A stretch of 64,000 nucleotides of DNA from Acidisarcina sp. (lineage in GTDB: Bacteria > Acidobacteriota > Terriglobia > Terriglobales > Acidobacteriaceae), in the NCBI GenBank assembly GCA_035539175.1, contig DATLIY010000007.1, forward strand, positions 620,001 through 684,000, in the 5' to 3' direction. The translations under genes and the position numbers were made by a program. This document shows positions 1 through 64,000 of the stretch, one piece after another. Positions within the stretch are counted from its first letter, which is position 1, and every line of letters begins with the position of its first letter. Below the pieces are notes generated by a model, which saw only the letters and a list, made by a program, of their open reading frames with translations, did no database searches and was not told where the DNA came from.

Positions 1-1
1 G

Positions 2-667
2 CAACGACCCATGGCCGCTGGCCGCATGAGCCTGGCGCACGGCATATTACTGGGGATGGGCTGCATCGCCGCCGGCGGCGCGTGGCTCACCGTGAACACC
101 AATCCGGTCACCGGAACGCTCACACTCCTCACCGCATTCACCTATGTCGCCATATACACGCCGCTGAAGCGCCACACGACGCTCGCCACCTTTATCGGAG
201 CCTTCCCCGGCGCCATGCCGCCGCTGCTGGGCTGGACCGCTGCACGGGGAACCATTGAATGGCCGGCGGTCGCGCTCTTCTCCATTCTCTTCGTCTGGCA
301 GTTTCCTCACTTCATGGCCATTGCATGGATGTACCGCGACGACTATTCCCGCGCCGGAATCCGTATGCTGCCTGTGGTGCATCCCAACGGCAAATCCACC
401 GTATTCGAGGCGCTGGTTTACGCCGTACTGATGATTCCTGTCAGCCTTATGCCCGTGTATCTCCACATGACCGGCATGGCCTATGGCGTGGTGGCTGCCT
501 TTCTCGGCCTCGTCTACCTGGCCTACACCATCCGCTTCTCCAAGATAACCAGTGCGCGAAGCATGATCGAATCGCGCATGTATGCACGCGACCTGCTGAA
601 AGTGAGCGTAATCTACCTGCCGCTCCTGCTTACTGCGATGATGTTGAATGCATCAGGAAAGAGATGA
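2..667 (+). CDS. cyoE: Protohaem IX farnesyltransferase (haem O synthase), 5'-truncated by the window edge
   Basis: Transfers a farnesyl group to haem b to make haem O, the precursor of haem A for cytochrome oxidases; an integral membrane UbiA-family prenyltransferase. The reading frame is open to the left edge. The visible QRPMAAGRMS segment matches the conserved RPLAAGR motif of CyoE/CtaB, so roughly the first third is missing. Several hydrophobic helices follow, and the conserved segment around WQFPHFMAIAWMYRDDY is the second prenyltransferase motif region. The stop overlaps the start of the ABC ATPase by an ATGA junction, indicating translational coupling. The family assignment is secure; whether the symbol should be ctaB or cyoE is convention. 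Confidence 0.93.
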   Translation, partial: QRPMAAGRMSLAHGILLGMGCIAAGGAWLTVNTNPVTGTLTLLTAFTYVAIYTPLKRHTTLATFIGAFPGAMPPLLGWTAARGTIEWPAVALFSILFVWQFPHFMAIAWMYRDDYSRAGIRMLPVVHPNGKSTVFEALVYAVLMIPVSLMPVYLHMTGMAYGVVAAFLGLVYLAYTIRFSKITSARSMIESRMYARDLLKVSVIYLPLLLTAMMLNASGKR

Positions 668-1695
668 TCCGCATGGCAACAATGAGTGAACACCCGCGAA
701 CCACCTCTCCCGAATCGGCCAGCTCTCTGGCGCCGGTCGAACTGGACGAGCTGACGCATAACTATGGCACCCGCCTGGCTCTGGATCATCTGAGCTTCCG
801 CGTGGAACGCGCCCAGATCTTCGGGCTGCTTGGACCAAACGGCAGCGGCAAGACGACCCTCTTTCGGATCCTGTCCACCCTCATGGTGCCTTCCAGCGGA
901 CACGCCCGCATTCAGGGCTTCGACGTCCGCACGGAGCCCAATCGCGTACGCCAGCAGACCGGGATTGTCTTCCAGGCAAGCAGTCTCGACATCAAGCTGA
1001 CGGTCTCGGAAAATCTGAAGCACCAGGGCCACCTCTACGGATTGAGCGGAGCCTATCTGAAATCGCGGATCGACGAGGTGCTGGGCCGCGTCGGGCTGCG
1101 CGATCGCGCAAAGGATATGGTTGAGACTCTCTCCGGCGGTATGCAGCGGCGCGTGGAGCTGGCAAAGGGGCTGATCCATTCGCCCTCCGTTCTGCTGCTC
1201 GATGAGCCTTCCACCGGTCTTGACCCCGGCGCGCGCCGCGACCTGTGGCAGTATCTGCGCACCCTGCGCGATGAGGATGGGGTTACGGTCCTCGTCACGA
1301 CGCACATGATGGAAGAGGCCGAACATTGCGACCGCCTAGCCATCCTGAACCTGGGCAAGCTGGTCGCCCTCGGTTCGCCGTTCGAGCTCAAATCGCAGAT
1401 CGGCGGCGACGTCATCAGCCTGGAAACGCGCGATGAAAACGTAGCGCGTGCTGTTGCTGATGGAATTCGCGACCGCTTTGGCGTGCAGGCATCTGTCCTC
1501 GGCCACACCATCCGCATGGAGCGCGAGCAGGGGCACCGCTTTGTAACCGATGTGGTGGAGGCCTTCCCCGGACAGATTGACGGCATCTCCATCGCCAAGC
1601 CCAGCCTGGAAGACGTCTTTATCCAGCGCACTGGCCACCGCTTCTGGAATGAAGTTGGTAGCGACGCATCCGCAGCCAAAGAAGAGGAAAACTAG
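664..1695 (+). CDS. ABC transporter ATP-binding protein (DrrA/NodI-type)
   Basis: ATPase of an ABC-2 type exporter. The sequence shows Walker A GPNGSGKTT, signature LSGGMQRRVELAKG, and Walker B LLLDEPSTGLDP followed by a switch His in VTTHMMEEAEH. ATG 664 overlaps the cyoE stop (ATGA) and is preceded by AGGAAAGAG, so it is preferred over ATG 673 or 682, which are in frame. About 343 residues, with a C-terminal extension of about 80 residues typical of DrrA-like ATPases. The next gene is its permease, 2 bases after the stop. Position between haem O synthase and a DUF420 gene suggests a role near respiratory oxidase assembly, but the exported substrate cannot be read from sequence. Confidence 0.92.
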   Translation: MIRMATMSEHPRTTSPESASSLAPVELDELTHNYGTRLALDHLSFRVERAQIFGLLGPNGSGKTTLFRILSTLMVPSSGHARIQGFDVRTEPNRVRQQTGIVFQASSLDIKLTVSENLKHQGHLYGLSGAYLKSRIDEVLGRVGLRDRAKDMVETLSGGMQRRVELAKGLIHSPSVLLLDEPSTGLDPGARRDLWQYLRTLRDEDGVTVLVTTHMMEEAEHCDRLAILNLGKLVALGSPFELKSQIGGDVISLETRDENVARAVADGIRDRFGVQASVLGHTIRMEREQGHRFVTDVVEAFPGQIDGISIAKPSLEDVFIQRTGHRFWNEVGSDASAAKEEEN

Positions 1696-1697
1696 CC

Positions 1698-2522
1698 ATG
1701 GCCACCGTTGCTCATACCGCACCAACACCGGCAAAGATCTCCACGCCCGGAATTCTGCTTCCGTCCTACTCGCTGTGGCTGCGGGAGATTGTCCGCTTCT
1801 TCCGCCAGAGAGCGCGAGTGGTTGGCGTCATCGCCTCTCCGCTTCTCTTTTGGCTCCTGCTGGGTTCGGGTTTCGCGCACAACTTCCGTACGGGAAGCAG
1901 CGACTCATCGCAATCCTTCGGCTTCTACTTCCCCGGCTCCGTAGCCTTAATCGTTCTGTTCACCTCGATCTTCAGCATGATGTCTCTCATTCAGGACCGC
2001 AATGAGGGCTTCCTTCTCTCGGTGCTGGCTGCGCCCGTCAGCCGCTCCGCCATTGTGCTGGGCAAGGTGCTTGGCGGAACCACTCTTGCCGCCGTCCAGG
2101 GAGTCGTGCTGCTGGTCTTTGCGCCGCTGATCGGTGTCCACATGACGGTCGAAACTGTTGGGCTCGCGGTGCTGGTGACCCTGCTGATGAGCTTTGAGCT
2201 CACCGCCCTGGGTTTTGCAATCGCGTGGCCGATGGATTCTCCCCAGGCCTTCCATGCAGTCGTCAATCTCATCCTTCTGCCGCTGTGGATGCTCTCCGGA
2301 TCGCTCTTTCCCGCGAGCGGCTCCTCGGGATGGCTGCGCCTGGTCATGCACCTGAATCCATTGACCTATGGCGTGGACGCGCTGCGGAATGCGCTCTTCC
2401 CGGCGACTCCCACGGACTTCCCTCTCTCCGTCAATCTGGCGGTGACTGTGGGCTTCTGCCTACTGAGCTTCGGGACGTCGTGGGCAATTGTGAACCGCAG
2501 GACCAACAAGCCTGCAGCCTAA
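1698..2522 (+). CDS. ABC-2 type transporter permease
   Basis: Membrane partner of the preceding ATPase. 274 residues with about six hydrophobic segments and the ABC-2 membrane motif region around QDRNEGFLLSVLAAPVSR, which resembles the DrrB/YadH cytoplasmic loop. The N-terminal 30 residues are soluble and Pro/Ser-rich. ATG 1698 follows the ATPase stop by 2 nt with GAGGAAA upstream, so the pair is co-translated. Family assignment is firm; substrate is unknown. Confidence 0.9.
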   Translation: MATVAHTAPTPAKISTPGILLPSYSLWLREIVRFFRQRARVVGVIASPLLFWLLLGSGFAHNFRTGSSDSSQSFGFYFPGSVALIVLFTSIFSMMSLIQDRNEGFLLSVLAAPVSRSAIVLGKVLGGTTLAAVQGVVLLVFAPLIGVHMTVETVGLAVLVTLLMSFELTALGFAIAWPMDSPQAFHAVVNLILLPLWMLSGSLFPASGSSGWLRLVMHLNPLTYGVDALRNALFPATPTDFPLSVNLAVTVGFCLLSFGTSWAIVNRRTNKPAA

Positions 2523-2545
2523 GAGGCCGGTACTTCAGGGAATCC

Positions 2546-3085
2546 ATGCAAGTTACGGAATCGAGTACCCACAAGCCCGTCGCAGCGATTCTGGCCGTCA
2601 GCGCCGTGGCAGTCCTCTTTCTGCTCTGGCTGATCTATGTGCACCACGCGCCGGCAGAGTTCGCGAACCGGCTTCGCTTTCTGCCGGCGCTCAATGCGCT
2701 GCTCAATGGCCTCAGCGCCGTCGCCCTGATCGTTGGATTCGGCTTCATCCTGCGCAAGAATATCGCGGCTCACCGCGCATCGATGATCACGGCTTTCGTC
2801 TTTTCATCGCTCTTTCTGGTCAGCTACATCACCAACCATGCTCTGCACGGCGATACGCGCTATCCCGGCCATGGAACCATCCGTACGGTGTACCTGCTCA
2901 TCCTGCTGACTCACGTGCTGCTCTCGGTGGTGGTTCTGCCGATGATCCTTACAACCTTCTTTTTTTCGTTGAGTGGCCGCATCCCGCAGCACCGCAAGAT
3001 CGCGCGCTTCACGCTGCCTATCTGGCTGTACGTCTCGGTGACCGGCGTTGTGGTCTACTTCATGCTTGCGGCGGCTGTACGGTAA
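2546..3085 (+). CDS. DUF420 family membrane protein (CtaM/YozB-like)
   Basis: About 179 residues with four to five transmembrane helices. It has the DUF420 pattern of conserved His residues in membrane segments (ITNHALHGDTRYPGHG, LLTHVLLSVVVLP, PQHRKIARFTLPIW). DUF420 proteins such as Staphylococcus CtaM are needed to build active haem-A oxidases, so the position after cyoE fits a cytochrome oxidase assembly role. ATG 2546 has AGGGA a few bases upstream; the longer frame upstream overlaps the permease and is rejected. Specific function is inferred from family and neighbours. Confidence 0.85.
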   Translation: MQVTESSTHKPVAAILAVSAVAVLFLLWLIYVHHAPAEFANRLRFLPALNALLNGLSAVALIVGFGFILRKNIAAHRASMITAFVFSSLFLVSYITNHALHGDTRYPGHGTIRTVYLLILLTHVLLSVVVLPMILTTFFFSLSGRIPQHRKIARFTLPIWLYVSVTGVVVYFMLAAAVR

Positions 3086-3094
3086 AACAGAAGA

Positions 3095-3370
3095 GTGAAC
3101 ATAGACGAATCAGGGAACAACCCTCGGATTCCGGATCCGGGCGATGACGGAACCGCGCAGCTTTTGCGCTGGGGTGCAGGCACGCTGGCTGCAGGCGCCC
3201 TCTTTGCCGTGCTCACGAAAACCGTCTTTGGCGGCATCGGCCCACAAGGCCCAAGCACCAATGCAGGCTGGCTCTCGCTGATCGTCACCATGATGTGCCT
3301 GCCCTTTGGAACGATGCTCTTCCTGCTTGGAGCCGCCAAGTGGATGAGAAAACGACGCAGCCGCGGCTGA
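3095..3370 (+). CDS. Small two-helix membrane protein, unknown function
   Basis: 91 residues from a GTG start 9 bases after the DUF420 stop. A polar acidic N-terminus of about 22 residues (two DP motifs) precedes two hydrophobic helices (around residues 24-45 and 56-82), ending in a basic tail KWMRKRRSRG, so both ends are probably cytoplasmic. I do not recognise a family. The tight spacing and shared orientation suggest it closes the oxidase-assembly operon. The start is uncertain because there is no strong ribosome binding site. Confidence 0.6.
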   Translation: MNIDESGNNPRIPDPGDDGTAQLLRWGAGTLAAGALFAVLTKTVFGGIGPQGPSTNAGWLSLIVTMMCLPFGTMLFLLGAAKWMRKRRSRG

Positions 3371-3438
3371 ATCCAGTCCCCTCGCCTTCCACTGAAGCAA
3401 TTCTGATATTCTTCTCATTCAATGGAGATGGAACGGTC

Positions 3439-3906
3439 ATGGCAAAGAGCGTAAATAAGGTCATTCTTCTGGGGAACGTAGGCAAGGATCCCGAGGTGAA
3501 ATTTCTCCCCAGCGGCTCCGCTGTCGCAAATTTTTCGATCGCCACGACAGAACGATTCAAAGACAAGGGCGGCGAATGGCAGGACAAGACGGAGTGGCAC
3601 AATCTGACCGCCTATGGCAAAGTCGCCGAAATTATCCGCGACTATGTGAAGAAGGGTTCCAAACTGTACGTCGAAGGCAAACTCACCACGCGCTCCTGGG
3701 ACGATAAGGAGAGCGGCAAGAAGGTGTATCGCACCGAGGTGATCGTTGCCGATCTCTCCCTGCTGAGCGGCCGGGGAGAAGGCGAGGGCGGCGGCGGAAG
3801 CTATGCCCGCAGCTCGAATACCGCATCCTTCGACCAGCGTCCTTCGGCCCCCGCGGAAGATTACGGCCACGCCGCCGAAATCACCGACGACGACATTCCT
3901 TTCTGA
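3439..3906 (+). CDS. ssb: Single-stranded DNA-binding protein
   Basis: 155 residues. The N-terminal OB fold (about 1-110) contains VNKVILLGNVGKDPEV, the VANFSIATTERF strand and the EWHNLTAYGKVAEI segment characteristic of bacterial SSB. A Gly/Ser-rich linker follows, ending in the acidic tip DDDIPF that recruits DNA repair and replication partners. ATG 3439 is the first codon matching the family N-terminus; GGAG lies 11 bases upstream. A degenerate second copy of the last ~100 bases of this gene lies at 5711-5823. Confidence 0.96.
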   Translation: MAKSVNKVILLGNVGKDPEVKFLPSGSAVANFSIATTERFKDKGGEWQDKTEWHNLTAYGKVAEIIRDYVKKGSKLYVEGKLTTRSWDDKESGKKVYRTEVIVADLSLLSGRGEGEGGGGSYARSSNTASFDQRPSAPAEDYGHAAEITDDDIPF

Positions 3907-3959
3907 CGCGGCTATTGGCCGCCAGCGCCCTGCAGTGCGACAGACGGGCAACAATCCGA

Positions 3960-3999
3960 GGGGAGGAGTGGAAACCGCTACGAGCTTCCACCTCTCCCC
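3960..3999 (+). terminator. Hairpin after ssb
   Basis: Arms 3960-3973 and 3986-3999 pair in 12 of 14 positions around a 12-base loop. There is no T-run after it, so intrinsic termination is uncertain. The rest of 3907-4195, between ssb and the TPR gene, shows no other clear element. Confidence 0.4.
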
Positions 4000-4195
4000 C
4001 TCACCTCGCTCCACTAATTCTCACGCTGGCATAGAAGATCGGGCAGACCACTTCCGCCCTGCTCAACTCCCCCCGAAAGGAAAGCCCAGCACGCCTTGTA
4101 CCCCTCTGGCCGGGGGGAACCCTCCTATCATTCCAGCATCGCCGGCTCTGTATCGTAAAATCAGAGGGATTCGGAACGTCATCGCGGAGACCGAA

Positions 4196-5680
4196 ATGAT
4201 GCAGCGAATCCTCATTTTGGCATTTCTCCTTCCGGCTCTTTCCGCAGCGCAGGAAAAACATGACCACCCTGTGGCTGAAAAACTGGGCACGGTGTCGTTC
4301 CCGACCTCCTGCCAACCGGGAGTCCAGAAGGAGTTCGATCGCGCGGTCGCGCTCCTGCACTCTTTCGCATACAGACCCGCTGAAGATGCCTTCCGCAGCG
4401 TGGCCGCACAAGACCCTCACTGTGCAATTGCCCATTGGGGCATCGCGATGACCCACTTCCATCAGCTATGGGAGCCGCGTCTTCCGACCGAAGGCATCGC
4501 TGTCGCCCAGAGCGAGAGCAGGCGGGCCGAAATGCTCAACGCAGCCACCGAACGCGAGCGCGGTTTCATCCACGCACTCGGCCTCATCTTCAACGATCCC
4601 GCCATTCCATACAGCACACGCGCCTCAAACTACGAAGTGGCGATGCACGATCTGGTGGCAGCGAATCCCACAGACGTTGAGGTTCAGGTCTTCTACGCGC
4701 TCGCGCTGCTCTCCAACACATCCCCAACCGACAAGACTCATTTCAAGCAGAAGCAAGCCGCCGCTCTGCTTGAGCCTCTCTATCGCGAACATCCCAATCA
4801 CCCTGGAATCCCGCACTACCTCATCCATGCCTACGACAGCCAGGAGCTCGCAGCCCGCGGTCTCGCAGCCGCCCGGGCTTACTCCAGGATCGCGCCCTCG
4901 GCTCCGCATGCGCTGCATATGCCTTCACACATCTTCACTCGTCTCGGTATGTGGGATGACTCCATCGCATCCAACCTCGCGGCAAGAGCTGCGGCACATC
5001 AGCAGGGTGATACCGGCGAAGAGTTGCACGCAATGGACTACCTCATCTATGCCTACTTGCAGAGTGGACGCGATCAGGAGGCGGCCCATGTTATCCAGCA
5101 GCTAAGGTCAATGCAAAATCTGGACATGGGCGACTTCAAGTCAGGCTACGCCGCAACTGTGATGCCCATCCGCTACACCGTCGAACGGCGCCAATGGAGC
5201 GAGGCAGAGAAGGTTTCCTTACCGCCCGCCTCCGCTCTGCCGCAGGTTCTCGCAGCCGCCGTGTGGGCGCGCGGGCTCGGATTCGCCCGCGACGGCCATC
5301 CCGAAGAGGCTCGCAGTCAGGCCGAGACGCTGCGCCAAATCGAAGTTAGGCTTCGCGCATCGGGAACCGCCTACTGGGCAACTCAGGTCAATATCATGAC
5401 CCGCGAAGTGCTCGCCTGGTCGGCCCAGGCCGAGGGCCAAGCCGATGAAGCCGCTGCCATCCTGCGCAGAGCAGCCGACGACGAAGACGGAATCGAGAAA
5501 CTCCCTGTCACTCCCGGACCGATAATTCCCGCCCGCGAACAGCTCGGAGATCTATTCCTTGAACAGGGCAACTTCGCTTCAGCCTCCAGGGCATTCGAGA
5601 CCGCGCTGGTCAACGCTCCCGGACGGCGAGGAGCATTGCAGGGCGCCGCTCGCGCCGCCCATGCCTCGGTACAGAAATAG
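4196..5680 (+). CDS. Exported tetratricopeptide-repeat protein
   Basis: 494 residues. A signal peptide (MMQRILILAFLLPALSAAQ) is followed by a His-containing stretch and helical repeats with TPR character, clearest near the C-terminus (EQLGDLFLEQGNFASASRAF) and in the middle (AMDYLIYAYLQSGRDQEAA). Conserved-looking segments such as AHWGIAMTHFHQLWEP and PSAPHALHMPSHIFTRLGMW are typical of a large family of uncharacterised TPR proteins. GGAG at 4186-4189 supports ATG 4196. The gene sits between ssb and a decayed copy of the ssb 3' end, so it may have arrived by insertion. Likely periplasmic and a protein-interaction scaffold; the partner is unknown. Confidence 0.82.
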   Translation: MMQRILILAFLLPALSAAQEKHDHPVAEKLGTVSFPTSCQPGVQKEFDRAVALLHSFAYRPAEDAFRSVAAQDPHCAIAHWGIAMTHFHQLWEPRLPTEGIAVAQSESRRAEMLNAATERERGFIHALGLIFNDPAIPYSTRASNYEVAMHDLVAANPTDVEVQVFYALALLSNTSPTDKTHFKQKQAAALLEPLYREHPNHPGIPHYLIHAYDSQELAARGLAAARAYSRIAPSAPHALHMPSHIFTRLGMWDDSIASNLAARAAAHQQGDTGEELHAMDYLIYAYLQSGRDQEAAHVIQQLRSMQNLDMGDFKSGYAATVMPIRYTVERRQWSEAEKVSLPPASALPQVLAAAVWARGLGFARDGHPEEARSQAETLRQIEVRLRASGTAYWATQVNIMTREVLAWSAQAEGQADEAAAILRRAADDEDGIEKLPVTPGPIIPAREQLGDLFLEQGNFASASRAFETALVNAPGRRGALQGAARAAHASVQK

Positions 5681-5710
5681 TCGTCGCGTCCAAATAGGAG
5701 AGCGGTGAAA

Positions 5711-5823
5711 CGAAGATAGTCCCGTAGCTCGAATTGGGCATCGTTCGATCAGCGCCCCTCTGCCCTCGCGGAAGATTACGGCCACGCTGCCGAAAATCAC
5801 CGAACGACGACATCCCGTTTTAG
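5711..5823 (+). pseudogene. Decayed duplicate of the ssb 3' end
   Basis: Aligns by eye with 3800-3906 at roughly 80-85% identity. The aligned stretch covers the linker codons through the acidic tip: cccgtagctcgaa against cccgcagctcgaa, then an identical gcggaagattacggccac. Two single-base insertions (near 5796 and 5804) break the frame, yet the end still reads DDIPF then a stop at 5821-5823. No start or OB-fold sequence is present, so this is a remnant rather than a gene. It implies a past duplication or insertion at the ssb 3' end. Confidence 0.8.
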
Positions 5824-5877
5824 GATTCGCCAGCACTCGACAGGAGAAGCCCTTCTGCTTCATCCTTAGCAGCAGCC

Positions 5878-6744
5878 ATGTCAAATATCTCGCGTCGTGG
5901 TATGTTGCAAGGAATTCTCGCAGGCGCAGCAGCGTCCTGCTCAACGTCTATGTCATGGTCCAAAGACACCGCGCCGGTTCGCAGAAAAGACCGCATCCAT
6001 CAGTCTGTCAGCCGCTGGTGCTACCAGAAGATTCCGCTCGACGACCTGTGCGCCTATGCTGCCCACATCGGTCTGAAGGGCATCGACCTGCTGCAACCGG
6101 ACGAGTTTGAGGTTCCCCGGCGCTACGGCTTGATCTGCACCATGGGCTACGCAGGCGGGGGCGAGATCGACAAGGGGCTGAATCGCGTGGAGAACCATGC
6201 CAGGATTGAAGCAGCCTTCCGCAAGAATATCCCGCTGGCTTCCAAAGCAAGCGTGCCCAATGTCATCACCTTCTCCGGCAATCGCGACGGCATGCTGGAT
6301 GAAGAAGGCGCGCGGAACACCATCCTCGGGCTGAATCGCCTGAAGAAAATTGCCGAGGACAACAACGTCACCATCTGCATGGAACTGCTGAACAGCAAGG
6401 TCGATCACAAAGACTATATGTGCGACCGCACGGAGTGGGGAGTCGGCGTCGTGCAGGAGGTGAATTCGCCAAAGGTCAAGTTGCTTTATGACATCTACCA
6501 CATGCAGATTATGGAAGGCGATCTGATCCGGACGATCCAGAAGAACATCCAATGGTTCGGCCACTTCCACACCGGCGGCGTTCCCGGCCGTCATGAGCTG
6601 GACAACAATCAGGAAGTCCAGTGGGACGGAGTCATGCGAGGCATCGTCGCTTCCGGGTTCCGTGGCTACGTGGCCCATGAATTCGTTCCCACGCGCGAGC
6701 CGCTCACTTCGTTACGCCAGGCCGTGGAGTTATGCGATGTCTAG
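5878..6744 (+). CDS. Exported sugar phosphate isomerase/epimerase-like TIM barrel (hydroxypyruvate isomerase-like)
   Basis: 288 residues. A twin-arginine leader (SRRGMLQGILAGAAASCS) suggests Tat export, possibly as a lipoprotein because a Cys follows AAS. The rest is an AP-endonuclease-2-type TIM barrel: metal-site segments VTICMELLNSKVDHKDYMC, KLLYDIYHMQIMEGD and FGHFHTGGVPGRHELD resemble hydroxypyruvate isomerase (Hyi). The family isomerises or epimerises small sugars with a divalent metal. There is no convincing ribosome binding site before ATG 5878. Substrate unknown; export would be unusual for a classical Hyi. Confidence 0.85.
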   Translation: MSNISRRGMLQGILAGAAASCSTSMSWSKDTAPVRRKDRIHQSVSRWCYQKIPLDDLCAYAAHIGLKGIDLLQPDEFEVPRRYGLICTMGYAGGGEIDKGLNRVENHARIEAAFRKNIPLASKASVPNVITFSGNRDGMLDEEGARNTILGLNRLKKIAEDNNVTICMELLNSKVDHKDYMCDRTEWGVGVVQEVNSPKVKLLYDIYHMQIMEGDLIRTIQKNIQWFGHFHTGGVPGRHELDNNQEVQWDGVMRGIVASGFRGYVAHEFVPTREPLTSLRQAVELCDV

Positions 6745-6796
6745 TTTTTTCGCACTGTTCAGTGTGTGAGGTTCGTTCTCTGCGATGGAGCAAGGC

Positions 6797-7399
6797 TTAG
6801 CTTTTCTTCGCCGTCTGTTTCAGCGCCAGTTCGTCCGCGTGAGTGTCCACGTCAAACTCTCCTTGCGGAAAATCAACATAGCTGGTCTCGACCGCATGCT
6901 GGGGCAGAATCTGCCGCGCACCCTGATCCCCCTGGACAAATGCCAGCTCCGGAAAGAATGCCGAAGGGAACACCGCGGGAACACCGCCAACTCCCGCGTA
7001 ACGCGAGGCAACGATGGAGCCTCCTTCCATGCTTTGTTTTGCCAGGAGCGTCCGCAGCAGTTCCACGCTGATACGTGGCTGATCGCATACCAGGAAGAGC
7101 GCGGCCGCCGGCACCGGCGAGCGCTGGAGCAGCGAGCGCATGGCAACACGCAGCGACGAGCCTTTTCCTGTTCTCCAATCCGGGTTGATCAGAATTTCAA
7201 CCGGGAGGCCATCCAGTTCCCTGCGCAATGTCGCGGCAGACGAACCCAGCACCACGATGTTGGGGGAACAACCCGCCTCCACAGCGAAGCGCGCGGTCCG
7301 GCGCAACAGGCTTTCCCCATCTACCTGCAATAGCTGCTTGGGCTTGCCGAGGCGGGAGGAGCCTCCGGCAGCCAGCAGGATGGAAGCACAGTCTGTCAT
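6797..7399 (-). CDS. MocA-like molybdenum cofactor cytidylyl/nucleotidyltransferase
   Basis: About 200 residues from ATG 7399 (a TTG at 7420 is in frame but lacks a ribosome site). The N-terminal LLAAGGSSRLGKPKQLL motif is the nucleotide-binding signature of the MobA/MocA/IspD-type transferases. CDQPRIS, with the metal-binding Asp, and a GGVPAVFP segment match MocA. MocA attaches CMP to molybdopterin for xanthine-oxidase-family enzymes. It lies downstream of xdhC on the same strand and opposite the molybdenum hydroxylase operon, so it is probably that enzyme's cofactor-finishing factor. Confidence 0.88.
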   Translation of the reverse strand: MTDCASILLAAGGSSRLGKPKQLLQVDGESLLRRTARFAVEAGCSPNIVVLGSSAATLRRELDGLPVEILINPDWRTGKGSSLRVAMRSLLQRSPVPAAALFLVCDQPRISVELLRTLLAKQSMEGGSIVASRYAGVGGVPAVFPSAFFPELAFVQGDQGARQILPQHAVETSYVDFPQGEFDVDTHADELALKQTAKKS

Positions 7400-7460
7400 C
7401 TTTCGCGCTCGCTCCGGCAAAATGCAGCCATGTGCAGATTCAGTTCCTCGCAGAAAAACT

Positions 7461-8537
7461 TCATGCGGAGATACCCATTGCGGATTCCTTCGGCTTTGCC
7501 GCGGAGGATAAAGCCAGTTTGCTCAAAACGGACTGCACCTGGGCGATGATCGCCAGCGCAATCGTCTCCGGTGTGTGTGCTCCAATATCCAGCCCGATGG
7601 GCGAATGGAGCCGCCCGGCCAATGGCGAGGCAGTCTCTCCGGCAATGTTCGTCAACAGTTGACTGGTTCTCTGCCGTGGTCCAAGCTGCCCCACATAGCG
7701 CAGCGGTTGTGCCTGCAAGGCGCGGAGCAATGCCTCATCCTGCTCAAAGCTGTGAGTCATCACCACCACCGCGTCATCCTCGTCAACTCCGCATCTCTGC
7801 GGCAACTCCGCCGCCGGTGCGGATACCACGCTGGTCGCATCGGGGAATCGCGCCGAGGTGGCAAGGTGTCCGCGGCCATCGGCCACGGTTACGTCCCACC
7901 CCAGCACCCGCGCGAATTTCACCAGCGGCTTTGCGTCGTCTCCCGCGCCAAAAATAATCAGCCGCTGACGTGGCGGCAATGCCTCAAGGAGAACTTCCAC
8001 TCCATCCGCTTGCAGGTACTCCGAACTGGCCTGCGCCGCTACCCGCCGCAAGCCCTGCTCTACAGCCTCTCCTCCCCGCCTCACTCTCTCATCCTGCGAT
8101 GGGAAGAGCCACTGCTCTCCGAGTTGGGGGCCGCTCAGCACGGTCGCCAATGCTGCATATTCCCGCTCGCTGCGCAGGCGATCGAGACCCTCCAGCCACG
8201 CGGCATCTTCGTCATCCACGCGCTTCAGCAGAACGTGCAGAGTTCCGCTGCATCCCAGACCGTATGGCATCCCCATTCCATCTTCGGTCCAGGTACGGTA
8301 TTGCTCGATGACAGGCCCTTGCTCTGTCATCCACCATGCCTTCTTTTGGATCTCCCCTTCCAGGCAGCCGCCGCTGATGGCCCCCGTGCGAGTGCCTCCG
8401 GAGGTCAGCAGCATGCGTGCTCCCACCTGGCGATAGGAGGATCCTTCCACTCGTACCAGCGTCGCCAGCAGGCATCGTTCTCCGCCGCGCCGGGCTGTCT
8501 TGTAGACAGCCAAAAGCTCATCCAACTCCTTCACCAT
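7461..8537 (-). CDS. XdhC/CoxI family molybdenum hydroxylase maturation factor
   Basis: 358 residues. The N-terminal XdhC_CoxI domain (about 1-110) carries ATLVRVEGSSYRQVGARML and GAISGGCLEGEI. The C-terminal Rossmann-like XdhC_C domain begins at RLIIFGAGDDAKPLV. XdhC-type proteins bind and sulfurate the molybdenum cofactor and insert it in the apo-enzyme. ATG 8537 has GAGG immediately upstream. It is divergent from the hydroxylase operon starting at 8680, sharing a ~140-bp promoter region (8538-8679) in which I see no defined operator. Confidence 0.92.
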   Translation of the reverse strand: MVKELDELLAVYKTARRGGERCLLATLVRVEGSSYRQVGARMLLTSGGTRTGAISGGCLEGEIQKKAWWMTEQGPVIEQYRTWTEDGMGMPYGLGCSGTLHVLLKRVDDEDAAWLEGLDRLRSEREYAALATVLSGPQLGEQWLFPSQDERVRRGGEAVEQGLRRVAAQASSEYLQADGVEVLLEALPPRQRLIIFGAGDDAKPLVKFARVLGWDVTVADGRGHLATSARFPDATSVVSAPAAELPQRCGVDEDDAVVVMTHSFEQDEALLRALQAQPLRYVGQLGPRQRTSQLLTNIAGETASPLAGRLHSPIGLDIGAHTPETIALAIIAQVQSVLSKLALSSAAKPKESAMGISA

Positions 8538-8679
8538 CCACCTCTAAAGCAAGTCCGCGGAATTTCTGCCAGATCGAACCGGAGTTTCACAGGGTCGTAA
8601 GCAGGGGCAAGCCTTCCGCGCGCCCGATACATACCGTATTATTACTCCATCAATCTGAGTAGCCCAGGGGGTGCTTCCC

Positions 8680-9336
8680 TTGTCCGACACCGATACGCAT
8701 GCAATCACACGTCGAGGATTCCTAAAGGCTGCCGGTGCCACCGCCGCCAGCACCGTGGTTGAATCCGCCCATGCCATTACCAAAGATCTGAAAGACTCCG
8801 CCAATAGCCCTTCCGCAGTTGGTCCCGGCGCTGTCCCCATCGTCCTCCATGTAAATGGCGTTCCCCACTCGATCTCTGTTGAACCGCGCATGACTCTGGC
8901 CGAAGCGCTCCGCGACAGTCTCGGCCTCACGGGGACCAAGGTGGTCTGCGACCGCGGCTCCTGTTCTGCCTGTACCGTGTGGCTGGACAAGGTTCCGACC
9001 CTCTCCTGCATGACTCTTGCCATCGATGTTGGCACGCGGAAGGTGACGACCATCGAGGGAATCGGCAACCCCGAACACCTGCATCCCGTGCAGGCAGCCT
9101 TCGTCAAACATGACGCCATGCAGTGCGGCTTCTGCACTCCAGGCATGGTGATGAGTTGCACAGCACTGTTGGAGCGTAATCCAAATCCCAGCCTCGACGA
9201 CGTAAAGCAGGCCGTGAGCGGCAACCTCTGCAGATGCGGGACCTATCCCAAAGTCTTTGCTGCTACGCTCGAAGCAGCACAGGAACGCCACGCACTCACA
9301 CAGCCGGTTTCCGCCAGCGATGGCAAGGGAGCTTGA
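8680..9336 (+). CDS. Tat-exported (2Fe-2S) subunit of a molybdenum hydroxylase (PaoA/YagT-like)
   Basis: About 218 residues. A Tat signal (ITRRGFLKAAGATAAS) precedes a plant-ferredoxin-type domain (VVCDRGSCSACTVWL) and a helical second [2Fe-2S] domain (CGFCTPGMVM and LCRCGTY). This two-cluster layout with a Tat leader matches the small subunit of periplasmic aldehyde oxidoreductase PaoABC. TTG 8680 is preferred because AGGGGG at 8666-8671 is spaced 8 bases from it; GTG 8671 is an alternative that would overlap that site. The Mo subunit begins 1 base after the stop. Confidence 0.93.
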   Translation: MSDTDTHAITRRGFLKAAGATAASTVVESAHAITKDLKDSANSPSAVGPGAVPIVLHVNGVPHSISVEPRMTLAEALRDSLGLTGTKVVCDRGSCSACTVWLDKVPTLSCMTLAIDVGTRKVTTIEGIGNPEHLHPVQAAFVKHDAMQCGFCTPGMVMSCTALLERNPNPSLDDVKQAVSGNLCRCGTYPKVFAATLEAAQERHALTQPVSASDGKGA

Positions 9337-9337
9337 T

Positions 9338-11803
9338 ATGGAGAACGAAGCGCTCGAATTGCAAAAGTCCGAAGGGCCGGGTGCAACAGGAAAGCCGACA
9401 GGAACAGCAGTAAAGAAGGATGCTCAGGCCGATTCCGCCACTGCCACGCCTGACCAGCAGGCTCAAGGGGCGAAGCGGACCGACAGCTTTCTCTACGGCA
9501 TTCCCCAGCTTGGCGTTTCGCAGATAGAACGCCAGGTCCCCGCGAATGAGCCGCCTCCCATGCCGGCGAATGCTGACCTGAAATTCATAGGCAAACCGAC
9601 GCCGCGCTATGACGGAGCCGCGAAGGTAACCGGCACTGGCAAGTACACAGCGGACATTCATCTGCCTGGGATGCTCTACGCGAAGATGGTCACCGCTACG
9701 GTTCCCCATGCGCGTGTCCTCTCCATCGATACCTCGGCTGCGGAGAGCTATCCCGGGGTTCGCGCTGTTCACGTGATCCAGCATGTGATGCGCAGTGCGG
9801 AACTGCGCGATCCCTCCCAGGAAATGCCTTCCCGCTATCCAATCGTGCGCTACGCCGGACAGCCCATGGCAGCGGTTGCAGCCACGTCGCAAGCCGCTGC
9901 AAATGAAGCTGCCGCTCTGGTCAAGGTTCAATATGAACCCATGGCGTTTGTCGTGGATCGCGATGCCGCGCGTGCCTCCGATGCTCCGCTGGTCTACCCC
10001 GGTCCTGCCGACCAGGCAGGCACCGCAGGCGGCGGAGGAGGCCCCAAAGACGTGCCGCAGGTCGGCAATGTCCACGGCCCCGCCCGCAAAAGTGTCGGCG
10101 ATGTGGCTCGCGGATTCGCGGAAGCCGACATCGTGGTGGAAGAGGAGTATTACACGCAGGTCCAGACACACTGCGCACTTGAAACCCACGGTGTCGTCGC
10201 CGACTGGAAGCCCGAGGAATTGACGGTCTACGCCTCCACCCAAGGCACGTCCAGCGTGCGCAATGAACTTGCAGAGGTCTTCAAGCTCCCCAAGAGCAAA
10301 GTTCGCGTCATCACCGAGTACATGGGTGGCGGATTCGGCGCTAAGTTTGGAGGGGGAAATGAAGGCGTCGTCGCTGTCGAGCTTTCGCGGAAAGCCAAGG
10401 CTCCTGTCCGCCTGATGCTGGATCGCAAAGAGGAGCACATCGTCTGCAACCGCCCGGACTCCCACCAGAAATTAAAGATCGGGTCCAAGCGGGATGGCAC
10501 CCTTACCGCAATCCAGCTCACCAGCTATGGCACAGCCGGGGTTGGCACCGGAGCAGGCACCGCCGGCCCGGCAACCAACATGTATAAGTCTCCTAATCTG
10601 CTGACCGAGGAGTACGACGTTTTCATCAACGCCGGTCCTGGCGCAGCTTTTCGCGCTCCCGGCCATCCCCAGGGATGCTTCGCGCTCGAGCAGTCCATCG
10701 ATGCGCTTGCCGAGAAGCTCGATCTCGATCCGTTGGAATATCGCAGCCGAATCGACGAAAGCCCTGCCCGCAAAGTCGAACGCCAGATCATTCTGGAAAA
10801 GAGCAACTGGCGCAATCGTCACCGCGCAGGCGCCGATGCAGGTCCAATCAAACGCGGCATGGGGATCGCTCAGTCTGTCTGGTATCGCTTCGTCAATCTC
10901 AATTCCTCCTGCGAAGTTCGCATATCCAAAGATGGCTCGATCGAGCTGATGTCTGCAGTTCAGGACATCGGTGGTGGCACCAAGACAATGCTGGCGCAGG
11001 TTGTTGCGGAGGAGTTCGGCATCCCGCCCCAGAGCGTCGTCATCCGCATCGGCGATACACGCTACCCGATCGGTCCTGACTCCGGCGGCAGCGTAACCAC
11101 CGGCTCCATCTCTCCTGCGGCACGCAGCGCCGCACTTCAGGCAAAGCAGCATTTTCTCGCCGCGATTGCGCCTTCGCTGGGCGTCTCTGCCGACCATCTT
11201 ACGATTGCCGATGGGCGCGTCAGCGTAACCTCCGATCCCTCCCGCTCCTACACCCTGCGGCAGGCTGCAGCAAAGATGCCCACGGACGAAATCTCCGCGC
11301 GCGCCACACGCGTTCCCGATTACACACGGGACAGGCTCACCTATGGCGGCGTCGATTACGTCGAGTTGGCTGTCGATACGGAGACTGGCCGCGTCCACGT
11401 CGAGCGCGTCCTCGGAGTCCACGATTGTGGCCGCCCGATAAATCCGCTCGGGGTGATCAACCAGATCAACGGCGGAATCCTTCAGGGCATCTCCTATGCA
11501 CTCTTCGAGCAGCGCATCATGGACCGCGGCAAGGGGCACATGCTCAACACGAATCTTGAAAACTACAAGATCCTCGGCGCGCGCGAGGTTCCGCAGATCG
11601 ACGTGATCCTGATTGAGAACTACATCGCGCAAAGCTCTACCGATGCTTCAGGAATTGGCGAATCCGCAGGCATTATCACTCTCGCGGCCGCTGTTGCCAA
11701 TGCGTTCTACAATGCCACCGGCGTGCGCATGCGACGGATCCCGATGACCCCGGCGCGCGTTCTTGCCGCGCTCGGCAAAACCAATCAGGAGATGCACGCA
11801 TGA
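9338..11803 (+). CDS. Molybdopterin-binding subunit of aldehyde/xanthine-type oxidoreductase (PaoC/YagR-like)
   Basis: 821 residues. After a ~75-residue low-complexity N-terminal extension, the aldehyde oxidase a/b hammerhead begins at KFIGKPTPRYDGAAKVTG. The Mo-binding core shows GGGFGAKFGGG and FRAPGHPQG, and the GIGESAG segment near the C-terminus holds the conserved catalytic Glu (about E775). It hydroxylates aldehydes or N-heterocycles at a Mo-pyranopterin centre. AAGGGAG upstream fixes ATG 9338, 1 nt after the small-subunit stop. Export would ride on the Tat leader of the Fe-S subunit. The long polar N-terminal extension is unusual for the family. Confidence 0.93.
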   Translation: MENEALELQKSEGPGATGKPTGTAVKKDAQADSATATPDQQAQGAKRTDSFLYGIPQLGVSQIERQVPANEPPPMPANADLKFIGKPTPRYDGAAKVTGTGKYTADIHLPGMLYAKMVTATVPHARVLSIDTSAAESYPGVRAVHVIQHVMRSAELRDPSQEMPSRYPIVRYAGQPMAAVAATSQAAANEAAALVKVQYEPMAFVVDRDAARASDAPLVYPGPADQAGTAGGGGGPKDVPQVGNVHGPARKSVGDVARGFAEADIVVEEEYYTQVQTHCALETHGVVADWKPEELTVYASTQGTSSVRNELAEVFKLPKSKVRVITEYMGGGFGAKFGGGNEGVVAVELSRKAKAPVRLMLDRKEEHIVCNRPDSHQKLKIGSKRDGTLTAIQLTSYGTAGVGTGAGTAGPATNMYKSPNLLTEEYDVFINAGPGAAFRAPGHPQGCFALEQSIDALAEKLDLDPLEYRSRIDESPARKVERQIILEKSNWRNRHRAGADAGPIKRGMGIAQSVWYRFVNLNSSCEVRISKDGSIELMSAVQDIGGGTKTMLAQVVAEEFGIPPQSVVIRIGDTRYPIGPDSGGSVTTGSISPAARSAALQAKQHFLAAIAPSLGVSADHLTIADGRVSVTSDPSRSYTLRQAAAKMPTDEISARATRVPDYTRDRLTYGGVDYVELAVDTETGRVHVERVLGVHDCGRPINPLGVINQINGGILQGISYALFEQRIMDRGKGHMLNTNLENYKILGAREVPQIDVILIENYIAQSSTDASGIGESAGIITLAAAVANAFYNATGVRMRRIPMTPARVLAALGKTNQEMHA

Positions 11804-12807
11804 ACCGCTTCGCGTTCGTTGACTGCACCACCGTTGGAGAAGCGCTCGATCACCTGAAGCAGGGATCGGTCGCGAAGGCCGGCGGCATCGACCTGCTGGA
11901 CCTGATGAAGGACGGCATCGCTTCTCCCTCCCAGCTCGTCAACATCCGGCGGGTACAGGAGCTGCGCGGCATCGATGCATCGGAGCAGGGTCTGAGCCTC
12001 GGCCCTCTCACGACTCTCGCCGAGATTGCCGAACATCCTGTCATCCACGCGCGATACACCGCTTTGTCCGATGCGGCCGGCCACGCCGCAACTCCGCAGA
12101 TACGCAACATGGCGACGGTCGGAGGCAACCTGATGCAGCGCCAGCGATGCTGGTACTTCCGCTCCTCCGACTTCAACTGCCTGCGAAAGGGTGGTGACGA
12201 GTGCTTTGCGCAAAAGGGCGAGAACCAGTACCACGCGATCATGAACAATCAGGCATGCGCGATGGTGCATCCCTCTTCGACTGCAGTGCCACTCATGGCC
12301 TTTGGCGCGCAGGTTGAGCTCACCTCCAAGAAAGGCAAGCGCACCGTTCCGCTCAATGAGTTCTACATTCGTCCCGAGGACAACCTGCTGAGTGAAACCG
12401 TGGTGAACCCCGACGAACTGATCACTCGGATCCTTCTTCCCGCGCCTGCCGCTGGAACGCGTTCGGCGTATCAAAAGTATGGCGAGAAGGAAAGCTTCGA
12501 CTGGCCGCTTGCCGACGCGGGTGTCGTCTTGGCAATGGATGGCAATACCTGCCGCAGCGCTTCGATCGTGATGGGAGTCGCCGCCCCCACACCTCTCCAC
12601 GCGAAAGAGGCGGAAGCCATGCTGGCCGGCAAAGTTATCGATGAAGCAGCGGCGCGCGCCGCTGGAAAAGCTGCCGTCGCTGCGGCAACACCGCTTGCTC
12701 AGAATGGCTATAAAGTGCAGCTCTTCCAGACGGTCGTTTACCGCACCATCCTGCTGGCATCCGGGCAGTTGAAGCGCGATCCCAGCGCAATAGGAGGAAT
12801 GGCATGA
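11800..12807 (+). CDS. FAD-binding subunit of the molybdenum hydroxylase, with a [4Fe-4S]-type insertion (PaoB/YagS-like)
   Basis: 335 residues of the CoxM/XdhB FAD-binding family. KAGGIDLLDLMKDG and IRNMATVGGNLMQRQRC mark the FAD site. Four cysteines at 117, 127, 135 and 153 (CWYFR, FNCLRKGGDEC, NNQAC) occupy the insertion that carries an extra [4Fe-4S] cluster in PaoB and 4-hydroxybenzoyl-CoA reductase beta subunits, so this is probably an aldehyde oxidoreductase rather than a plain xanthine dehydrogenase. Start and stop both overlap neighbours by ATGA, giving strict coupling in the operon. Confidence 0.92.
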   Translation: MNRFAFVDCTTVGEALDHLKQGSVAKAGGIDLLDLMKDGIASPSQLVNIRRVQELRGIDASEQGLSLGPLTTLAEIAEHPVIHARYTALSDAAGHAATPQIRNMATVGGNLMQRQRCWYFRSSDFNCLRKGGDECFAQKGENQYHAIMNNQACAMVHPSSTAVPLMAFGAQVELTSKKGKRTVPLNEFYIRPEDNLLSETVVNPDELITRILLPAPAAGTRSAYQKYGEKESFDWPLADAGVVLAMDGNTCRSASIVMGVAAPTPLHAKEAEAMLAGKVIDEAAARAAGKAAVAAATPLAQNGYKVQLFQTVVYRTILLASGQLKRDPSAIGGMA

Positions 12808-13025
12808 GCGAGATGGTGACGACTACCAAATGCAGGTGCCTGCGCAGCAAGTCGTCCTATGGAGCCTTCGGGGAAGACATCGAAGAGCTGGAGAGCACGG
12901 CGGGAGCTACGACGACCTATTGGTGTCTGAAGACGATGGGAAAATCCGGTCCCGACGAACACTTCGTGCATAAGTCACTCTGCAGGGATGGCAGGGCATG
13001 CTACGAGCCTCGCGATGAGGATTAG
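12804..13025 (+). CDS. 73-residue cysteine-rich protein coupled to the hydroxylase operon
   Basis: Starts within an ATGA overlap with the FAD subunit and ends the operon. Five cysteines (10, 12, 41, 60, 66) lie in KCRCL, YWCLKT and SLCRDGRACYEP, a spacing that could bind a metal or redox cluster. No signal peptide or membrane segment is seen. I do not recognise a characterised family. Translational coupling argues for a real gene serving the enzyme complex, for example as an accessory or cluster-handling protein, which is inference. Confidence 0.7.
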   Translation: MSEMVTTTKCRCLRSKSSYGAFGEDIEELESTAGATTTYWCLKTMGKSGPDEHFVHKSLCRDGRACYEPRDED

Positions 13026-13029
13026 ATAT

Positions 13030-13063
13030 GTCACGGTTACAATTGGAAATCTGTAACCGTGAC
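13030..13063. terminator. Bidirectional hairpin between convergent genes
   Basis: Perfect 12-bp inverted repeat (GTCACGGTTACA and its complement, 13030-13041 and 13052-13063) around a 10-base loop. It lies just after the stop of the Cys-rich gene and before the end of the convergent GH15 gene. No long T-run on either side. Confidence 0.6.
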
Positions 13064-13086
13064 TGAATTCATACGCCAGCTTCGCC

Positions 13087-14904
13087 TCAGCGCCATTGGG
13101 TGTTTTCCTTCCCCGAAAGTCTCCGGTCAAGATATGTCGCGGCGCTGATCAAAGCCAGGTGCGTCAGAGCCTGCGGATAATTTCCCAGGTGCTCGCCACT
13201 GCTGCCCAACTGCTCGGCATAAAGACCAACGTGGTTTGCATATCCCAGCATCTTCTCGAAGAGCAGTCGAGCCTTGTCCAACTTGTGCGAACGCGCCAGG
13301 CACTCGATATACCAGAATGAGCAGGCGGTGAAGCTGCCTTCGCGGCCGCGCAGCCCATCTACATGACTGCTCGCGTCATTGTAGCGATAGACCAGCGTGT
13401 CCTCCACCAGGTTGCGCTCGATCGCATCCAGAGTCGAAAGCCACATCGGATCGACCGGACTGATAAATCGCATCATCGGCATTAACAGTACTGCGGCATC
13501 CAACTGGTCCGACCCCTTCGACTGAACAAAAGCTCCCAGCTTCTCGTTCCAGAAGCTCTTATAGATCTCATCATGGATCGCGTCCCGTGCCGCAATCCAA
13601 CCCGGAAAAGGCGCAGTAAGCGAACGCTTTTGGCCCAGACGGATGGCGCGGTCAAACGCTACCCAGCACATCAGGCGTGAGTGCAGAAACTCCCGCGGGC
13701 CGCCGCGCACCTCCCAAATGCCATTGTCCGGCCGCTCCCAGTTCTTCTCGAGCCAGGCAAGGATGCGCTTCACATCATCCCAATCTTCATGCGAGATTGC
13801 ATCGCCATACTTGTTCGCAAGATAAATGGAATCCAGCATCTCTCCATAGATGTCGAGCTGCAGTTGCTGATACGCTGCATTCCCAATGCGCACGGGCCTG
13901 GAATCGCGATAGCCGCGCAGATGATCGAGCGTGATTTCTTCGAGCTTTTTGGTGCCATCGATGGCATACATCACCTGCAGAGGGCCGCGCTCCGCATCAT
14001 CGCCCAGGCGGTCCTTAAGCCAGCGGATGAAGGCCTCGCTCTCCTCGACAAATCCCAGCCGAATCAGCGCATACAGGCTGAATGAAGAATCCCTCAGCCA
14101 CGTGTAGCGGTAATCCCAGTTCCGTTCGCCACCAATTTCTTCCGGTAGCCCAAACGTGGGAGCAGCAATCAGCGAGCCGTATTTCCGATCCACCAGCAGC
14201 TTCAACATCAGTGCGGAACGGTTCACCATCTCGCGCCAGCGGCCGGTGTAGTTTGAATTGCCAATCCAGGTGCGCCAATAGTGAGACGTCGCATTGAATC
14301 GTGCGGTCACGCTTGGCAGATCGACGTGGTCCGGTTCATCGCGCAGCGCCCCCAGAACAAACGTTGCCGTCTCCCCGGCCTTGAGCGTAAAGGATGCAAC
14401 TGCCTCGCCCTGCTTCTCTTCCAGGGGAACGGTTGCGGAGAGCGACATTGGCGGGCAGGCGCCTGAAGAAGGCGTGAAAACCGCACGGCACCCTGCTACA
14501 ACGATCGAGTGGGTTCCACGCGCGTAGTCGAATTTGGGATCGCACCGCAGGGAAAAAGTAATCGAGCCTTTCACCACTCGAATCATGCGCACCACTTCAT
14601 TCGGCGACGTATCTTCACTCAAGATCGACATGAAGTCTGTCAACTCCGCCACGCCGTCCGAAGCGAGAAAGCGCGTCAACAGAATGTTGGTGTCCGGCAA
14701 GTAAAGCTGCCGTGTGCGATGGCCCTTCAACAGAGGACAGATCGAGAAACAGCCGCCCTTCTCCGGATCGAGAATCGCAGCAAATATAGTGGGGGAATCG
14801 CAGTTCGGGTAACAGAGAAAATCGATCGATCCATTTGTACCTATCAGGGCCAACGAGCGCATATTTCCGATGACGCCATAATCTTCAATTGGCTGAAAGC
14901 CCAC
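13087..14904 (-). CDS. Glycoside hydrolase family 15 protein (glucoamylase/trehalase-like)
   Basis: 605 residues starting at GTG 14904, with AGGGGGA upstream. The N-terminal segment IEDYGVIGNMRSLALIG followed by GSIDFLCYPNCDSPTIFA is the usual start of bacterial GH15 proteins. The (alpha/alpha)6 barrel includes RNWDYRYTWLRDSSFSLYAL and SFWYIECLARSHKLDKA. No signal peptide is seen, so it is probably cytoplasmic and acts on alpha-glucosidic bonds of glycogen, maltodextrin or trehalose; bacterial homologues include trehalases. It is divergent from the transporter at 15071. Confidence 0.93.
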   Translation of the reverse strand: MGFQPIEDYGVIGNMRSLALIGTNGSIDFLCYPNCDSPTIFAAILDPEKGGCFSICPLLKGHRTRQLYLPDTNILLTRFLASDGVAELTDFMSILSEDTSPNEVVRMIRVVKGSITFSLRCDPKFDYARGTHSIVVAGCRAVFTPSSGACPPMSLSATVPLEEKQGEAVASFTLKAGETATFVLGALRDEPDHVDLPSVTARFNATSHYWRTWIGNSNYTGRWREMVNRSALMLKLLVDRKYGSLIAAPTFGLPEEIGGERNWDYRYTWLRDSSFSLYALIRLGFVEESEAFIRWLKDRLGDDAERGPLQVMYAIDGTKKLEEITLDHLRGYRDSRPVRIGNAAYQQLQLDIYGEMLDSIYLANKYGDAISHEDWDDVKRILAWLEKNWERPDNGIWEVRGGPREFLHSRLMCWVAFDRAIRLGQKRSLTAPFPGWIAARDAIHDEIYKSFWNEKLGAFVQSKGSDQLDAAVLLMPMMRFISPVDPMWLSTLDAIERNLVEDTLVYRYNDASSHVDGLRGREGSFTACSFWYIECLARSHKLDKARLLFEKMLGYANHVGLYAEQLGSSGEHLGNYPQALTHLALISAATYLDRRLSGKENTQWR

Positions 14905-15070
14905 AGTTCCCCCTGTGCGTACCCGCTCTTAGATGAGCGACGACATCGGTGGATTGCCTCACTCTCGCAGAATCTGTTGCCATCGTCGATTCAAAACCTG
15001 CATCGTATCAGTGTTACTCTGCAGTGGCGGATAGTCTTCGCCCATTCCCTCGAAAGGGCGGTCACCCGGA

Positions 15071-16939
15071 TTGGGTTTCACCGATTGGTTGTTGTCTGAT
15101 CTTCGCCTGCCGCAAACCCTCCACGGTAAGCCCGACACCGTGCATCCGTGGTGGCGCGTCATGTGCCTTACCGGCGTCGACTACTTCTCGACCCTTGGCT
15201 ACCAGCCAGGCATTGCATTTCTCGCAGCCGGGGTGCTCTCGCCTTTCGCAACCTTGATTCTGGTGCTGGTAACTCTCTTCGCCGCCTTGCCCGTCTACAG
15301 CCGTGTGGCCGCGGCCAGCCCGAATGGACAAGGCAGTATGGCAATGCTCGAGAACCTCTTCCCCAGTTGGCAGGGAAAAGTGTTCATCCTCATCCTGCTC
15401 GGGTTTGCCACGACAGACTTCATCATCACCATGACGCTCTCCGCTGCCGATGCAGCCGCGCATCTCACGCATAATCCATTCGCCCCGGAATGGATGAAGA
15501 GTCAGATGGGCATCACTCTCGTCTTGCTCTCCATCCTTGGCGCGATCTTTCTCAAAGGCTTCAAGGAGGCGATCAATATCGCGGTCGCCCTTGTCTCCAC
15601 ATATCTGGCGTTGAATGCGATCGTCACCATTGTGGCTTTATGGGAGGTGATGCGTCATCCTCAGGCCGTCTCCAACTGGACCCATGCCCTCTTCGCACAT
15701 CATGGCAATCCGCTGGCAATGTTGGGGCTCTCCCTCATTCTCTTCCCCAAACTTGCCCTGGGGCTCTCCGGCTTTGAAACGGGAGTCGCTGTGATGCCAC
15801 TCATCGAGGGGAAGGATCTAGCCGACCGCATACGAAATACGCGGCTGCTTCTGTCGACGGCCGCGATCACGATGAGCATCTTCCTTATCCTGACCAGCGT
15901 CGTCACGACTCTCCTCATCCCCGCCGACGACTTTCAAAGCGGAGGTCAGGCCAATGGCCGCGCGCTCGCGTACCTCGCACATCTCTACCTGGGCAATGTT
16001 TTTGGATCGATTTACGACCTCAGCACCATCCTCATCCTCGCATTTGCCGGATCCTCGGCGATGGCAGGGCTACTGAACCTGATCCCGCGCTACCTGCCTC
16101 GCTTCGGCATGGCGCCAGAGTGGGCGCGCGCCTCGCGGCCCCTGGTACTTGTCTTCATGGCTGTCGCGTTTACCGTCACGCTGCTCTTCCACGCCAACGT
16201 GGACGCCCAGGGAGGCGCCTATGCTACGGGCGTACTGGTACTGATCACCTCAGCGGCTATAGCCGTGACCATCTCCGTATGGAAGGAGCGTCAGCGTTGG
16301 CCATTTCTTCTCATCTCCCTCACCTTTATCTACACAACCGCGCTCAACATCCAGGAGCGGCCCGAGGGCATTAAGATTTCGTCTTTCTTCATCGGCGCCA
16401 TGATCGCCTCGTCGCTCGTCTCGCGGGCTCTGCGGTCCACGGAGTTACGCATCACCGGCATCCATCTCGACCAGGAAGCCGAGGAGCTGCTGGGAGGCAT
16501 CCACGATCAGGTAATCCGGCTCGTCGCGCGCAGACCGCAACCAGAGACCGAGGACGATCTCGATCTAATCGAGGCCAAGGTGCGCCACTACAATGGCCTG
16601 AATGATGGCGCGCGCATCTACTTCTTCCAGGTGGATCGTGGAGACGCCTCCGATTTCCAGGACACTCTTACCGTCCACGGTTCGCGGATCGGGAAGCACA
16701 AGGTTCTCCACGCCAAGAGTCCCGTCGTCGCGAATGCCTTCGCCGCTCTGCTGATCTACCTGGAAAGAAGAAGCGGCAGAATTCCGCATGCCTACTTTAA
16801 GTGGACCGAGGGCAATCCCCTGCTCAATCTCTTGAACTTCATCTTTCTCGGCGAGGGAGACGCCGCACCCGTTGCCCACGAGGTGTTGCGCCGCGCCGTT
16901 CCGGATCCTGAGCACCGGCCCGTCATCCACGTGAGTTAG
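15071..16939 (+). CDS. APC-superfamily amino acid permease-like transporter with a soluble C-terminal domain
   Basis: 622 residues. About 12 hydrophobic segments span roughly residues 25-455 (first helices [19 protein letters not shown] and [19 protein letters not shown]). A soluble tail of about 150 residues begins near [21 protein letters not shown] 15071 is favoured by an AAGGG element about 10 bases upstream; TTG 15086 and 15089 are also possible. The substrate is unknown. The tail resembles no regulatory domain I can name. It is the only transporter between a GH15 enzyme and a methyltransferase, with no operon partner. Confidence 0.78.
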
Positions 16940-16965
16940 GTTGAGCCAGGTTGCAATCGGGACGT

Positions 16966-18066
16966 TCAGGCCTTCGCTTCGTAGACCAGGTTAAAGGGTG
17001 TTTGAGCCACACGCCGGAAGCTGCTGAATCCCCCCTTCAAAACAGTCTCACGAATCCGCGCTTCTCCCGCCTGAGCCCCAAGCGCCAAGCCCACCTCCTG
17101 CGATTTCGAGGCCGGCGTGCAGATCATCGTCGAGGCAGCATAGAATATGCGCCCCACGGGATTGAGGTTGTCTTCCAACGCATCGTTGGCAAAGGGCTCT
17201 ACGATCATCCACGTGCCTTCCGGCCCGAGCGACTGCCTCACATGCTCCGCAGCGCCCACGGGATCGCCCATATCGTGCAGGCAATCAAAGAAGGCCACCA
17301 AATCGTAACTGTCGCCCGGATAATTCTTGGCGGTGGCCACCTGGAACTGGATGCGATCTCCCACTCCTGCGCGTCGCGCTCTCTCCCGCGCCCGCTCAAT
17401 CGATGCCTGGTGATAATCAAATCCAAGAAACTTTGAGTTAGGGAACGCCTGTGCCAGCAGGATCGTGGAAGCGCCATACCCGCAGCCAACATCGGCCACT
17501 ACCGCTCCGTGAGCGAGTTTGTCGGCCATTCCCTCAAGCGCCGGAATCCAACTCGAAACAAGGTTCGCCGCGTAATTCGGGCGGAAGAAACGCTCTGTCC
17601 CCTCGAACAAGGCAGGATGATGCTCGTGCCAACCCACCCCCGTTCCGGAACGAAATGCCTCCGTCACCTTATGCTCGTCCTTGATCATGGCAGAGACAAT
17701 CTGGAACGCTCCGGGAACATATGCCGGGCTGTCTTCCCTGGCTAATGCGTACGCCTGCTCGGGGGATAGACTGAACTGACGCGTCGTTGGATCGTATTGC
17801 ACATATCCGGCGGCTGCCTGGGCACTGAGCCACTCGCGCACATACCTCTCATCGGTTGCGGTCATCGAGGCCAGTTCCGCAGGGGTCAGCGGATGGCCCG
17901 CCGTATCCATTGCACGGTACAACCCCAGTTGATCGCCAAGTAAAACGAGAGATGCGTTCATCGCAGCCCCCAGGTCTCCGACAAACTTCTGCAGAAATTC
18001 GTCAAGTTTCGCCGAATCGATAAACTCCACAGCAGGCTGCTGCGCAGGATCAGGAATCGTAGCCAT
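16966..18066 (-). CDS. Class I SAM-dependent methyltransferase with N-terminal winged-helix domain
   Basis: 366 residues. Residues about 15-110 form a winged-helix-like region (LGDQLGLYRAMDTAG, LTPAELASMTATDERYVREWLSAQA) as in dimerising O-methyltransferase-type proteins and Rv2258c-like enzymes. The SAM-binding fold follows with VVADVGCGYGASTILLAQAF and NSKFLGFDYHQASIERARER. ATG 18066 has GGGAGGGG about 6 bases upstream, clearly the start; a longer frame exists but is unsupported. The methyl acceptor is unknown. Convergent with the APC transporter and divergent from the Fur-type gene. Confidence 0.9.
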   Translation of the reverse strand: MATIPDPAQQPAVEFIDSAKLDEFLQKFVGDLGAAMNASLVLLGDQLGLYRAMDTAGHPLTPAELASMTATDERYVREWLSAQAAAGYVQYDPTTRQFSLSPEQAYALAREDSPAYVPGAFQIVSAMIKDEHKVTEAFRSGTGVGWHEHHPALFEGTERFFRPNYAANLVSSWIPALEGMADKLAHGAVVADVGCGYGASTILLAQAFPNSKFLGFDYHQASIERARERARRAGVGDRIQFQVATAKNYPGDSYDLVAFFDCLHDMGDPVGAAEHVRQSLGPEGTWMIVEPFANDALEDNLNPVGRIFYAASTMICTPASKSQEVGLALGAQAGEARIRETVLKGGFSSFRRVAQTPFNLVYEAKA

Positions 18067-18317
18067 GGTTTTCCCCTCCCAGGTGGAAATGGTTGCGGGG
18101 CCCGGCAGTCCGTCCTCGTGAACGCTCGTCGTGAAAACGCGCCACATTTACGTTCAGAGACGAGCGTGAACATAGCATGCCACTCACCCGCTGCCAAGAG
18201 GGAAAAGGGGGCGATTGACCGCGACAGGATCAGCCCGATGAAAACTTTCCTCACACCCTTGAATGCTCTTTCTGGGTGCGAATTTTGAGGGCCTGTGTTA
18301 GCCTGAACTCAGACTAA

Positions 18318-18884
18318 ATGAGTCGTACATCGATATCCAATACCTTCAATTCGGTAAGTCTTGCGTCACCTGTTGCGACTCAGTCGCAACAGGTGACGCA
18401 AAAAGGATCGAGCGATCTCGCCTCCGCCTTCCGCTCCCGTGGGCTTCGGCTTACCGAGCAGAGAAGGGTCCTGCTCGAGATCCTGCAGGAGGCGCAAGAG
18501 CACCTGGATGCCGCTGGATTGTGGGAGGTAGCCAGCAAGCGCATGCAGGTAGACCGCGCTACCGTATATCGAACGCTGGAACTGCTCAAAAAGGAGCAGT
18601 TAATCGACGAGCTCGACCTGATGCATTTGCAGGGAGAGAAGCATTATTACGAAGCCCGTACCGAGCGGGAGCATCTGCACCTGGCCTGCTTCAACTGCGG
18701 AAAGATTGAAGAAGTTTCCAGTCCCCTCTTTGACCAGCTCAAACAGCAAGTGACTCAATGGTCAGGATTTGCAATACAGACTGCGCGCCTTGAGATCGGC
18801 GGCTACTGCAAGGCTTGTCAGGATCAAGGAACAACTGGTCCAAAGAAATTTAATTCAAGAGGATTGGAAGTTGAAAGTCTGTAA
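18318..18884 (+). CDS. Fur-family metalloregulator
   Basis: 188 residues if ATG 18318 is used. The winged helix (about 35-105, LRLTEQRRVLLEILQ and DRATVYRTLELL) and C-terminal dimerisation/metal domain are intact. HLHLACFNCGKIEEV (C124, C127) and GGYCKACQ (C164, C167) form a structural zinc site, and HYYEARTEREHLHL carries regulatory ligands. The first 25 residues are Ser/Thr-rich and unlike the family. They contain a perfect 41-bp palindrome in the DNA. An in-frame GTG at 18393, just inside the palindrome, would give a normal-length Fur protein with the palindrome mostly upstream. Neither start has a strong ribosome site. Sub-type (Fur, PerR or Zur) is unresolved. Confidence 0.9.
   Translation: MSRTSISNTFNSVSLASPVATQSQQVTQKGSSDLASAFRSRGLRLTEQRRVLLEILQEAQEHLDAAGLWEVASKRMQVDRATVYRTLELLKKEQLIDELDLMHLQGEKHYYEARTEREHLHLACFNCGKIEEVSSPLFDQLKQQVTQWSGFAIQTARLEIGGYCKACQDQGTTGPKKFNSRGLEVESL
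18361..18401. promoter_or_regulatory. Perfect 41-bp palindrome, candidate Fur-family operator
   Basis: Arms TTGCGTCACCTGTTGCGAC (18361-18379) and its exact complement (18383-18401) flank the trinucleotide TCA. The centre reads as a 7-1-7 inverted repeat TGCGACT-C-AGTCGCA, the geometry of Fur-family boxes, though far richer in G+C than the classical box. It lies at the 5' end of the Fur-type gene, so autoregulation is the likely role. In RNA it would make a 19-bp hairpin. Confidence 0.6.
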
Positions 18885-18918
18885 CTACGTAGCCGTAATA
18901 ACGAAAACCGACTAGCGA

Positions 18919-19022
18919 CCCTGACGGCTGTCTTTTGGCGAAGCGCCGCCAGGGCCGGGAAATCGACAACCCGAAGGCTGGCGACTCATCCAGATTATAG
19001 GATGCGTCAGCCTCGGCCCTGG
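18919..19022 (+). ncRNA. Structured intergenic element with mutually exclusive helices
   Basis: Between the Fur-type gene and the putative beta-barrel gene. A 9-bp helix joins CCAGGGCCG (18949-18957) to CGGCCCTGG (19014-19022) and encloses a second hairpin (AGGCTG.. 18975-18991 with ..CAGCCT 19000-19013, bulged). An alternative helix pairs 18919-18928 with 18945-18954 (9 of 10), using the same CCAGGG strand. The layout resembles a riboswitch or attenuator, but I recognise no known class. No T-run terminator is present. Confidence 0.35.
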
Positions 19023-19180
19023 AAAGGATTCTGATGGGCTGGCCTGTACATTGTTTTGCTTCCCTCACACGGCCTCGTGCGTGTGACGCCTTTACTTCTT
19101 CACCAACCCGAACTTCTGCAGGAACTTCCAACAAATCGCTCCACACAGGTGGGTCTCCATGTCTCTTCCGCGGATTACGG

Positions 19181-20035
19181 ATGGGACTGCTGGCCGCGCT
19201 TGCGCTCCTCTCCGTGAGCCGCGTCGCCCAGGCGGCGGAGCCACCCTACTTCGTCACGTATTCGTCGGTGCTTGAGGAGCCGGGCAACCTCGAAATCGGA
19301 GACAAGAACCTGGTTGCAACTCCCGACCAGCATTCCTTTACCAGCTCCACGCTGGAACTCGAATACGGCGCCACCGCCTACTGGACCACCGAGGTCTATC
19401 TAGCCGGACAAACCCGAGGCAGCGATTCGACCATCTTCACCGGCGTCCGCTGGGAAAACCGCGTCCGTCCCCTGCCGAGCCAGCACTTCATCAACCCCGT
19501 CCTCTATCTCGAGTTTGAAGACATCAACGGTGCCGATAAGAGCCTGCTGGAAGTCGTCGGACACGATACCCGCGCCGACCTCCAGGGCAGGAATGCCGAG
19601 GGCCGCGCCGAAGTGAAGCGTGAAATTGAAGCGAAGCTCATCCTCTCCAGCGACTTCAAGGGCTGGAACGTCTCGGAAAACATCATCGCCGAGAAGAACC
19701 TCTCCAATTCCCCATGGGAATTTGGTTATGCCCTCGGCGCCAGCCGCCCTCTGGCTTTGTCAGCAAGCGCGCATGAATGTGTCCTCTGCCGACAGAACTT
19801 CACCGCCGGGGCTGAACTCTATGGGGGCCTCGGCGAGCGGTATAGCTTTGGGCTGCACGACACCTCTCACTACGCCGGCCCCACCGTTGACTTCAACATT
19901 CCACATGGGCCAACCATCGGATTCTCGCCCCAGTTTGGCTTGAACGATAACAGTGTCGGTGCTCTGTGGCGCTTCAAGGTTTCCTACGAGATCCAGCAGT
20001 TCCGCGATCTATTCCGTCGAAAGGCTGCACAATGA
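19181..20035 (+). CDS. Exported protein of unknown function, putative outer-membrane beta-barrel
   Basis: About 284 residues from ATG 19181. A signal peptide (MGLLAALALLSVSRVAQA) is followed by alternating amphipathic beta-strand-like segments with many aromatic and polar residues (TSSTLELEYGATAYWTTEVY, FTGVRWENRV, PVLYLEFED, WRFKVSYEI). This suggests an outer-membrane barrel. A longer frame to 19034 exists but would bury the signal peptide. It overlaps the downstream cytochrome c gene by ATGA, so the two are co-translated and probably cooperate. No characterised family recognised. The upstream leader has a structured element. Confidence 0.7.
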   Translation: MGLLAALALLSVSRVAQAAEPPYFVTYSSVLEEPGNLEIGDKNLVATPDQHSFTSSTLELEYGATAYWTTEVYLAGQTRGSDSTIFTGVRWENRVRPLPSQHFINPVLYLEFEDINGADKSLLEVVGHDTRADLQGRNAEGRAEVKREIEAKLILSSDFKGWNVSENIIAEKNLSNSPWEFGYALGASRPLALSASAHECVLCRQNFTAGAELYGGLGERYSFGLHDTSHYAGPTVDFNIPHGPTIGFSPQFGLNDNSVGALWRFKVSYEIQQFRDLFRRKAAQ

Positions 20036-20442
20036 AATCGAAATGGTTGGTAACTGCTGTCCTGCTGCTCTCTACAACGCTGCTGCTGGCGGCTGCGGAT
20101 GGTTCCTGGCTTAAGAAGGTCTCTCCGGCGGATCGCAAACGCGTCAATCCCTATGCGGGCCAAAGTGAAGCTGCTGCCGCAGGGAGGAATCTTTTTGCGG
20201 ACAATTGCGCCCGGTGCCATGGCGAAAATGCCACTGGCCGCTACAACCGGCCAAGCCTGCGGAGCGCCCGGATCGCCCATGCAACCGATGGTGAGCTGGC
20301 CTGGATTCTGAAGAACGGTGAGCCCTGGAAAGGTATGCCGTCGTGGAGCTCCCTGCCGGAGCAGCAACGCTGGCAGATCATCACTTACCTTCGTAAACTG
20401 CAAGCCGAACCCATCTCGGAGTCGGCGGACGCAACCAGGTAG
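20032..20442 (+). CDS. Exported c-type cytochrome, single haem
   Basis: 136 residues. A signal peptide (about 1-22) is followed by one haem-binding motif CARCH (C59, C62, H63) and a likely axial Met in KGMPSW (M102), then WQIITYLRKLQ, the usual C-terminal helix of class I cytochromes c. It is a periplasmic electron carrier. ATG 20032 overlaps the stop of the putative beta-barrel gene. The pairing with an outer-membrane-like protein hints at an electron route near the cell surface or a peroxide or metal-linked redox function under the upstream Fur regulator; this is inference. Confidence 0.9.
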   Translation: MKSKWLVTAVLLLSTTLLLAAADGSWLKKVSPADRKRVNPYAGQSEAAAAGRNLFADNCARCHGENATGRYNRPSLRSARIAHATDGELAWILKNGEPWKGMPSWSSLPEQQRWQIITYLRKLQAEPISESADATR

Positions 20443-20469
20443 CGACGCGGAACACTCATAGCCACAGAT

Positions 20470-20510
20470 GGGGAAGAGCAGCACGAAATCCAAGCTGTGC
20501 TCTCTTCCCC
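20470..20510 (+). terminator. Hairpin after the cytochrome c gene
   Basis: GGGGAAGAG (from 20470) pairs with CTCTTCCCC (ending 20510), and GCAC/GTGC extends the stem with a small bulge. No T-run follows, so termination is likely but not certain. Confidence 0.5.
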
Positions 20511-20625
20511 GGCTTTGCAGTAGATGCTGCCGCCTGCGCTCACCCTTGCATAGTCCAGATGAACCAGGGTTTACGCGGTCCTTGCCCATCGCGAAACCGG
20601 CAGAGTAAACTCACCCTCACACCTC

Positions 20626-21663
20626 ATGGAAGTATCCGCCAGCAACGAAATTCCTGAGCGGCGGAGCCGTCGCCAGTCCTATTGGACAGCATTATGCTGG
20701 ACAGTGTTGAGTTGTAGTTCTCTGCTGCCCGGCCTGGGCTGCCGTGAACCCGCACGCGTTACCATCGCAGTCATTCCACGCACCACGGCCAGCATGCAAT
20801 GGGAACCGATGCATCGTGGCGCCGAGGCAGCCGCCGCGGATCTTGGAGTGCGCATCTATTGGAACGCGCCAATGCGGGAAGACGACGTGGGAGGACAGAT
20901 TGCCATGGTGGGCCGGGTTATTGGAGAAAACTACCAGGGACTGGTGCTCGCTCCCGATCAGGCACTGGCATTGATTACACCCGTCCGTCGCGCGACCTCG
21001 CGTAAGCTTCCCACGGTCATTGTTGGATCCCCTCTGCCGATGGAACCTGGCGGCAGGCTCTCCTACATTCTGAATGATGAAGAGGAGGGCGGGCGCATTG
21101 CCGCGCGCCGGGTGGCTACTCTGCTCCACGGCCATGGTTCCATTGCCATCCTGGGCATCAACCCGGACATTGCCGGAATCATGACCCGCGCACGCAGCCT
21201 GGAACAGTTTCTGGCAGAAAACTATCCGGACATTCGTGTCGTCCAGAAGCTTATGGGCTCCTTCAACATGCCTCGCGAACAGCAGATTGCGGAGCAAACC
21301 CTGCAGTCCAATCCCGATCTGGACGCGATTGTCGCCCTTATGTGGACGTCGGCTCGCGGAGCTATATCGGCCGTCGATGCACAGCCGCACAGCCGCATCA
21401 AGGTAATCGGCTTCGATCCGGATGTGATTGCGTTTCAGGATCCGGCGCTGGATTCTGTCATCCTGCAAAACAATCCTGAAATAGGCAGGCGGGCGGTCCA
21501 GCTCATCGATGCCCAACTGCACGGGAAGACAGTGCCTCCGCTTACCACGCTGAAGCCGTTACTGGTTACGCGGGAAAACGCCGACTCTCCGCAGGTTCGC
21601 GAAATGACCTCCATGGACTGGAGGCCGGGCGCTCTGCACTGGAACTGGAGTACAACGCCGTGA
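20626..21663 (+). CDS. Periplasmic sugar-binding-like protein (Peripla_BP_4) of a signalling unit
   Basis: 345 residues. An N-terminal hydrophobic stretch ends at Cys39 in a lipobox-like LPGLGC, although the -3 residue is Gly rather than Leu. The rest is a ribose-binding-protein fold: VTIAVIPRTTASMQWEPMHRGAEAAA, YQGLVLAPDQALALI, and IAILGINPDIAGIMTRARSLEQF. No transporter genes adjoin it. Instead its stop overlaps the GTG start of a sensor kinase, so it most likely presents a sugar to that kinase, as in PBP-coupled two-component systems. Ligand unknown. Confidence 0.87.
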   Translation: MEVSASNEIPERRSRRQSYWTALCWTVLSCSSLLPGLGCREPARVTIAVIPRTTASMQWEPMHRGAEAAAADLGVRIYWNAPMREDDVGGQIAMVGRVIGENYQGLVLAPDQALALITPVRRATSRKLPTVIVGSPLPMEPGGRLSYILNDEEEGGRIAARRVATLLHGHGSIAILGINPDIAGIMTRARSLEQFLAENYPDIRVVQKLMGSFNMPREQQIAEQTLQSNPDLDAIVALMWTSARGAISAVDAQPHSRIKVIGFDPDVIAFQDPALDSVILQNNPEIGRRAVQLIDAQLHGKTVPPLTTLKPLLVTRENADSPQVREMTSMDWRPGALHWNWSTTP

Positions 21664-23858
21664 AGCTGCCCACCATAAGCCGCCGTGGAATCCTGGTTGC
21701 CTCGCTGCTTGCGACTACGCTCCTGCTGGCCGGTATTGGCGTGTGGGCCCACCTGCATAGTCCGAAACGCGGCCTGCCTTACCACGATTCCTTCGCAAAT
21801 GGTGAGGCGGATGAGTGGACGGCATTCGGCGGCACATGGGCGGTCGTCAACGGCTCCATGCGAAACGATTCGGATGAGCGCGGAGCCAAGCTGATCACGG
21901 GCTCTCCTTATTGGCGGGATTACTCCGTTGAGGCAGATGTGATGTTGCTGGGCCTCGCCGGGGATGCGGGTCTCATCGTTCGCTCCAGCAACGAAGAGCA
22001 GGGGGTGGACGCCTACTCTGGCTACTATGCAGGGGTGCGAAACTTTGACAACTCCCTGGTTCTCGGACGTGCGGCCCATGGATGGATGGAGGATGTTGTC
22101 CGGCTGAACTCCTTGCAAACCAAGGTTCATGCATTGCAGTGGTATCACCTGAAGGTGCTTGTCTATGGATGTGAGATCGTTGCTACCGCCGACATTCCCT
22201 CGAAGGCAGACCCCACCACGGTAGCCATCGAGGATAAGGATTGCGCCAGCTCCGGACGGATCGGCCTACGCTCGTTCTCTTCCGGAGGAGTATGGCGGAA
22301 CGTAGTTGTGCGCCCGGCGACACGTGAGGACCTGGTCGCGATGCTCGCTCGAGCCCCGCTCGGTAAAGCTTCCGCGGTTCTACCATCTACGGGAGAGAAC
22401 CCCGAGCACCCCGGCTTTTACTCCGCTACTCCGCACGGCGACCCGGACATGCTCCGTTCCGATCTGCGGACACAGCCCATCAGCAGTCTGCGGCTCGTCT
22501 CCTGGGCTAAACCCACCACAGCTACGGTGCATGGCGTTGTCATCCTCACCTCGCCTGCGCTTTACATTCAGGATTCGACGGGTGGCATCTCGGTTCCCCA
22601 CCCCACTGCGCCACCCCTCAAGGTTGGCGACGAGGTAGAAGTGACCGGGCAGGTAACTCCCGGAGCGTTCAGTTCCGCACTGGAGCACGCCAACGTGCGG
22701 GTGCTGTGGGAGGGCGCGCCGATGCCTGCGGTCTCCGTCGCCGCCTCCCAGGCCGCTACCGGAGCCTTTGACGCAACCTTCATCGAGGTGGAAGGCCGCC
22801 TGCGCGCCAAGAGCTATGGCCCGGACAATACTCTCATCTACGACTTCGATGCGGGTCCGCAATCGTTTCGCGCCATTATGAATCGCGGCCGCGGCGAGTC
22901 CGTCTTTGGCAAGCTCAAGCTGAACAGCCTGCTCCGACTGCGTGGAGTCTGTGTGGTTTCGCCCGCATACACGCAGAACCTTACTCCCTTCGTTCTGTTG
23001 CTGCGCTCCACCGACGACATGAACGTGCTGGCAGGACCGCCATGGTGGAGCGCGGGAAATGTGATCGCAATTGCCATCGCGATTCTTCTCCTCGCCCTGG
23101 TGGCCAACTTCTTCTACAGCCGTGCAGAGCGGTGGCGTCTGCGCGCAGTGCTTGAAGAGCGCGAACGGCTTGCTCATGAGATGCACGACACCATCGCGCA
23201 AAGCTTTGCCGGCATTGGCTTCCAGCTGGAAGCGATTCGCAATGGCATTCCCAGCGAACTGCCCACCACGCATCAGCAACTCGACCTTGCCAGCGCATTG
23301 GTTCGCCATAGCCACGAGGAGGCGCGACGCAGCATCGCCACCCTGCGCCCGGAGTCGCTTGAGTCGGGAGATCTTCTTACGGCTCTGGAGATCTGTGCGC
23401 GGCGCATGGTCGCCGGAGGCGCCGTCAAAATCGTCACGTCCAGCAGTGGAGACATCCGCCAAATGCCACTGCGCCTTACAGACACGCTCTACCGTATCGG
23501 ACAGGAGGCAATCGCCAATTCCATCCGCCATGCCCACCCCTCGACCATTACAATCTCGGTTGAATTCAAGAAGAATATGGTTCACCTCCTGCTCGCAGAC
23601 GATGGCGTCGGCTTCACGCCGGGCGGCGACCTGCGGGGCTTCGGCGTCCGTGGCATGAGGAAACGTGCCGCTTTCATCTCCGCCGCGATTCAGATCCTCA
23701 GCGAACCGGGAAAAGGCACAACGGTGCGGGTCGTCGCGCCGCTGCCGCCCCGCCTCACCCTGGCCTCATGGCCAAAATTCTTATGGAAATTTCTTAGGGA
23801 GTACCCATCCAATGCCGAAACTACCAGGCAGCCCCATCCAAATTCTTATCGTGGATGA
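21660..23858 (+). CDS. Hybrid-sensor NarL-type histidine kinase with LamG-like extracytoplasmic domain
   Basis: 732 residues from GTG 21660 (GTGA overlap). TM1 (about 10-29) precedes a concanavalin/3-keto-disaccharide-hydrolase-like domain (FANGEADEWTAFGGTW to SGRIGLRSFSSGGVW, about 40-215). An OB-like beta domain follows (about 275-450, TATVHGVVILTSPALYIQD). TM2 (WWSAGNVIAIAIAILLLAL) leads to a HisKA_3 dimerisation domain with phosphoacceptor H509 in AHEMHDTIAQSF and an HATPase (DDGVGFTP, GFGVRGMRKRA). It should sense extracytoplasmic carbohydrate directly or via the binding protein and phosphorylate the next gene's product, which overlaps it by 47 bases. Confidence 0.92.
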   Translation: MKLPTISRRGILVASLLATTLLLAGIGVWAHLHSPKRGLPYHDSFANGEADEWTAFGGTWAVVNGSMRNDSDERGAKLITGSPYWRDYSVEADVMLLGLAGDAGLIVRSSNEEQGVDAYSGYYAGVRNFDNSLVLGRAAHGWMEDVVRLNSLQTKVHALQWYHLKVLVYGCEIVATADIPSKADPTTVAIEDKDCASSGRIGLRSFSSGGVWRNVVVRPATREDLVAMLARAPLGKASAVLPSTGENPEHPGFYSATPHGDPDMLRSDLRTQPISSLRLVSWAKPTTATVHGVVILTSPALYIQDSTGGISVPHPTAPPLKVGDEVEVTGQVTPGAFSSALEHANVRVLWEGAPMPAVSVAASQAATGAFDATFIEVEGRLRAKSYGPDNTLIYDFDAGPQSFRAIMNRGRGESVFGKLKLNSLLRLRGVCVVSPAYTQNLTPFVLLLRSTDDMNVLAGPPWWSAGNVIAIAIAILLLALVANFFYSRAERWRLRAVLEERERLAHEMHDTIAQSFAGIGFQLEAIRNGIPSELPTTHQQLDLASALVRHSHEEARRSIATLRPESLESGDLLTALEICARRMVAGGAVKIVTSSSGDIRQMPLRLTDTLYRIGQEAIANSIRHAHPSTITISVEFKKNMVHLLLADDGVGFTPGGDLRGFGVRGMRKRAAFISAAIQILSEPGKGTTVRVVAPLPPRLTLASWPKFLWKFLREYPSNAETTRQPHPNSYRG

Positions 23859-24453
23859 CCACCCGGTCGTCCGCGCCGGACTTACCAGCATGCTTGGCAC
23901 GCAGCCTGAGCTGAACGTGATCGGCTCCGCCTCCAGCGGCGAAGAGGCGCTCGACATGCTCCGGCAGGCCACTCCCGATGTGCTGCTGCTTGACCTCCGT
24001 ATGCCCGGCATGAGCGGAGTGGACACCATGCTCGCCATCAAGCGTGCGGGCATCAACACTCGTATCATCATCCTCACCAGTTTTGAAACGGACGAGGACA
24101 TCTATCGCGCGGTTCAGGCCGGCGCGCAAGGTTACCTGCTCAAAGACACCTCTCTGCGGCAGATGGTGGACGCCATCCGTGCCGTCGATGCAGGCAAGCG
24201 TTATTTCCCGAGCGATATCGCCTCGCGCCTTGCTGAGCGAATGATGCGCACCAACCTCACCTCGCGGGAGCTCGAAATCCTCAAGATGCTTGCCAAGGGC
24301 CCGACCAACAAGCAGATTGGGCACGCGCTCGGCATCAGCGACAACACGGTTCGCAATCACGTCAACAGCATCATCGAGAAGCTCGAAGTCTCCGACCGGA
24401 CCGAAGCCGCAACCACAGCAATTCAGCGCGGCATCATCGACGTCGACGACTGA
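23812..24453 (+). CDS. NarL/FixJ-type response regulator
   Basis: 213 residues. Receiver domain with acidic pair DD (15-16), phospho-acceptor D61 in LLLDLRMPGMSG and K111 in YLLKDTSLRQM. A LuxR/GerE helix-turn-helix follows (about 149-205, LTSRELEILKMLAKGPTNKQI and DNTVRNHVNSIIEKL). AGGGAG 10 bases upstream supports ATG 23812, inside the kinase gene's 3' end. It is the output of the preceding binding protein and sensor kinase. The glycoside hydrolase genes directly downstream are likely targets, though I see no proven binding site. Confidence 0.95.
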   Translation: MPKLPGSPIQILIVDDHPVVRAGLTSMLGTQPELNVIGSASSGEEALDMLRQATPDVLLLDLRMPGMSGVDTMLAIKRAGINTRIIILTSFETDEDIYRAVQAGAQGYLLKDTSLRQMVDAIRAVDAGKRYFPSDIASRLAERMMRTNLTSRELEILKMLAKGPTNKQIGHALGISDNTVRNHVNSIIEKLEVSDRTEAATTAIQRGIIDVDD

Positions 24454-24640
24454 GACCTCCTTCTACGGAGCTTCCATTCTCGTTTGCGACTGCTGCGGCA
24501 GGTGAGGAAGAGCCGCGTCCACAACCCATCCAGCCTCTGCGCTGCGGCAGGTCATAGAACATGTGAACTATGGACCTTGCGCCCTATACGGGTGACACTA
24601 AACCACGTCGGTCTTTGTTCCAATTCTCCCCGGAGTAGCC
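24454..24640 (+). promoter_or_regulatory. Leader region before the glycoside hydrolase genes with a short direct repeat
   Basis: Carries an exact 12-base direct repeat GCTGCGGCAGGT (24492-24503 and 24541-24552), 49 bases apart. It could hold sites for the adjacent response regulator. No convincing -35/-10 pair was found. Otherwise I see nothing in it. Confidence 0.3.
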
Positions 24641-26671
24641 ATGCCCTCGCTGGAACGGCGTAATTTGCTAAAGCTCCTTGCACTTGCAGGGGCAGATGTA
24701 TCTACCCATGCAATTAGCAGTCGCACCGCATCCGCACTGGCCTCGGCATCGCAGCAGGAGTCACGCACTCCCTCAGTTGTCAGGAACCGTGCCCCACTTG
24801 CGCAAAATGCCTTCTATACGCTTCCCCTTGGTTCGGTGCGGCCAATCGGATGGCTGCGCGATCAACTGCGCATTCAGGCCAATGGACTCGGCGGCCACCT
24901 CGACGAGACATGGAGCGACGTGGGAAGCAACAGCGGATGGCTCGGTGGCACCGGAGAGTCCTGGGAGCGCGGCCCTTACTTCCTCGACGGGCTGATACCG
25001 CTGGCCTATCTGCTCGACGATGAGCGGCTCAAGGCCAAGGCGCAGAGATTTGTTGACTGGACGCTGACGAATCAGGCCGCTGATGGCATGCTTGGCCCAA
25101 AGAGCAATAACGACTGGTGGCCGCGAATGGTAATGCTCAAGGCGCTGGCCCAGTATCAGGAAGCGACAGGCGATCCCCGCGTCATCCCCGCACTCTCTCG
25201 CTACTGTGCGCATCAGCTCTCCGTTCTGCCCGCCCGTCCCTTGAAGGATTGGGGCAGGTTCCGCTGGCAGGACAATGCCCTCGTCGTCGTCTGGCTCTAC
25301 AATCGCACCGGTGATCCACAATTGCTGGACCTGCTGCAACTGCTCCATAAGCAGGGTTACGACTGGCAGGCTCAGTTCGCGGACTTCAAGTACACCCAGC
25401 CGATTACACCGGAGTTCATCAAGCTCAACAGTGGCGGCGGCCTGAGCGATCTCGCGCTCGCCACCCACGGGGTCAACAACGGACAGGCCATCAAAGCCGC
25501 TCCTGTCTGGTCCCTTGTCTCCAACCGCGACGAGGACCGCCATGCCCTGCAACGCCAGCTTCATGCGCTCGATGCATATCATGGCCTGCCCAACGGCATG
25601 TTCTCCTGCGACGAGCATTTTGCCGGACTCAATCCCTCGCAGGGATCGGAGCTCTGCACCGTGGTCGAAACCATGTTCTCGCTTGAGCAAGCCCTCGCCA
25701 TCCTGGGAGATGCAGCGCTCGGCGACCGCCTGGAAAAAATCGCGTTCAACGCATTGCCTGGCACCTTTACCGATGACATGTGGGCACACCAGTATAATCA
25801 GGAGCCCAACCAGGTAGAGTGCAGCCTCCATCGCAAACCCTGGACAACGGATGGCCCGGAATCCAACCTCTTCGGGCTCGAACCCAACTTTGGCTGCTGC
25901 ACCGCCAACTTTCATCAGGGATGGCCAAAGTTTGCAGCCAGCCTCTGGATGGCATCGCCGGATGACGGCCTGGTTGCGACCGCCTACTCGCCATGCGAAG
26001 TCCACGCTACAGCAGCCGGAGTCCGTGTCCATCTGCAGGAAGAGACCGAGTATCCTTTTCGCAACACGATCCGCATTACCGTCAACCCAGCCACTACTGC
26101 TCGCTTCCCTCTCAGCCTCCGCATCCCCGCATGGGCCTCTGGCACAGTCCTCAAGATCAATGGAAGATCCGAACCGGCTCCCGCGCCAGGCAGCTTTGCG
26201 CGGATCGACCGCACATGGAAATCCGGAGATCAGGTAGAGCTTGTCTTCCCTGCGGCTCTTCGTCTCGTCCGCGGTTACAACGATTCCATCTCGGTCGAGC
26301 GAGGCCCGCTGGTCTTCTCTTTCCCCATTGCGGAGAGCTGGGTCAAGTTGCAGGACCGCGGGCTGACCGCGGACTGGCAGGTTTTTCCCGCTTCGCAATG
26401 GAACTACGCCCTCGATGTAAATGCGGAGAATGTGAGTTCGCTGCCGGTTCAGGAGTTACCCGTCGGGGCAGCACCCTTCAGCCTGAAGGAAACACCCGTA
26501 AAGATAGAGGCCCGAGCGCGCAAGCTGCCTGCATGGCGAGCCGAGGACGGCGTAGCCAATCCCGTACCGCCAGGCCCGGTCACCAGTCCGCAGCCTGAAG
26601 AGAAGATCACGCTGGTTCCCTACGCAGCCGCAAAGCTTCGGATTACCGCCTTTCCGCAACTGCGAAGCTGA
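24641..26671 (+). CDS. Glycoside hydrolase family 127 / DUF1680 (beta-L-arabinofuranosidase-type)
   Basis: 676 residues. A Tat-like leader (LERRNLLKLLALAG) indicates export. The (alpha/alpha)6 barrel starts at LPLGSVRPIGWLRDQLRIQANGLGG, and the C-terminal beta-sandwich contains LRIPAWASGTVLKINGR and SVERGPLVFSFPI. A Cys pair C419-C420 in NFGCCTANFHQGW and VECS (E393, C394) fall where the family keeps its nucleophilic Cys and zinc ligands. GH127 enzymes remove beta-L-arabinofuranose, but the DUF1680 clan also includes other activities, so the substrate is provisional. Stop and next gene are close; the locus continues with other hydrolases. Confidence 0.9.
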   Translation: MPSLERRNLLKLLALAGADVSTHAISSRTASALASASQQESRTPSVVRNRAPLAQNAFYTLPLGSVRPIGWLRDQLRIQANGLGGHLDETWSDVGSNSGWLGGTGESWERGPYFLDGLIPLAYLLDDERLKAKAQRFVDWTLTNQAADGMLGPKSNNDWWPRMVMLKALAQYQEATGDPRVIPALSRYCAHQLSVLPARPLKDWGRFRWQDNALVVVWLYNRTGDPQLLDLLQLLHKQGYDWQAQFADFKYTQPITPEFIKLNSGGGLSDLALATHGVNNGQAIKAAPVWSLVSNRDEDRHALQRQLHALDAYHGLPNGMFSCDEHFAGLNPSQGSELCTVVETMFSLEQALAILGDAALGDRLEKIAFNALPGTFTDDMWAHQYNQEPNQVECSLHRKPWTTDGPESNLFGLEPNFGCCTANFHQGWPKFAASLWMASPDDGLVATAYSPCEVHATAAGVRVHLQEETEYPFRNTIRITVNPATTARFPLSLRIPAWASGTVLKINGRSEPAPAPGSFARIDRTWKSGDQVELVFPAALRLVRGYNDSISVERGPLVFSFPIAESWVKLQDRGLTADWQVFPASQWNYALDVNAENVSSLPVQELPVGAAPFSLKETPVKIEARARKLPAWRAEDGVANPVPPGPVTSPQPEEKITLVPYAAAKLRITAFPQLRS

Positions 26672-26739
26672 TGCAATTCCGCTCCAGCGCCGTAGCACTA
26701 CAACGCATAAGAGCACGCACACAGAAACAGGAGATAGTA

Positions 26740-27891
26740 ATGAACGTCGGTAAGTGGATCGCAACATTCGTAGTGATGGCGGCAAGCGCATCCGCCCTAG
26801 CCCAGCAGCCAGGTCAGCAGCGCTGGACCGAGGAAAAGGCGGCGGCATGGTATGCCCGGCAGCCATGGCTGGTAGGCAGCAACTTCGTCCCGCAAAATGC
26901 CATCAACGAGCTGGAGATGTGGCAGGCCGACACCTTCGATCCCGCCGAGATCGATAAGGAGCTTGGATGGGCCGAAGGGATCGGCATGAATACGATGCGC
27001 GTCTTTCTGCAGGACCAGTTGTGGACGCAAGATGCACCTGGCTTCAAGTCGCGAATCAATACCTTCCTCGAGATCGCTGCCCGGCATCACATCAAGCCCC
27101 TGTTCGTCCTCTTCGACTCCTGCTGGGAGTCCAATCCCAAACTAGGGCCGCAGCACCCGCCAATCCCCGGAGTGCATAACTCAGGCTGGGTCCAGAGCCC
27201 GGGCGCAAAGTCCCTGATGGATCCCTCCACCTATCCGCATTTGAAGGAATATGTACAAGGCGTCGTCGGCGCATTCGCCAAGGATGACCGCATCCTGGGT
27301 TGGGACATCTGGAACGAACCCGACAATGGAAACGCCGGAGTGAATGAACCCAAAAATAAGACCCAGTTAGTGGAAGCTCTTCTGCCGCAGGCTTTCTCCT
27401 GGGCGCGCGAGATGCACCCGACCCAGCCACTGACCAGTGGAGTGTGGAAAGGCGACTGGAGCCACCCCGACAAGGAAAGCGCAATGACGAAGATTCAGCT
27501 TGCCGAATCCGACGTCATCTCTTTCCACAACTATGGCTGGCCGGAAGACTTTGCCGCCAAGGTGCAGGAACTCAAGTCCTACCATCGGCCAATCATCTGC
27601 ACCGAGTACATGGCTCGAGGAGCAGGCAGCACCTTCGACACGATTCTGCCGATAGGAAAGCATGAAAATGTCGCCATGATCAATTGGGGATTCGTTGCCG
27701 GCAAGAGCCAGACGTACCTTCCCTGGGACTCCTGGAAAAGACCCTATGTGCTCACCCAACCCGACGTATGGTTCCACGATATCTTCCATGAGGATGGGAA
27801 ACCCTATCGTCAGCAGGAGATCTATCTGATCCACCAACTGACCGGCCGCGGCAACGTGCAGCCTCCGTCGGCAATGCAAGGTGAGAAGTAG
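26740..27891 (+). CDS. Exported GH5-like glycoside hydrolase (cellulase-family TIM barrel)
   Basis: 383 residues from ATG 26740, which has AGGAG upstream; a longer frame starting at 26671 lacks support. A signal peptide (about 1-22) leads into a TIM barrel with GMNTMRVFLQDQLW, acid/base E193 in DIWNEPDN and nucleophile E289 in IICTEYMARG, the usual Glu pair of clan A glycosidases. Related proteins are often named xylanase or cellulase without proof. It follows the GH127 gene by about 70 bases on the same strand, so they may be co-expressed for hemicellulose or arabinoglycan turnover. Confidence 0.85.
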   Translation: MNVGKWIATFVVMAASASALAQQPGQQRWTEEKAAAWYARQPWLVGSNFVPQNAINELEMWQADTFDPAEIDKELGWAEGIGMNTMRVFLQDQLWTQDAPGFKSRINTFLEIAARHHIKPLFVLFDSCWESNPKLGPQHPPIPGVHNSGWVQSPGAKSLMDPSTYPHLKEYVQGVVGAFAKDDRILGWDIWNEPDNGNAGVNEPKNKTQLVEALLPQAFSWAREMHPTQPLTSGVWKGDWSHPDKESAMTKIQLAESDVISFHNYGWPEDFAAKVQELKSYHRPIICTEYMARGAGSTFDTILPIGKHENVAMINWGFVAGKSQTYLPWDSWKRPYVLTQPDVWFHDIFHEDGKPYRQQEIYLIHQLTGRGNVQPPSAMQGEK

Positions 27892-27925
27892 CTCCAGACT
27901 CACTCATCACTGTTCACGAAGCAGC

Positions 27926-27969
27926 CTGAAGGGGAGCGTCAATGGCAACGCAATCTCGCTTCCCTTCAG
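27926..27969. terminator. Bidirectional hairpin between convergent genes
   Basis: 13-bp stem CTGAAGGGGAGCG (27926-27938) with 27957-27969, one G-T wobble, loop of 18 bases. It lies between the GH5-like gene and the convergent acetyltransferase gene and slightly overlaps the stop of the latter. Confidence 0.5.
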
Positions 27970-29243
27970 ATTCGTAAGAATATCTTGCGCCGGTAGAGCC
28001 ACAGCAGAAACAGCCAGTAGATACCGAGGATAGCGATGCCCAGCAGCAGCGGCTCAAGCGCAGGTCCGAGTATCTGAAATACACCGTGCCCAAGATGGAT
28101 AAGCAGGCTGCTCTGGATAAAGGGTTCCGCCATGTCAGCGATCAGGTAGGCCGCAATGGAGTTGCTGCCAACGACGACTAGCGGAAATGCCCATTTGCGG
28201 TAACCCTTCCCATCAATCAGCTCGCTGAAGGCCGCCTGCAGCAGGAAGCAGACCCCTCCGCTGAACAGGACCCAGCTCGGCGTCCAGATACGTTTCACAA
28301 TCGGGCAGATCCCCAGCGCATGCAGCAACAGGGATGCAGCAATGCAGGCAACTCCCACCACGATGAAGCGCTTGATTGGGAGTGCCGGAGCAGACTCGCG
28401 GAACCATCGACCCCACGCCAGTCCCAGAATCATCGTGCCCAGAGTAGGAATAAAACTCAGCGTCAAGTAGCCGCCGCCGTTGTCTACAAAACGGGACTCG
28501 CGCGGAAACAGGTTCAGGAACCATTGATCGAACGCAGCGCCCAGGTTGCTGTTCTTGTTCCAGTGCGCTGCAAAGCCGGAAAAGTTGTGGTGCCAGCCTG
28601 CAGGAACGCCAACCGCCGCATAGTCGAATCCCGGGCCGGGAGCGGGATACAGCGCCCACGCCAGCCAATATCCTCCAAGAATTACTCCTAGAATCGTCCA
28701 TTGCTTGCGCGGCGATAGAAACGAAAGCAGAAAAAGGAATGGATAGCCTAGCCCAATCTGGGTCAGCGTGTCCTCAAAGGTAAAGTACGTCTGGGAGCTA
28801 TGCATCGAGCGCAGGAAAATACCCAGCGACACCAGCACCAGCGCACGCCAGAATGTATGGCCGAGCATGCGCTGAAAGCTCTCTCCCTTGCGCCTGCGGC
28901 TGGCGATGGAGTAAGGAAGTGCCACCCCAACCAGAAACGTAAACGAAGGCTGAATCAAATCGTGAAGCGAGCATCCTGCCCACTCCACGTGACTCTGGTT
29001 GTAGGCGAGGAATCGCCAGATCGTGCTTCCCGGGAAAGAGTGCGCGATCTGGGAGAAATGCAGCACCTCACCCATCATCAGCAGCATCACGAAGCCCCGG
29101 TAGGCATCCACCGCAACATTGCGAGCGACCGGAGCCTGTACCGCGGTGCGCAGCTCGGCTGGCGTTGGTTTATTTGAAATTGGTTTGCCTGATGTTGGCT
29201 GGTTTGGCGCCTCGATCTCCGGCGTCTCCCGCGATAGGATCAT
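27966..29243 (-). CDS. Multipass membrane acetyltransferase-like protein (HGSNAT/NagX, DUF5009 family)
   Basis: About 425 residues from ATG 29243, with GAGGA 8 bases upstream. An N-terminal Pro/Thr/Ser-rich segment precedes about ten to eleven helices. [18 protein letters not shown] and [20 protein letters not shown] are hallmarks of the heparan-alpha-glucosaminide N-acetyltransferase / NagX family, which uses cytoplasmic acetyl-CoA to acetylate amino sugars across the membrane. It lies beside GH109 and GH20 N-acetylhexosaminidases, which supports an amino-sugar role. An upstream ATG at 29303 is in frame but less supported. Confidence 0.85.
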
Positions 29244-29551
29244 AGGTCTATCCTCGAAGGGCCCAATTGGAAGCAATCCATCTAGCCCAATAGCCGGGAG
29301 CATCTGCTTTCGTCCACCGCTCCCGCAAATATTGTCCTGTATCTTTTTGTTTCTGTAGTGCTATCGTTATCTTGCCTTATACTTCGCATGAGAATTAGGT
29401 GTGAAGTTCGAGTATTTTTTTTCACGCAAGTCTATAGCAGCACCTGGAAAGCAATCCAGCATAACGCGAAATGGCACCGTTGAAAGCGGCGGGCCTGCAG
29501 TTGGCGAAATACGTCGAACAGCATTTTATTTTTACTTTCGGAGAATGAGGA
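29244..29551. other. Divergent intergenic region, 308 bases
   Basis: Upstream of both the acetyltransferase (-) and the GH109 gene (+). It is AT-richer than its surroundings and holds a TATACT -10-like hexamer at 29378-29383 on the plus strand, without a matching -35. No coding sequence or clear palindrome was found. Confidence 0.4.
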
Positions 29552-30931
29552 ATGGATGGTCACGATGCAGGCTCTCGCTCTTTGCTTTCCCGCAGACATT
29601 TCCTAGAACTCGGCGCCATGACAACCGCGGCAATTGGCTTGAATCAAGCCAGTGCGGCCACCTCCCATCCGGCATCGAAATCCGCACCTGGATCGAAATC
29701 CGTCATCGATATGCCTTTCACCGCCGCCAATCCTCGGGTTGGCTTCATCGGAACCGGCAACAGAGGAACCTCGCTCCTGAAGGACTTTCTGGCAGCAGAC
29801 GCCCAGATCGTCGCCATCTGCGATGTCGTCGCGGAAAAGGCGCAGAACGCCCAGTCGCTCGTAGAAAAGGCCGGACAGAAGTCTCCCTCCCTCTACACCG
29901 ATGGCGACCTGGCATTTGAAAAGCTGGCTGCGCGCGAAGATCTCGATTTGGTTGTCATTGCCACTCCATGGAACTGGCACGTCAAGATGGCCGTCTTCGT
30001 GATGGAACACGGCAAGCACGCCGCCGTCGAGGTTCCAGCCGCAACCACCATCGAGGATTGCTGGAAGCTGGTCGATACGTCCGAAAAGACCCAACGCCAC
30101 TGCATCATGCTGGAGAACTGCTGCTACGGCTATAACGAGACTCTCATCCTGAACATGGTTCGCGCCGGGCGCTTCGGAGATCTGCTCTACGGCGAGGCCG
30201 CATACCTTCACGACCTTCGCGACGAACTCTTCTCCAGCAAGGGAGAAGGCTTGTGGCGCCGCACCGTACACACCCAGCGCGACGGCAATCTCTATCCCAC
30301 GCATGGCTTGGGCCCCGTCGCGAACTACATGGGAGTCAACCGCGGCGACCTCTTCAGCTACATGGTTTCCATGAGCAGCCCACAGCGCGGACTCGACGAA
30401 TATCGCAAGTCGCATCTGCAGCCGGGAGACCCCAGGCAGGCGGAGAAATACATTACCGGCGATCTGAACACCTCGCTCATTAAGACTGCGAGTGGCCTCA
30501 CCATTACGCTGAAGCATGATGTCTCCAACCCGCACCCTTATGACCGGATCAACGTGATTGGAGGCACCAAGGGCGTCTTTGCGGACTATCCGCCGCGCAT
30601 CTACTTCGATGGGCAACCGGGTGGAGAAGCGTGGGGCTCAATCGATGCCTTCAAGTCCGAGTATGAGAATTCGTGTTGGAAGCAGGAGGGAGAGAACGCC
30701 CGCAAACTCGGCGGTCACGGCGGAATGGACTTCGTCATGGTCTACCGGCTCCTGCAATGCATGCGGAATGGACTTGTGCCGGACCTCGACGTTTACGATG
30801 CGGCGGCATGGTCGGCACCGGGGCCGCTCAGCACGCTCTCGGTCGGCCAGGGCAGCGCGCCGGTCAAGTTCCCGGATTTCACACGCGGGTTGTGGAAGAA
30901 ACGAAACGGCTCACCGATTGGAAAAGCTTAG
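29552..30931 (+). CDS. Exported GH109 family / Gfo-Idh-MocA oxidoreductase (alpha-N-acetylgalactosaminidase-like)
   Basis: 459 residues. A Tat-type leader (SLLSRRHFLELGAMTTAAIG) precedes an NAD-binding Rossmann domain (PRVGFIGTGNRGTSLLKDF, IVAICDVV). The C-terminal domain has AAVEVPAATTIEDCWKLVD, YLHDLRDELF and RDGNLYPTHGLGPVANYMG, matching GH109 enzymes that hydrolyse alpha-N-acetylgalactosaminides using NAD. GGAG at 29540-29543 fits ATG 29552. Neighbouring GH20 and HGSNAT-like genes suggest joint N-acetylated glycan breakdown. The activity is predicted from family motifs only. Confidence 0.9.
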   Translation: MDGHDAGSRSLLSRRHFLELGAMTTAAIGLNQASAATSHPASKSAPGSKSVIDMPFTAANPRVGFIGTGNRGTSLLKDFLAADAQIVAICDVVAEKAQNAQSLVEKAGQKSPSLYTDGDLAFEKLAAREDLDLVVIATPWNWHVKMAVFVMEHGKHAAVEVPAATTIEDCWKLVDTSEKTQRHCIMLENCCYGYNETLILNMVRAGRFGDLLYGEAAYLHDLRDELFSSKGEGLWRRTVHTQRDGNLYPTHGLGPVANYMGVNRGDLFSYMVSMSSPQRGLDEYRKSHLQPGDPRQAEKYITGDLNTSLIKTASGLTITLKHDVSNPHPYDRINVIGGTKGVFADYPPRIYFDGQPGGEAWGSIDAFKSEYENSCWKQEGENARKLGGHGGMDFVMVYRLLQCMRNGLVPDLDVYDAAAWSAPGPLSTLSVGQGSAPVKFPDFTRGLWKKRNGSPIGKA

Positions 30932-30994
30932 TTCCGTGAATTCCATATCACCTGCAGCAGCACATCGGCTCTAAGATTGAGAGGGGTTGTTACA

Positions 30995-33046
30995 TTGACT
31001 ACCGTTCGGTTACGTTTTCACGCGTTCGTCGGCCTTTGTCTTTTTTTATGCCTTAGCGCTCACCCTGCAATTCATGCGCAATCGTCTTCAACCCTTTCCA
31101 TCATGCCGCTTCCTGAGCATGCTCAGGTCGGCACTGGAGCCTTCCCCATCGATGGCTCATTGGGAATCAAGCTTGAGGGATACACCGAGCCCCGCCTTGT
31201 TCACGCGCAGCAGCGATTTCTCGATCGCCTTGCCGCAGAGACCGGGATTCCCATGTGGGGTACGCGGCAGAACAAGCCCAACATCTTTATCAGCACTGGC
31301 GGTCCATCGGCCAAGGTACAAAAGCTCGACGAGGACGAGTCCTATCAATTGACGGTTTCTCCGTCAGAAGTCCACCTTCGAGCCGCGAATCCCCTTGGCG
31401 TTCTCCACGGCCTGCAGACCATTTTGCAACTCGTTCAGGTTTCTCCAACGGGATTTGTGGTGCCGGCGGTAGAGATTCACGACAGCCCGCGATTTCCCTG
31501 GCGTGGTCTCATGATCGACTCCGGCCGTCACTTCATGCCCCTCGATGTCGTGGAGCGCGATCTCGACGGTATGGAAGCCGTCAAGCTCAACGTCCTGCAC
31601 TGGCATTTATCTGAAGATCAGGGCTTCCGCGTCGAAAGCACCAAGTATCCCCTTCTGCAGCAGGATGGCTCCGACGGCCTCTACTACACCCAGGCGCAGA
31701 TTCGCGACCTGATCGCGTATGCCAGCGATCGCGGTATCCGCGTGGTTCCCGAGTTCGATATGCCCTGCCACACAACGGCATGGTTTCCCGGTTATCCGCA
31801 ACTGGCCAGTGGCAAGGGTCCCTACACGACCGCTCGCCAATGGGGCGTCCTCGATCCAGCCATGGACCCCACCCGCGACAGCACCTATAACTTCCTGGAC
31901 GGATTTATCGGTGAGATGGCTGCACTCTTTCCCGATGCCTACTTCCATATCGGCGGAGATGAGTGCGATGGCAAGGAGTGGAATGCGAACCCCTCCATCC
32001 AGAGATTCATGCAGGCTCACCAGTTGAAGGACAATGCCACGCTCCAGGCATACTTCACCGGGAAGATACAAAAGATTGTCGCCAGGCACGGCAAGATCAT
32101 GGAGGGATGGGACGAAGTGCTCCAGCCCGACACGCCCAAAGATGTTGTCATCCAATCCTGGCGCGGTCCGCAGTCGCTGGCAGACGCAGCGCACCGCGGC
32201 TATCGTACCCTGCTCTCCACTGGCTACTACATCGACCTGAATCAATCCGCAGCCCAACACTACGCGGTCGATCCGCTGGCCGGAGCCGCCGCATCGCTCA
32301 CACCCGAGGAGCAACACCACATCCTTGGAGGTGAAGCAGCGATGTGGTCCGAGTACGTCACTCCAGAAAACATGGATACCCGGATCTGGCCACGAACCGC
32401 TGCCATTGCTGAACGGCTGTGGTCCCCGCAGGACGTTCAGGATGTCGCTTCCATGTATCGGCGGCTCGATATCGTCTCGCAAAAGCTGGAGTACTACGGC
32501 CTTCAGCCAAAGTCCATCTCCGACCTGATGCTGCGTCGCATGGCCGGCAATGCTGACCCGGCTCCGCTTCGGGTTCTGGCCAGCGTGGTACAGCCTCCCC
32601 AGGGCTATTCGCGTGGGGCGCTCACTCCTTATACAAGCCTCACGCCACTCAATCACCTGGTCGATGCCGTACCGCCTGAGAGCGACGAAGCACGCCGCTT
32701 CCTCGCCCTTGTGCAGCGGCTCGTGGCAGGCAACGCCACTCCGCAGGATTGGCAACAGGCCCGTGAATCTCTCACTACCTGGCGTGACAATGACGCAAAG
32801 CTTCAGCCCATCCTGCCGCTTTCGGATCTGACAAAGGAACTCTCTCCACTATCCGCAAACCTGCGCGAGGTCGCGGAGATGGGTCTGCAGTCTCTGGATC
32901 AACTGCAGAACCATCAGTCGATCTCCGCCGCTGAGCGGGACCAGAAGATGGCATTCCTGAAGAATTCCCAGAAACCGCAAGCTGTTTTGCTGAACAAAAT
33001 CGCGCCTGCAGTTGCTACTCTTGTTGAAGCAGTCAGTCCTCGATGA
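30995..33046 (+). CDS. Exported GH20 beta-N-acetylhexosaminidase
   Basis: 683 residues from TTG 30995, chosen because GAGAGGGG lies 8 bases upstream; TTG 30977 is in frame but overlaps that site. A signal peptide (about 1-29) is followed by a GH20b-type N-terminal domain and the catalytic barrel from FPWRGLMIDSGRHFMPLDVV. The D322-E323 pair in HIGGDEC is the polarising Asp and catalytic Glu of substrate-assisted hydrolysis. GEAAMWSEYV and WPRTAAIAERLWSP complete the site. It releases terminal GlcNAc or GalNAc in the periplasm and is probably co-expressed with the GH109 gene 63 bases upstream. Confidence 0.94.
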   Translation: MTTVRLRFHAFVGLCLFLCLSAHPAIHAQSSSTLSIMPLPEHAQVGTGAFPIDGSLGIKLEGYTEPRLVHAQQRFLDRLAAETGIPMWGTRQNKPNIFISTGGPSAKVQKLDEDESYQLTVSPSEVHLRAANPLGVLHGLQTILQLVQVSPTGFVVPAVEIHDSPRFPWRGLMIDSGRHFMPLDVVERDLDGMEAVKLNVLHWHLSEDQGFRVESTKYPLLQQDGSDGLYYTQAQIRDLIAYASDRGIRVVPEFDMPCHTTAWFPGYPQLASGKGPYTTARQWGVLDPAMDPTRDSTYNFLDGFIGEMAALFPDAYFHIGGDECDGKEWNANPSIQRFMQAHQLKDNATLQAYFTGKIQKIVARHGKIMEGWDEVLQPDTPKDVVIQSWRGPQSLADAAHRGYRTLLSTGYYIDLNQSAAQHYAVDPLAGAAASLTPEEQHHILGGEAAMWSEYVTPENMDTRIWPRTAAIAERLWSPQDVQDVASMYRRLDIVSQKLEYYGLQPKSISDLMLRRMAGNADPAPLRVLASVVQPPQGYSRGALTPYTSLTPLNHLVDAVPPESDEARRFLALVQRLVAGNATPQDWQQARESLTTWRDNDAKLQPILPLSDLTKELSPLSANLREVAEMGLQSLDQLQNHQSISAAERDQKMAFLKNSQKPQAVLLNKIAPAVATLVEAVSPR

Positions 33047-33053
33047 AACGTGC

Positions 33054-33112
33054 GATCCCGAGGCTTCGGGATCAACATACCTGCCAGGCTGCTACCGTGG
33101 CCTGGCAGGTAT
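33054..33112 (+). terminator. Tandem hairpins after the GH20 gene
   Basis: First hairpin GATCCCGA/TCGGGATC (33054-33073, 8 bp, loop GGCT). Second is a perfect 13-bp stem ATACCTGCCAGGC (33077-33089) with 33100-33112, loop of 10 bases, followed by a T-rich stretch (TTTCGTTTCG). Together a likely terminator. Confidence 0.7.
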
Positions 33113-33166
33113 TTCGTTTCGTGAATCCTTGCTCCCTAGCCACGAATTGAGCTTCGCTATATCTCT

Positions 33167-34990
33167 ATGACCTCTCTCGACTCCGCACAGATTGCTTCGT
33201 TTGCCCTCGATGGCAAGAAAAAAAGCTACAACCGCTTCCTCCTGCTCGTTGCTGGGCTTGGAGGTCTTCTGTATGGAGTTGACGTCGGGATTATTGGCGG
33301 AGCCCTCCCCTACCTCGAAGCTACTTCGGGCCTCAATGCCGGCCAGCTCTCTATCATTGTTGCGGCGGTGCTGCTGGGCAGCGTAATCTCCACCCTGTTT
33401 GCCGGCCTGCTGGCGGACTGGATGGGACGCAAGACGCTCATGGCCCTTAGCGGCCTCACGTTTGTTCTCAGCATCCCCATGATCGCGCTGTCTCACGGAT
33501 ATGGCCCACTGTTTCTCGGCCGGCTCCTGCAGGGCATCAGCGGCGGACTTATCGGGGTCGTCGTTCCCCTCTATCTCGCTGAGTGCCTCTCCGCTTCCAC
33601 CCGCGGAAAAGGAACCGGTATCTTCCAGTGGTTGCTTACCCTCGGAATCGTCGCCGCGGCTCTGATCGGAATCTACTATAGCTATCGCGTGGAGGCCGTT
33701 GCCCGCGTCTCCGATGCCGCCAGCATCCTCGCCTTTAAGGATCAGGCCTGGCGCCGCATCTTCTGGGTTTCCCTTCCTCCCGGCCTCTTGTTCGTCATTG
33801 GCAGCTTCCTGGTTGCAGAGTCTCCGCGGTGGCTTTTCCAGCACGGGAAAAAAGAACTCGCCTACGCCGCTCTCCTGCGCTCCCGCAGCCCGGAGCAGGC
33901 TGAGGTCGAGATCAAGGAGATGGAAGAAACCGCACTCGCCGCGCGTTCCAAGTCCGCAGCCGGGGCGGTCAAAGACTCGCTCCTCCGCAGAAAATATGTA
34001 ATCCCGTTTGTGCTGGCCTGCGTCATCCTTTTTTGCAACACCGCCACTGGCGTCAACTCCATCATCGGATACAACACCGGCATCCTGCTGCAGAGCGGTC
34101 TCTCCGATGTCCGCGCTCACTGGGGATATGTCATCCTCACCATGGTGAACTTCCTGATGACGATTGTGGGCATGACCCTGGTCGATCGAAAGGGTCGCAG
34201 GTTCCTGATGATTCTAGGCACCGTGGGCATCACCCTATCTGTAACCGTAGTTGGTACATTATTTTTAAAGACCGAAAAATCCAACGTCGATTGCCAGAAT
34301 ATTGTTCAGCAGATGGTTGGCCCAGGCCAGGAACTCACGCTGCGATTTGACCAGAACGAAGCCAACAAACTGCTTGCCGCCAAGGGGTACACCGGCGGCG
34401 AGGTCAACGCCGACCATGCGTCCCTCGCCGTCATTTATTCCTACGGAGACTTCACTGCCGCAACCACATTTGTGCGCTCCGATGATCCAGCCGGAGCTCC
34501 CATTCAGGTCACCCGCGCCAGTTGTGTGCCAACGAACAGGATTGAAGCTTTTTTCAAGAACCCTTTCGCGGACCTCAACGCCGCGCGTACTGCGCCGCTC
34601 AAGATTGAACGGGCTTTGATCGGTCGCGTGCCCGATGCCAGGCATGGCTGGATGGTGGCAATTGGCCTCTATGCATTTATGGCGTTCTACGCGCTCGGCC
34701 CGGGCGTATGCGTGTGGCTTGCGCTATCGGAGTTGATGCCTACGCGCATCCGCTCCAACGGTATGAGCATCGCTCTGGTCATCAACCAGATGGTCTCCAC
34801 CACGCTCGCAGCCATCTTTCTACCCGTCGTCAGCAAGTATGGCTACTCCACCATGTTCTTTCTTTTCGCGGCCTTTACAGTGGTGTATCTGATCACCGCG
34901 GCCTTCTTCCTGCCGGAGACCAAGGGCAAGACTCTTGAGGAAATCGAAGAGTACTTCGAGATGGCAGGCAAAAAGAGACACGCAAATTAA
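33167..34990 (+). CDS. Sugar-porter MFS transporter with an extended periplasmic loop
   Basis: 607 residues, about 120 more than typical sugar porters. Twelve transmembrane helices carry family motifs: GVDVGIIGGALPYL, LADWMGRKTLM, ESPRWLFQHGKK, LVDRKGRRFLM, SELMPTRIRSNG and PETKGKTLEEIEEYF. The extra sequence, about residues 368-490, lies between TM9 and TM10 and should face the periplasm. It holds two cysteines (NVDCQN, ASCVP) and could fold as a small domain. The gene sits downstream of the GH20 gene past a terminator, so it is probably its own unit importing released sugar. Substrate unproven. Confidence 0.9.
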   Translation: MTSLDSAQIASFALDGKKKSYNRFLLLVAGLGGLLYGVDVGIIGGALPYLEATSGLNAGQLSIIVAAVLLGSVISTLFAGLLADWMGRKTLMALSGLTFVLSIPMIALSHGYGPLFLGRLLQGISGGLIGVVVPLYLAECLSASTRGKGTGIFQWLLTLGIVAAALIGIYYSYRVEAVARVSDAASILAFKDQAWRRIFWVSLPPGLLFVIGSFLVAESPRWLFQHGKKELAYAALLRSRSPEQAEVEIKEMEETALAARSKSAAGAVKDSLLRRKYVIPFVLACVILFCNTATGVNSIIGYNTGILLQSGLSDVRAHWGYVILTMVNFLMTIVGMTLVDRKGRRFLMILGTVGITLSVTVVGTLFLKTEKSNVDCQNIVQQMVGPGQELTLRFDQNEANKLLAAKGYTGGEVNADHASLAVIYSYGDFTAATTFVRSDDPAGAPIQVTRASCVPTNRIEAFFKNPFADLNAARTAPLKIERALIGRVPDARHGWMVAIGLYAFMAFYALGPGVCVWLALSELMPTRIRSNGMSIALVINQMVSTTLAAIFLPVVSKYGYSTMFFLFAAFTVVYLITAAFFLPETKGKTLEEIEEYFEMAGKKRHAN

Positions 34991-34997
34991 AGCAGTT

Positions 34998-35042
34998 GCG
35001 CCGTCGGGTCTGCCTGGGAACAGCAGGCAGGCCCGACGGCGC
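34998..35042 (+). terminator. Strong hairpin after the MFS gene
   Basis: 19-bp stem GCGCCGTCGGGTCTGCCTG (34998-35016) with 35024-35042, one G-T wobble, loop GGAACAG, followed by a short T-containing stretch. The rest of the gap up to 35277 shows only the AGGAG site before the decarboxylase. Confidence 0.7.
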
Positions 35043-35277
35043 TCTTGCCTTCCAGCAAATTCCTGCCACGTCCTGTGGACGGGAGTCTATTTTCCGCTAC
35101 ACTTATCAGGGAACCAAGCTCCGGCGCGAACGCCGCCAGGCCGCACCGGGATGCATCCTTCCAGTCGATGCGCGCTCTCTGCCAAAGACGCAGGCACGCA
35201 CAAAATCCGCACATTAACATAATCGAAATACGGGGAAAAATCCTCGCTGTACCATTAAGGAGTGAAGTAGGAGAAGC

Positions 35278-37692
35278 ATGAGCGAAGGTCGTTGGGTTCT
35301 ATTAATTGCCAGTGAGGTAGGTGGCACTGACTCTGTATCGGATCGCGCCATGGAGCGCCTGGTCGACGCAATCAGCGGAGAAGGATATGAGGTCGTTCGC
35401 ACGTCGACACCCGAAGACGGCTTGTCACTGGTAAAGTCGGATCCCTCGCACAGCGCTATTCTCCTGGACTGGGATTTGGCCGATAACCAGTTCGATGAGC
35501 GTGCGGCTCTCAAGATCATTCGTGCCGTGCGCCGGCGTAATAAGAAAGTTCCGATCTTTCTCATCGCCGATCGCACGCTGGTCAGCGAACTTCCGTTGGA
35601 AGTCGTCAAGCAGGTGCATGAGTATATTCATCTTTTCGGCGACACGCCCGCCTTCATCGCCAGCCGCGTCGATTTCGCTGTCGAGCGCTACAACGAGCAG
35701 CTCCTGCCGCCATACTTCCGCGAACTGAAGAAGTACAACGATCAGGGAGCCTATTCGTGGGACGCCCCGGGGCACATGGGCGGAGTGGCCTTCCTCAAGC
35801 ATCCTGTCGGCATGGAGTTCCATCGCTTCTTCGGCGAGAATCTGATGCGTTCCGACCTGGGCATCTCTACTTCACCACTGGGTTCGTGGCTCGATCACAT
35901 TGGGCCTCCGGGAGAATCGGAGCGCAACGCTGCACGCATCTTTGGCGCAGACTGGACCTTTTACGTTCTCGGCGGCTCGTCGAACTCTAACCAGATTGTC
36001 GGCCATGGTGTGATCGCGCAGGACGATATCGTTCTCGCCGATGCGAATTGCCACAAATCCATCTGCCACTCGCTGACGGTGACCGGAGCGCGCCCCGTCT
36101 ATCTAAAGCCTACGCGCAATGGCTATGGCATGATTGGGCTTGTCCCCCTCAAGCGCTTCAGCCCGGACTTTATCCGCCAGCTTATTGAGAAGAGTCCCAT
36201 CACCCCTGGCGCTAGATCCCAGACTCCGACCTATGCAGTTGTCACCAATTCCACTTATGACGGGCTCTGCTACGACGTCAACCGCGTAGTGACTGAGTTG
36301 GCGCAGAGCGTGCCGCGTGTCCACTTCGACGAGGCCTGGTACGCCTACGCAAAGTTTCACCCAATCTATAGTGGGCGATTCGCCATGGACGTTCCTGATG
36401 ACATGCCGGAACGCCCTACCCTCTTCGCCGTACAGTCTACGCACAAGATGCTGGCTGCCTTCTCCATGGCGTCCATGGTCCACGTAAAACTGAGCCCGCG
36501 TGCGCCGTTGGATTTCGACCAGTTCAATGAGTCGTTCATGATGCACGGCACAACCTCTCCGTTCTATCCGCTCATCGCATCGCTCGACGTGGCCGCCGCC
36601 ATGATGGATGAGCCCGCCGGTCCAACGCTGATGTATGAGACGATTCAGGATGCCATCAGCTTCCGCAAAGCGATGTCTTCCATCGCTCATCGTCTGCGCT
36701 CGGCAGAAGACGGCTGGTTCTTTCGACTCTTTCAGCCGGACCAGGTGACGGACCCGCAGAATGGCCAGTCCTATGTCTTTGAGGAAGCGCCTGATCTCCT
36801 GCTCGGCACGGACCCAAGCTGCTGGACTCTTAAGCCGGGCGAGCCATGGCACGGCTTCCAGGCAGACGATATCGCCGATGAGTACTGCATGCTTGACCCA
36901 ACCAAGGTCACGATTCTCATGCCCGGCGTCAACGCCCAGGGGCAGGTAAGCGACTCTGGAATTCCCGCAGCCATTCTTACTGAGTTCCTGGATGGCCGCA
37001 GAGTCGAGATCGCGCGCACCGGCGACTACACCGTCCTGGTCTTGTTCTCGGTTGGAACGAGCAAGGGAAAGTGGGGTAGCCTGCTGGAAAATCTGTTTGA
37101 GTTCAAGCGACTCTATGACAGCGAAGCCCCGCTGGAAGAGGCCCTTCCTGAACTCGTCTCCAAATATCCAGCGCGTTACCGCAATGCCACGCTCAAGGAT
37201 CTGAGCGACGAAATGCATGCCGCAATGCTTCAACTCAATCTTCCCGGCCTGGTAGGGGAAGCTTGCGACGAGGACTTCGACCCGGTACTCACTCCAGCGC
37301 AAACGTATCAGAAACTGTTACGAAATGAGACGGAGAAGATCCGTTTTACCGACATGGCCGGGCGTATCGCAGCCGTGATGCTTGTTCCCTATCCTCCGGG
37401 CATTCCCATGAGCATGCCGGGGGAGCGGTTAGGCAGCATCGACAGCCCCGTCATTCGGCTCATCCTTGCAATGGAGGAGTTCGGCAAGCGCTTCCCCGGG
37501 TTTGAGCGCGAGGTCCACGGTATTGAGGTCGACTCGCAGGGCAACTATTGGATGCGCGCGGTGATCGAATCTCCCGGAGAGAAGAAGAACGGCAAACAAC
37601 GCCCGCCCAGTTCCGCACCTCCGCTGAAGAGAAGACGGCGCTCTCCCCCTGCACTTAAAACACCAGAGCCGCCAGAACTTCCGCACATCTAG
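35278..37692 (+). CDS. Orn/Lys/Arg-type PLP decarboxylase
   Basis: 804 residues. An N-terminal receiver-like wing domain (about 1-130, ending AFIASRVDFAVERY) is followed by the fold-type I core with the PLP lysine K390 in STHKMLAAFS, preceded by HFDEAWYAYAKFHPIY. The C-terminal domain includes ERNLV-free segments such as PGIPMSMPGERL. It decarboxylates a basic amino acid, yielding a polyamine or acid-resistance product; which of arginine, lysine or ornithine cannot be told. AGGAG precedes ATG 35278. The last ~35 residues are a Pro/Arg/Lys-rich tail (LKRRRRSPP) absent from the E. coli enzymes. No antiporter gene is adjacent. Confidence 0.92.
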   Translation: MSEGRWVLLIASEVGGTDSVSDRAMERLVDAISGEGYEVVRTSTPEDGLSLVKSDPSHSAILLDWDLADNQFDERAALKIIRAVRRRNKKVPIFLIADRTLVSELPLEVVKQVHEYIHLFGDTPAFIASRVDFAVERYNEQLLPPYFRELKKYNDQGAYSWDAPGHMGGVAFLKHPVGMEFHRFFGENLMRSDLGISTSPLGSWLDHIGPPGESERNAARIFGADWTFYVLGGSSNSNQIVGHGVIAQDDIVLADANCHKSICHSLTVTGARPVYLKPTRNGYGMIGLVPLKRFSPDFIRQLIEKSPITPGARSQTPTYAVVTNSTYDGLCYDVNRVVTELAQSVPRVHFDEAWYAYAKFHPIYSGRFAMDVPDDMPERPTLFAVQSTHKMLAAFSMASMVHVKLSPRAPLDFDQFNESFMMHGTTSPFYPLIASLDVAAAMMDEPAGPTLMYETIQDAISFRKAMSSIAHRLRSAEDGWFFRLFQPDQVTDPQNGQSYVFEEAPDLLLGTDPSCWTLKPGEPWHGFQADDIADEYCMLDPTKVTILMPGVNAQGQVSDSGIPAAILTEFLDGRRVEIARTGDYTVLVLFSVGTSKGKWGSLLENLFEFKRLYDSEAPLEEALPELVSKYPARYRNATLKDLSDEMHAAMLQLNLPGLVGEACDEDFDPVLTPAQTYQKLLRNETEKIRFTDMAGRIAAVMLVPYPPGIPMSMPGERLGSIDSPVIRLILAMEEFGKRFPGFEREVHGIEVDSQGNYWMRAVIESPGEKKNGKQRPPSSAPPLKRRRRSPPALKTPEPPELPHI

Positions 37693-37696
37693 TTTA

Positions 37697-37734
37697 AAAA
37701 AGGCATCTCGCAACAGCTCGCGAGATGCCTTTTT
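37697..37734 (+). terminator. Rho-independent terminator of the decarboxylase gene
   Basis: Perfect stem GGCATCTCGC/GCGAGATGCC extended by A-T pairs, loop AACAGCTC, then a run of five T. Symmetric A and T runs could also serve the convergent gene at 37765. Confidence 0.85.
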
Positions 37735-37764
37735 GCTTTGCAAGGTATTCCGTCATCCGCCTGC

Positions 37765-38625
37765 CTACCAGGCGATCTTCTCCGGCAGGAACTCCGCAAA
37801 TAAGTCGTCGTAGTAGGGCTTTAGTTGCCGCATATCCGGCTTCGCGTGCCCCTTCGAATAAAGATCGTAGGGATTGAACTTCTTCACCCACTCCAACATT
37901 GCACGGTCCTTCTCATTCGTAAGGTGGGTATACGCGCCGTGGCTGTGCCAGGGATAGAAGGAGTGGAAGCGCAACATGGAGAGCGCTTCGTCGCGCAAAT
38001 AAGGTTTCATCACTTCGGCAATATAACCATCGTGCCCGAAGGACATATGGATATTTTCAAGACCGCAGTTCGGCTCATACATCCCATACTTGGTCTGGTA
38101 TGCGGGATTCAACGCATCGGGATTCTTCTGAAAGTATTCTCGAAACACGATCGTATCCGACCACGCGCAGCCCACTGGAAACGTATCGCCAACCACTCCC
38201 CACTGCGGCTCGCCATAGAGGCAAAGGCATTTCCCCAGATCGTGAATAAAGCCGGTAAGGATCATCCAGCGCGGCTGCCCGTCGCGACGCATCGCCTCCG
38301 AGGTCTGCAGCAAGTGCTCCATCTGGGTCAGGTCCGTATCGGGATCGCTGTCATCCACAAGCGTATTCAGATATTCGGCTGCCTCCCATATCGACTTCTG
38401 GCCACGCGTCAAACCAAAGTATTGCTTTTCCTTGCCAAGCACGTAATCGACAGTCTGGTTCTCATGGTTGAGCCGATAGAACTCGGCGACTTCAGGATTG
38501 GCAGTTGCATCGTACTGCCGAAACTCCTCTTCCGTCTTCCCCTGTTTGTATCGGCCTTCCAGGAAGTCATCCCATTCGTCCAGATTCTTGAGCGGCTTTG
38601 AATCCATTGGAGCAGCTGCACTCAT
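37765..38625 (-). CDS. Myo-inositol oxygenase (MIOX)
   Basis: 286 residues from ATG 38625, with GGGAG 8 bases upstream; ATG 38694 is in frame but less supported. The HD-type di-iron fold shows the family motifs LNHENQTVDYVLGKE, LTGFIHDLGKCLCLYGEPQW, VVGDTFPVGCAWSDTIVF, NIHMSFGHDGYIAEVMKP and MLRFHSFYPWHSHGAY, holding the His/Asp iron ligands. It cleaves myo-inositol with O2 to D-glucuronate in the cytoplasm. MIOX is common in eukaryotes and occasional in bacteria. The adjacent same-strand GRP-type transporter could supply inositol. Confidence 0.95.
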   Translation of the reverse strand: MSAAAPMDSKPLKNLDEWDDFLEGRYKQGKTEEEFRQYDATANPEVAEFYRLNHENQTVDYVLGKEKQYFGLTRGQKSIWEAAEYLNTLVDDSDPDTDLTQMEHLLQTSEAMRRDGQPRWMILTGFIHDLGKCLCLYGEPQWGVVGDTFPVGCAWSDTIVFREYFQKNPDALNPAYQTKYGMYEPNCGLENIHMSFGHDGYIAEVMKPYLRDEALSMLRFHSFYPWHSHGAYTHLTNEKDRAMLEWVKKFNPYDLYSKGHAKPDMRQLKPYYDDLFAEFLPEKIAW

Positions 38626-38727
38626 TTCGGTTCTCCCTTCAGGCTGACCTGCATCCTGATAGCTTTCAACCATGTGAGAAGCGCTCAGCGCCAATGTCAG
38701 TGCATCGCGAAGTTCAGCTCACACAGG

Positions 38728-40035
38728 TTAAGACGACTTTCTGGTTGTCCTCCACATCTCCCATGCAAAGCCTGCGAGAGTGAGCACTAAAACAAATGTC
38801 AAAACGAGAACCCACCGGAGGTTCATCGCCAATGGAGGGATGGATGCCTTCCACCCCAGCCACAGAAACGTTCCAATCGCGGTTGCAACGATCAGGTAAT
38901 CCCACCAGTCCCGCCGATCACTCCGGTTCACCGATTCGCTGTATGCGCGGAGCACTTGATGATAGTCAAGATCATATCTTCGGCATTCGCGGATCAGGGC
39001 ATCGTTCGTGGAGGTGTGCTCGCGCTCTGTCGCCACCGCCGTGCTGATTGCCAGAGCACCTAAAATCATCACGCTGGAACCCAGAAGCACTAGCAATTTA
39101 TGATGCCAATCCGCACCCGCAAGTTCTCCAAAAACAAGAGCTCCCCAGGCAAGTCCCCATAACTGATTTGTATTCGAGAGCGGTATGGCGCGCCCAATTC
39201 CTAGATACTTCGTTGCGTACTGCTGAAAGAGATCTCCAATTACCCAGACGAAGCCTCCCAGAAATAGCCAGAAGAGCATATGCCTGGTTTGCGCCAGATG
39301 AAAAACCGGAGAATGCAGGCCGCCATCCAGAGCGAGAACCAGTGCGAAAACCGTGCCCAACTCGCCGACCGTAAACACGGTGACAAAGGAGAGGGGATTC
39401 ATTCCGCTGATGTAAGCCTTGCGATAAGGCACATACATGGTTCCCCATAACAGGCTTGCTCCTATGGCGGCCAGAATGCCGCTCACTGCGCGCGGTGCAG
39501 GAGCTGCGCCATGATGAATCGTGCTGAATCCAAGCATGATCGCGGCTACCACGATGGCCAAAGCGCCGAGGACTACCTTCGCCACGTTCTTTCTGTCCGC
39601 GTGCTTGAGTTCGCCGAACAAAAGCCAGCCCCACAAAATGCCGATCAAGGAATTTGTATTCCACAAGGGAAACGCAATCGTCAGGCCGACGTCCCGAATA
39701 GCAAAAACAGTAAGCGTATTTGCCACCGCCCAAAGCGCACCCGCCAGAATCGCCCAGGGAATGAGGTGCTTGTTGTCACCCAGATCTGCGAATACCGAGC
39801 GCGTTCCCTTCAGAAGCGTTGGGAAGGTCCACCTTGCAATGAAGACACCCGCAACCATGCAAAGCGAAATTGCGAATGGAGAGAATCCTGAATTCACAAG
39901 CTTTGTAGGGGCCTCAGCAGCTCCCAGCCACACGCCCGCGGCCAGTCCGCAAAAAACGCCTAGCGTGTGGGTAGAAGCGAACCTCTTTAGCGCCGACCTG
40001 GTATCCGGCGCGTTGACTTGAAGTACTTCTTTCAT
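38728..40035 (-). CDS. GRP/RhaT-like sugar transporter
   Basis: 435 residues with ten helices in the GRP/DMT arrangement, as in RhaT and bacterial glucose/ribose porters: LWAVANTLTVFAIRDVGLTIAFPLWNTNSL and YLGIGRAIPLSNTNQLWGLAWGALVFGE show the internal repeat with its N-T-N motif. ATG 40035 has AAGG about 9 bases upstream. A C-terminal soluble insert (about 340-385, DALIRECRRYDLDYHQVLRAYS) precedes two further helices, which is unusual. Position beside the rhamnose/fucose operon and MIOX suggests a deoxysugar or inositol substrate; which one cannot be decided. Confidence 0.8.
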   Translation of the reverse strand: MKEVLQVNAPDTRSALKRFASTHTLGVFCGLAAGVWLGAAEAPTKLVNSGFSPFAISLCMVAGVFIARWTFPTLLKGTRSVFADLGDNKHLIPWAILAGALWAVANTLTVFAIRDVGLTIAFPLWNTNSLIGILWGWLLFGELKHADRKNVAKVVLGALAIVVAAIMLGFSTIHHGAAPAPRAVSGILAAIGASLLWGTMYVPYRKAYISGMNPLSFVTVFTVGELGTVFALVLALDGGLHSPVFHLAQTRHMLFWLFLGGFVWVIGDLFQQYATKYLGIGRAIPLSNTNQLWGLAWGALVFGELAGADWHHKLLVLLGSSVMILGALAISTAVATEREHTSTNDALIRECRRYDLDYHQVLRAYSESVNRSDRRDWWDYLIVATAIGTFLWLGWKASIPPLAMNLRWVLVLTFVLVLTLAGFAWEMWRTTRKSS

Positions 40036-40742
40036 TCAGGACACCTTAATGTGCAGTTGGTCCTTTCGCGCGCCTAAGGCGGGTAGTCGCAACAAGATCA
40101 ACCAGAGACTGGAAGTACTCTAGTGTAGGACGACCAAAAGAGCGAGCCCGATCAACAAGACTATTATTGGTATTACGAAGTGGCTGTCCGTTAGAACTGC
40201 TTTTACTGTCTGTCCTCGGGTCATCTTCTATCCACCTTGGGGATTGCGATTGGGAGAGTCAGTGTGGACTCAACTCTCTGCTCCCGGTCCCCCGCGCGTC
40301 CAATGAGGGCTTGGCTCCAACGTCATCGCTCCCGCAGTCAGCGTCATGGCTTGCGGAGATCCCTGTTTCCTTTTGGAGTCGCAGCGGTGCTCTTTCCAGA
40401 AGAACACAGAATGCAGAGTTCCTGCACGATGCCTTTTCCCTCAGCCACGGTGAAGATCCGATCCACGGCGGGCAGAGTTACTTTTTCGATGAGACCACTG
40501 GCCCAGTGTATCGCAACGAGATCCACTCGTTTCGCATCGCCAATTCCGAGGTAAGCGCGAAAGTCGTTCGACGAAGCAAGCTTCTGCCGCTGATCACGTC
40601 CGCACGTTGCCGCATTAGTGTCGGCGGGAGATCCATGTTGCGCAGCCGGAGTGGCCGCCAGAAAGCAGCCCATGCCTGACGCGGGCGCGCAGGCCGCTCT
40701 CTTCTCTTGTAAAAACAACAACTACTTTGCCAGGTGCTCTGC
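40036..40742. other. Long intergenic stretch, 707 bases, with a decayed gene fragment
   Basis: No intact gene. A minus-strand remnant resembling an ASPIC/UnbV domain lies at about 40428-40600 (see separate entry). The rest, 40036-40400 and 40600-40742, shows no motif, repeat or RNA gene that I can support; several open frames on both strands look like noise. Confidence 0.5.
40428..40600 (-). pseudogene. Fragment of an ASPIC/UnbV (CRTAC1-like) domain protein
   Basis: A minus-strand frame encodes SSNDFRAYLGIGDAKRVDLV then AIHWASGLIEKVTLPAVD and RIFTVAEG, matching the C-terminal ASPIC/UnbV module (consensus like SQNDxRxHFGLG...xxIxWPSG...Vxxxxxxxx.xxxG) of FG-GAP/TPR proteins. Sequence on either side is frame-disrupted and no FG-GAP repeats remain, so it is a relic of a once larger gene. 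Confidence 0.55.
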
Positions 40743-42383
40743 TCAAATGCCGCAGAGATGCACCTGAACGCCAAGCTCGGCAAACATCGCGGCCTTCGCA
40801 GCCAGCGCACGATCGGCAATTTGCGGTGTGGGAGCATAAGCCACACTCACATGATTAGCGTGATGCCTGGCCATGAACTGGCTCTGCGAGACTCCATGCA
40901 GCACTACATGCATCATGGGCCATTGTGGCGTCGTAGCCTGCCAGCGACGCTCGGTCTCTTCGGCAGGTAGTTCGACTGCCGTAGCGCGGCCCATGTCTAC
41001 GTGCACCCGTCCACCTTCCACAAAAACGCGGCTCCAGACCACTGGCCCCGGTTTGCAGACGCCTTTCAGCGTGCCTCCGCCCAGGGGGAAAAACATCGGC
41101 GGCTGGCGCTCGCTTACTGCCTTGGCGTATCCACCACTCAAGTGCGACGCAGGCACTGCACCCGATATCTGAAATACCCATACGAAGTCGTCGATGCCCT
41201 GCCCCTTATAATGCTCACCCCAGCGAACATCGTGCAGCGTGGTCGCAGGATCCAGTTGCATGGAGTTCCAGACGCGGTTGGTGATCAGAGCATCCAGGCC
41301 GGCGCCTTCATCCACTTCATTGAAGTGCGGCAGCGGTTGCCCTGCGTAGAGCTCACGTCCATCTTTTGAGAAGACCGGAGGCCGCTCCGCATTGTTCAGC
41401 AGGCCCTCAACCAGGTCCGACGCCGGAACCATGTCCTTGAGGCCCTGCTGATACTGAATGCCAATGACATCGCAACCAAAGTCAGCGGCAATGCGCATCG
41501 CGGCGATATACATTTTGCACTGCGCCAGGATCTGCGCGTCGGTCAGGTCCGTTGCTTCGTTTGGACCGGTCTTGAAGGTCATGCCGCGCTCATCCATCCA
41601 GGTGCGAACCTTTTGCGCTTCGGCATCGGAGATGTCGCGCATGGCGGCGACCAGCGCAGACTGGCTCAACCGCTCTTTGTATACACCCAGTGGATTGAGA
41701 AGATAATCTTCGATGATTGCGTTATACATGCCCATGCAGCCTTCATCGAAGACACCCAGAATTGCCTTGCGCGATTGGAGCAGCTTCGCCAGCGAGCGCC
41801 CCAGTTCGCGCTCTGCTGCAGGTGCAGCCGACACGTCAAAATCATGCACGTGGCTCAGATCATGATCCACTTTGTGCTCGATCAGCCATTGCCGCAGACC
41901 CTTGCGAAAGTCTTCGTCATCGAAGTTCTTGCTCCATAGAGTACTGAACGTTGCACCTGCCTTATACAGGCAACCATTCAAGTTCAGCATTCCGACCAAT
42001 CCGGGCCATTCCCCTGACCAGTTCGCTACCGTAAGGATCGGCCCGCGATGGCTCAACAAGCCGGCAAGAACGTGGTTGCTGTATTGCCACACAGCCTCGG
42101 CGACTACCAGAGGAGCATCCGAAGGAATATGCGTGAAGACGTCCATGCCCATGCGCTGGTTGTAAATGAAGCCGTGCTTCAGGCCTGCATCGTAAGCATG
42201 GGCACGGCGCAATGTGAATCCCTCGGCACGGAATGCCTCGGTCAGCTTTGCTTCCATCGCCGACTGTGCGGGCCAACAAACCTGGTTCGCGGATTGGCGC
42301 AAATCTCCGCTGGCAACCAGTAGCACTTCCTTGGCTCCCACGGGAGCTGGTGTTTCTAACTCCGGAACAACGTATCCTGCCAT
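40743..42383 (-). CDS. L-fucose isomerase-family aldose-ketose isomerase
   Basis: 546 residues. Family signatures: FGCDVIGIQYQQGLKDM and NEVDEGAGLDALITNRV, where acidic metal ligands lie, and HANHVSVAYAPT near the C-terminus with the conserved His. These Mn-dependent enzymes convert L-fucose to L-fuculose or related 6-deoxy or pentose sugars. AAGGAG 8 bases upstream fits ATG 42383. It follows a rhamnulokinase in the same operon, so the natural substrate may be L-rhamnose or L-fucose; a classical RhaA is not in the window. Confidence 0.88.
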   Translation of the reverse strand: MAGYVVPELETPAPVGAKEVLLVASGDLRQSANQVCWPAQSAMEAKLTEAFRAEGFTLRRAHAYDAGLKHGFIYNQRMGMDVFTHIPSDAPLVVAEAVWQYSNHVLAGLLSHRGPILTVANWSGEWPGLVGMLNLNGCLYKAGATFSTLWSKNFDDEDFRKGLRQWLIEHKVDHDLSHVHDFDVSAAPAAERELGRSLAKLLQSRKAILGVFDEGCMGMYNAIIEDYLLNPLGVYKERLSQSALVAAMRDISDAEAQKVRTWMDERGMTFKTGPNEATDLTDAQILAQCKMYIAAMRIAADFGCDVIGIQYQQGLKDMVPASDLVEGLLNNAERPPVFSKDGRELYAGQPLPHFNEVDEGAGLDALITNRVWNSMQLDPATTLHDVRWGEHYKGQGIDDFVWVFQISGAVPASHLSGGYAKAVSERQPPMFFPLGGGTLKGVCKPGPVVWSRVFVEGGRVHVDMGRATAVELPAEETERRWQATTPQWPMMHVVLHGVSQSQFMARHHANHVSVAYAPTPQIADRALAAKAAMFAELGVQVHLCGI

Positions 42384-42406
42384 GGACTGACTCCTTTGCC
42401 GTCTCT

Positions 42407-43927
42407 TCAGCCTGCCGTAGTTTTAGCCGCGGCACGATTGGATCCATCCGCTTCCAGCCTGCGAAAGCGAGCATACGCTTCATCCCATCCACTGCATGGA
42501 TGAGGATCGAATGTTGAACATTGCACCGACTCCCCTATAGCGGAACGGCCACTGTGTACATCTGCGAGTTGTCCCCTGGCGATAGCCTGCAGCAGCACGT
42601 TCCCCAGCGCCCCGGCCTCCACGGGTCCGCTAACCACCTGCCGGCAGCAGGCATCTGCAATCATCTGACAAATCAGCTGATTCATGCAGCCGCCACCCAC
42701 AATACGAATCGTTCGGAATTCCCTTCCCGTTACCGATTCCAGCGAGTCAAGGACAGAGCGATACTTCAGGCTCAGGCTCTCGAATGCGCAGCGCGCAATC
42801 TCACCCACGGTTTCGGGCACGGGCTGGTTGGAATCCAGACAGTAGCGGCGTATCGCGGCAGGCATATCGCAAGGAGCCTGAAACTCTTCCGCATCAGGAT
42901 CAATCAGGCATTGGAATGCTCGCACGGCACCTGCGCGAGCCGTCAGGGCAGCCCAACTATAGTCAGAGCCTTCCGTCTTCCATTGACGTACGCACTCCTG
43001 CACAATCCATAGTCCCGTCATGTTCTTCAAGAGCAGGAAGGAGCCGTCTGCACCGCCCTCGTTGGTAAAACCCAACTGCAACACGCGCTCCGATGTATCG
43101 GGCTCCCGCAACTCAACGCCCATCAGGCTCCAGGTTCCGCTACTAAGAAAAACGCTGTCCTCGCTCATGTTGGGAATCGCAGCGACGGCACTGGATGTGT
43201 CATGGGAAGCGACGGCAATGACCGGGAAGGAATGCTGCAGGCCACACTCTTTGAGTAGCTGCCCCTGCACTGGAGAGAGCACTGTTCCAGGCCGAGTGGG
43301 CTGCGGAAGAATGCGAGTGGGAATGCCCAGTTCGTCAAGCATCGCACGCGCCCAATCATGCCGGGCCGGCGAGAACATCTGTGTCGTCGTCGCCTCCGTA
43401 TACTCGATGATCTTGTCGCCGGAGAGGAAGTAAGTGAAGAGATCCGGAATCATCATCAACCGCTCCCCAGCGGCCAAAAGAGGATCGTTGGCTTCGACCA
43501 TGCTGTAGAGCTGAAACAGCGTATTGATTTGCATGGTATGGGCACCGGTCTCAGCCAAAATCCGCTGTTCCGGCACACGCGCAAAAACCTTTTCTGGGAC
43601 GCCAGTGGTGCGGCGATCGCGATAGTGAGAAGGATTCGCAAGCAGGCGACCGAACCGGTCCAGCAATCCGAAGTCAACCCCCCATGCATCTACACCGATG
43701 CCGAGCGGTGACTCCGGGAAACGCCCGCGATATTGGGATAGGCCAATCTGAATCTGCGACCAGATACCGAGCACGTTCCAATAGAGATGCTCTCCAACTT
43801 GAACGCCGCCATTGGGAAAGCGATGCAGCTCTTCCATCGCAAATCGCCGCCCGTCCCAGCGTCCGGCCATGACCCTTCCGCTGGCAGCTCCCAGATCGAC
43901 GGCGACATAATTGGCTGTAGCCGTCAT
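42407..43927 (-). CDS. rhaB: Rhamnulokinase-like FGGY sugar kinase
   Basis: 506 residues. N-terminal VAVDLGAASGRVMAGRWDG, IGVDAWGVDFGLLDRFG and SHDTSSAVAAIPN, then SSGTWSLMGVEL and RIVGGGCMNQLICQM, define the rhamnulokinase branch of FGGY kinases. It phosphorylates L-rhamnulose (or L-fuculose) at C1. Its start overlaps the stop of the upstream aldolase (43924-43927, ATGA), and the isomerase follows after 23 bases, giving the usual kinase-isomerase-aldolase set. The kinase type argues for rhamnose, the isomerase type for fucose. Confidence 0.92.
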   Translation of the reverse strand: MTATANYVAVDLGAASGRVMAGRWDGRRFAMEELHRFPNGGVQVGEHLYWNVLGIWSQIQIGLSQYRGRFPESPLGIGVDAWGVDFGLLDRFGRLLANPSHYRDRRTTGVPEKVFARVPEQRILAETGAHTMQINTLFQLYSMVEANDPLLAAGERLMMIPDLFTYFLSGDKIIEYTEATTTQMFSPARHDWARAMLDELGIPTRILPQPTRPGTVLSPVQGQLLKECGLQHSFPVIAVASHDTSSAVAAIPNMSEDSVFLSSGTWSLMGVELREPDTSERVLQLGFTNEGGADGSFLLLKNMTGLWIVQECVRQWKTEGSDYSWAALTARAGAVRAFQCLIDPDAEEFQAPCDMPAAIRRYCLDSNQPVPETVGEIARCAFESLSLKYRSVLDSLESVTGREFRTIRIVGGGCMNQLICQMIADACCRQVVSGPVEAGALGNVLLQAIARGQLADVHSGRSAIGESVQCSTFDPHPCSGWDEAYARFRRLEADGSNRAAAKTTAG

Positions 43928-44865
43928 CTCTCGTCCTCGAGATACGAGAGCACGAGAGAAGTCATTTGTTCGGTCAACCGATTGATCTCCGCATCACTCA
44001 TCGAATGAGGCTTGCCATTCCCGGGGGGAATGTCGCGTTTCCCATAGTTGCCATTCGGCGCGGCATCCTCGGTCGGCGTCGGCTCCAACGGAAATCGCTT
44101 GTCCGGCAAGCCGAGCTTCTTCTTTATGGCCAGCAAGTCGCGGATTTTGTCAGGCGGAATTTCAGGCAGAGGAGTCCTCAGTTGCGAGGCGATCATCAGT
44201 GTCTTGCAATAGTTCTCCAGCACTTCTGCATACCATTCCGCATGCGTCACCGTGTCTGCCCAGCAGACAATCCCGTGGTTCCTTAACAGAATCGTGTTGT
44301 GCTGCTTGACGAAAGGGACAACGGTCCGCGCAAATTGCAGCGTGCCTGGTGTTTCATACTCAGCCAAAGCAACAGGACCAACGAATACCTCCTGCTCCGG
44401 GACAAGATTGCCCTGCGGAATTACGCCTGCCACCGCATGCGCAGTTGCGTAAGGGGGGTGGCAATGGATCACCGCCTTCGCTTCGGGCACGGTCTTGTAA
44501 ATTTCCAGATGGAGCAGGATCTCGCTGGTGTGCGGCCGCCTGCCGCAGATCTGCCGGTTCTCCATGTCCACAAGGGACAAGTCCTCAACCCGCAAATCTC
44601 CCTTGCTGCAAAGCGTGGGAGTGGACAGAACATAGTCGGACGACACACGTGCCGAGATGTTCCCTCCATTGCCGTCAACATATTGGCGCTCCCAAAGCTT
44701 CCGTCCGGCGGCGAGGATCTCTTCCTTCAGCGCGTTTACGGCGGGAGATTGAAAGAGCTGTTGAGGTTCGTCCGAGGCGCTTGAAGTACTCTCGCGCGCG
44801 GCAAAGCACTCCAACACGGCTTTGCGGAGGATGGTTGAGATAACCGTAGACTGCAGGGTTTCCAT
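43924..44865 (-). CDS. Class II aldolase (rhamnulose/fuculose-1-phosphate aldolase-like)
   Basis: 313 residues. The class II aldolase/adducin domain (about 50-235) has YVDGNGGNISARV, the zinc-ligand HCHPPYATAHA and a second His in LLRNHGIVCWADT. It should cleave the ketose-1-phosphate to DHAP and L-lactaldehyde. A ~40-residue N-terminal extension and a C-terminal acidic/Pro-rich tail (PTPTEDAAPNG) are extra to classical FucA. It leads the operon behind a good sigma-70 promoter and is divergent from a DeoR regulator. Confidence 0.88.
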   Translation of the reverse strand: METLQSTVISTILRKAVLECFAARESTSSASDEPQQLFQSPAVNALKEEILAAGRKLWERQYVDGNGGNISARVSSDYVLSTPTLCSKGDLRVEDLSLVDMENRQICGRRPHTSEILLHLEIYKTVPEAKAVIHCHPPYATAHAVAGVIPQGNLVPEQEVFVGPVALAEYETPGTLQFARTVVPFVKQHNTILLRNHGIVCWADTVTHAEWYAEVLENYCKTLMIASQLRTPLPEIPPDKIRDLLAIKKKLGLPDKRFPLEPTPTEDAAPNGNYGKRDIPPGNGKPHSMSDAEINRLTEQMTSLVLSYLEDER

Positions 44866-44888
44866 TGGCTTCCTGTGAATAATGGTGA

Positions 44889-44918
44889 ACTATAGAGCAT
44901 CGTTTCAAGCACAGTCAA
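44889..44918 (-). promoter_or_regulatory. Sigma-70-type promoter of the deoxysugar operon
   Basis: On the minus strand TTGACT (44918-44913) and TATAGT (44894-44889) are separated by 18 bases, ending 24 bases before the aldolase ATG. It lies in the 102-base divergent gap with the DeoR gene, so a DeoR-type regulator could cover it. Confidence 0.65.
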
Positions 44919-44967
44919 CCGACCAGGCATTGGAGTCATCTCTGCCCTGCGCTAAGATGGAGTGACC

Positions 44968-45723
44968 ATGCAGCAAGCGCTTCGTCTCCGAAAAATTCGA
45001 GAACTCTTTTCCCAACAAGAATTTGTGAACTTTGAAGAGCTGTGCTCCAAATTCGAAGCTTCAAAATCGAGTATCCGCCGCGATTTGATCGAATTGGAAC
45101 AAAATGGAGTTCTGCGAAGAGTGCACGGTGGAGCGATTTCGCTCCAGACTCGCGATGAACTGATGGATTTCACTCGGTTGACCGGAAGCTTCCGCGATGA
45201 AAAGGCCCGCATTGGGAAAGTGGCCGCCTCGCTTGTCGCAGATGGCCAAACCGTTATCATGGGTGGCGGCTCCACGGTGGTTGAGGTTGCGAAGAACTTG
45301 CAGGGTCGATCGATCCAGATTGTCACCAACTCGATCCCAGTCGCCCAGGTCTTTTGGGATAGCAAGCAGGTTGAGGTTACGTTAACCGGCGGCTATCTCT
45401 TTCCCCGCCTCGGCATTGAACTCGGCCCCGTATGCGAGAAGATGCTGAATAGCGTCTCCGCAGATATCCTCATGATCGGCATACGAGGCATTACCCCTGC
45501 CGGCATCAGCGACTCCAACAGCTTCATCGTCGAATCCATCCGCGCGATGATCCGGGCGGCCCATAAGGTCATCATCGTTGCAGACCACTCCAAATTCGGT
45601 CGCGATGCGATGATCCACGTCGCCAGCCTCGACGAGATCGATCAGATCGTGAGCGATACGGACTTGGACCCTGAATTTCGACAGATGCTGAAAGAGCACA
45701 ACGTGGAGTGCACGCTGGCTTGA
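44968..45723 (+). CDS. DeoR-family transcriptional regulator
   Basis: About 251 residues from ATG 44968, with GGAG 5 bases upstream; GTG 44962 is an alternative. N-terminal DeoR helix-turn-helix (VNFEELCSKFEASKSSIRRDLIELEQNG, then LRRVHGGAI) and the sugar-phosphate-sensing DeoRC domain (IVTNSIPVAQVF, ADILMIGIRGITPAGI, KVIIVADHSKFGRDAM). It is divergent from the aldolase-kinase-isomerase operon and probably represses it until a phosphorylated intermediate such as rhamnulose- or fuculose-1-phosphate binds. Confidence 0.94.
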   Translation: MQQALRLRKIRELFSQQEFVNFEELCSKFEASKSSIRRDLIELEQNGVLRRVHGGAISLQTRDELMDFTRLTGSFRDEKARIGKVAASLVADGQTVIMGGGSTVVEVAKNLQGRSIQIVTNSIPVAQVFWDSKQVEVTLTGGYLFPRLGIELGPVCEKMLNSVSADILMIGIRGITPAGISDSNSFIVESIRAMIRAAHKVIIVADHSKFGRDAMIHVASLDEIDQIVSDTDLDPEFRQMLKEHNVECTLA

Positions 45724-45832
45724 CCTCGGCCCTTGCAAAGGTACTTTGCTGCGCTTTTAACCTTGGTTGCGATGGACGGAAAGTATGTCTTTCTTCCGCC
45801 CATCCGCGGAGTGAATTGGGCACCTCTTCGAG

Positions 45833-47281
45833 CTAAGGCTTTTTCGTTTCCAGCACTAGAACCGTGGCCAGCGGATCAAGCGACTGCGCCGGTAGAACTA
45901 CATCAACAGCGGAGCCCTTCTGCGTGAACTTCAGTGGTTTGCGCTGCGCGTCGGCCAGCAGATAGGCCCCGGTGATCTGCTGCGTCACCTTATCGATGTG
46001 GAAAGCCGCGTGCGGCCACTCAAAGATGTGAATGTACAGCCTGCCGGGTTTCGTGGTGCAACGCCAGTCCCACTTCTCGACCCAGGCGGGCTTGCCATTC
46101 TCATCCTTCTTCGTCTCGCTGTAGAACCCGTCTTCATCGCCGAAAGCGGTTGGGCCTGTGCCATAGATCGCTTCATGATTGACGTCGAGCCAGCGTCCGA
46201 TCGCCTGCAGACGATCCACTTCGGGCTGAGGAATATTGCCCTTGGCATCTGGACCGACATTCAAGAGATAGTTGCCGCCCTTGCTGGCAATGTCGATAAG
46301 GTTATGCAGCAGGGTTGCCGTCGACTTGAAATTTGTGTCGTGGGATTTATATCCCCAGGTATCGTTGATGGTCATGCAGGTTTCCCAGTCGCGGCCAGGA
46401 AAACCCTTGGGAGGAATCGTCTGCTCTGGCGTTTCTGTATCGCCGTCATATCCGCCGCCGAGGCGATTGTTCCAGATCAGGTTTGGATATTTATTGAGTA
46501 GAGACACCACTTCACCTGCAAGTGCCGGAGTCATGTCCTTGGTTGGAGTATCAAACCAGATGACTACCGGATAGGGCGCGTAGTTCGTCAGCAGTTCTCG
46601 AAGCTGAGGAATCGCCTTATTGTGCAGATAGGCTGCAAAGTCGCCATCTTGCGCCTTGTCCCAGTGGCCGCCGAAGGCTGCGCCGCCGGGAGCCGTCCAG
46701 TCCTGATCCTGCGAGTAATAAAAACCTAGCCGCATGCCCTGCTTTTGGCATTCAATCGCCAACTCGCGCAGAGCATCCCGCTTAAACGGCGTTGCACTAA
46801 CAACGTTAAAGGAATTCACCTTTGAGTCGTACATGGCGAATCCATCATGGTGCTTCGCCGTAATCACGATGTACTTCATGCCCGCAGCCTTCGCCAGAGC
46901 CACCCACTGGTGCGCGTCGAAACCAGTCGGATCGAACTGATGCGCCAATGATTGATACTGGGCAACAGGAATCCTGGCGTCATGCATGATCCATTCGCCG
47001 ATGCCGGGAACCTCTTTTCCCTGCCAGGTCCCTGCGGGAACCGCATAGAGCCCCCAGTGAATGAACATGCCAAACCGGGCGTCCCGCCACCAGTTCATTC
47101 GCGCATCGCGATGTGCCTGCGTCTCCATGTCCTGAATCGATGCGACCGGATGTTTCGCCTCAGCAGCAAAGGAAAAAGAAGTGAGAAGTACGCTGCAAAG
47201 CAGGGCGCACGTTAAGAGATAGCGGCGGTCACGATGACAGTATTTCTGCATGGGCGAAATACTAACACCGAAAGAATGCAT
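45833..47281 (-). CDS. Exported alpha-L-fucosidase (GH29)
   Basis: 482 residues from ATG 47281 (ATG 47251 is a second in-frame choice; neither has a strong ribosome site). A signal peptide (RRYLLTCALLCSVLLTSFSFAAEA) precedes the GH29 barrel: RFGMFIHWGLYAVPAGTW, YIVITAKHHDGFAMYDSKV, and VVIWFDTP with nucleophile D244. GNYLLNVGPDAKGNIPQPEVD is a further family motif. It removes alpha-L-fucose from glycans in the periplasm, feeding the adjacent isomerase-kinase-aldolase operon. Convergent with the DeoR gene. Confidence 0.94.
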   Translation of the reverse strand: MHSFGVSISPMQKYCHRDRRYLLTCALLCSVLLTSFSFAAEAKHPVASIQDMETQAHRDARMNWWRDARFGMFIHWGLYAVPAGTWQGKEVPGIGEWIMHDARIPVAQYQSLAHQFDPTGFDAHQWVALAKAAGMKYIVITAKHHDGFAMYDSKVNSFNVVSATPFKRDALRELAIECQKQGMRLGFYYSQDQDWTAPGGAAFGGHWDKAQDGDFAAYLHNKAIPQLRELLTNYAPYPVVIWFDTPTKDMTPALAGEVVSLLNKYPNLIWNNRLGGGYDGDTETPEQTIPPKGFPGRDWETCMTINDTWGYKSHDTNFKSTATLLHNLIDIASKGGNYLLNVGPDAKGNIPQPEVDRLQAIGRWLDVNHEAIYGTGPTAFGDEDGFYSETKKDENGKPAWVEKWDWRCTTKPGRLYIHIFEWPHAAFHIDKVTQQITGAYLLADAQRKPLKFTQKGSAVDVVLPAQSLDPLATVLVLETKKP

Positions 47282-47391
47282 ATCGCTTCATATTTATTCA
47301 CACAAGGCTCTATCCTGCTTCCCCCGGTACCGATACATTGCCGCTTCCACTTGTTGAACAATGACAAAATGAAGCATCAATGCCCAAAAGA

Positions 47392-47416
47392 AAAGCCTGC
47401 CATGGAGGCAGGCTTT
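47392..47416 (-). terminator. Rho-independent terminator of the TonB-dependent receptor gene
   Basis: 10-bp stem AAAGCCTGCC (47392-47401) with GGCAGGCTTT (47407-47416), loop of 5. Read on the minus strand it is followed by TTCTTTT, a good terminator tail. Confidence 0.8.
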
Positions 47417-47436
47417 CTCTACAGAAGAACAGCAGT

Positions 47437-50400
47437 TTAAAAATCCAGACGCATGGAAACCTGACCGGAGCGGGCGCCTCCAAAGTCTGAGCCGACGGCA
47501 CTCGTAATCAACCCAAAGCTCCTTGAGCTGACGTTCATGTTTGGATCGCTCAGGTTGGTGTGATTCAGCACATTGGTAAACGTGCCTTCAGCTTTCAGCT
47601 TGAGCCCTTCCGTGATGGAAAAGGTCTTGCTGAGACCCGCGGAAAGATTGACCATACCGGGACCCACAACGGAACCCACCCGCGCGTTTCCGAAGCGGCC
47701 GATTGGATTCGGAACCGGACCGGAGCCGCTGCCGGTGGTGCAGGCTGTTCCCGGCGTCCAGCCAGGATAACCAGGGCAGGTAAAGGCGTTGGGATTGACC
47801 CATTGCGTGCGCGTCCGATGAAGTGGCTTATAGCTCGCACCCGGCACAACATCTGGATATTGGTTGCGGTGGCCGCCATCAAAGCCAGATGCAGTGCCTT
47901 TTAATCCTGAGCCAGTACCGGAAGGATCGCCCTGGCCACTCGGGAAATAGGGCGACTCAAACGGCCCAGTCTGCCACAGGAAGATCGTGGATAGACGCCA
48001 GCCGCCTACAACGGAATCGGCCATTCTGGACATGCCGGAGCCAAATTCGCGCCCCCTTCCAAAGGGAAGGTCATAAACCGCTGTGGTATTCCAGCGATGC
48101 CGCCTGGTTCCATATACATTGCCATAATCGGCCGCACGGTCAAGGATTGAAGTAGCACGCGCGCCTCCGCTCTCACCGGCAAAGCCAGTATTCGCAGGAC
48201 CCTGGTTATCAGCAAGAGCCTTCGCGTACGTCCAGGTTGAGTTCAATTGCAACCCTCTCTGGAAGCGGTGATCGAACTCTGCCTGCAGAGATTGGTAGCT
48301 TGCGTTGGCACCGGTCGCGCGGTTGTTGATACGCCCCCAGTTCGGGAAGCGCCGTGCGCTCAGCGGTTGGTTGTTGGCCGAAATTGTGCTGGAGAACGGA
48401 AGAGTATTTTCATCCGGCGCCCAGACCAGTTGATGCGTTTCGGAGGCAATGTAGGAGAGGCGAGCTGCATAACCGCTGCCGAAATCGTGGTCAACGCTAA
48501 ACGACCACTGTTCAGTGTAGGGATCCTTCCAGTTCGTGCTGTTTGCCGTTCCGAAGTAATCCTGTCCATAGCAGTTGCTGCACCCGCCATTCCCTGCACC
48601 TGCATAGATGTTCGGCCACTGATACCCGACTTTATGGGATGTCGAATCCAGAGTGTTGGTGTATTGGGTAGTCTGCGCCTGCAATGTGCCGGTCAGAGAA
48701 TAGAAGTTTGCGCCCAATAATGTGATGTTGTACATACCAAAGCCGCCGCGAACGGCTGTCTTGTTATTGTTGAACGGGCGCCACGCGAAACCGAAGCGAG
48801 GCATAAAGCGAAGGTGCGGATATTTCTTTAGCCCGCCAGGATAGCCCGCCTGACTGTTGCCAAGCACCGGCATGCAAGGCGCACCGTTAACCACCGCCGA
48901 GTTTGTGTAGTTCACGCCGTCCGGATCGCAGGCGTTGGCGCTTGCGAGGAAACTTTGCGCCAACAGACGAGACTTGCCGTTCGGATAGATGGCACGGCCA
49001 GCGAGCGCCAGGCTGTCATCGAAGTTGCCGATGTCACCACCCTTGTCGCTGTAGCCTGGGTGCAGCTCATAACGGACGCCGTAGCTCAGCGTAAGGTTTG
49101 GAGTGACCTTCCATTGATCCTGGCCGAAGAAGTGATAATGCACAGACGATCCGTCGTTATCCTGTTGCACTGCGTCATAGAACGTCTGGTACGGCAGGCC
49201 TGACAGGAAATCTGCAAAATCAACGCCAGTAAATAGCCCGGCACTACCCTGGGTGTTGTACTGAAAGGTTCCATAGTTGTCAGAGCCATTAAAGCCCAGT
49301 GGAGTGACTGCTTCGAGGGTCCGGATATCGAGGCCGAACTTGAATATGTGATTTCCCTTCGACCACGTCAGCGCATCGGTGTAAACAAATGTGCGCGACT
49401 TGTTGATGGAGGTCAAACGGTCGGCATTCAGTGCGCTGATATTGTTAAAGTCTAGTTCAGGAATGCCGTTGTAGAAGAGGTTCTGCAACCCATTCAGACC
49501 AAGCCCTTCCGTGAAGGCTTTTCCGTCAAAGCTGTCGGTCTGCCCAGAACTGAAAAGCGTAAAACCGAAGCCGGCTTCGTTGATGATTTGCGGCGTAATG
49601 GTCCAGTTTGCGCTGATCTTCAGAACCCGTGACTGGTTTGCGTTCTGAGCGGAAGGAACGGTAAGCGCTTGAGGCTGGCTGATAGGAAAGTTCTTCCAGG
49701 TAAAACGGCCCCAGAGAAGGAACTTCTGGTTTGCGCCGAAGTATTGATCGCCACGAATGTCGAATTGATCGGAGTGACCGCTGCTGTCTTTATTAGCGAT
49801 GTAGTTGGCTGTCCCATCATCTACATAAGCTGTGGGGTCGCCTACATTCGGATCTGGATAAAACGAGAGCAGCTTTTGCGCAGCCGGGTTGATCGAAGGC
49901 AGCGATTTCCCATAGCTTCCGCCTGTAAATGGATTGGTGAGACCCGTGAATCCCGCAGAAGAATACTTTGAGAAGTTGCCTTGCTTCATCAGCGTGCTGG
50001 GAACAGTGAAAGCTTCTGTCGTCTGAGCTGGATGCCGCCATCCCTCATAAGCGCCGTAGATAAATGTCTTGTTGTGTCCATTGTAGAAATGCGGGATCAC
50101 AACCGGGCCTCCGAAGCTCGCGCCATACGTGTTGCCGATGAGTTTCGGCTTCTTCGTGGTGACTGGATTGGTATATGGAATAGCATTGAAAGCAGCATTC
50201 TGGTGATACCAGAACGCCGATCCATGAATTGTGTTTCCGCCGCCCTTGGTAGTCACCGTAATCTCGCCAGGCTGACCAAACTCGGCATTGTTCTGAGCGC
50301 CATCCGCGCGCAGTTCGGAGATCGATTCACTCGAAGGAAAGGCATCGGAAATCGGCGAATTGCCCGTCGAGCTCTGGATGGTAATGCCGTCTACGGAGAC

Positions 50401-50997
50401 CTCTGTCTGGAACGGCAAGCCGCCTTGCAGTGCGAAGTCGCCGTGGTCAGCCTGCACACCGGGCAGAGTGCCGACGATGTTCAATGCGCTTGTGCCGGCA
50501 GCGCTGGCGCGCGTATTGACCGGCAGGTTGGACACATCAGCGTTCGAGTATACGGCGCTAATCGACGGCGTTTCCGTGTCGATCGTGCTGACTGTGTCTC
50601 CTGAAACCTGAACTTCCTGCTGAACGCTTCCTACAGTAAGAGATGCATCCAAATGGAGTTGCTGACGAACGGCGAGGACAAGACCCGTTACCGACCATTT
50701 TTGAAATCCGCCAGAGGAAACCTCTTCGGTATAGTGCCCGGCCTTCACATCTACAAACTGATAATCGCCGATGCTATTGGATATGGTAGTGCGGATCGAG
50801 CCTTCGTCTAGATTCTTCAGAATAATCGTCGCTCTTGGAACCACAGCGCCGGCCGTGTCTCTTACAGTGCCGAGAATGCTTCCCTGCGTAGATTGCGCTG
50901 GCAGGTTGCCGGGTGCCAGCAACAAAGCGGTTGCTAGAGCGAATAGCGCGCTCCTACAGAACGCGTAAGAAGACTTAGCGGTAAATACACTTCTCAT
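47437..50997 (-). CDS. Oar-like TonB-dependent receptor with N-terminal carboxypeptidase-regulatory-like domain
   Basis: About 1,186 residues from ATG 50997 (a TTG at 51036 is in frame). A signal peptide (to about APGNLPAQ) is followed by a CarboxypepD_reg-like domain (GSILGTVRDTAGAVVPRATI), a plug region (DTETPSISAVYSN, VSVDGITIQSSTGNSPISDA) and a long outer-membrane barrel ending in the aromatic F of VSMRLDF. Such Oar-like receptors are abundant in Acidobacteriota and are thought to import large glycans or other ligands with TonB energy. No SusD partner is adjacent. The phosphoesterase gene lies 231 bases upstream on the same strand. Confidence 0.92.
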   Translation of the reverse strand: MRSVFTAKSSYAFCRSALFALATALLLAPGNLPAQSTQGSILGTVRDTAGAVVPRATIILKNLDEGSIRTTISNSIGDYQFVDVKAGHYTEEVSSGGFQKWSVTGLVLAVRQQLHLDASLTVGSVQQEVQVSGDTVSTIDTETPSISAVYSNADVSNLPVNTRASAAGTSALNIVGTLPGVQADHGDFALQGGLPFQTEVSVDGITIQSSTGNSPISDAFPSSESISELRADGAQNNAEFGQPGEITVTTKGGGNTIHGSAFWYHQNAAFNAIPYTNPVTTKKPKLIGNTYGASFGGPVVIPHFYNGHNKTFIYGAYEGWRHPAQTTEAFTVPSTLMKQGNFSKYSSAGFTGLTNPFTGGSYGKSLPSINPAAQKLLSFYPDPNVGDPTAYVDDGTANYIANKDSSGHSDQFDIRGDQYFGANQKFLLWGRFTWKNFPISQPQALTVPSAQNANQSRVLKISANWTITPQIINEAGFGFTLFSSGQTDSFDGKAFTEGLGLNGLQNLFYNGIPELDFNNISALNADRLTSINKSRTFVYTDALTWSKGNHIFKFGLDIRTLEAVTPLGFNGSDNYGTFQYNTQGSAGLFTGVDFADFLSGLPYQTFYDAVQQDNDGSSVHYHFFGQDQWKVTPNLTLSYGVRYELHPGYSDKGGDIGNFDDSLALAGRAIYPNGKSRLLAQSFLASANACDPDGVNYTNSAVVNGAPCMPVLGNSQAGYPGGLKKYPHLRFMPRFGFAWRPFNNNKTAVRGGFGMYNITLLGANFYSLTGTLQAQTTQYTNTLDSTSHKVGYQWPNIYAGAGNGGCSNCYGQDYFGTANSTNWKDPYTEQWSFSVDHDFGSGYAARLSYIASETHQLVWAPDENTLPFSSTISANNQPLSARRFPNWGRINNRATGANASYQSLQAEFDHRFQRGLQLNSTWTYAKALADNQGPANTGFAGESGGARATSILDRAADYGNVYGTRRHRWNTTAVYDLPFGRGREFGSGMSRMADSVVGGWRLSTIFLWQTGPFESPYFPSGQGDPSGTGSGLKGTASGFDGGHRNQYPDVVPGASYKPLHRTRTQWVNPNAFTCPGYPGWTPGTACTTGSGSGPVPNPIGRFGNARVGSVVGPGMVNLSAGLSKTFSITEGLKLKAEGTFTNVLNHTNLSDPNMNVSSRSFGLITSAVGSDFGGARSGQVSMRLDF

Positions 50998-51228
50998 AGA
51001 TGTCACAGATCTCCTGGAATTACTTGCACTTCTCAAAATGGCTGTATTTATAGGTTGGTGTGAGAAAACCTCTTTCGAGGTTAGGGGAACTCACGTCTGG
51101 TTAGCGGAGTGGTCTAACAGCACTAACACTTTCACAGATGCGTGACAGGAATTTTACAAATTGTGCCACGACACACAATCGGGACAATATTTTTTGCGGT
51201 AGGAGGTTGCGCCAGTCTTCTCAGCGCT
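50998..51228 (-). promoter_or_regulatory. Leader of the TonB-dependent receptor with clustered TTAG/CTAA half-sites
   Basis: Four TTAG/CTAA half-sites lie in 49 bases: GGTTAG at 51079-51084 and 51099-51104, CTAAC at 51114-51118 and 51123-51127, forming inverted pairs. A GAAA-loop hairpin AACCTC/GAGGTT is at 51067-51082. A TATAAA -10-like hexamer lies nearer the gene. A regulator could bind here, but no family is identified. Confidence 0.35.
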
Positions 51229-53883
51229 TCAGTCAGGATGGGAGATATGTGGTTTGCTGTGAAACTCGCGAGCGATCTCATCAGGATCGTCCATGTCAAG
51301 CAATTCCGCCTTCTCCGCAGCCGTCTTCGGATGGGCAAGCCGTGCGCGCACCGAATCGAAGATACGCTTATCGGACGGGGCGAAGCGGTACGGTGCAAGG
51401 TCAGGCGTATCAGTGAACATATCGCTCATGTCTGCGGAGAGCGCATCTTCAAGGTTGAGCGGACCTAGACGTAGCAGCTCATAAATTGTTTTTTGCACAC
51501 TGGCCATGCTGGTATGGCGATGCGAAATGTATCCCTTGCGCACGTAGGGACTCATCACGAGCACCGGACTGCGATGCGCATCGACATGATCGACTCCGCC
51601 CTGCGCATCATCCTCGATGACAAAGATCGCCGAATCCTTCCAGATTGCGCTATGCGAAATGGTATCGACAATCTTGCCGAGAGCGAGATCGTTGTCGGCA
51701 ACATACGATACGCGGTAAGGATATCCATCTGCGGGGCGCGGGCTGGCCATGTGATCGTTCGGCAATCGGATTACAGTAAGTGCCGCGCGATATCCCGTTT
51801 TACTGCGGCGCGTAAAGTCTCGCAGAAATTCAGCATAGCGGTACTGGTCGGGAATGCCGAGGTTGAAAGTTGGATAGTGACGATCGGTCGAAACAAAAAC
51901 AGGCTCGGGAACAGGAGCGTTGAGGAAGAGACGCTGGCCTTCCGGCTCCGTGCCTTCACGCTCATCGCTGCCCTCGACCTCCAGGCCTTCGCCGTAATTC
52001 ATCAACGGCAGGCCCGCTCCGGCAACATGTTCCCACAACGACCCAAATTCGGGCTCGTCTTCAGGCATGGGGCTGTCTGCGCCGCCGCCAAGCGCACGAC
52101 GCCCTGGCGCTTCGCTGGATGCACTCCCGGTCCGGCGGCCGCCATATCCTGAGGCCCAGGCAATGTTCATCCACGGAGCAGGTGCAATGCCTACGGCCCA
52201 GCGGTGCCCGTCTGCAGAGACATCGCTATTGACATAGAAATGATCACTGGTTGCAAATCGCTCGGCCAGCGCATGGGCATTCGGAGTCACAGAGACATCA
52301 TGTATTGCCGGGTCCTCCTCAGCCCACCCATGCAGGCCGAAGCGTGCGAGTTTAGGCTCACCATCTGCCTTTGCAAGATCGCCGAAGACTTCGTCATAAG
52401 TGCGGTTTTCGCGAATGATCAGGAAAACATGGCCGATGCGTGGCAGAGGCCTGGATTCTGCAACCGAGGCTTCATTCGCTTTTACGACCGCAGCCGATGA
52501 AGCGGCAAAGCTATCTTCCGCCACAGGCAATCGAATGACAGAAAGGCTGCCGAACTCCAGTTCGCCAATGTACTGACGGCTTATGTGGGTGAGGTCTGGT
52601 CCGATATTTGGCCCGCTTCCCTTCCCTTTGCTATTGACGACGTAGAGAGATCGGCCATCGGGCGAAACTACAATTGCCGCCGGATACCAGCCAACGGGGA
52701 TATGTGTGAGCACATGATTTGTATTTGTATCAATCACCGCTACGGAATTGATGCCTGACTCAGCGACGTAAAGCCTACCCGCCGCCTGCGCAAGCCCGAA
52801 GGGCATTACGCCACGCAGCGGACGGCCCCTCTTGTCCTCGTAGCGCCGACCAGTGAATGGCGAGAGAGCAATTTCCTGCTCGAGCTTTGCCCCATCGGGC
52901 GAGACAACGGCAATTGAATCCTCATGTGCCAGCGAAACATAGACGTGCTCTGTGCTGGTTGCAATGCCGGAAGGAGATGCGCCGCCGACCACGTTATTGC
53001 GGCCTTCCGCAATGCGGCTTCCCAGACGAAGCTCCGCCATCAGCCGCGGCGACTGTGGCGTGGCTACATCGTACGTCCAGAGTGAACTGCCCCGCGGATT
53101 GTTCTCATCGCCAAGAGCCGGGACGCTGTGCCCTTCAGCAATTGTTCCCTCGCGTGCGGCCTTCGACGGATAACCGAAGGGAGGAAAGCGTAGGCCGGAT
53201 GGCTTCGCCCCGCTTACCAGCTGGTATTCGAACAATCCTGAATTCGCCACGTAGAGACGGCGTCCATTGGAGGACAGCGCAATCGCCAGCGGATTCGAAC
53301 CTGTAGCCATGCTAGCCACTGGCTTGTTGCTGCTAAGATCAATCACCACAACGCGCCAGTTTCCCTGGTCCAGAACATAGAGCAGCCTGCCATCGGGAGA
53401 CAGCACAGCCGCCGCAGCAAAACTCTCCTTGAAGTTTATGCCGCCAATTGCACCATCGAGCGGGATCCGCGCTATATGACGCCAGTCCGAGGAGGCGTAG
53501 ATGTCTACCGCGCCTGAATCGCCTGTCGGATCATAGAGCAACTTTCCATCCAACGAATATGCCACCTGCATGTGGACCTGAACGGTCGGATCGTTGTCAT
53601 CTCTTGCGGGAACCCGATGTATTTCCGGTGACTCGCCAGACGGATCATCAATCACATTCAACGAGAAGGGCCACCCGATCGAAGGCGCTGCGATCTGCCT
53701 GCCATCCGGACGAACAGTAAGCGCAAACGGAAAGGGGGCGAGCTTGATCCACTTGCCCTCTGGCTGAATTACGCGGCCGTTTGGCAGGACAACTTCATGC
53801 GGATGAGCAACCGGATTCTGAGCGAATGCAGAAGCAAAAAATACGACAGAGAAAAAAGCGGCAGCAGCGCATTTAAGGAGCAT
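51229..53883 (-). CDS. Exported YncE-type beta-propeller / phosphoesterase fusion
   Basis: 884 residues. Signal peptide (MLLKCAAAAFFSVVFFASAFA) then a YVTN/YncE-like propeller (about 40-450, blades such as LSPDGRLLYVLDQGNWRVVV and GSNPLAIALSSNGRRLYVAN). The C-terminal half is a phosphoesterase domain (PF04185 type) with IIRENRTYDEVFGDL, HRWAVGIAP and FVIEDDAQGGVDHVDAHRSP. Acts in the periplasm or outer surface on an unknown phosphorylated substrate; homologues are annotated bifunctional YncE/alkaline phosphatase family proteins. The ATG 53883 has GGAG upstream. It precedes the TonB-dependent receptor on the same strand. Confidence 0.9.
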   Translation of the reverse strand: MLLKCAAAAFFSVVFFASAFAQNPVAHPHEVVLPNGRVIQPEGKWIKLAPFPFALTVRPDGRQIAAPSIGWPFSLNVIDDPSGESPEIHRVPARDDNDPTVQVHMQVAYSLDGKLLYDPTGDSGAVDIYASSDWRHIARIPLDGAIGGINFKESFAAAAVLSPDGRLLYVLDQGNWRVVVIDLSSNKPVASMATGSNPLAIALSSNGRRLYVANSGLFEYQLVSGAKPSGLRFPPFGYPSKAAREGTIAEGHSVPALGDENNPRGSSLWTYDVATPQSPRLMAELRLGSRIAEGRNNVVGGASPSGIATSTEHVYVSLAHEDSIAVVSPDGAKLEQEIALSPFTGRRYEDKRGRPLRGVMPFGLAQAAGRLYVAESGINSVAVIDTNTNHVLTHIPVGWYPAAIVVSPDGRSLYVVNSKGKGSGPNIGPDLTHISRQYIGELEFGSLSVIRLPVAEDSFAASSAAVVKANEASVAESRPLPRIGHVFLIIRENRTYDEVFGDLAKADGEPKLARFGLHGWAEEDPAIHDVSVTPNAHALAERFATSDHFYVNSDVSADGHRWAVGIAPAPWMNIAWASGYGGRRTGSASSEAPGRRALGGGADSPMPEDEPEFGSLWEHVAGAGLPLMNYGEGLEVEGSDEREGTEPEGQRLFLNAPVPEPVFVSTDRHYPTFNLGIPDQYRYAEFLRDFTRRSKTGYRAALTVIRLPNDHMASPRPADGYPYRVSYVADNDLALGKIVDTISHSAIWKDSAIFVIEDDAQGGVDHVDAHRSPVLVMSPYVRKGYISHRHTSMASVQKTIYELLRLGPLNLEDALSADMSDMFTDTPDLAPYRFAPSDKRIFDSVRARLAHPKTAAEKAELLDMDDPDEIAREFHSKPHISHPD

Positions 53884-54019
53884 CGTCGCTCCATAGTGTA
53901 ACCGCGCCTGGAAGATTTAACGTTGACAAATTATGAATCTTTCGTGCGCCTTCAGCCGCAGCATCTGTCTGCTAAGGGGAGGCTGCGCTACAACATAGAG
54001 TCATTTCGCCGTCACTGCT

Positions 54020-54838
54020 TTAGGATGCACTCATCGTCACAGATGCGAGGATGCGATGCAGTTCGCGGACTCCATCGGTCAGGCAAGCCGGGCCTGGTTG
54101 AAGGATGTGGGACGAAGGTATTTCGTACACGTGCCCGTTACGAACTGCCGGGATCTTATCCCATCCAGCGCGCGAACAGATGCTCTCCTTCTTCACCTTC
54201 ATCCCGCACCAAGAAGCAATGATGACATCGGGGTTTCGTTTTATCACCTGCTCAGGAAATACAACTCTGTCCTTGGCTTTAGGAGCCTTGCGGAGTTCGG
54301 GGAAGATCGGCTCACCACCAGCAATTTCGATCAGTTCCTCTACCCAACCGATTCCACTGATGATGGGATCGTTCCACTCTTCGAAGAAGACCCGCGGCCT
54401 GCGTGCAAACTCTGCCGCGGCGTTCGCAATACCTTGTAACTCCATTTCATATGCGGCGATGAGCTGCCTTCCCTTGTCCTGCTGGTTCACCAGGCGAGCT
54501 ATCAAAGCGATGAATTCAAAGATCTCAGAGACGCTCCGCTGATTGAAGTTGAGCACCGGGAGGCCGCGCTGGATCGCCTCCTTCGTGATCTCCGCCTGCA
54601 CATCGGAATATGTGATGATGAGGTCGGGATCCAGCTTCTCGATGGCCTCGAAGTTGGCATCCCGGAATGTTGACACCCGCGGTTTACTCCTCACCTCCGG
54701 CGGGCGCGTGGAGAAACCCGAGACGCCAACAATGCGTTCCTGTTCCCCCATGAGATACAGCAATTCACTCGCTTCGTCGGAAAGGCAAACGATACGCGAA
54801 GGAAACGCTTGAGACTTTGCTGCGAATGTCAGATCCAA
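54020..54838 (-). CDS. btuF: Cobalamin-binding-like periplasmic-fold protein (BtuF family), no signal peptide
   Basis: 272 residues from TTG 54838, with GGAGG 7 bases upstream. The class III substrate-binding fold is intact: RIVCLSDEASELLYLMGEQERIVG, NFEAIEKLDPDLIITYSDVQ, VFPEQVIKRNPDVIIASWCG. It terminates a cobalamin operon, so corrinoid binding is probable. The predicted protein begins MDLTFAAKSQAFPSRIV and has no secretion signal or lipobox, unlike E. coli BtuF; either the start is further upstream (no support seen) or it acts in the cytoplasm. Confidence 0.85.
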   Translation of the reverse strand: MDLTFAAKSQAFPSRIVCLSDEASELLYLMGEQERIVGVSGFSTRPPEVRSKPRVSTFRDANFEAIEKLDPDLIITYSDVQAEITKEAIQRGLPVLNFNQRSVSEIFEFIALIARLVNQQDKGRQLIAAYEMELQGIANAAAEFARRPRVFFEEWNDPIISGIGWVEELIEIAGGEPIFPELRKAPKAKDRVVFPEQVIKRNPDVIIASWCGMKVKKESICSRAGWDKIPAVRNGHVYEIPSSHILQPGPACLTDGVRELHRILASVTMSAS

Positions 54839-54855
54839 TACTTTGCCTCCAGAGT

Positions 54856-55971
54856 TTATGCAGGACAGTTCAACACGGCATCAAGAGCCCCAATGAGCCG
54901 CTCGTTATCGTCCCTTCCACGCACCGCGATACGAAAATACGTTTCATCGAGATCTTCAAACGTGGCGCAATTCCGTACTACGATTCCATGATCGAGGATG
55001 AGCCGTTCCCACACATCCTGATTTCGCTGCGCGTGGGCGAGGCGACACAGGAGAAAATTCGCCCGGCTCGGATACACATTCAGGCCCAGTGCGCTGAGTG
55101 CCGCACGCAGCACCTCTCGCTCGCTCTGGTTGCGGGCAACTGTGCTCGCAATGTAAGTAGTGTCTTCCACAGCCGCAATGGCCGCGATCGAAGCGAGCGT
55201 TGAGACAGACCACGGATCCAGAAGGCGAGAAATCCCCACTACGAGATGCTGCGGAGCAAGCATATAGGCCGCGCGCAGTCCCGCCATCGCAAAGAACTTG
55301 GTAACGGAGCGGAAAACGATCAGATGGTTCGCCTCCAGCACGTGCATAGAAAAGCTCTCCTCCGGAACGAAATCAATAAACGCTTCATCGAGCAGAACGC
55401 GAATGCCGTAAGTCTCTGCCAGTTGCACGAGCACGTGCACTTCATCACTTCGAAGCGTTGCGCCCGTGGGATTATGCGGATTGGTTAGGATGAGCGCGTC
55501 GCATCCCCGCTCAGCGGAATGCATCACGAGCTGTTTCAGATCGGGCTGGAAATTCGTTTCGTCCTTGAGGCGATATGTCTCGGGAATTACACCCTCGCGG
55601 TGAAGGATGCGGCGGTATTCCCCAAACGCAGGAACTGGAAGCATGCACTTCCGTGCTTCGATAGCGCGAAGCGTAGCCGCGAGGAGCGGCACCATGCCGT
55701 GGGCAACCAGAACGTTGTGAACGGAAACCCCGGCATAGCTCGCCAGTTTCGCACGCAGTTCATGCGATTCGAGATCTGGATATGCGCGGAGGCGCTCCAA
55801 ATCGCAAAGTGCATCGGCTAGAGCCTCCAGTACGCGGGGCGAAGGCCCATCCGGAAAGATGCTGGCGCTGAAGTCCAGCAGCCTGGACTCGGGAATGGAG
55901 AACCGCGCCGCAATCGCGCGCAACTGGCCACCATGTTCCGGGAGAAGAGCGGTGCTTGAATGGCTAACCAT
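54856..55971 (-). CDS. cobD: Threonine-phosphate decarboxylase / CobD-type PLP enzyme
   Basis: 371 residues from ATG 55971, which has AGGAGG close upstream and overlaps the end of cbiB. Fold-type I PLP enzyme: PEHGGQLRAIAARF, LILTNPHNPTGATL and PLP-binding Lys in SVTKFFAMAGLRAAYM, related to histidinol-phosphate aminotransferase. In the cobalamin pathway CobD decarboxylates L-threonine-O-phosphate to 1-aminopropan-2-ol phosphate, which CbiB attaches to cobyric acid. The position next to cbiB makes this assignment strong over a histidine-biosynthetic role. A source of threonine phosphate is required. Confidence 0.88.
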   Translation of the reverse strand: MVSHSSTALLPEHGGQLRAIAARFSIPESRLLDFSASIFPDGPSPRVLEALADALCDLERLRAYPDLESHELRAKLASYAGVSVHNVLVAHGMVPLLAATLRAIEARKCMLPVPAFGEYRRILHREGVIPETYRLKDETNFQPDLKQLVMHSAERGCDALILTNPHNPTGATLRSDEVHVLVQLAETYGIRVLLDEAFIDFVPEESFSMHVLEANHLIVFRSVTKFFAMAGLRAAYMLAPQHLVVGISRLLDPWSVSTLASIAAIAAVEDTTYIASTVARNQSEREVLRAALSALGLNVYPSRANFLLCRLAHAQRNQDVWERLILDHGIVVRNCATFEDLDETYFRIAVRGRDDNERLIGALDAVLNCPA

Positions 55972-56917
55972 TGCTCCTCCTGGCCAGCGCGAGGCAGCCG
56001 AAAGCAAAGCCCAGCAAGGACGCTACAGCGGTAATATGCAGGGCTCTGCGGGCTGCCCTGGCATCCGGGGTTGGAAGTCCGGCTCCAAGCAAAGGCGTTT
56101 CAACGCGTGCACCACTGTATTGATTCACACCGCCTAGTTGAACTCCCAGCGCGCCCGCCATAGCACTCTCGGGCTGCCCCGCGTTGGGGCTCGCATGCTT
56201 TCGCGCATCGCACCACCAGGTTCTCCATGCGGGCTTATACCTACCGCGATAAAGAAGCGCTGCGGCTCCGCAGATCAGAATTGCGGAAATGCGAGAAGGA
56301 ACGAGGTTAGCTACATCGTCCAGGCGTGCTGCAGCTTTTCCAAACCACTCGTATCTCTCATCGCGGTGACCGATCATCGAATCCAACGTGTTCGTTGCCT
56401 TGTAAGCCATCGCCAGTGGAACACCGCCGAGCGTGAGATAAAACAGCGGCGCAATGATTCCATCGCACAGGCTCTCCGCAAGGGTTTCGATAACGGCGCG
56501 AGCAATTTCGTTCGCACTCAGAGTGGCGGTATCACGTCCCACGATGCGCGCAAGTTGCCGGCGCGCAGCATCGAGATCGGATTCATCGAGCAACCTTACG
56601 ACCGCTCCAGCTTCATCCAGCAAGTTGCGCGTGGCCAGACAGCTTGCTGCCAGCCAAATCTCGGCAGCCCGTCCAAGCGGCGCATTGCATCCTTTGGCGT
56701 TTTTAAGCAGCTTCGATGCCGAGCATGCAGACCCCAGGACCACAACCCCCGTCAGCAGAGTTCCACCAACGAACTCGGCAGATCGTCCTTCGCCACGCAG
56801 CATCCACTCCCCGGTTTGGATAACATGTCCGATGCCCCTCACGGGGTGCGGGAGAGACTCGGGATCACCGAGTACCCAATCCAGAAGATACGACGCCGTT
56901 AGTGTCCCGACGCGCAT
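55964..56917 (-). CDS. cbiB: Adenosylcobinamide-phosphate synthase CbiB
   Basis: 317 residues, membrane protein with several helices. YLLDWVLGDPESLPHPVRGIGH, SLCDGIIAPLFYLTLGGVPLAMAYKATNTLDSMIG and AGALGVQLGG are CbiB signatures. It couples cobyric acid to aminopropanol (phosphate) from CobD. Its start overlaps the cobQ end by about 19 bases, and it overlaps cobD, so the three are translated together. Symbol convention: cobD in Pseudomonas, cbiB in Salmonella. Confidence 0.94.
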   Translation of the reverse strand: MRVGTLTASYLLDWVLGDPESLPHPVRGIGHVIQTGEWMLRGEGRSAEFVGGTLLTGVVVLGSACSASKLLKNAKGCNAPLGRAAEIWLAASCLATRNLLDEAGAVVRLLDESDLDAARRQLARIVGRDTATLSANEIARAVIETLAESLCDGIIAPLFYLTLGGVPLAMAYKATNTLDSMIGHRDERYEWFGKAAARLDDVANLVPSRISAILICGAAALLYRGRYKPAWRTWWCDARKHASPNAGQPESAMAGALGVQLGGVNQYSGARVETPLLGAGLPTPDARAARRALHITAVASLLGFAFGCLALARRSNG

Positions 56918-58482
56918 GATCTATCCTTTCGCGCATCGGCTGGCCACTTTAAGCCGACAAATCCTAGTAAGCGGCTGATGTCAACAGAGCTTGTAACTGT
57001 ATGCGCCAGACGTTCAAATTCGCGTTCCCGAAGCTGCTTCCATGCAAGCATTTTCGCTGGTGCTAGACCGCACGCCGAGCGGGCAGCGCACAGGAAGGCG
57101 TGACGAAATGCATCCTGCTGAAAGATCGCGTGCAGGTAGGTGCCAGCCACACGGCCACTTCGACTTACGCATCCATCCAGCACCACGTCGCGTATATTTC
57201 CGCTGCGAGAAATACGAGACAGCGGAAGCGCCCCCTCCAGATATTCCGTTTCTCCTACATGGATTTCATAACCCTGCACGGTCGCGCATTCCAGCGATTC
57301 TCCAAACAGGCTGGAGACGGCCAGATCTCCGGCAGCTTCGCGCGTGACCTTCTCTGCATTCATTCTCGTGCGGATCGGAAGCAGGCCCAGCCCTTGCTCC
57401 GTTCCTTCCGTTTCCACTTCGTATGGATCGTCGATGGAGGCTCCAAGCATCTGCATGCCGCCGCATATCCCAAATAGCAATGCACTATCCGACCTTGATC
57501 GAATGGCCTCGCCCAATCCGTTGGCTCGCATCCAGCGAAGGTCGCTCACGGTTTGTTTCGAACCGGGCAGGATAATCAGATCGGCAGCATGCAACTCTTC
57601 CCGCTTCTGACAGAAGCGTGCATCGACGGAAGGCTCCGCCAGAATCGGATCGAAATCCGTGAAGTTGGAGATAGACGGAAATTGTACGATTGCGATGCGC
57701 AAACGCCGCTCAGGCGAGTCATCCACGCTCCAACGTGCTCTTCCTAATGAATCGAGCGCCACGCTGTCTTCTTCGTCCAGGCGCAGGTCTGGCATGTATG
57801 GAATCACCCCGAGGCACGGCTTTCCAATACGTTCTTCGGCCTGGCGAATGCCGGGCAAAAGAAGACGCAGGTCGCCCCGGAATTTATTGATCACGAATCC
57901 GTCGATCAGGTCTCGCTCGGCGGGTTCAAGAAGTGCAAGCGTTCCGAAGATCGAAGCGAACACACCGCCTCGATCGATGTCTCCCACGAGAATGCAGCGT
58001 GCATGCGCCAACTGTGCCATGCGCAGGTTCGCTATATCCCGGTCCTTGAGATTGATCTCAGCCGGAGAACCCGCTCCCTCCAGAACCATCAATTCATATT
58101 GGGCGGCGAGGATCTCGTAACTATCTTGAACAAGCGGGAGAAGCTCCTCATTCCTGCGGTGGAAATAGTCTTCCGCCGAGAATTGGGCGAAGATTTTTCC
58201 TCTCACGATCACCTGCGACGCCGTGTCGCTGGAAGGCTTGAGGAGCACGGGATTCATATGCACCGAAGCGGGTATGCCGGCGGCCTCAGCCTGCAATGCC
58301 TGGGCCCGCCCGATCTCCAGCCCCTCCGGTGTGGCAGCGGAGTTCAATGACATGTTCTGTGCCTTGAAGGGCGCTACACGAAACCCCGCTTGCGAAAATG
58401 CCCGGCAGAGAGCCGCCGTAATCAGAGACTTGCCGACGTGCGAGCCGGTTCCCAGCACCATGATCGCGGGAGTACGCGTCAT
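56899..58482 (-). CDS. cobQ: Cobyric acid synthase (CobQ/CbiP)
   Basis: About 527 residues from ATG 58482, overlapping the bluB stop (ATGA). N-terminal AAA/dethiobiotin-synthetase-like domain with MVLGTGSHVGKSLITAALCR, FAPFKAQNMS-type stretch, then a glutamine amidotransferase domain with nucleophile in LLFGICGGMQMLG and His in GTYLHAIFQQ. It amidates four carboxylates of adenosylcobyrinic a,c-diamide using glutamine and ATP. Its presence shows the cell can work on corrinoids upstream of cobinamide, not only salvage cobinamide. Confidence 0.95.
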   Translation of the reverse strand: MTRTPAIMVLGTGSHVGKSLITAALCRAFSQAGFRVAPFKAQNMSLNSAATPEGLEIGRAQALQAEAAGIPASVHMNPVLLKPSSDTASQVIVRGKIFAQFSAEDYFHRRNEELLPLVQDSYEILAAQYELMVLEGAGSPAEINLKDRDIANLRMAQLAHARCILVGDIDRGGVFASIFGTLALLEPAERDLIDGFVINKFRGDLRLLLPGIRQAEERIGKPCLGVIPYMPDLRLDEEDSVALDSLGRARWSVDDSPERRLRIAIVQFPSISNFTDFDPILAEPSVDARFCQKREELHAADLIILPGSKQTVSDLRWMRANGLGEAIRSRSDSALLFGICGGMQMLGASIDDPYEVETEGTEQGLGLLPIRTRMNAEKVTREAAGDLAVSSLFGESLECATVQGYEIHVGETEYLEGALPLSRISRSGNIRDVVLDGCVSRSGRVAGTYLHAIFQQDAFRHAFLCAARSACGLAPAKMLAWKQLREREFERLAHTVTSSVDISRLLGFVGLKWPADARKDRSCASGH

Positions 58483-59147
58483 CGCTGGAGCGCGCTCCAC
58501 GCCTGGTTAAACGTTTCATGCCGGAGAACCTCTTCAAGATTCAGCCTGCGTTCCCAGCCCGCTTGCTCGAGTTCCGGTTCAGGCGCAAAGTTCTTTACGA
58601 ATCCCATGCAGAAGTAGCCGACCAGAGTCATCGAGGCAGGAATTTTCAGGACTGCCTTCACCCGCTCAGGGTGAAGGATGCTCACCCAGCCAACTCCCAC
58701 TCCTTCGGCGCGCGCGGCGAGCCAAAGATTCTGAATTGCGCAGACAGCCGAGTAGAGCGCTGTCTCAGGCATCGTGTGCCTCCCAAGTGAGTGGCCTCGG
58801 GAGCTATCGCTATCGCAAACTACGCACAAGTTCACGGGTGCTGTCAGAATTCCCTGCAATGTAAGTCGAGAGTAAAGTTGCTCACGCTCACCAGAGTAGG
58901 TCTGGTGCTCCTGCGCGCTTGCGTCCTGGAAGATTTCGAAGATTTCCTCCCGGATAGTGCGGGACTCAATCACGAGGAAGCGCCAGGGCTGCATGAGCCC
59001 CACCGATGGAGCCTGATGAGCCGCCCCGAGCAACCGAAGCAGAAGATCCTGCGGCAACGGGTCTGGTAAAAAATCTGAGCGCACGTCGCGCCGCTCGCGG
59101 ATGGCCCGATATACGCCTGCCCGCTCCTCACTCGAAAAGTTCTTCAT
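58479..59147 (-). CDS. bluB: 5,6-dimethylbenzimidazole synthase (BluB)
   Basis: 222 residues, a nitroreductase-fold flavin enzyme: YRAIRERRDVRSDFLPDPLP, HQAPSVGLMQPWRFLVIES, EGVGVGWVSILHPERVK. BluB fragments FMN with O2 to give 5,6-dimethylbenzimidazole, the lower ligand of cobalamin. ATG 59147 is chosen because GAGG lies 8 bases upstream and its start overlaps the pduO stop; ATG 59153 and GTG 59165 are alternatives. Ends overlapping cobQ. Presence implies aerobic lower-ligand synthesis, consistent with cobT in the same operon. Confidence 0.93.
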   Translation of the reverse strand: MKNFSSEERAGVYRAIRERRDVRSDFLPDPLPQDLLLRLLGAAHQAPSVGLMQPWRFLVIESRTIREEIFEIFQDASAQEHQTYSGEREQLYSRLTLQGILTAPVNLCVVCDSDSSRGHSLGRHTMPETALYSAVCAIQNLWLAARAEGVGVGWVSILHPERVKAVLKIPASMTLVGYFCMGFVKNFAPEPELEQAGWERRLNLEEVLRHETFNQAWSALQR

Positions 59148-59722
59148 CACCATGCCCTCGACCACCGTGCTCCGGGATTCTGCGCATCGCGCAGTCTTGA
59201 GTCCACGCCTGCTTCTACCTCAAGCAAACGTCCGTACAGCCATATCAAATCGGAAAGCCGGTTCAAATACGCCAACACATTTGGGTCGACATAAGCGCCA
59301 GACTCGATAAAACGCACCACGGTCCGCTCTGCTCGTCGGCAAGCCGTGCGAGCCATCTCGTATGCCGCTGCTTCCGGATGGGCGCCGGGCAAAGACCAAT
59401 CGGAGATCAGCCCCTCAGTTGCCTCGATCTTGTGGACCATTTCCGTCAGCCAGTTCACATCCTCATTTGTGATTAACGGCGGCTGCTTCCTGCTATCCGG
59501 CGGTGTCGCCAGATTTGAGCCAAGGCGAAAAAGCGAACGCTGAATTTCTTCCGTCCATCCCTTGATCTCGGCGTTCTGGCAGATGCTTCGCGCAAATCCC
59601 AGCACCGTATTCAATTCGTCCACCGTTCCGTAGGTCTCCACCCGCAGGTCGGATTTAGACACGCGGACTCCGCCAGCCAGGCTCGTCTGGCCGGTATCAC
59701 CGCGCTTGGTTGCAATGCTCAT
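59147..59722 (-). CDS. pduO: PduO-type cob(I)alamin adenosyltransferase
   Basis: About 191 residues from ATG 59722, with AAGGAG 6 bases upstream. Signature TKRGDTGQTSLAGG at the N-terminus, RTACRRAERTVVRF and YLNRLSDLIWLYGRLLEV near the C-terminus are diagnostic of the PduO/MMAB ATP:corrinoid adenosyltransferase. It adds the 5'-deoxyadenosyl group to Co(I) corrinoids. It overlaps the 3' end of the unknown gene at 59697 by 26 bases and bluB by one base, so it is part of the operon. Confidence 0.94.
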   Translation of the reverse strand: MSIATKRGDTGQTSLAGGVRVSKSDLRVETYGTVDELNTVLGFARSICQNAEIKGWTEEIQRSLFRLGSNLATPPDSRKQPPLITNEDVNWLTEMVHKIEATEGLISDWSLPGAHPEAAAYEMARTACRRAERTVVRFIESGAYVDPNVLAYLNRLSDLIWLYGRLLEVEAGVDSRLRDAQNPGARWSRAW

Positions 59723-60551
59723 ACTCTGCTCCTTGCCCATCTTCGGGACCTGACAATTCAAACTCTTCCCTGATCTCGATGCGAATCACCTTTCGTCTTG
59801 GAGGACGACGCCAGCGCACCACAAAATCGACGGATAGAAAATCCGTGACAAGCGGTGGCCGATGACTGAAGAGAACCTCTTCCGGGAAAAAATATGGCTG
59901 ATTTGCACCCAACTCCTCGAGAGTGCGGGCGTGCACGATCACTGCAGGCACTTCAAAGACACCTGCGCGCATCAGACGATATGCCCGGTGATAGCCATCT
60001 CGAAGAAACCAGCGTCCTCTATAGCAACCAACTTCCATGAAGGGGCTGCCGTGGTGAACCTTCAATCCAAAAGTCTCCGCGTCTTCGGAGAGCGCATGCA
60101 ATCGCACGGTGAGATCGGGATTTTCTGAAGTCAGTGTCAGACCGGTGCCGTGCGACCTATGAGTGAAGCTCGACCTGCGACTCGGAGGCAAGGCCACTTC
60201 AATGCGCTTCGGCCAGTCCACGAATTGTTTCTTTTCCGTGATCTCGTGCCGCAGAACTAATCGGCGCTGGAAGCTCACAAGCCGACGAAGATCCACGACG
60301 CCGAGCGTCCAATCGAGCCCCTGCAACTCCACTTGCAAGTCGCTGCGTTCCGCAATTTGGGTCAGAGCCTTCTGAACTTCTTCCGGGACATCCTCTACGA
60401 CTGCCGCGCGCGAGTTCCATTCAGGAAGCGATGCAAGAACCTCCTCGACATGCGCCTGCGCTCGCTCCACCACTTCAGTAAAAACGGGGCGGTCGAGATT
60501 CTCATCGAAGCCCCAGGTGTCAATCTCGAGGATCAGGTTCTCGCGAATCAT
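59697..60551 (-). CDS. Uncharacterised protein in the cobalamin operon with a ParB/Srx-like motif
   Basis: 284 residues, no signal peptide. The start overlaps the cobC stop (ATGA) and the end overlaps pduO, so it is translationally embedded in the operon. The only motif I recognise is at 173-207: EVGCYRGRWFLRDGYHRAYR, then AGVFEVPAVIV, whose DGxHR..A...G...VPAVIV pattern matches ParB/sulfiredoxin-fold proteins. That fold includes free-serine kinases (SerK, SbnI) as well as DNA-binding ParB. The N-terminal ~100 residues are alpha-rich and acidic, and the C-terminal 45 residues are charged. No known cobalamin enzyme matches. A kinase role, making L-threonine phosphate for CobD, is a hypothesis. 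Confidence 0.75.
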   Translation of the reverse strand: MIRENLILEIDTWGFDENLDRPVFTEVVERAQAHVEEVLASLPEWNSRAAVVEDVPEEVQKALTQIAERSDLQVELQGLDWTLGVVDLRRLVSFQRRLVLRHEITEKKQFVDWPKRIEVALPPSRRSSFTHRSHGTGLTLTSENPDLTVRLHALSEDAETFGLKVHHGSPFMEVGCYRGRWFLRDGYHRAYRLMRAGVFEVPAVIVHARTLEELGANQPYFFPEEVLFSHRPPLVTDFLSVDFVVRWRRPPRRKVIRIEIREEFELSGPEDGQGAEYEHCNQAR

Positions 60552-61111
60552 CCCACCCCCAAATGCAGCCGCGAGAGGTCGACGGCGGAGCCATACTCAG
60601 CTGAGGCTCGATGCGCCTCTTCTGCGGAGAGACCATGCACTTCGCTCAACGCTGTTCGGATAACTCCGCCATGCGTCACGGCTAACAGCGCCTGCGATTC
60701 GGCCTGGTCAATAAGAAACGCCATCTCACGTTTCACGCGATCGAGGAAGTTTTTATAGCTTTCGCCGGACTGAATCACTCCCGCTGGAAAGCGTTCTACC
60801 CAGGCACGCGACTCCGCCGGAAAACAACGCTCGATCTCCTGCCACGACAAGCCCTCCCACTGCCCAAAACAGATTTCGCGCAGGTCCGGACGCACCTTCA
60901 CGGGAACAGCGAAATGCGCCGCGATGATGGCGGCTGACTGTCGTGCGCGAAGAAGATCGCTGGTATATACCACTTCCGGAGGTACGTGCAACAAGGATGC
61001 AGCGCGCTCGATCTGGGCCCGTCCTCCGTCGTTCAACGGCGGATCGGAGTGCCCACAAAACCGCCCAGCCATGTCGGTTGCCCCGTGACGCATGAGAATG
61101 AACGCTTTCAT
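60548..61111 (-). CDS. cobC: Histidine phosphatase, probable alpha-ribazole-5'-phosphate phosphatase
   Basis: 187 residues from ATG 61111 (overlaps the cobS end). Phosphoglycerate-mutase-like: LMRHGATDMAGRF holds the catalytic RHG motif, DLLRARQSAAIIA, EICFGQWEGLSWQEIE, and TALLAV-type THGGVIRTAL with the second His. In Salmonella CobC removes the phosphate from alpha-ribazole phosphate (or from AdoCbl phosphate). It sits between cobS and the unknown gene, all overlapping. General phosphatase families look alike, so the cobalamin role rests on context. Confidence 0.88.
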   Translation of the reverse strand: MKAFILMRHGATDMAGRFCGHSDPPLNDGGRAQIERAASLLHVPPEVVYTSDLLRARQSAAIIAAHFAVPVKVRPDLREICFGQWEGLSWQEIERCFPAESRAWVERFPAGVIQSGESYKNFLDRVKREMAFLIDQAESQALLAVTHGGVIRTALSEVHGLSAEEAHRASAEYGSAVDLSRLHLGVG

Positions 61112-61854
61112 CGCACCCACGCTCCGCAAAAATATACCGCAATCTCGGAAAGCTGGATCGTGGCGCCCATGCAGTCGCCGGTAATTCCTCCAAGGCGACG
61201 CTGATAGTAGACCCCGCTTGCAGCAGTCAGGATTGTGACGGCAACGATGGGCTCCCATGCCAGGGAACGCAGAAACCAGAAGGCAAGCGCCAGGCCTAGA
61301 ACTGCGCCAAATGTCGTCGTGGACCAGGAAACTCCACCCGCAATTCGGCCGCCCTGGCCTTCAGGTCCCCTTGCGGATTTCAGCAGAGCGCCTAAAGGCA
61401 GAGGAGTGCACCGCGCGAGCACATGAGCTGAGATCAGATAGTGGATCACCGCATCGGCAGGGATGGTTGCCAGCAGCAGAACACGGCTGCCAAGAGACAG
61501 GATGAGCGCAAGCGCTCCGAAGCTTCCGATGCGGCTGTCCTTCATAATGCGCAATCTGTCTTCGCGCGTCCATCCTCCGCCAAAAGCATCGGCGCAGTCG
61601 GCCAGTCCATCTTCATGCAGACCGCCAGTAATCATCACAATGGCAAGTACTGCAATGAGTGCCGCCAGCAGTCTCCCAAGATGCGCGACTACAAGCATGT
61701 ACGCCAATGCAGCCACGCCGCCCACCAGCAGCCCAACCGCCGGAAACCATGCCGATGCACGACTCAATCGCGAGGGATCGAGGCCGTTGAAGCGGACGGG
61801 CACACGCGTCATGAATTGCACCGCAAGCGCGATGTCCTGAAGGAGACAGATCAT
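61108..61854 (-). CDS. cobS: Adenosylcobinamide-GDP ribazoletransferase (cobalamin synthase)
   Basis: 248 residues from ATG 61854, overlapping the cobT stop by ATGA; the longer frame upstream runs inside cobT and is rejected. Membrane protein with the signature GGLHEDGLADCADAFGGG and ILKDSRIG-like RIMKDSRIGSFGALAL. It joins AdoCbi-GDP with alpha-ribazole (phosphate) in the last step of cobalamin assembly, at the inner membrane. Confidence 0.95.
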   Translation of the reverse strand: MICLLQDIALAVQFMTRVPVRFNGLDPSRLSRASAWFPAVGLLVGGVAALAYMLVVAHLGRLLAALIAVLAIVMITGGLHEDGLADCADAFGGGWTREDRLRIMKDSRIGSFGALALILSLGSRVLLLATIPADAVIHYLISAHVLARCTPLPLGALLKSARGPEGQGGRIAGGVSWSTTTFGAVLGLALAFWFLRSLAWEPIVAVTILTAASGVYYQRRLGGITGDCMGATIQLSEIAVYFCGAWVR

Positions 61855-62939
61855 GCGCTCGCCCCACTTATGCCTGCCGACCCGAAGGTGGCGACCTCGA
61901 AGTACAGGCGCAGCGCCGATTCGAGGATCGGGAATGCGAGAACAGCCCCCGTGCCTTCGCCGAGCCGCATGTTGAGGCGCAACACGGGATCGATGCCCAG
62001 ATGACGCAGCAGAAGGCGGTGCCCCGGCTCCTGGGAGCAATGCCCTGCCACAAGGTAATCCTTCACGTTTGGTGCGAGTGCTGCGGCAATCGCAGCAGCG
62101 GCGGTAGAGATGAATCCGTCGCACACCACAATCATCCGATGCTGCGCCGCTCCCACAACAAAGCCGGTCATCGCGGCGATTTCAAGTCCTCCAACGCACT
62201 GCAGCACCTCAAGGGCAGACGCATGCGAGCCTTCCGGGAAATGCTTCCGCAGGGCTCGGCGAATTACGTCCAGCTTGCGAATCCTTCCAGCATCATCGAG
62301 CCCGGTACCGGCGCCGGTTACCTCCGCCGGATCACACTGCGTCAGCATGGCCGCGATGGCGCTTGCTGCAGTCGTATTTCCAATGCCCATTTCTCCTGCG
62401 ACTACCAGGTCTCTTCCCTGTGTGTGGGCTTCGTCGGCTAGTGCCAGCCCAGCGCTAAGTGCCGCGTTCATCTCCTCATCGGTCATCGCCGGCTCTTCCA
62501 GAAAATTGCGGCTTCCTCGCCGCACCTTCATGGCTCGTAATCCGGGGCTCTCGTCAAAATCCGCGTCAACTCCGGTATCCACCACGGTCAACGCTGCTCC
62601 ATGTTGTCGAGCCAGCACATTGATCGCTGCTCCACCCTGAAGAAAATTCATCACCATTTGCGCGGTTACTTTAGACGGATAGGCGCTCACGCCGGCGCGC
62701 GCCACACCATGATCGGCAGCGAATACGTATATCGCTTTCCGCAACGGAAGCTCGACGCCTTCTCCGCGAATCGCAATCAACTGGGCGGCGATCGTCTCGA
62801 GTTGCCCCAGGCTTCCCAACGGCTTCGTCAACTGATCGAGATGACGCGCGGCCTTTGCCAGATCCGCCTGGTCGAGGGGCTGAATAGATTCCGCGAGGAC
62901 GCGAATGCGCTCGACTGTGGAAGGTTGCGAAAGCTTCAT
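61851..62939 (-). CDS. cobT: Nicotinate-nucleotide:dimethylbenzimidazole phosphoribosyltransferase
   Basis: 362 residues. Signatures: TKPLGSLGQLETIAAQL, FAADHGVARAGVSAYPSKVT, GEMGIGNTTAASAI and, near the C-terminus, MRLGEGTGAVLAFPIL with the catalytic Glu. Makes alpha-ribazole phosphate from the base supplied by BluB. Both ends overlap neighbours (btuD and cobS) by 4 bases. Confidence 0.96.
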   Translation of the reverse strand: MKLSQPSTVERIRVLAESIQPLDQADLAKAARHLDQLTKPLGSLGQLETIAAQLIAIRGEGVELPLRKAIYVFAADHGVARAGVSAYPSKVTAQMVMNFLQGGAAINVLARQHGAALTVVDTGVDADFDESPGLRAMKVRRGSRNFLEEPAMTDEEMNAALSAGLALADEAHTQGRDLVVAGEMGIGNTTAASAIAAMLTQCDPAEVTGAGTGLDDAGRIRKLDVIRRALRKHFPEGSHASALEVLQCVGGLEIAAMTGFVVGAAQHRMIVVCDGFISTAAAAIAAALAPNVKDYLVAGHCSQEPGHRLLLRHLGIDPVLRLNMRLGEGTGAVLAFPILESALRLYFEVATFGSAGISGASA

Positions 62940-63712
62940 AGTACGAATTCCCTTCTGGGATGGACACCGAATTCAAAGTTCAAGTTGGGAGCAGGACATT
63001 GAAAGGCCCGCTCCAAAATATTGGGCTGAAGAACATCTTCCGGGGGGCCGATCCGGAGTCGGTCATGAGGACTGATCAGAATGACCGACGAGAATGTGCC
63101 GGAAAGGAGCGCAAGGTCATGCACCGCCGCGAACACGTTTATCCCCTGCGCGCGAAGCTGCCGAATGAGGGCCATCAGTTCCATCTGCCGCCCGAAGTCA
63201 AGATTCTGTGTGGGCTCGTCGAGCAATAAGAGCTTCGGCTCCTGAGCCAATCCGAGTGCGATCTTCACACGCTGACGCTCTCCTCCGCTCAGCTCGTTAA
63301 AGATCCGATATCGCAGCGGACCGATACCAGTCAGTTCTATGGCCCGTCCAACGGCCCTGCGATCACGGGCACTCAGTCCGCCAAACAGGCCCAGATATGG
63401 AGTGCGGCCCTGCTCCACTATCTGCTGAACTGTGAACGAGAATGGGATGTCGAGGTGCTGGGGGACGAGCGCTATCTGCTGTGCAATCTCGCGGCACGAG
63501 CGTCCTTGGAGTTCTTCGTTCTCAAACATTACTCTGCCGCTGGATGGCCGCAGCAAGCCGGCGGCGAGGCGAAGCAGCGTGGTTTTACCACCTCCATTGG
63601 GCCCGATGAGCGCCGCACATACACCCTGCTCCAGGCTGAAGTCCGCGCCCGCAATCACCCGCCGATGGCCGTAGAGAAACGAAACGCGCTCGAAGCGGAG
63701 GAGAGCTTTCAT
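62936..63712 (-). CDS. btuD: Cobalamin/iron-complex-type ABC transporter ATP-binding protein
   Basis: 258 residues. Walker [19 protein letters not shown], signature [16 protein letters not shown], Walker [14 protein letters not shown]. It belongs to the FepC/BtuD family, and with the FecCD-type permease upstream and the corrinoid genes downstream it is best assigned to corrinoid import. Starts and ends overlap its neighbours by 4 bases. Confidence 0.92.
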
Positions 63713-64000
63713 ACGCTGTATCCTCGTTTCGTTCGCCGCAGCAAATAGAGGAAAAACGGGCCGCCCAGGAATGCCGTCAGGATGCCGACGGGAATTTCTG
63801 AAGGAGCCAGGAGAGTGCGAGCCAGCGTGTCCGTAAGAACCAGAAATGCGGCTCCGGTAAATACCGTGATAGGGAGGAGGCGCACATGATCTGGCCCTGC
63901 GACCAGGCGTGCCAGATGCGGGACGATGAGCCCGACGAAACCAATCAGCCCTCCCAGCGAGACAGCCACCGCCGCCAGCAATGAGCCTGTAAGAATGATG
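63709..64000 (-). CDS. btuC: FecCD-family ABC transporter permease, 5'-truncated at the window edge
   Basis: Only the C-terminal ~97 residues are inside the window, and the frame is open to base 64000. The visible [20 protein letters not shown] motif is the conserved FecCD/BtuC signature, followed by [13 protein letters not shown] and [16 protein letters not shown]. Its stop overlaps the ATPase start by ATGA. The rest, and any cobalamin riboswitch, would lie to the right of this window. Confidence 0.92.

Follow-up and report, generated by a model that had tools for sequence, protein, structure and literature searches.

What would a sugar-binding protein that is encoded with a sensor kinase and a response regulator, and with no transporter beside it, report, and to which genes? 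Acidobacteria are common in soil, as abstracts on the phylum state, and the way in which they decide when to degrade plant polymers has been little mapped. In the stretch of DNA analysed here (64,000 nucleotides; the window), three such genes are followed by glycoside hydrolases. We favour, with a probability of roughly 0.6, a three-component glycan sensor wired to a receptor and hydrolase regulon that is readable from the DNA, most likely with an arabinofuranosyl signal.

Composition and conservation of the gene trio

The genes of the trio and the adjoining hydrolase gene all lie on the forward strand. The gene for the sugar-binding lipoprotein (20626–21663; Peripla_BP_4, Pfam E 3e-32), our proposed co-sensor, overlaps by 4 bases that of the membrane sensor histidine kinase (21660–23858, with a GTG start at 21660), as the first-pass annotation of this DNA had stated. 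The NarL-type response regulator (23812–24453; Pfam Response_reg and GerE) was taken to begin at the ATG at 23812 rather than at the mechanical open reading frame start at 23665, because the former yields 213 residues, matching the close relatives L033, L050, L051 and L052; with this start, the overlap with the kinase gene, which stops at 23858, is 47 bases. Hydrolases were also correctly placed directly downstream: a GH127-type beta-L-arabinofuranosidase gene (24641–26671), identified by Pfam GH127 domains and by PDB matches to GH127 enzymes, starts 187 bases past the regulator. The binding protein, kinase and regulator are encoded by three separate genes, which sets the locus apart from one-polypeptide hybrid two-component systems.

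From its N-terminus, the kinase comprises TM1, an extracytoplasmic CBM66-like domain (PF06439; 21798–22313, residues 47–218), an extracytoplasmic OB-like region (22464–23042, residues 269–461), TM2 and a HisKA_3 and HATPase_c core (23157–23747) with an invariant His509. The outer domain had been called LamG/3-keto-disaccharide-hydrolase-like; the Pfam match to 3keto-disac_hyd (E 4e-10) agrees with that name, but the structure is nearer to CBM66 than to 3-keto-disaccharide hydrolases. CBM66 (4b1m) is its best structural match (Z 22.8, rmsd 1.8 over 156 residues, 24% identity), in line with a glycan-type head, and a profile match (E 6e-4) adds sequence to the fold relationship with the Bacillus subtilis CBM66. 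Other structural matches include the galactocerebrosidase lectin domain (Z 21–22), thrombospondin (18.6) and legume lectins (about 17). Cys171 and Cys195 of this domain are invariant in 33 sequences. The OB-like assignment is plausible, albeit weak: matches to DUF5666 and tRNA_anti-codon fall below their cut-offs, the OB protein RPA14 matches at E 0.99, and Foldseek retrieves the OB protein Teb1 at TM 0.2.

Searching for the same gene set and architecture, a check proposed earlier, revealed that the set recurs in relatives. Using all open frames, as length-based gene calls missed genes, we found the binding-protein gene directly upstream of the kinase on the same strand in 34 of 34 loci with a full-length kinase (window included) and the regulator directly downstream, again on the same strand, in 30 of these; split loci likewise keep the binding-protein gene (5/5). 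The domain combination, previously considered unusual, is not unique to this genome, with the kinase matched over its full length in 24 of the 150 genomes sampled from the host's family. Across 297 genomes of the phylum, with five candidates scored per genome, full-length matches at E 1e-20 were confined to that family.

A candidate operator and the genes it marks

A palindrome, TAGTNCANNTGNACTA, was identified as a candidate operator. The window contains only two sites with at most one mismatch to it, compared with none in 100 shuffles: the predicted operator TAGTCCAGATGAACCA (20551–20566), 59 bases before the start codon of the binding-protein gene, and the predicted operator TAGAACATGTGAACTA (24555–24570), carrying one mismatch, 70 bases before that of GH127. 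The palindrome originated from scanning 12 upstream regions for dyads, which yielded GTCCA-N2 in L051, L052, L053 and the window, and was widened by eye using the region upstream of GH127 in the window. The same dyad is found upstream of the homologous binding-protein gene in relatives. In 42 held-out loci, from which L051–L053 were excluded, 13 sites were found, 12 of them in promoter zones, which account for 4.8% of bases, whereas 399 permuted half-sites averaged 0.85. A site is present in 14 of 36 upstream regions of binding-protein genes (0.14 expected from shuffles), a count that includes the four seed loci; the form used, TRGTNCANNTGNACYA, was fixed after sites in the loci had been viewed, and hence neither this count nor the search for exact sites in the host's own genome is held-out. 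Genome-wide, exact matches were no more numerous than those of the reversed-pattern control, and among the exact sites in 13 kinase-bearing genomes 5 of 12 lie away from the trio. A consensus scan for promoters and terminators gave 1 promoter-like site (2.0 in shuffles) and 7 terminator-like sites (4.6 in shuffles), and was not drawn upon.

Eighteen of the 36 upstream regions lack a site even at two mismatches; four belong to loci with LacI-type regulators, seven to loci with a site elsewhere and seven to loci with none near a promoter. In the four LacI-type relatives, the regulator has gained a LacI-type helix-turn-helix, and the fetched loci contain no palindrome site at ≤2 mismatches. Lack of a site is thus not a hallmark of LacI-type loci, because the seven other loci also have none near a promoter. 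Instead, GNAAGCGNTTNC sites occur at the binding-protein or receptor promoter in three of the four. With this pattern, which was set post hoc, the four loci contain 10 distinct sites, nine close to where a binding-protein, receptor or GH51 gene starts and the tenth inside the regulator gene (L038); in 15 GerE-type loci picked by hand for comparison, there are 5 distinct sites, of which two precede a receptor gene and a third falls just within one.

The first-pass annotation had also implied joint control of the entire downstream block (24641–34990). Only GH127, however, is preceded by a site at ≤1 mismatch, and in the fetched relatives none of the genes from the GH5-like one to the sugar porter was seen to adjoin the trio; the block as one regulon was accordingly abandoned. 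The segment 27966–34990, encoding NagX-like, GH109-like and GH20 proteins and the sugar porter, looks like a separate amino-sugar set. By contrast, GH127 homologues (62–72% identity) are present in 9 fetched trio loci, with an additional cut copy at 61%, and carry the operator in L033, L054, L055 and L056 as well as in the window, where GH127 is the proposed direct target.

The only other exact palindrome site in the genome (C8; L119 8534–8549) lies on another contig, in the divergent promoter between a TPR-protein gene and the gene for an outer-membrane receptor that is 65% identical to one beside a LacI-type trio. With the palindrome before GH127 and between these two genes, the regulator may control carbohydrate utilisation genes. 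A GH51 arabinofuranosidase gene adjoins the TPR/receptor pair, convergent with the TPR gene. It was initially considered a direct target from its adjacency to the exact site, and this assignment was withdrawn, the region before GH51 containing a LacI-like palindrome instead.

Receptors, which are OMP_b-brl_4 where scanned in relatives, are located near the trio in 29 of 33 relatives by gene-to-gene distance (absent near four, including L067, which is cut on that side), and in 20 of the 33 the receptor gene is adjacent to and divergent from that of the binding protein. Under a stricter count, 22 of 34 loci have one no more than 5 kb from the kinase core; in the window, the nearest is 23.6 kb away. 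No SusD family was encountered among 20 neighbour queries of the relatives. GH51 and GH43 are uncommon at these loci (3/33 each), and neighbours are diverse, including GH127, GH35/42-like and GH63-like enzymes and a sulfatase. GH92 neighbours (L044, L045 and L047) and a GH54-type enzyme (L044) were not counted for the trio, because the kinases of those loci have neither the OB region nor the binding protein. For one neighbour family of ~850 residues (cluster 6), Pfam gave no match at E 1 and NCBIfam none at 0.01, and PDB matches reached only E 0.3.

We consider that the trio probably responds to arabinofuranosyl glycans. It is unlikely, although the best of the alternatives, that the three-component sensor serves another signal, namely fructan ends, the substrates of the amino-sugar set or species-specific glycans. 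CBM66, the best structural match of the head, is itself a fructan module that binds fructan ends, and the amino-sugar genes downstream, the diversity of neighbours in relatives and the missing operator before GH51 point the same way; against it stand the amino-sugar genes themselves, which have neither an operator at ≤1 mismatch nor counterparts beside relatives' trios, and the recurrence of operator-bearing GH127.

The binding protein as a proposed co-sensor

The lipobox Cys39 of the binding protein is invariant (36/36), and its structure model has a pLDDT of 90. Matches include XylFII, AraP, GanP and BT1754, placing it among homologues of known sugar-sensing binding proteins, with profile E-values of 5e-42 for AraP and 8e-41 for XylFII, though transport binding proteins score equal or higher. 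Sugar-pocket positions are kept only in part (W59 in 32/32, R188 in 28/32), and no ligand could be named from them; RBP rows 190, 215 and 235, which do not carry the known pocket residues, were disregarded.

The kinase might instead sense the glycan directly through its CBM66-like head, with the binding protein acting as a periplasmic sugar buffer or scavenger that shares the operon only. Consistent with this idea, six homologous kinases have the CBM66-like head with no OB region and no binding-protein gene, and a regulator is still present, albeit convergent. Modules related to the OB-like region are also seen again in further proteins of acidobacteria, including several kinases, and 19 such loci are without a binding-protein gene (L140, L143 and L152 being cut at the contig end upstream, and a 20th, L146, in which no OB gene was called, left out). 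Yet the binding-protein gene is retained in every full-length and split trio locus, and distances among binding proteins and kinase heads agree best in the observed pairing (r 0.849, 32 loci), the best of 1,152 within-genome re-pairings; binding proteins of known sensors are, moreover, among the matches. We regard direct sensing as improbable and favour a sensory unit of the kind proposed in the first-pass annotation, in which the binding protein may contact and modulate the kinase. Within the kinase family, presence of OB region and binding protein coincides (39/39 with OB, 0/6 without). A role for the OB-like region as the dock of the binding protein was rejected, as none of the 19 other OB loci has a binding-protein match.

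It is very improbable that the binding protein works for an ABC importer encoded at another locus, with the kinase gene merely following it: most of its solved sequence relatives are ABC transporter binding proteins, but a search for the permease family of CUT2 importers, BPD_transp_2 (PF02653), found none in the 99.96% complete genome, as opposed to 12 of 14 control genomes, and none appeared among the scanned neighbour proteins (20 queries), in keeping with the absence of a transporter noted earlier.

In the three-component scheme, for which we infer the contacts between proteins, the ligand and the direction of regulation, the lipid-anchored binding protein, with no importer of its own, would report a small sugar to the membrane kinase, and the CBM66-like head, set on the OB-like region, would be in a position to report the ends of glycans. 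The kinase would phosphorylate the NarL-type regulator, which would bind TAGTNCANNTGNACTA upstream of the sensor operon and of GH127, and between the TPR and receptor genes; the likeliest signal would be an arabinofuranosyl-containing plant glycan together with its released sugar. A bolder version, possible at rather less than even odds, is that the kinase integrates both inputs, polymer ends and freed sugar, to drive a dispersed acidobacterial regulon that resembles a PUL and is made up of OMP_b-brl_4 receptors, glycoside hydrolases and TPR proteins standing in for SusD, and that the DNA-binding domain of the regulator and its operator changed together (GerE with TAGTNCANNTGNACTA, the added LacI helix-turn-helix with GNAAGCGNTTNC). 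If the three-component reading is right, it would provide a defined operator, and a regulon that can be predicted, for a glycan sensor whose full-length form occurs in those 24 of the 150 sampled family genomes, as well as a two-input sensor testable with purified domains.

Relation to known systems

The binding protein shares homology (Peripla_BP_4) with XylFII (5xsj), AraP (6sw4) and GanP (6gq0), which match the model at Z 32–33; XylFII was solved in complex with the outer part of its kinase (XylFII-LytS), and AraP and GanP have sensing roles. These three act on ABC importers, and their partner kinases are not known to bear a CBM66-like or OB-like head. BT1754 of a Bacteroides hybrid system (2x7x, titled a fructose binding periplasmic domain; Z 30.8) likewise uses the periplasmic-binding-protein fold to sense a released monosaccharide, but within one polypeptide, whereas here the parts are spread over three proteins, including a lipoprotein. 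Bacteroides hybrid two-component systems partner SusC/SusD; at the trio loci, the receptors scanned are OMP_b-brl_4 barrels, often with a TPR protein. RsgI anti-sigma factors of Clostridium thermocellum resemble the kinase in being membrane signalling proteins whose extracellular domains sense carbohydrate. RsgI acts through proteolytic sigma-factor release in place of a kinase and regulator, and is not known to use a binding protein.

A search of mostly open papers, at the level of titles and abstracts, found no description of this system. A close parallel is CuaDSR of Ruminiclostridium cellulolyticum, for which the published account reports that CuaD binds CuaS and that the constitutive operon controls an ABC importer (PMC10384115). 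The two have in common a binding protein, dedicated to sensing in CuaDSR, a sensor kinase and a regulator in one operon (PMC10384115). Compared with CuaDSR, the trio is distinguished by the CBM66-like head of the kinase, a genome with no BPD_transp_2 permease, and receptor and hydrolase genes as the likely targets.

The three-gene set and its conservation

The window covers 620001-684000 of contig C7 in a 3.9-Mb genome. It encodes a Peripla_BP_4 lipoprotein (the binding protein, 20626-21663), a sensor kinase (21660-23858) and a NarL-type regulator with Response_reg and GerE domains (23812-24453), all three where the first-pass annotation had placed them, and because the genes overlap, a single operon is the natural reading. 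The lipobox cysteine of the binding protein is invariant in 36 of 36 sequences. Two hydrophobic stretches of the kinase, at about residues 9-31 and 461-489, place the segment between them outside the cytoplasm. The claim that the set has no transporter was borne out for BPD_transp_2, no permease of this type being found in the genome (99.96% completeness). The genome contains 13 Peripla_BP_4 matches, and BLAST of the surroundings of nine of the twelve outside the window returned no member of this kinase family.

The family is taken to be Acidobacteriaceae, because the only relative with a name is a MAG assigned to it. Using the outer part of the kinase as the query, we recovered full-length matches at 33 places (window included), spread over 24 of 150 genomes of the family, and a separate search added one further full-length locus; all 34 were fetched. 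As the annotation had proposed to check, the same three-gene set recurs in relatives: the binding-protein gene lies directly upstream of the kinase on the same strand in all 34 loci, and in 30 of them the regulator gene follows the kinase immediately, again on that strand. Of the four exceptions, L039 has a convergent regulator, and L041, L067 and L068 have none adjoining the kinase. In eleven loci that represent only the fetched share of weaker matches, the binding protein is present in 5/5 where the CBM66-like domain is encoded separately beside an OB-kinase and in 0/6 where the kinase has a CBM66-like head and no OB region. In a survey of 297 genomes of the phylum, which scored five candidates in each genome at E 1e-20, full-length kinase matches were confined to the same family, and outside it the OB region alone was found. 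Across five genomes with multiple sets, pairing each binding protein with the kinase head of its own set gave a higher correlation (r = 0.849) than any alternative among 1,152 re-pairings, which shows joint inheritance rather than contact, since sets inherited as blocks would give the same correlation.

The extracytoplasmic part of the kinase

The predicted model of kinase residues 34-462 (pLDDT 86) comprises a beta-sandwich followed by strands in a more barrel-like arrangement. The best structural match of the sandwich is Bacillus subtilis CBM66 (Z 22.8, rmsd 1.8 over 156 residues, 24% identity), with lower scores for galactocerebrosidase (Z 21-22), thrombospondin (18.6) and legume lectins (about 17); CBM66 was also found in the PDB by sequence, with a profile built on 33 relatives (E 6e-4). 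The second region is tentatively classed as OB-like, Pfam matches to this module lying only below the cut-off. Other acidobacterial proteins (19 loci, L138-L157 except L146) carry related modules, two to four per protein, and all three multi-module proteins scanned with Pfam are sensor kinases. L044 encodes an arabinofuranosidase (8822-11191; Pfam ArabFuran-catal, GH54-type) in which two CBM66-like (PF06439) domains stand in tandem, sharing 32 and 37% identity with the kinase head; it adjoins a kinase that has a CBM66-like head and no OB region.

A putative operator and its LacI-type counterpart

The upstream regions have in common the palindrome TAGTNCANNTGNACTA. With at most one mismatch, it occurs twice in the window, before the binding-protein gene and before the GH127 gene, and never in 100 shuffles of the window. 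Among 42 held-out loci (722 kb), 12 of the 13 such sites fall in promoter zones of binding-protein, receptor (OMP_b-brl_4 outer-membrane protein), GH127, cluster-6 (see below) or GH63-like genes, although these zones account for just 4.8% of the bases. A set of 399 permuted half-sites yielded a mean of 0.85 sites, the single high control (11 sites) being a near-copy of the motif. Genome-wide, TRGTNCANNTGNACYA has two exact matches. The first precedes the binding-protein gene; the second, on contig C8, lies in a promoter region shared by the divergent genes of a TPR protein, likely a lipoprotein, and a receptor. The palindrome between these two genes (L119, 3562-12407) is fully symmetric. A GH51 alpha-L-arabinofuranosidase gene adjoins the TPR gene convergently, and upstream of it there is no such palindrome, but a LacI-like one instead. 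Over 27 genomes, exact sites were present in 10/13 with the kinase versus 2/14 without it, and 7/12 of those in kinase-bearing genomes lie at the three-gene set, but total counts were not above the reversed-pattern control. Of the 36 regions upstream of binding-protein genes, 18 lack a site at up to two mismatches; for seven of these, a site is located elsewhere in the locus.

In four loci (L036, L037, L038 and L066), the regulator still has its receiver, the GerE match is weak or missing (in L066, 0.5 bits above the cut-off) and the C-terminus bears a LacI-type helix-turn-helix, an unusual architecture. Their whole fetched stretches contain no TAGTNCANNTGNACTA site at up to two mismatches, and no match to a widened pattern lies at the binding-protein promoter. 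Instead, GNAAGCGNTTNC sites are found at the binding-protein or receptor promoter in three of the four (not L038). The four loci together have 10 distinct sites in 70 kb, whereas 15 GerE-type loci have 5 in 333 kb; 9 of the 10 are near a binding-protein, receptor or GH51 start. Absence of the palindrome alone is not telling, because seven other loci, including L067 and L068, where no regulator adjoins, also have none near a promoter; taken together with the other domain and the other site, it is.

Neighbouring genes, candidate signal and known systems

A large OMP_b-brl_4 receptor is encoded near the set in 29 of 33 relatives: directly divergent from the binding-protein gene in 20, right after the regulator in four, with one gene between in four, and at a greater distance on the same strand in L039. 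First-look candidates of this type numbered up to 142 per genome, of which no more than about 32 were scored; assuming a background as high as 30% still gives 29/33 a probability of 7e-12. No such receptor lies within 23 kb of the window's own set. L067 and L068, where a binding protein and a family kinase stand without an adjoining regulator, show no receptor in the sequence fetched, which for L067 is truncated on the upstream side. TPR proteins, GH127, GH35/42-like and GH63-like enzymes and cluster 6 recur in these neighbourhoods, GH51 and GH43 less often.

Because the putative operator precedes a gene of GH127, a family of beta-L-arabinofuranosidases, in the window, L033, L054, L055 and L056, arabinofuranosyl glycans are our best guess for the signal, a guess drawn from the target genes rather than from binding; the genes neighbouring the set in relatives are varied. 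The larger regulon suggested downstream is not supported, as the stretch 27966-34990 looks like an amino-sugar set and has no palindrome at up to one mismatch. It encodes a NagX-like acetyltransferase (minus strand), GH109-like and GH20 enzymes and a sugar porter, probably forming such a set.

The three genes would most likely work like known sensory binding-protein systems, the kinase adding a putative glycan-binding head of its own. Such systems are CuaDSR (PMC10384115) and also XylFII-LytS and AraP, whose binding proteins are among the PDB matches. The principle of a dedicated sensing binding protein with kinase and regulator is already known, while the kinase architecture, the operator and the link to acidobacterial receptor/TPR/hydrolase loci appear to be new as far as a limited literature search shows.

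Cluster 6 (L050, 15730-18282, and nine homologues in L040, L051-L055, L061, L064 and L077) comprises proteins of about 850 residues with a Tat-like start and 48-82% identity among members, several encoded behind the palindrome. One member scanned against Pfam, NCBIfam and PDB sequences gave no significant match, and the cluster is a candidate polysaccharide-active enzyme family of a new kind.
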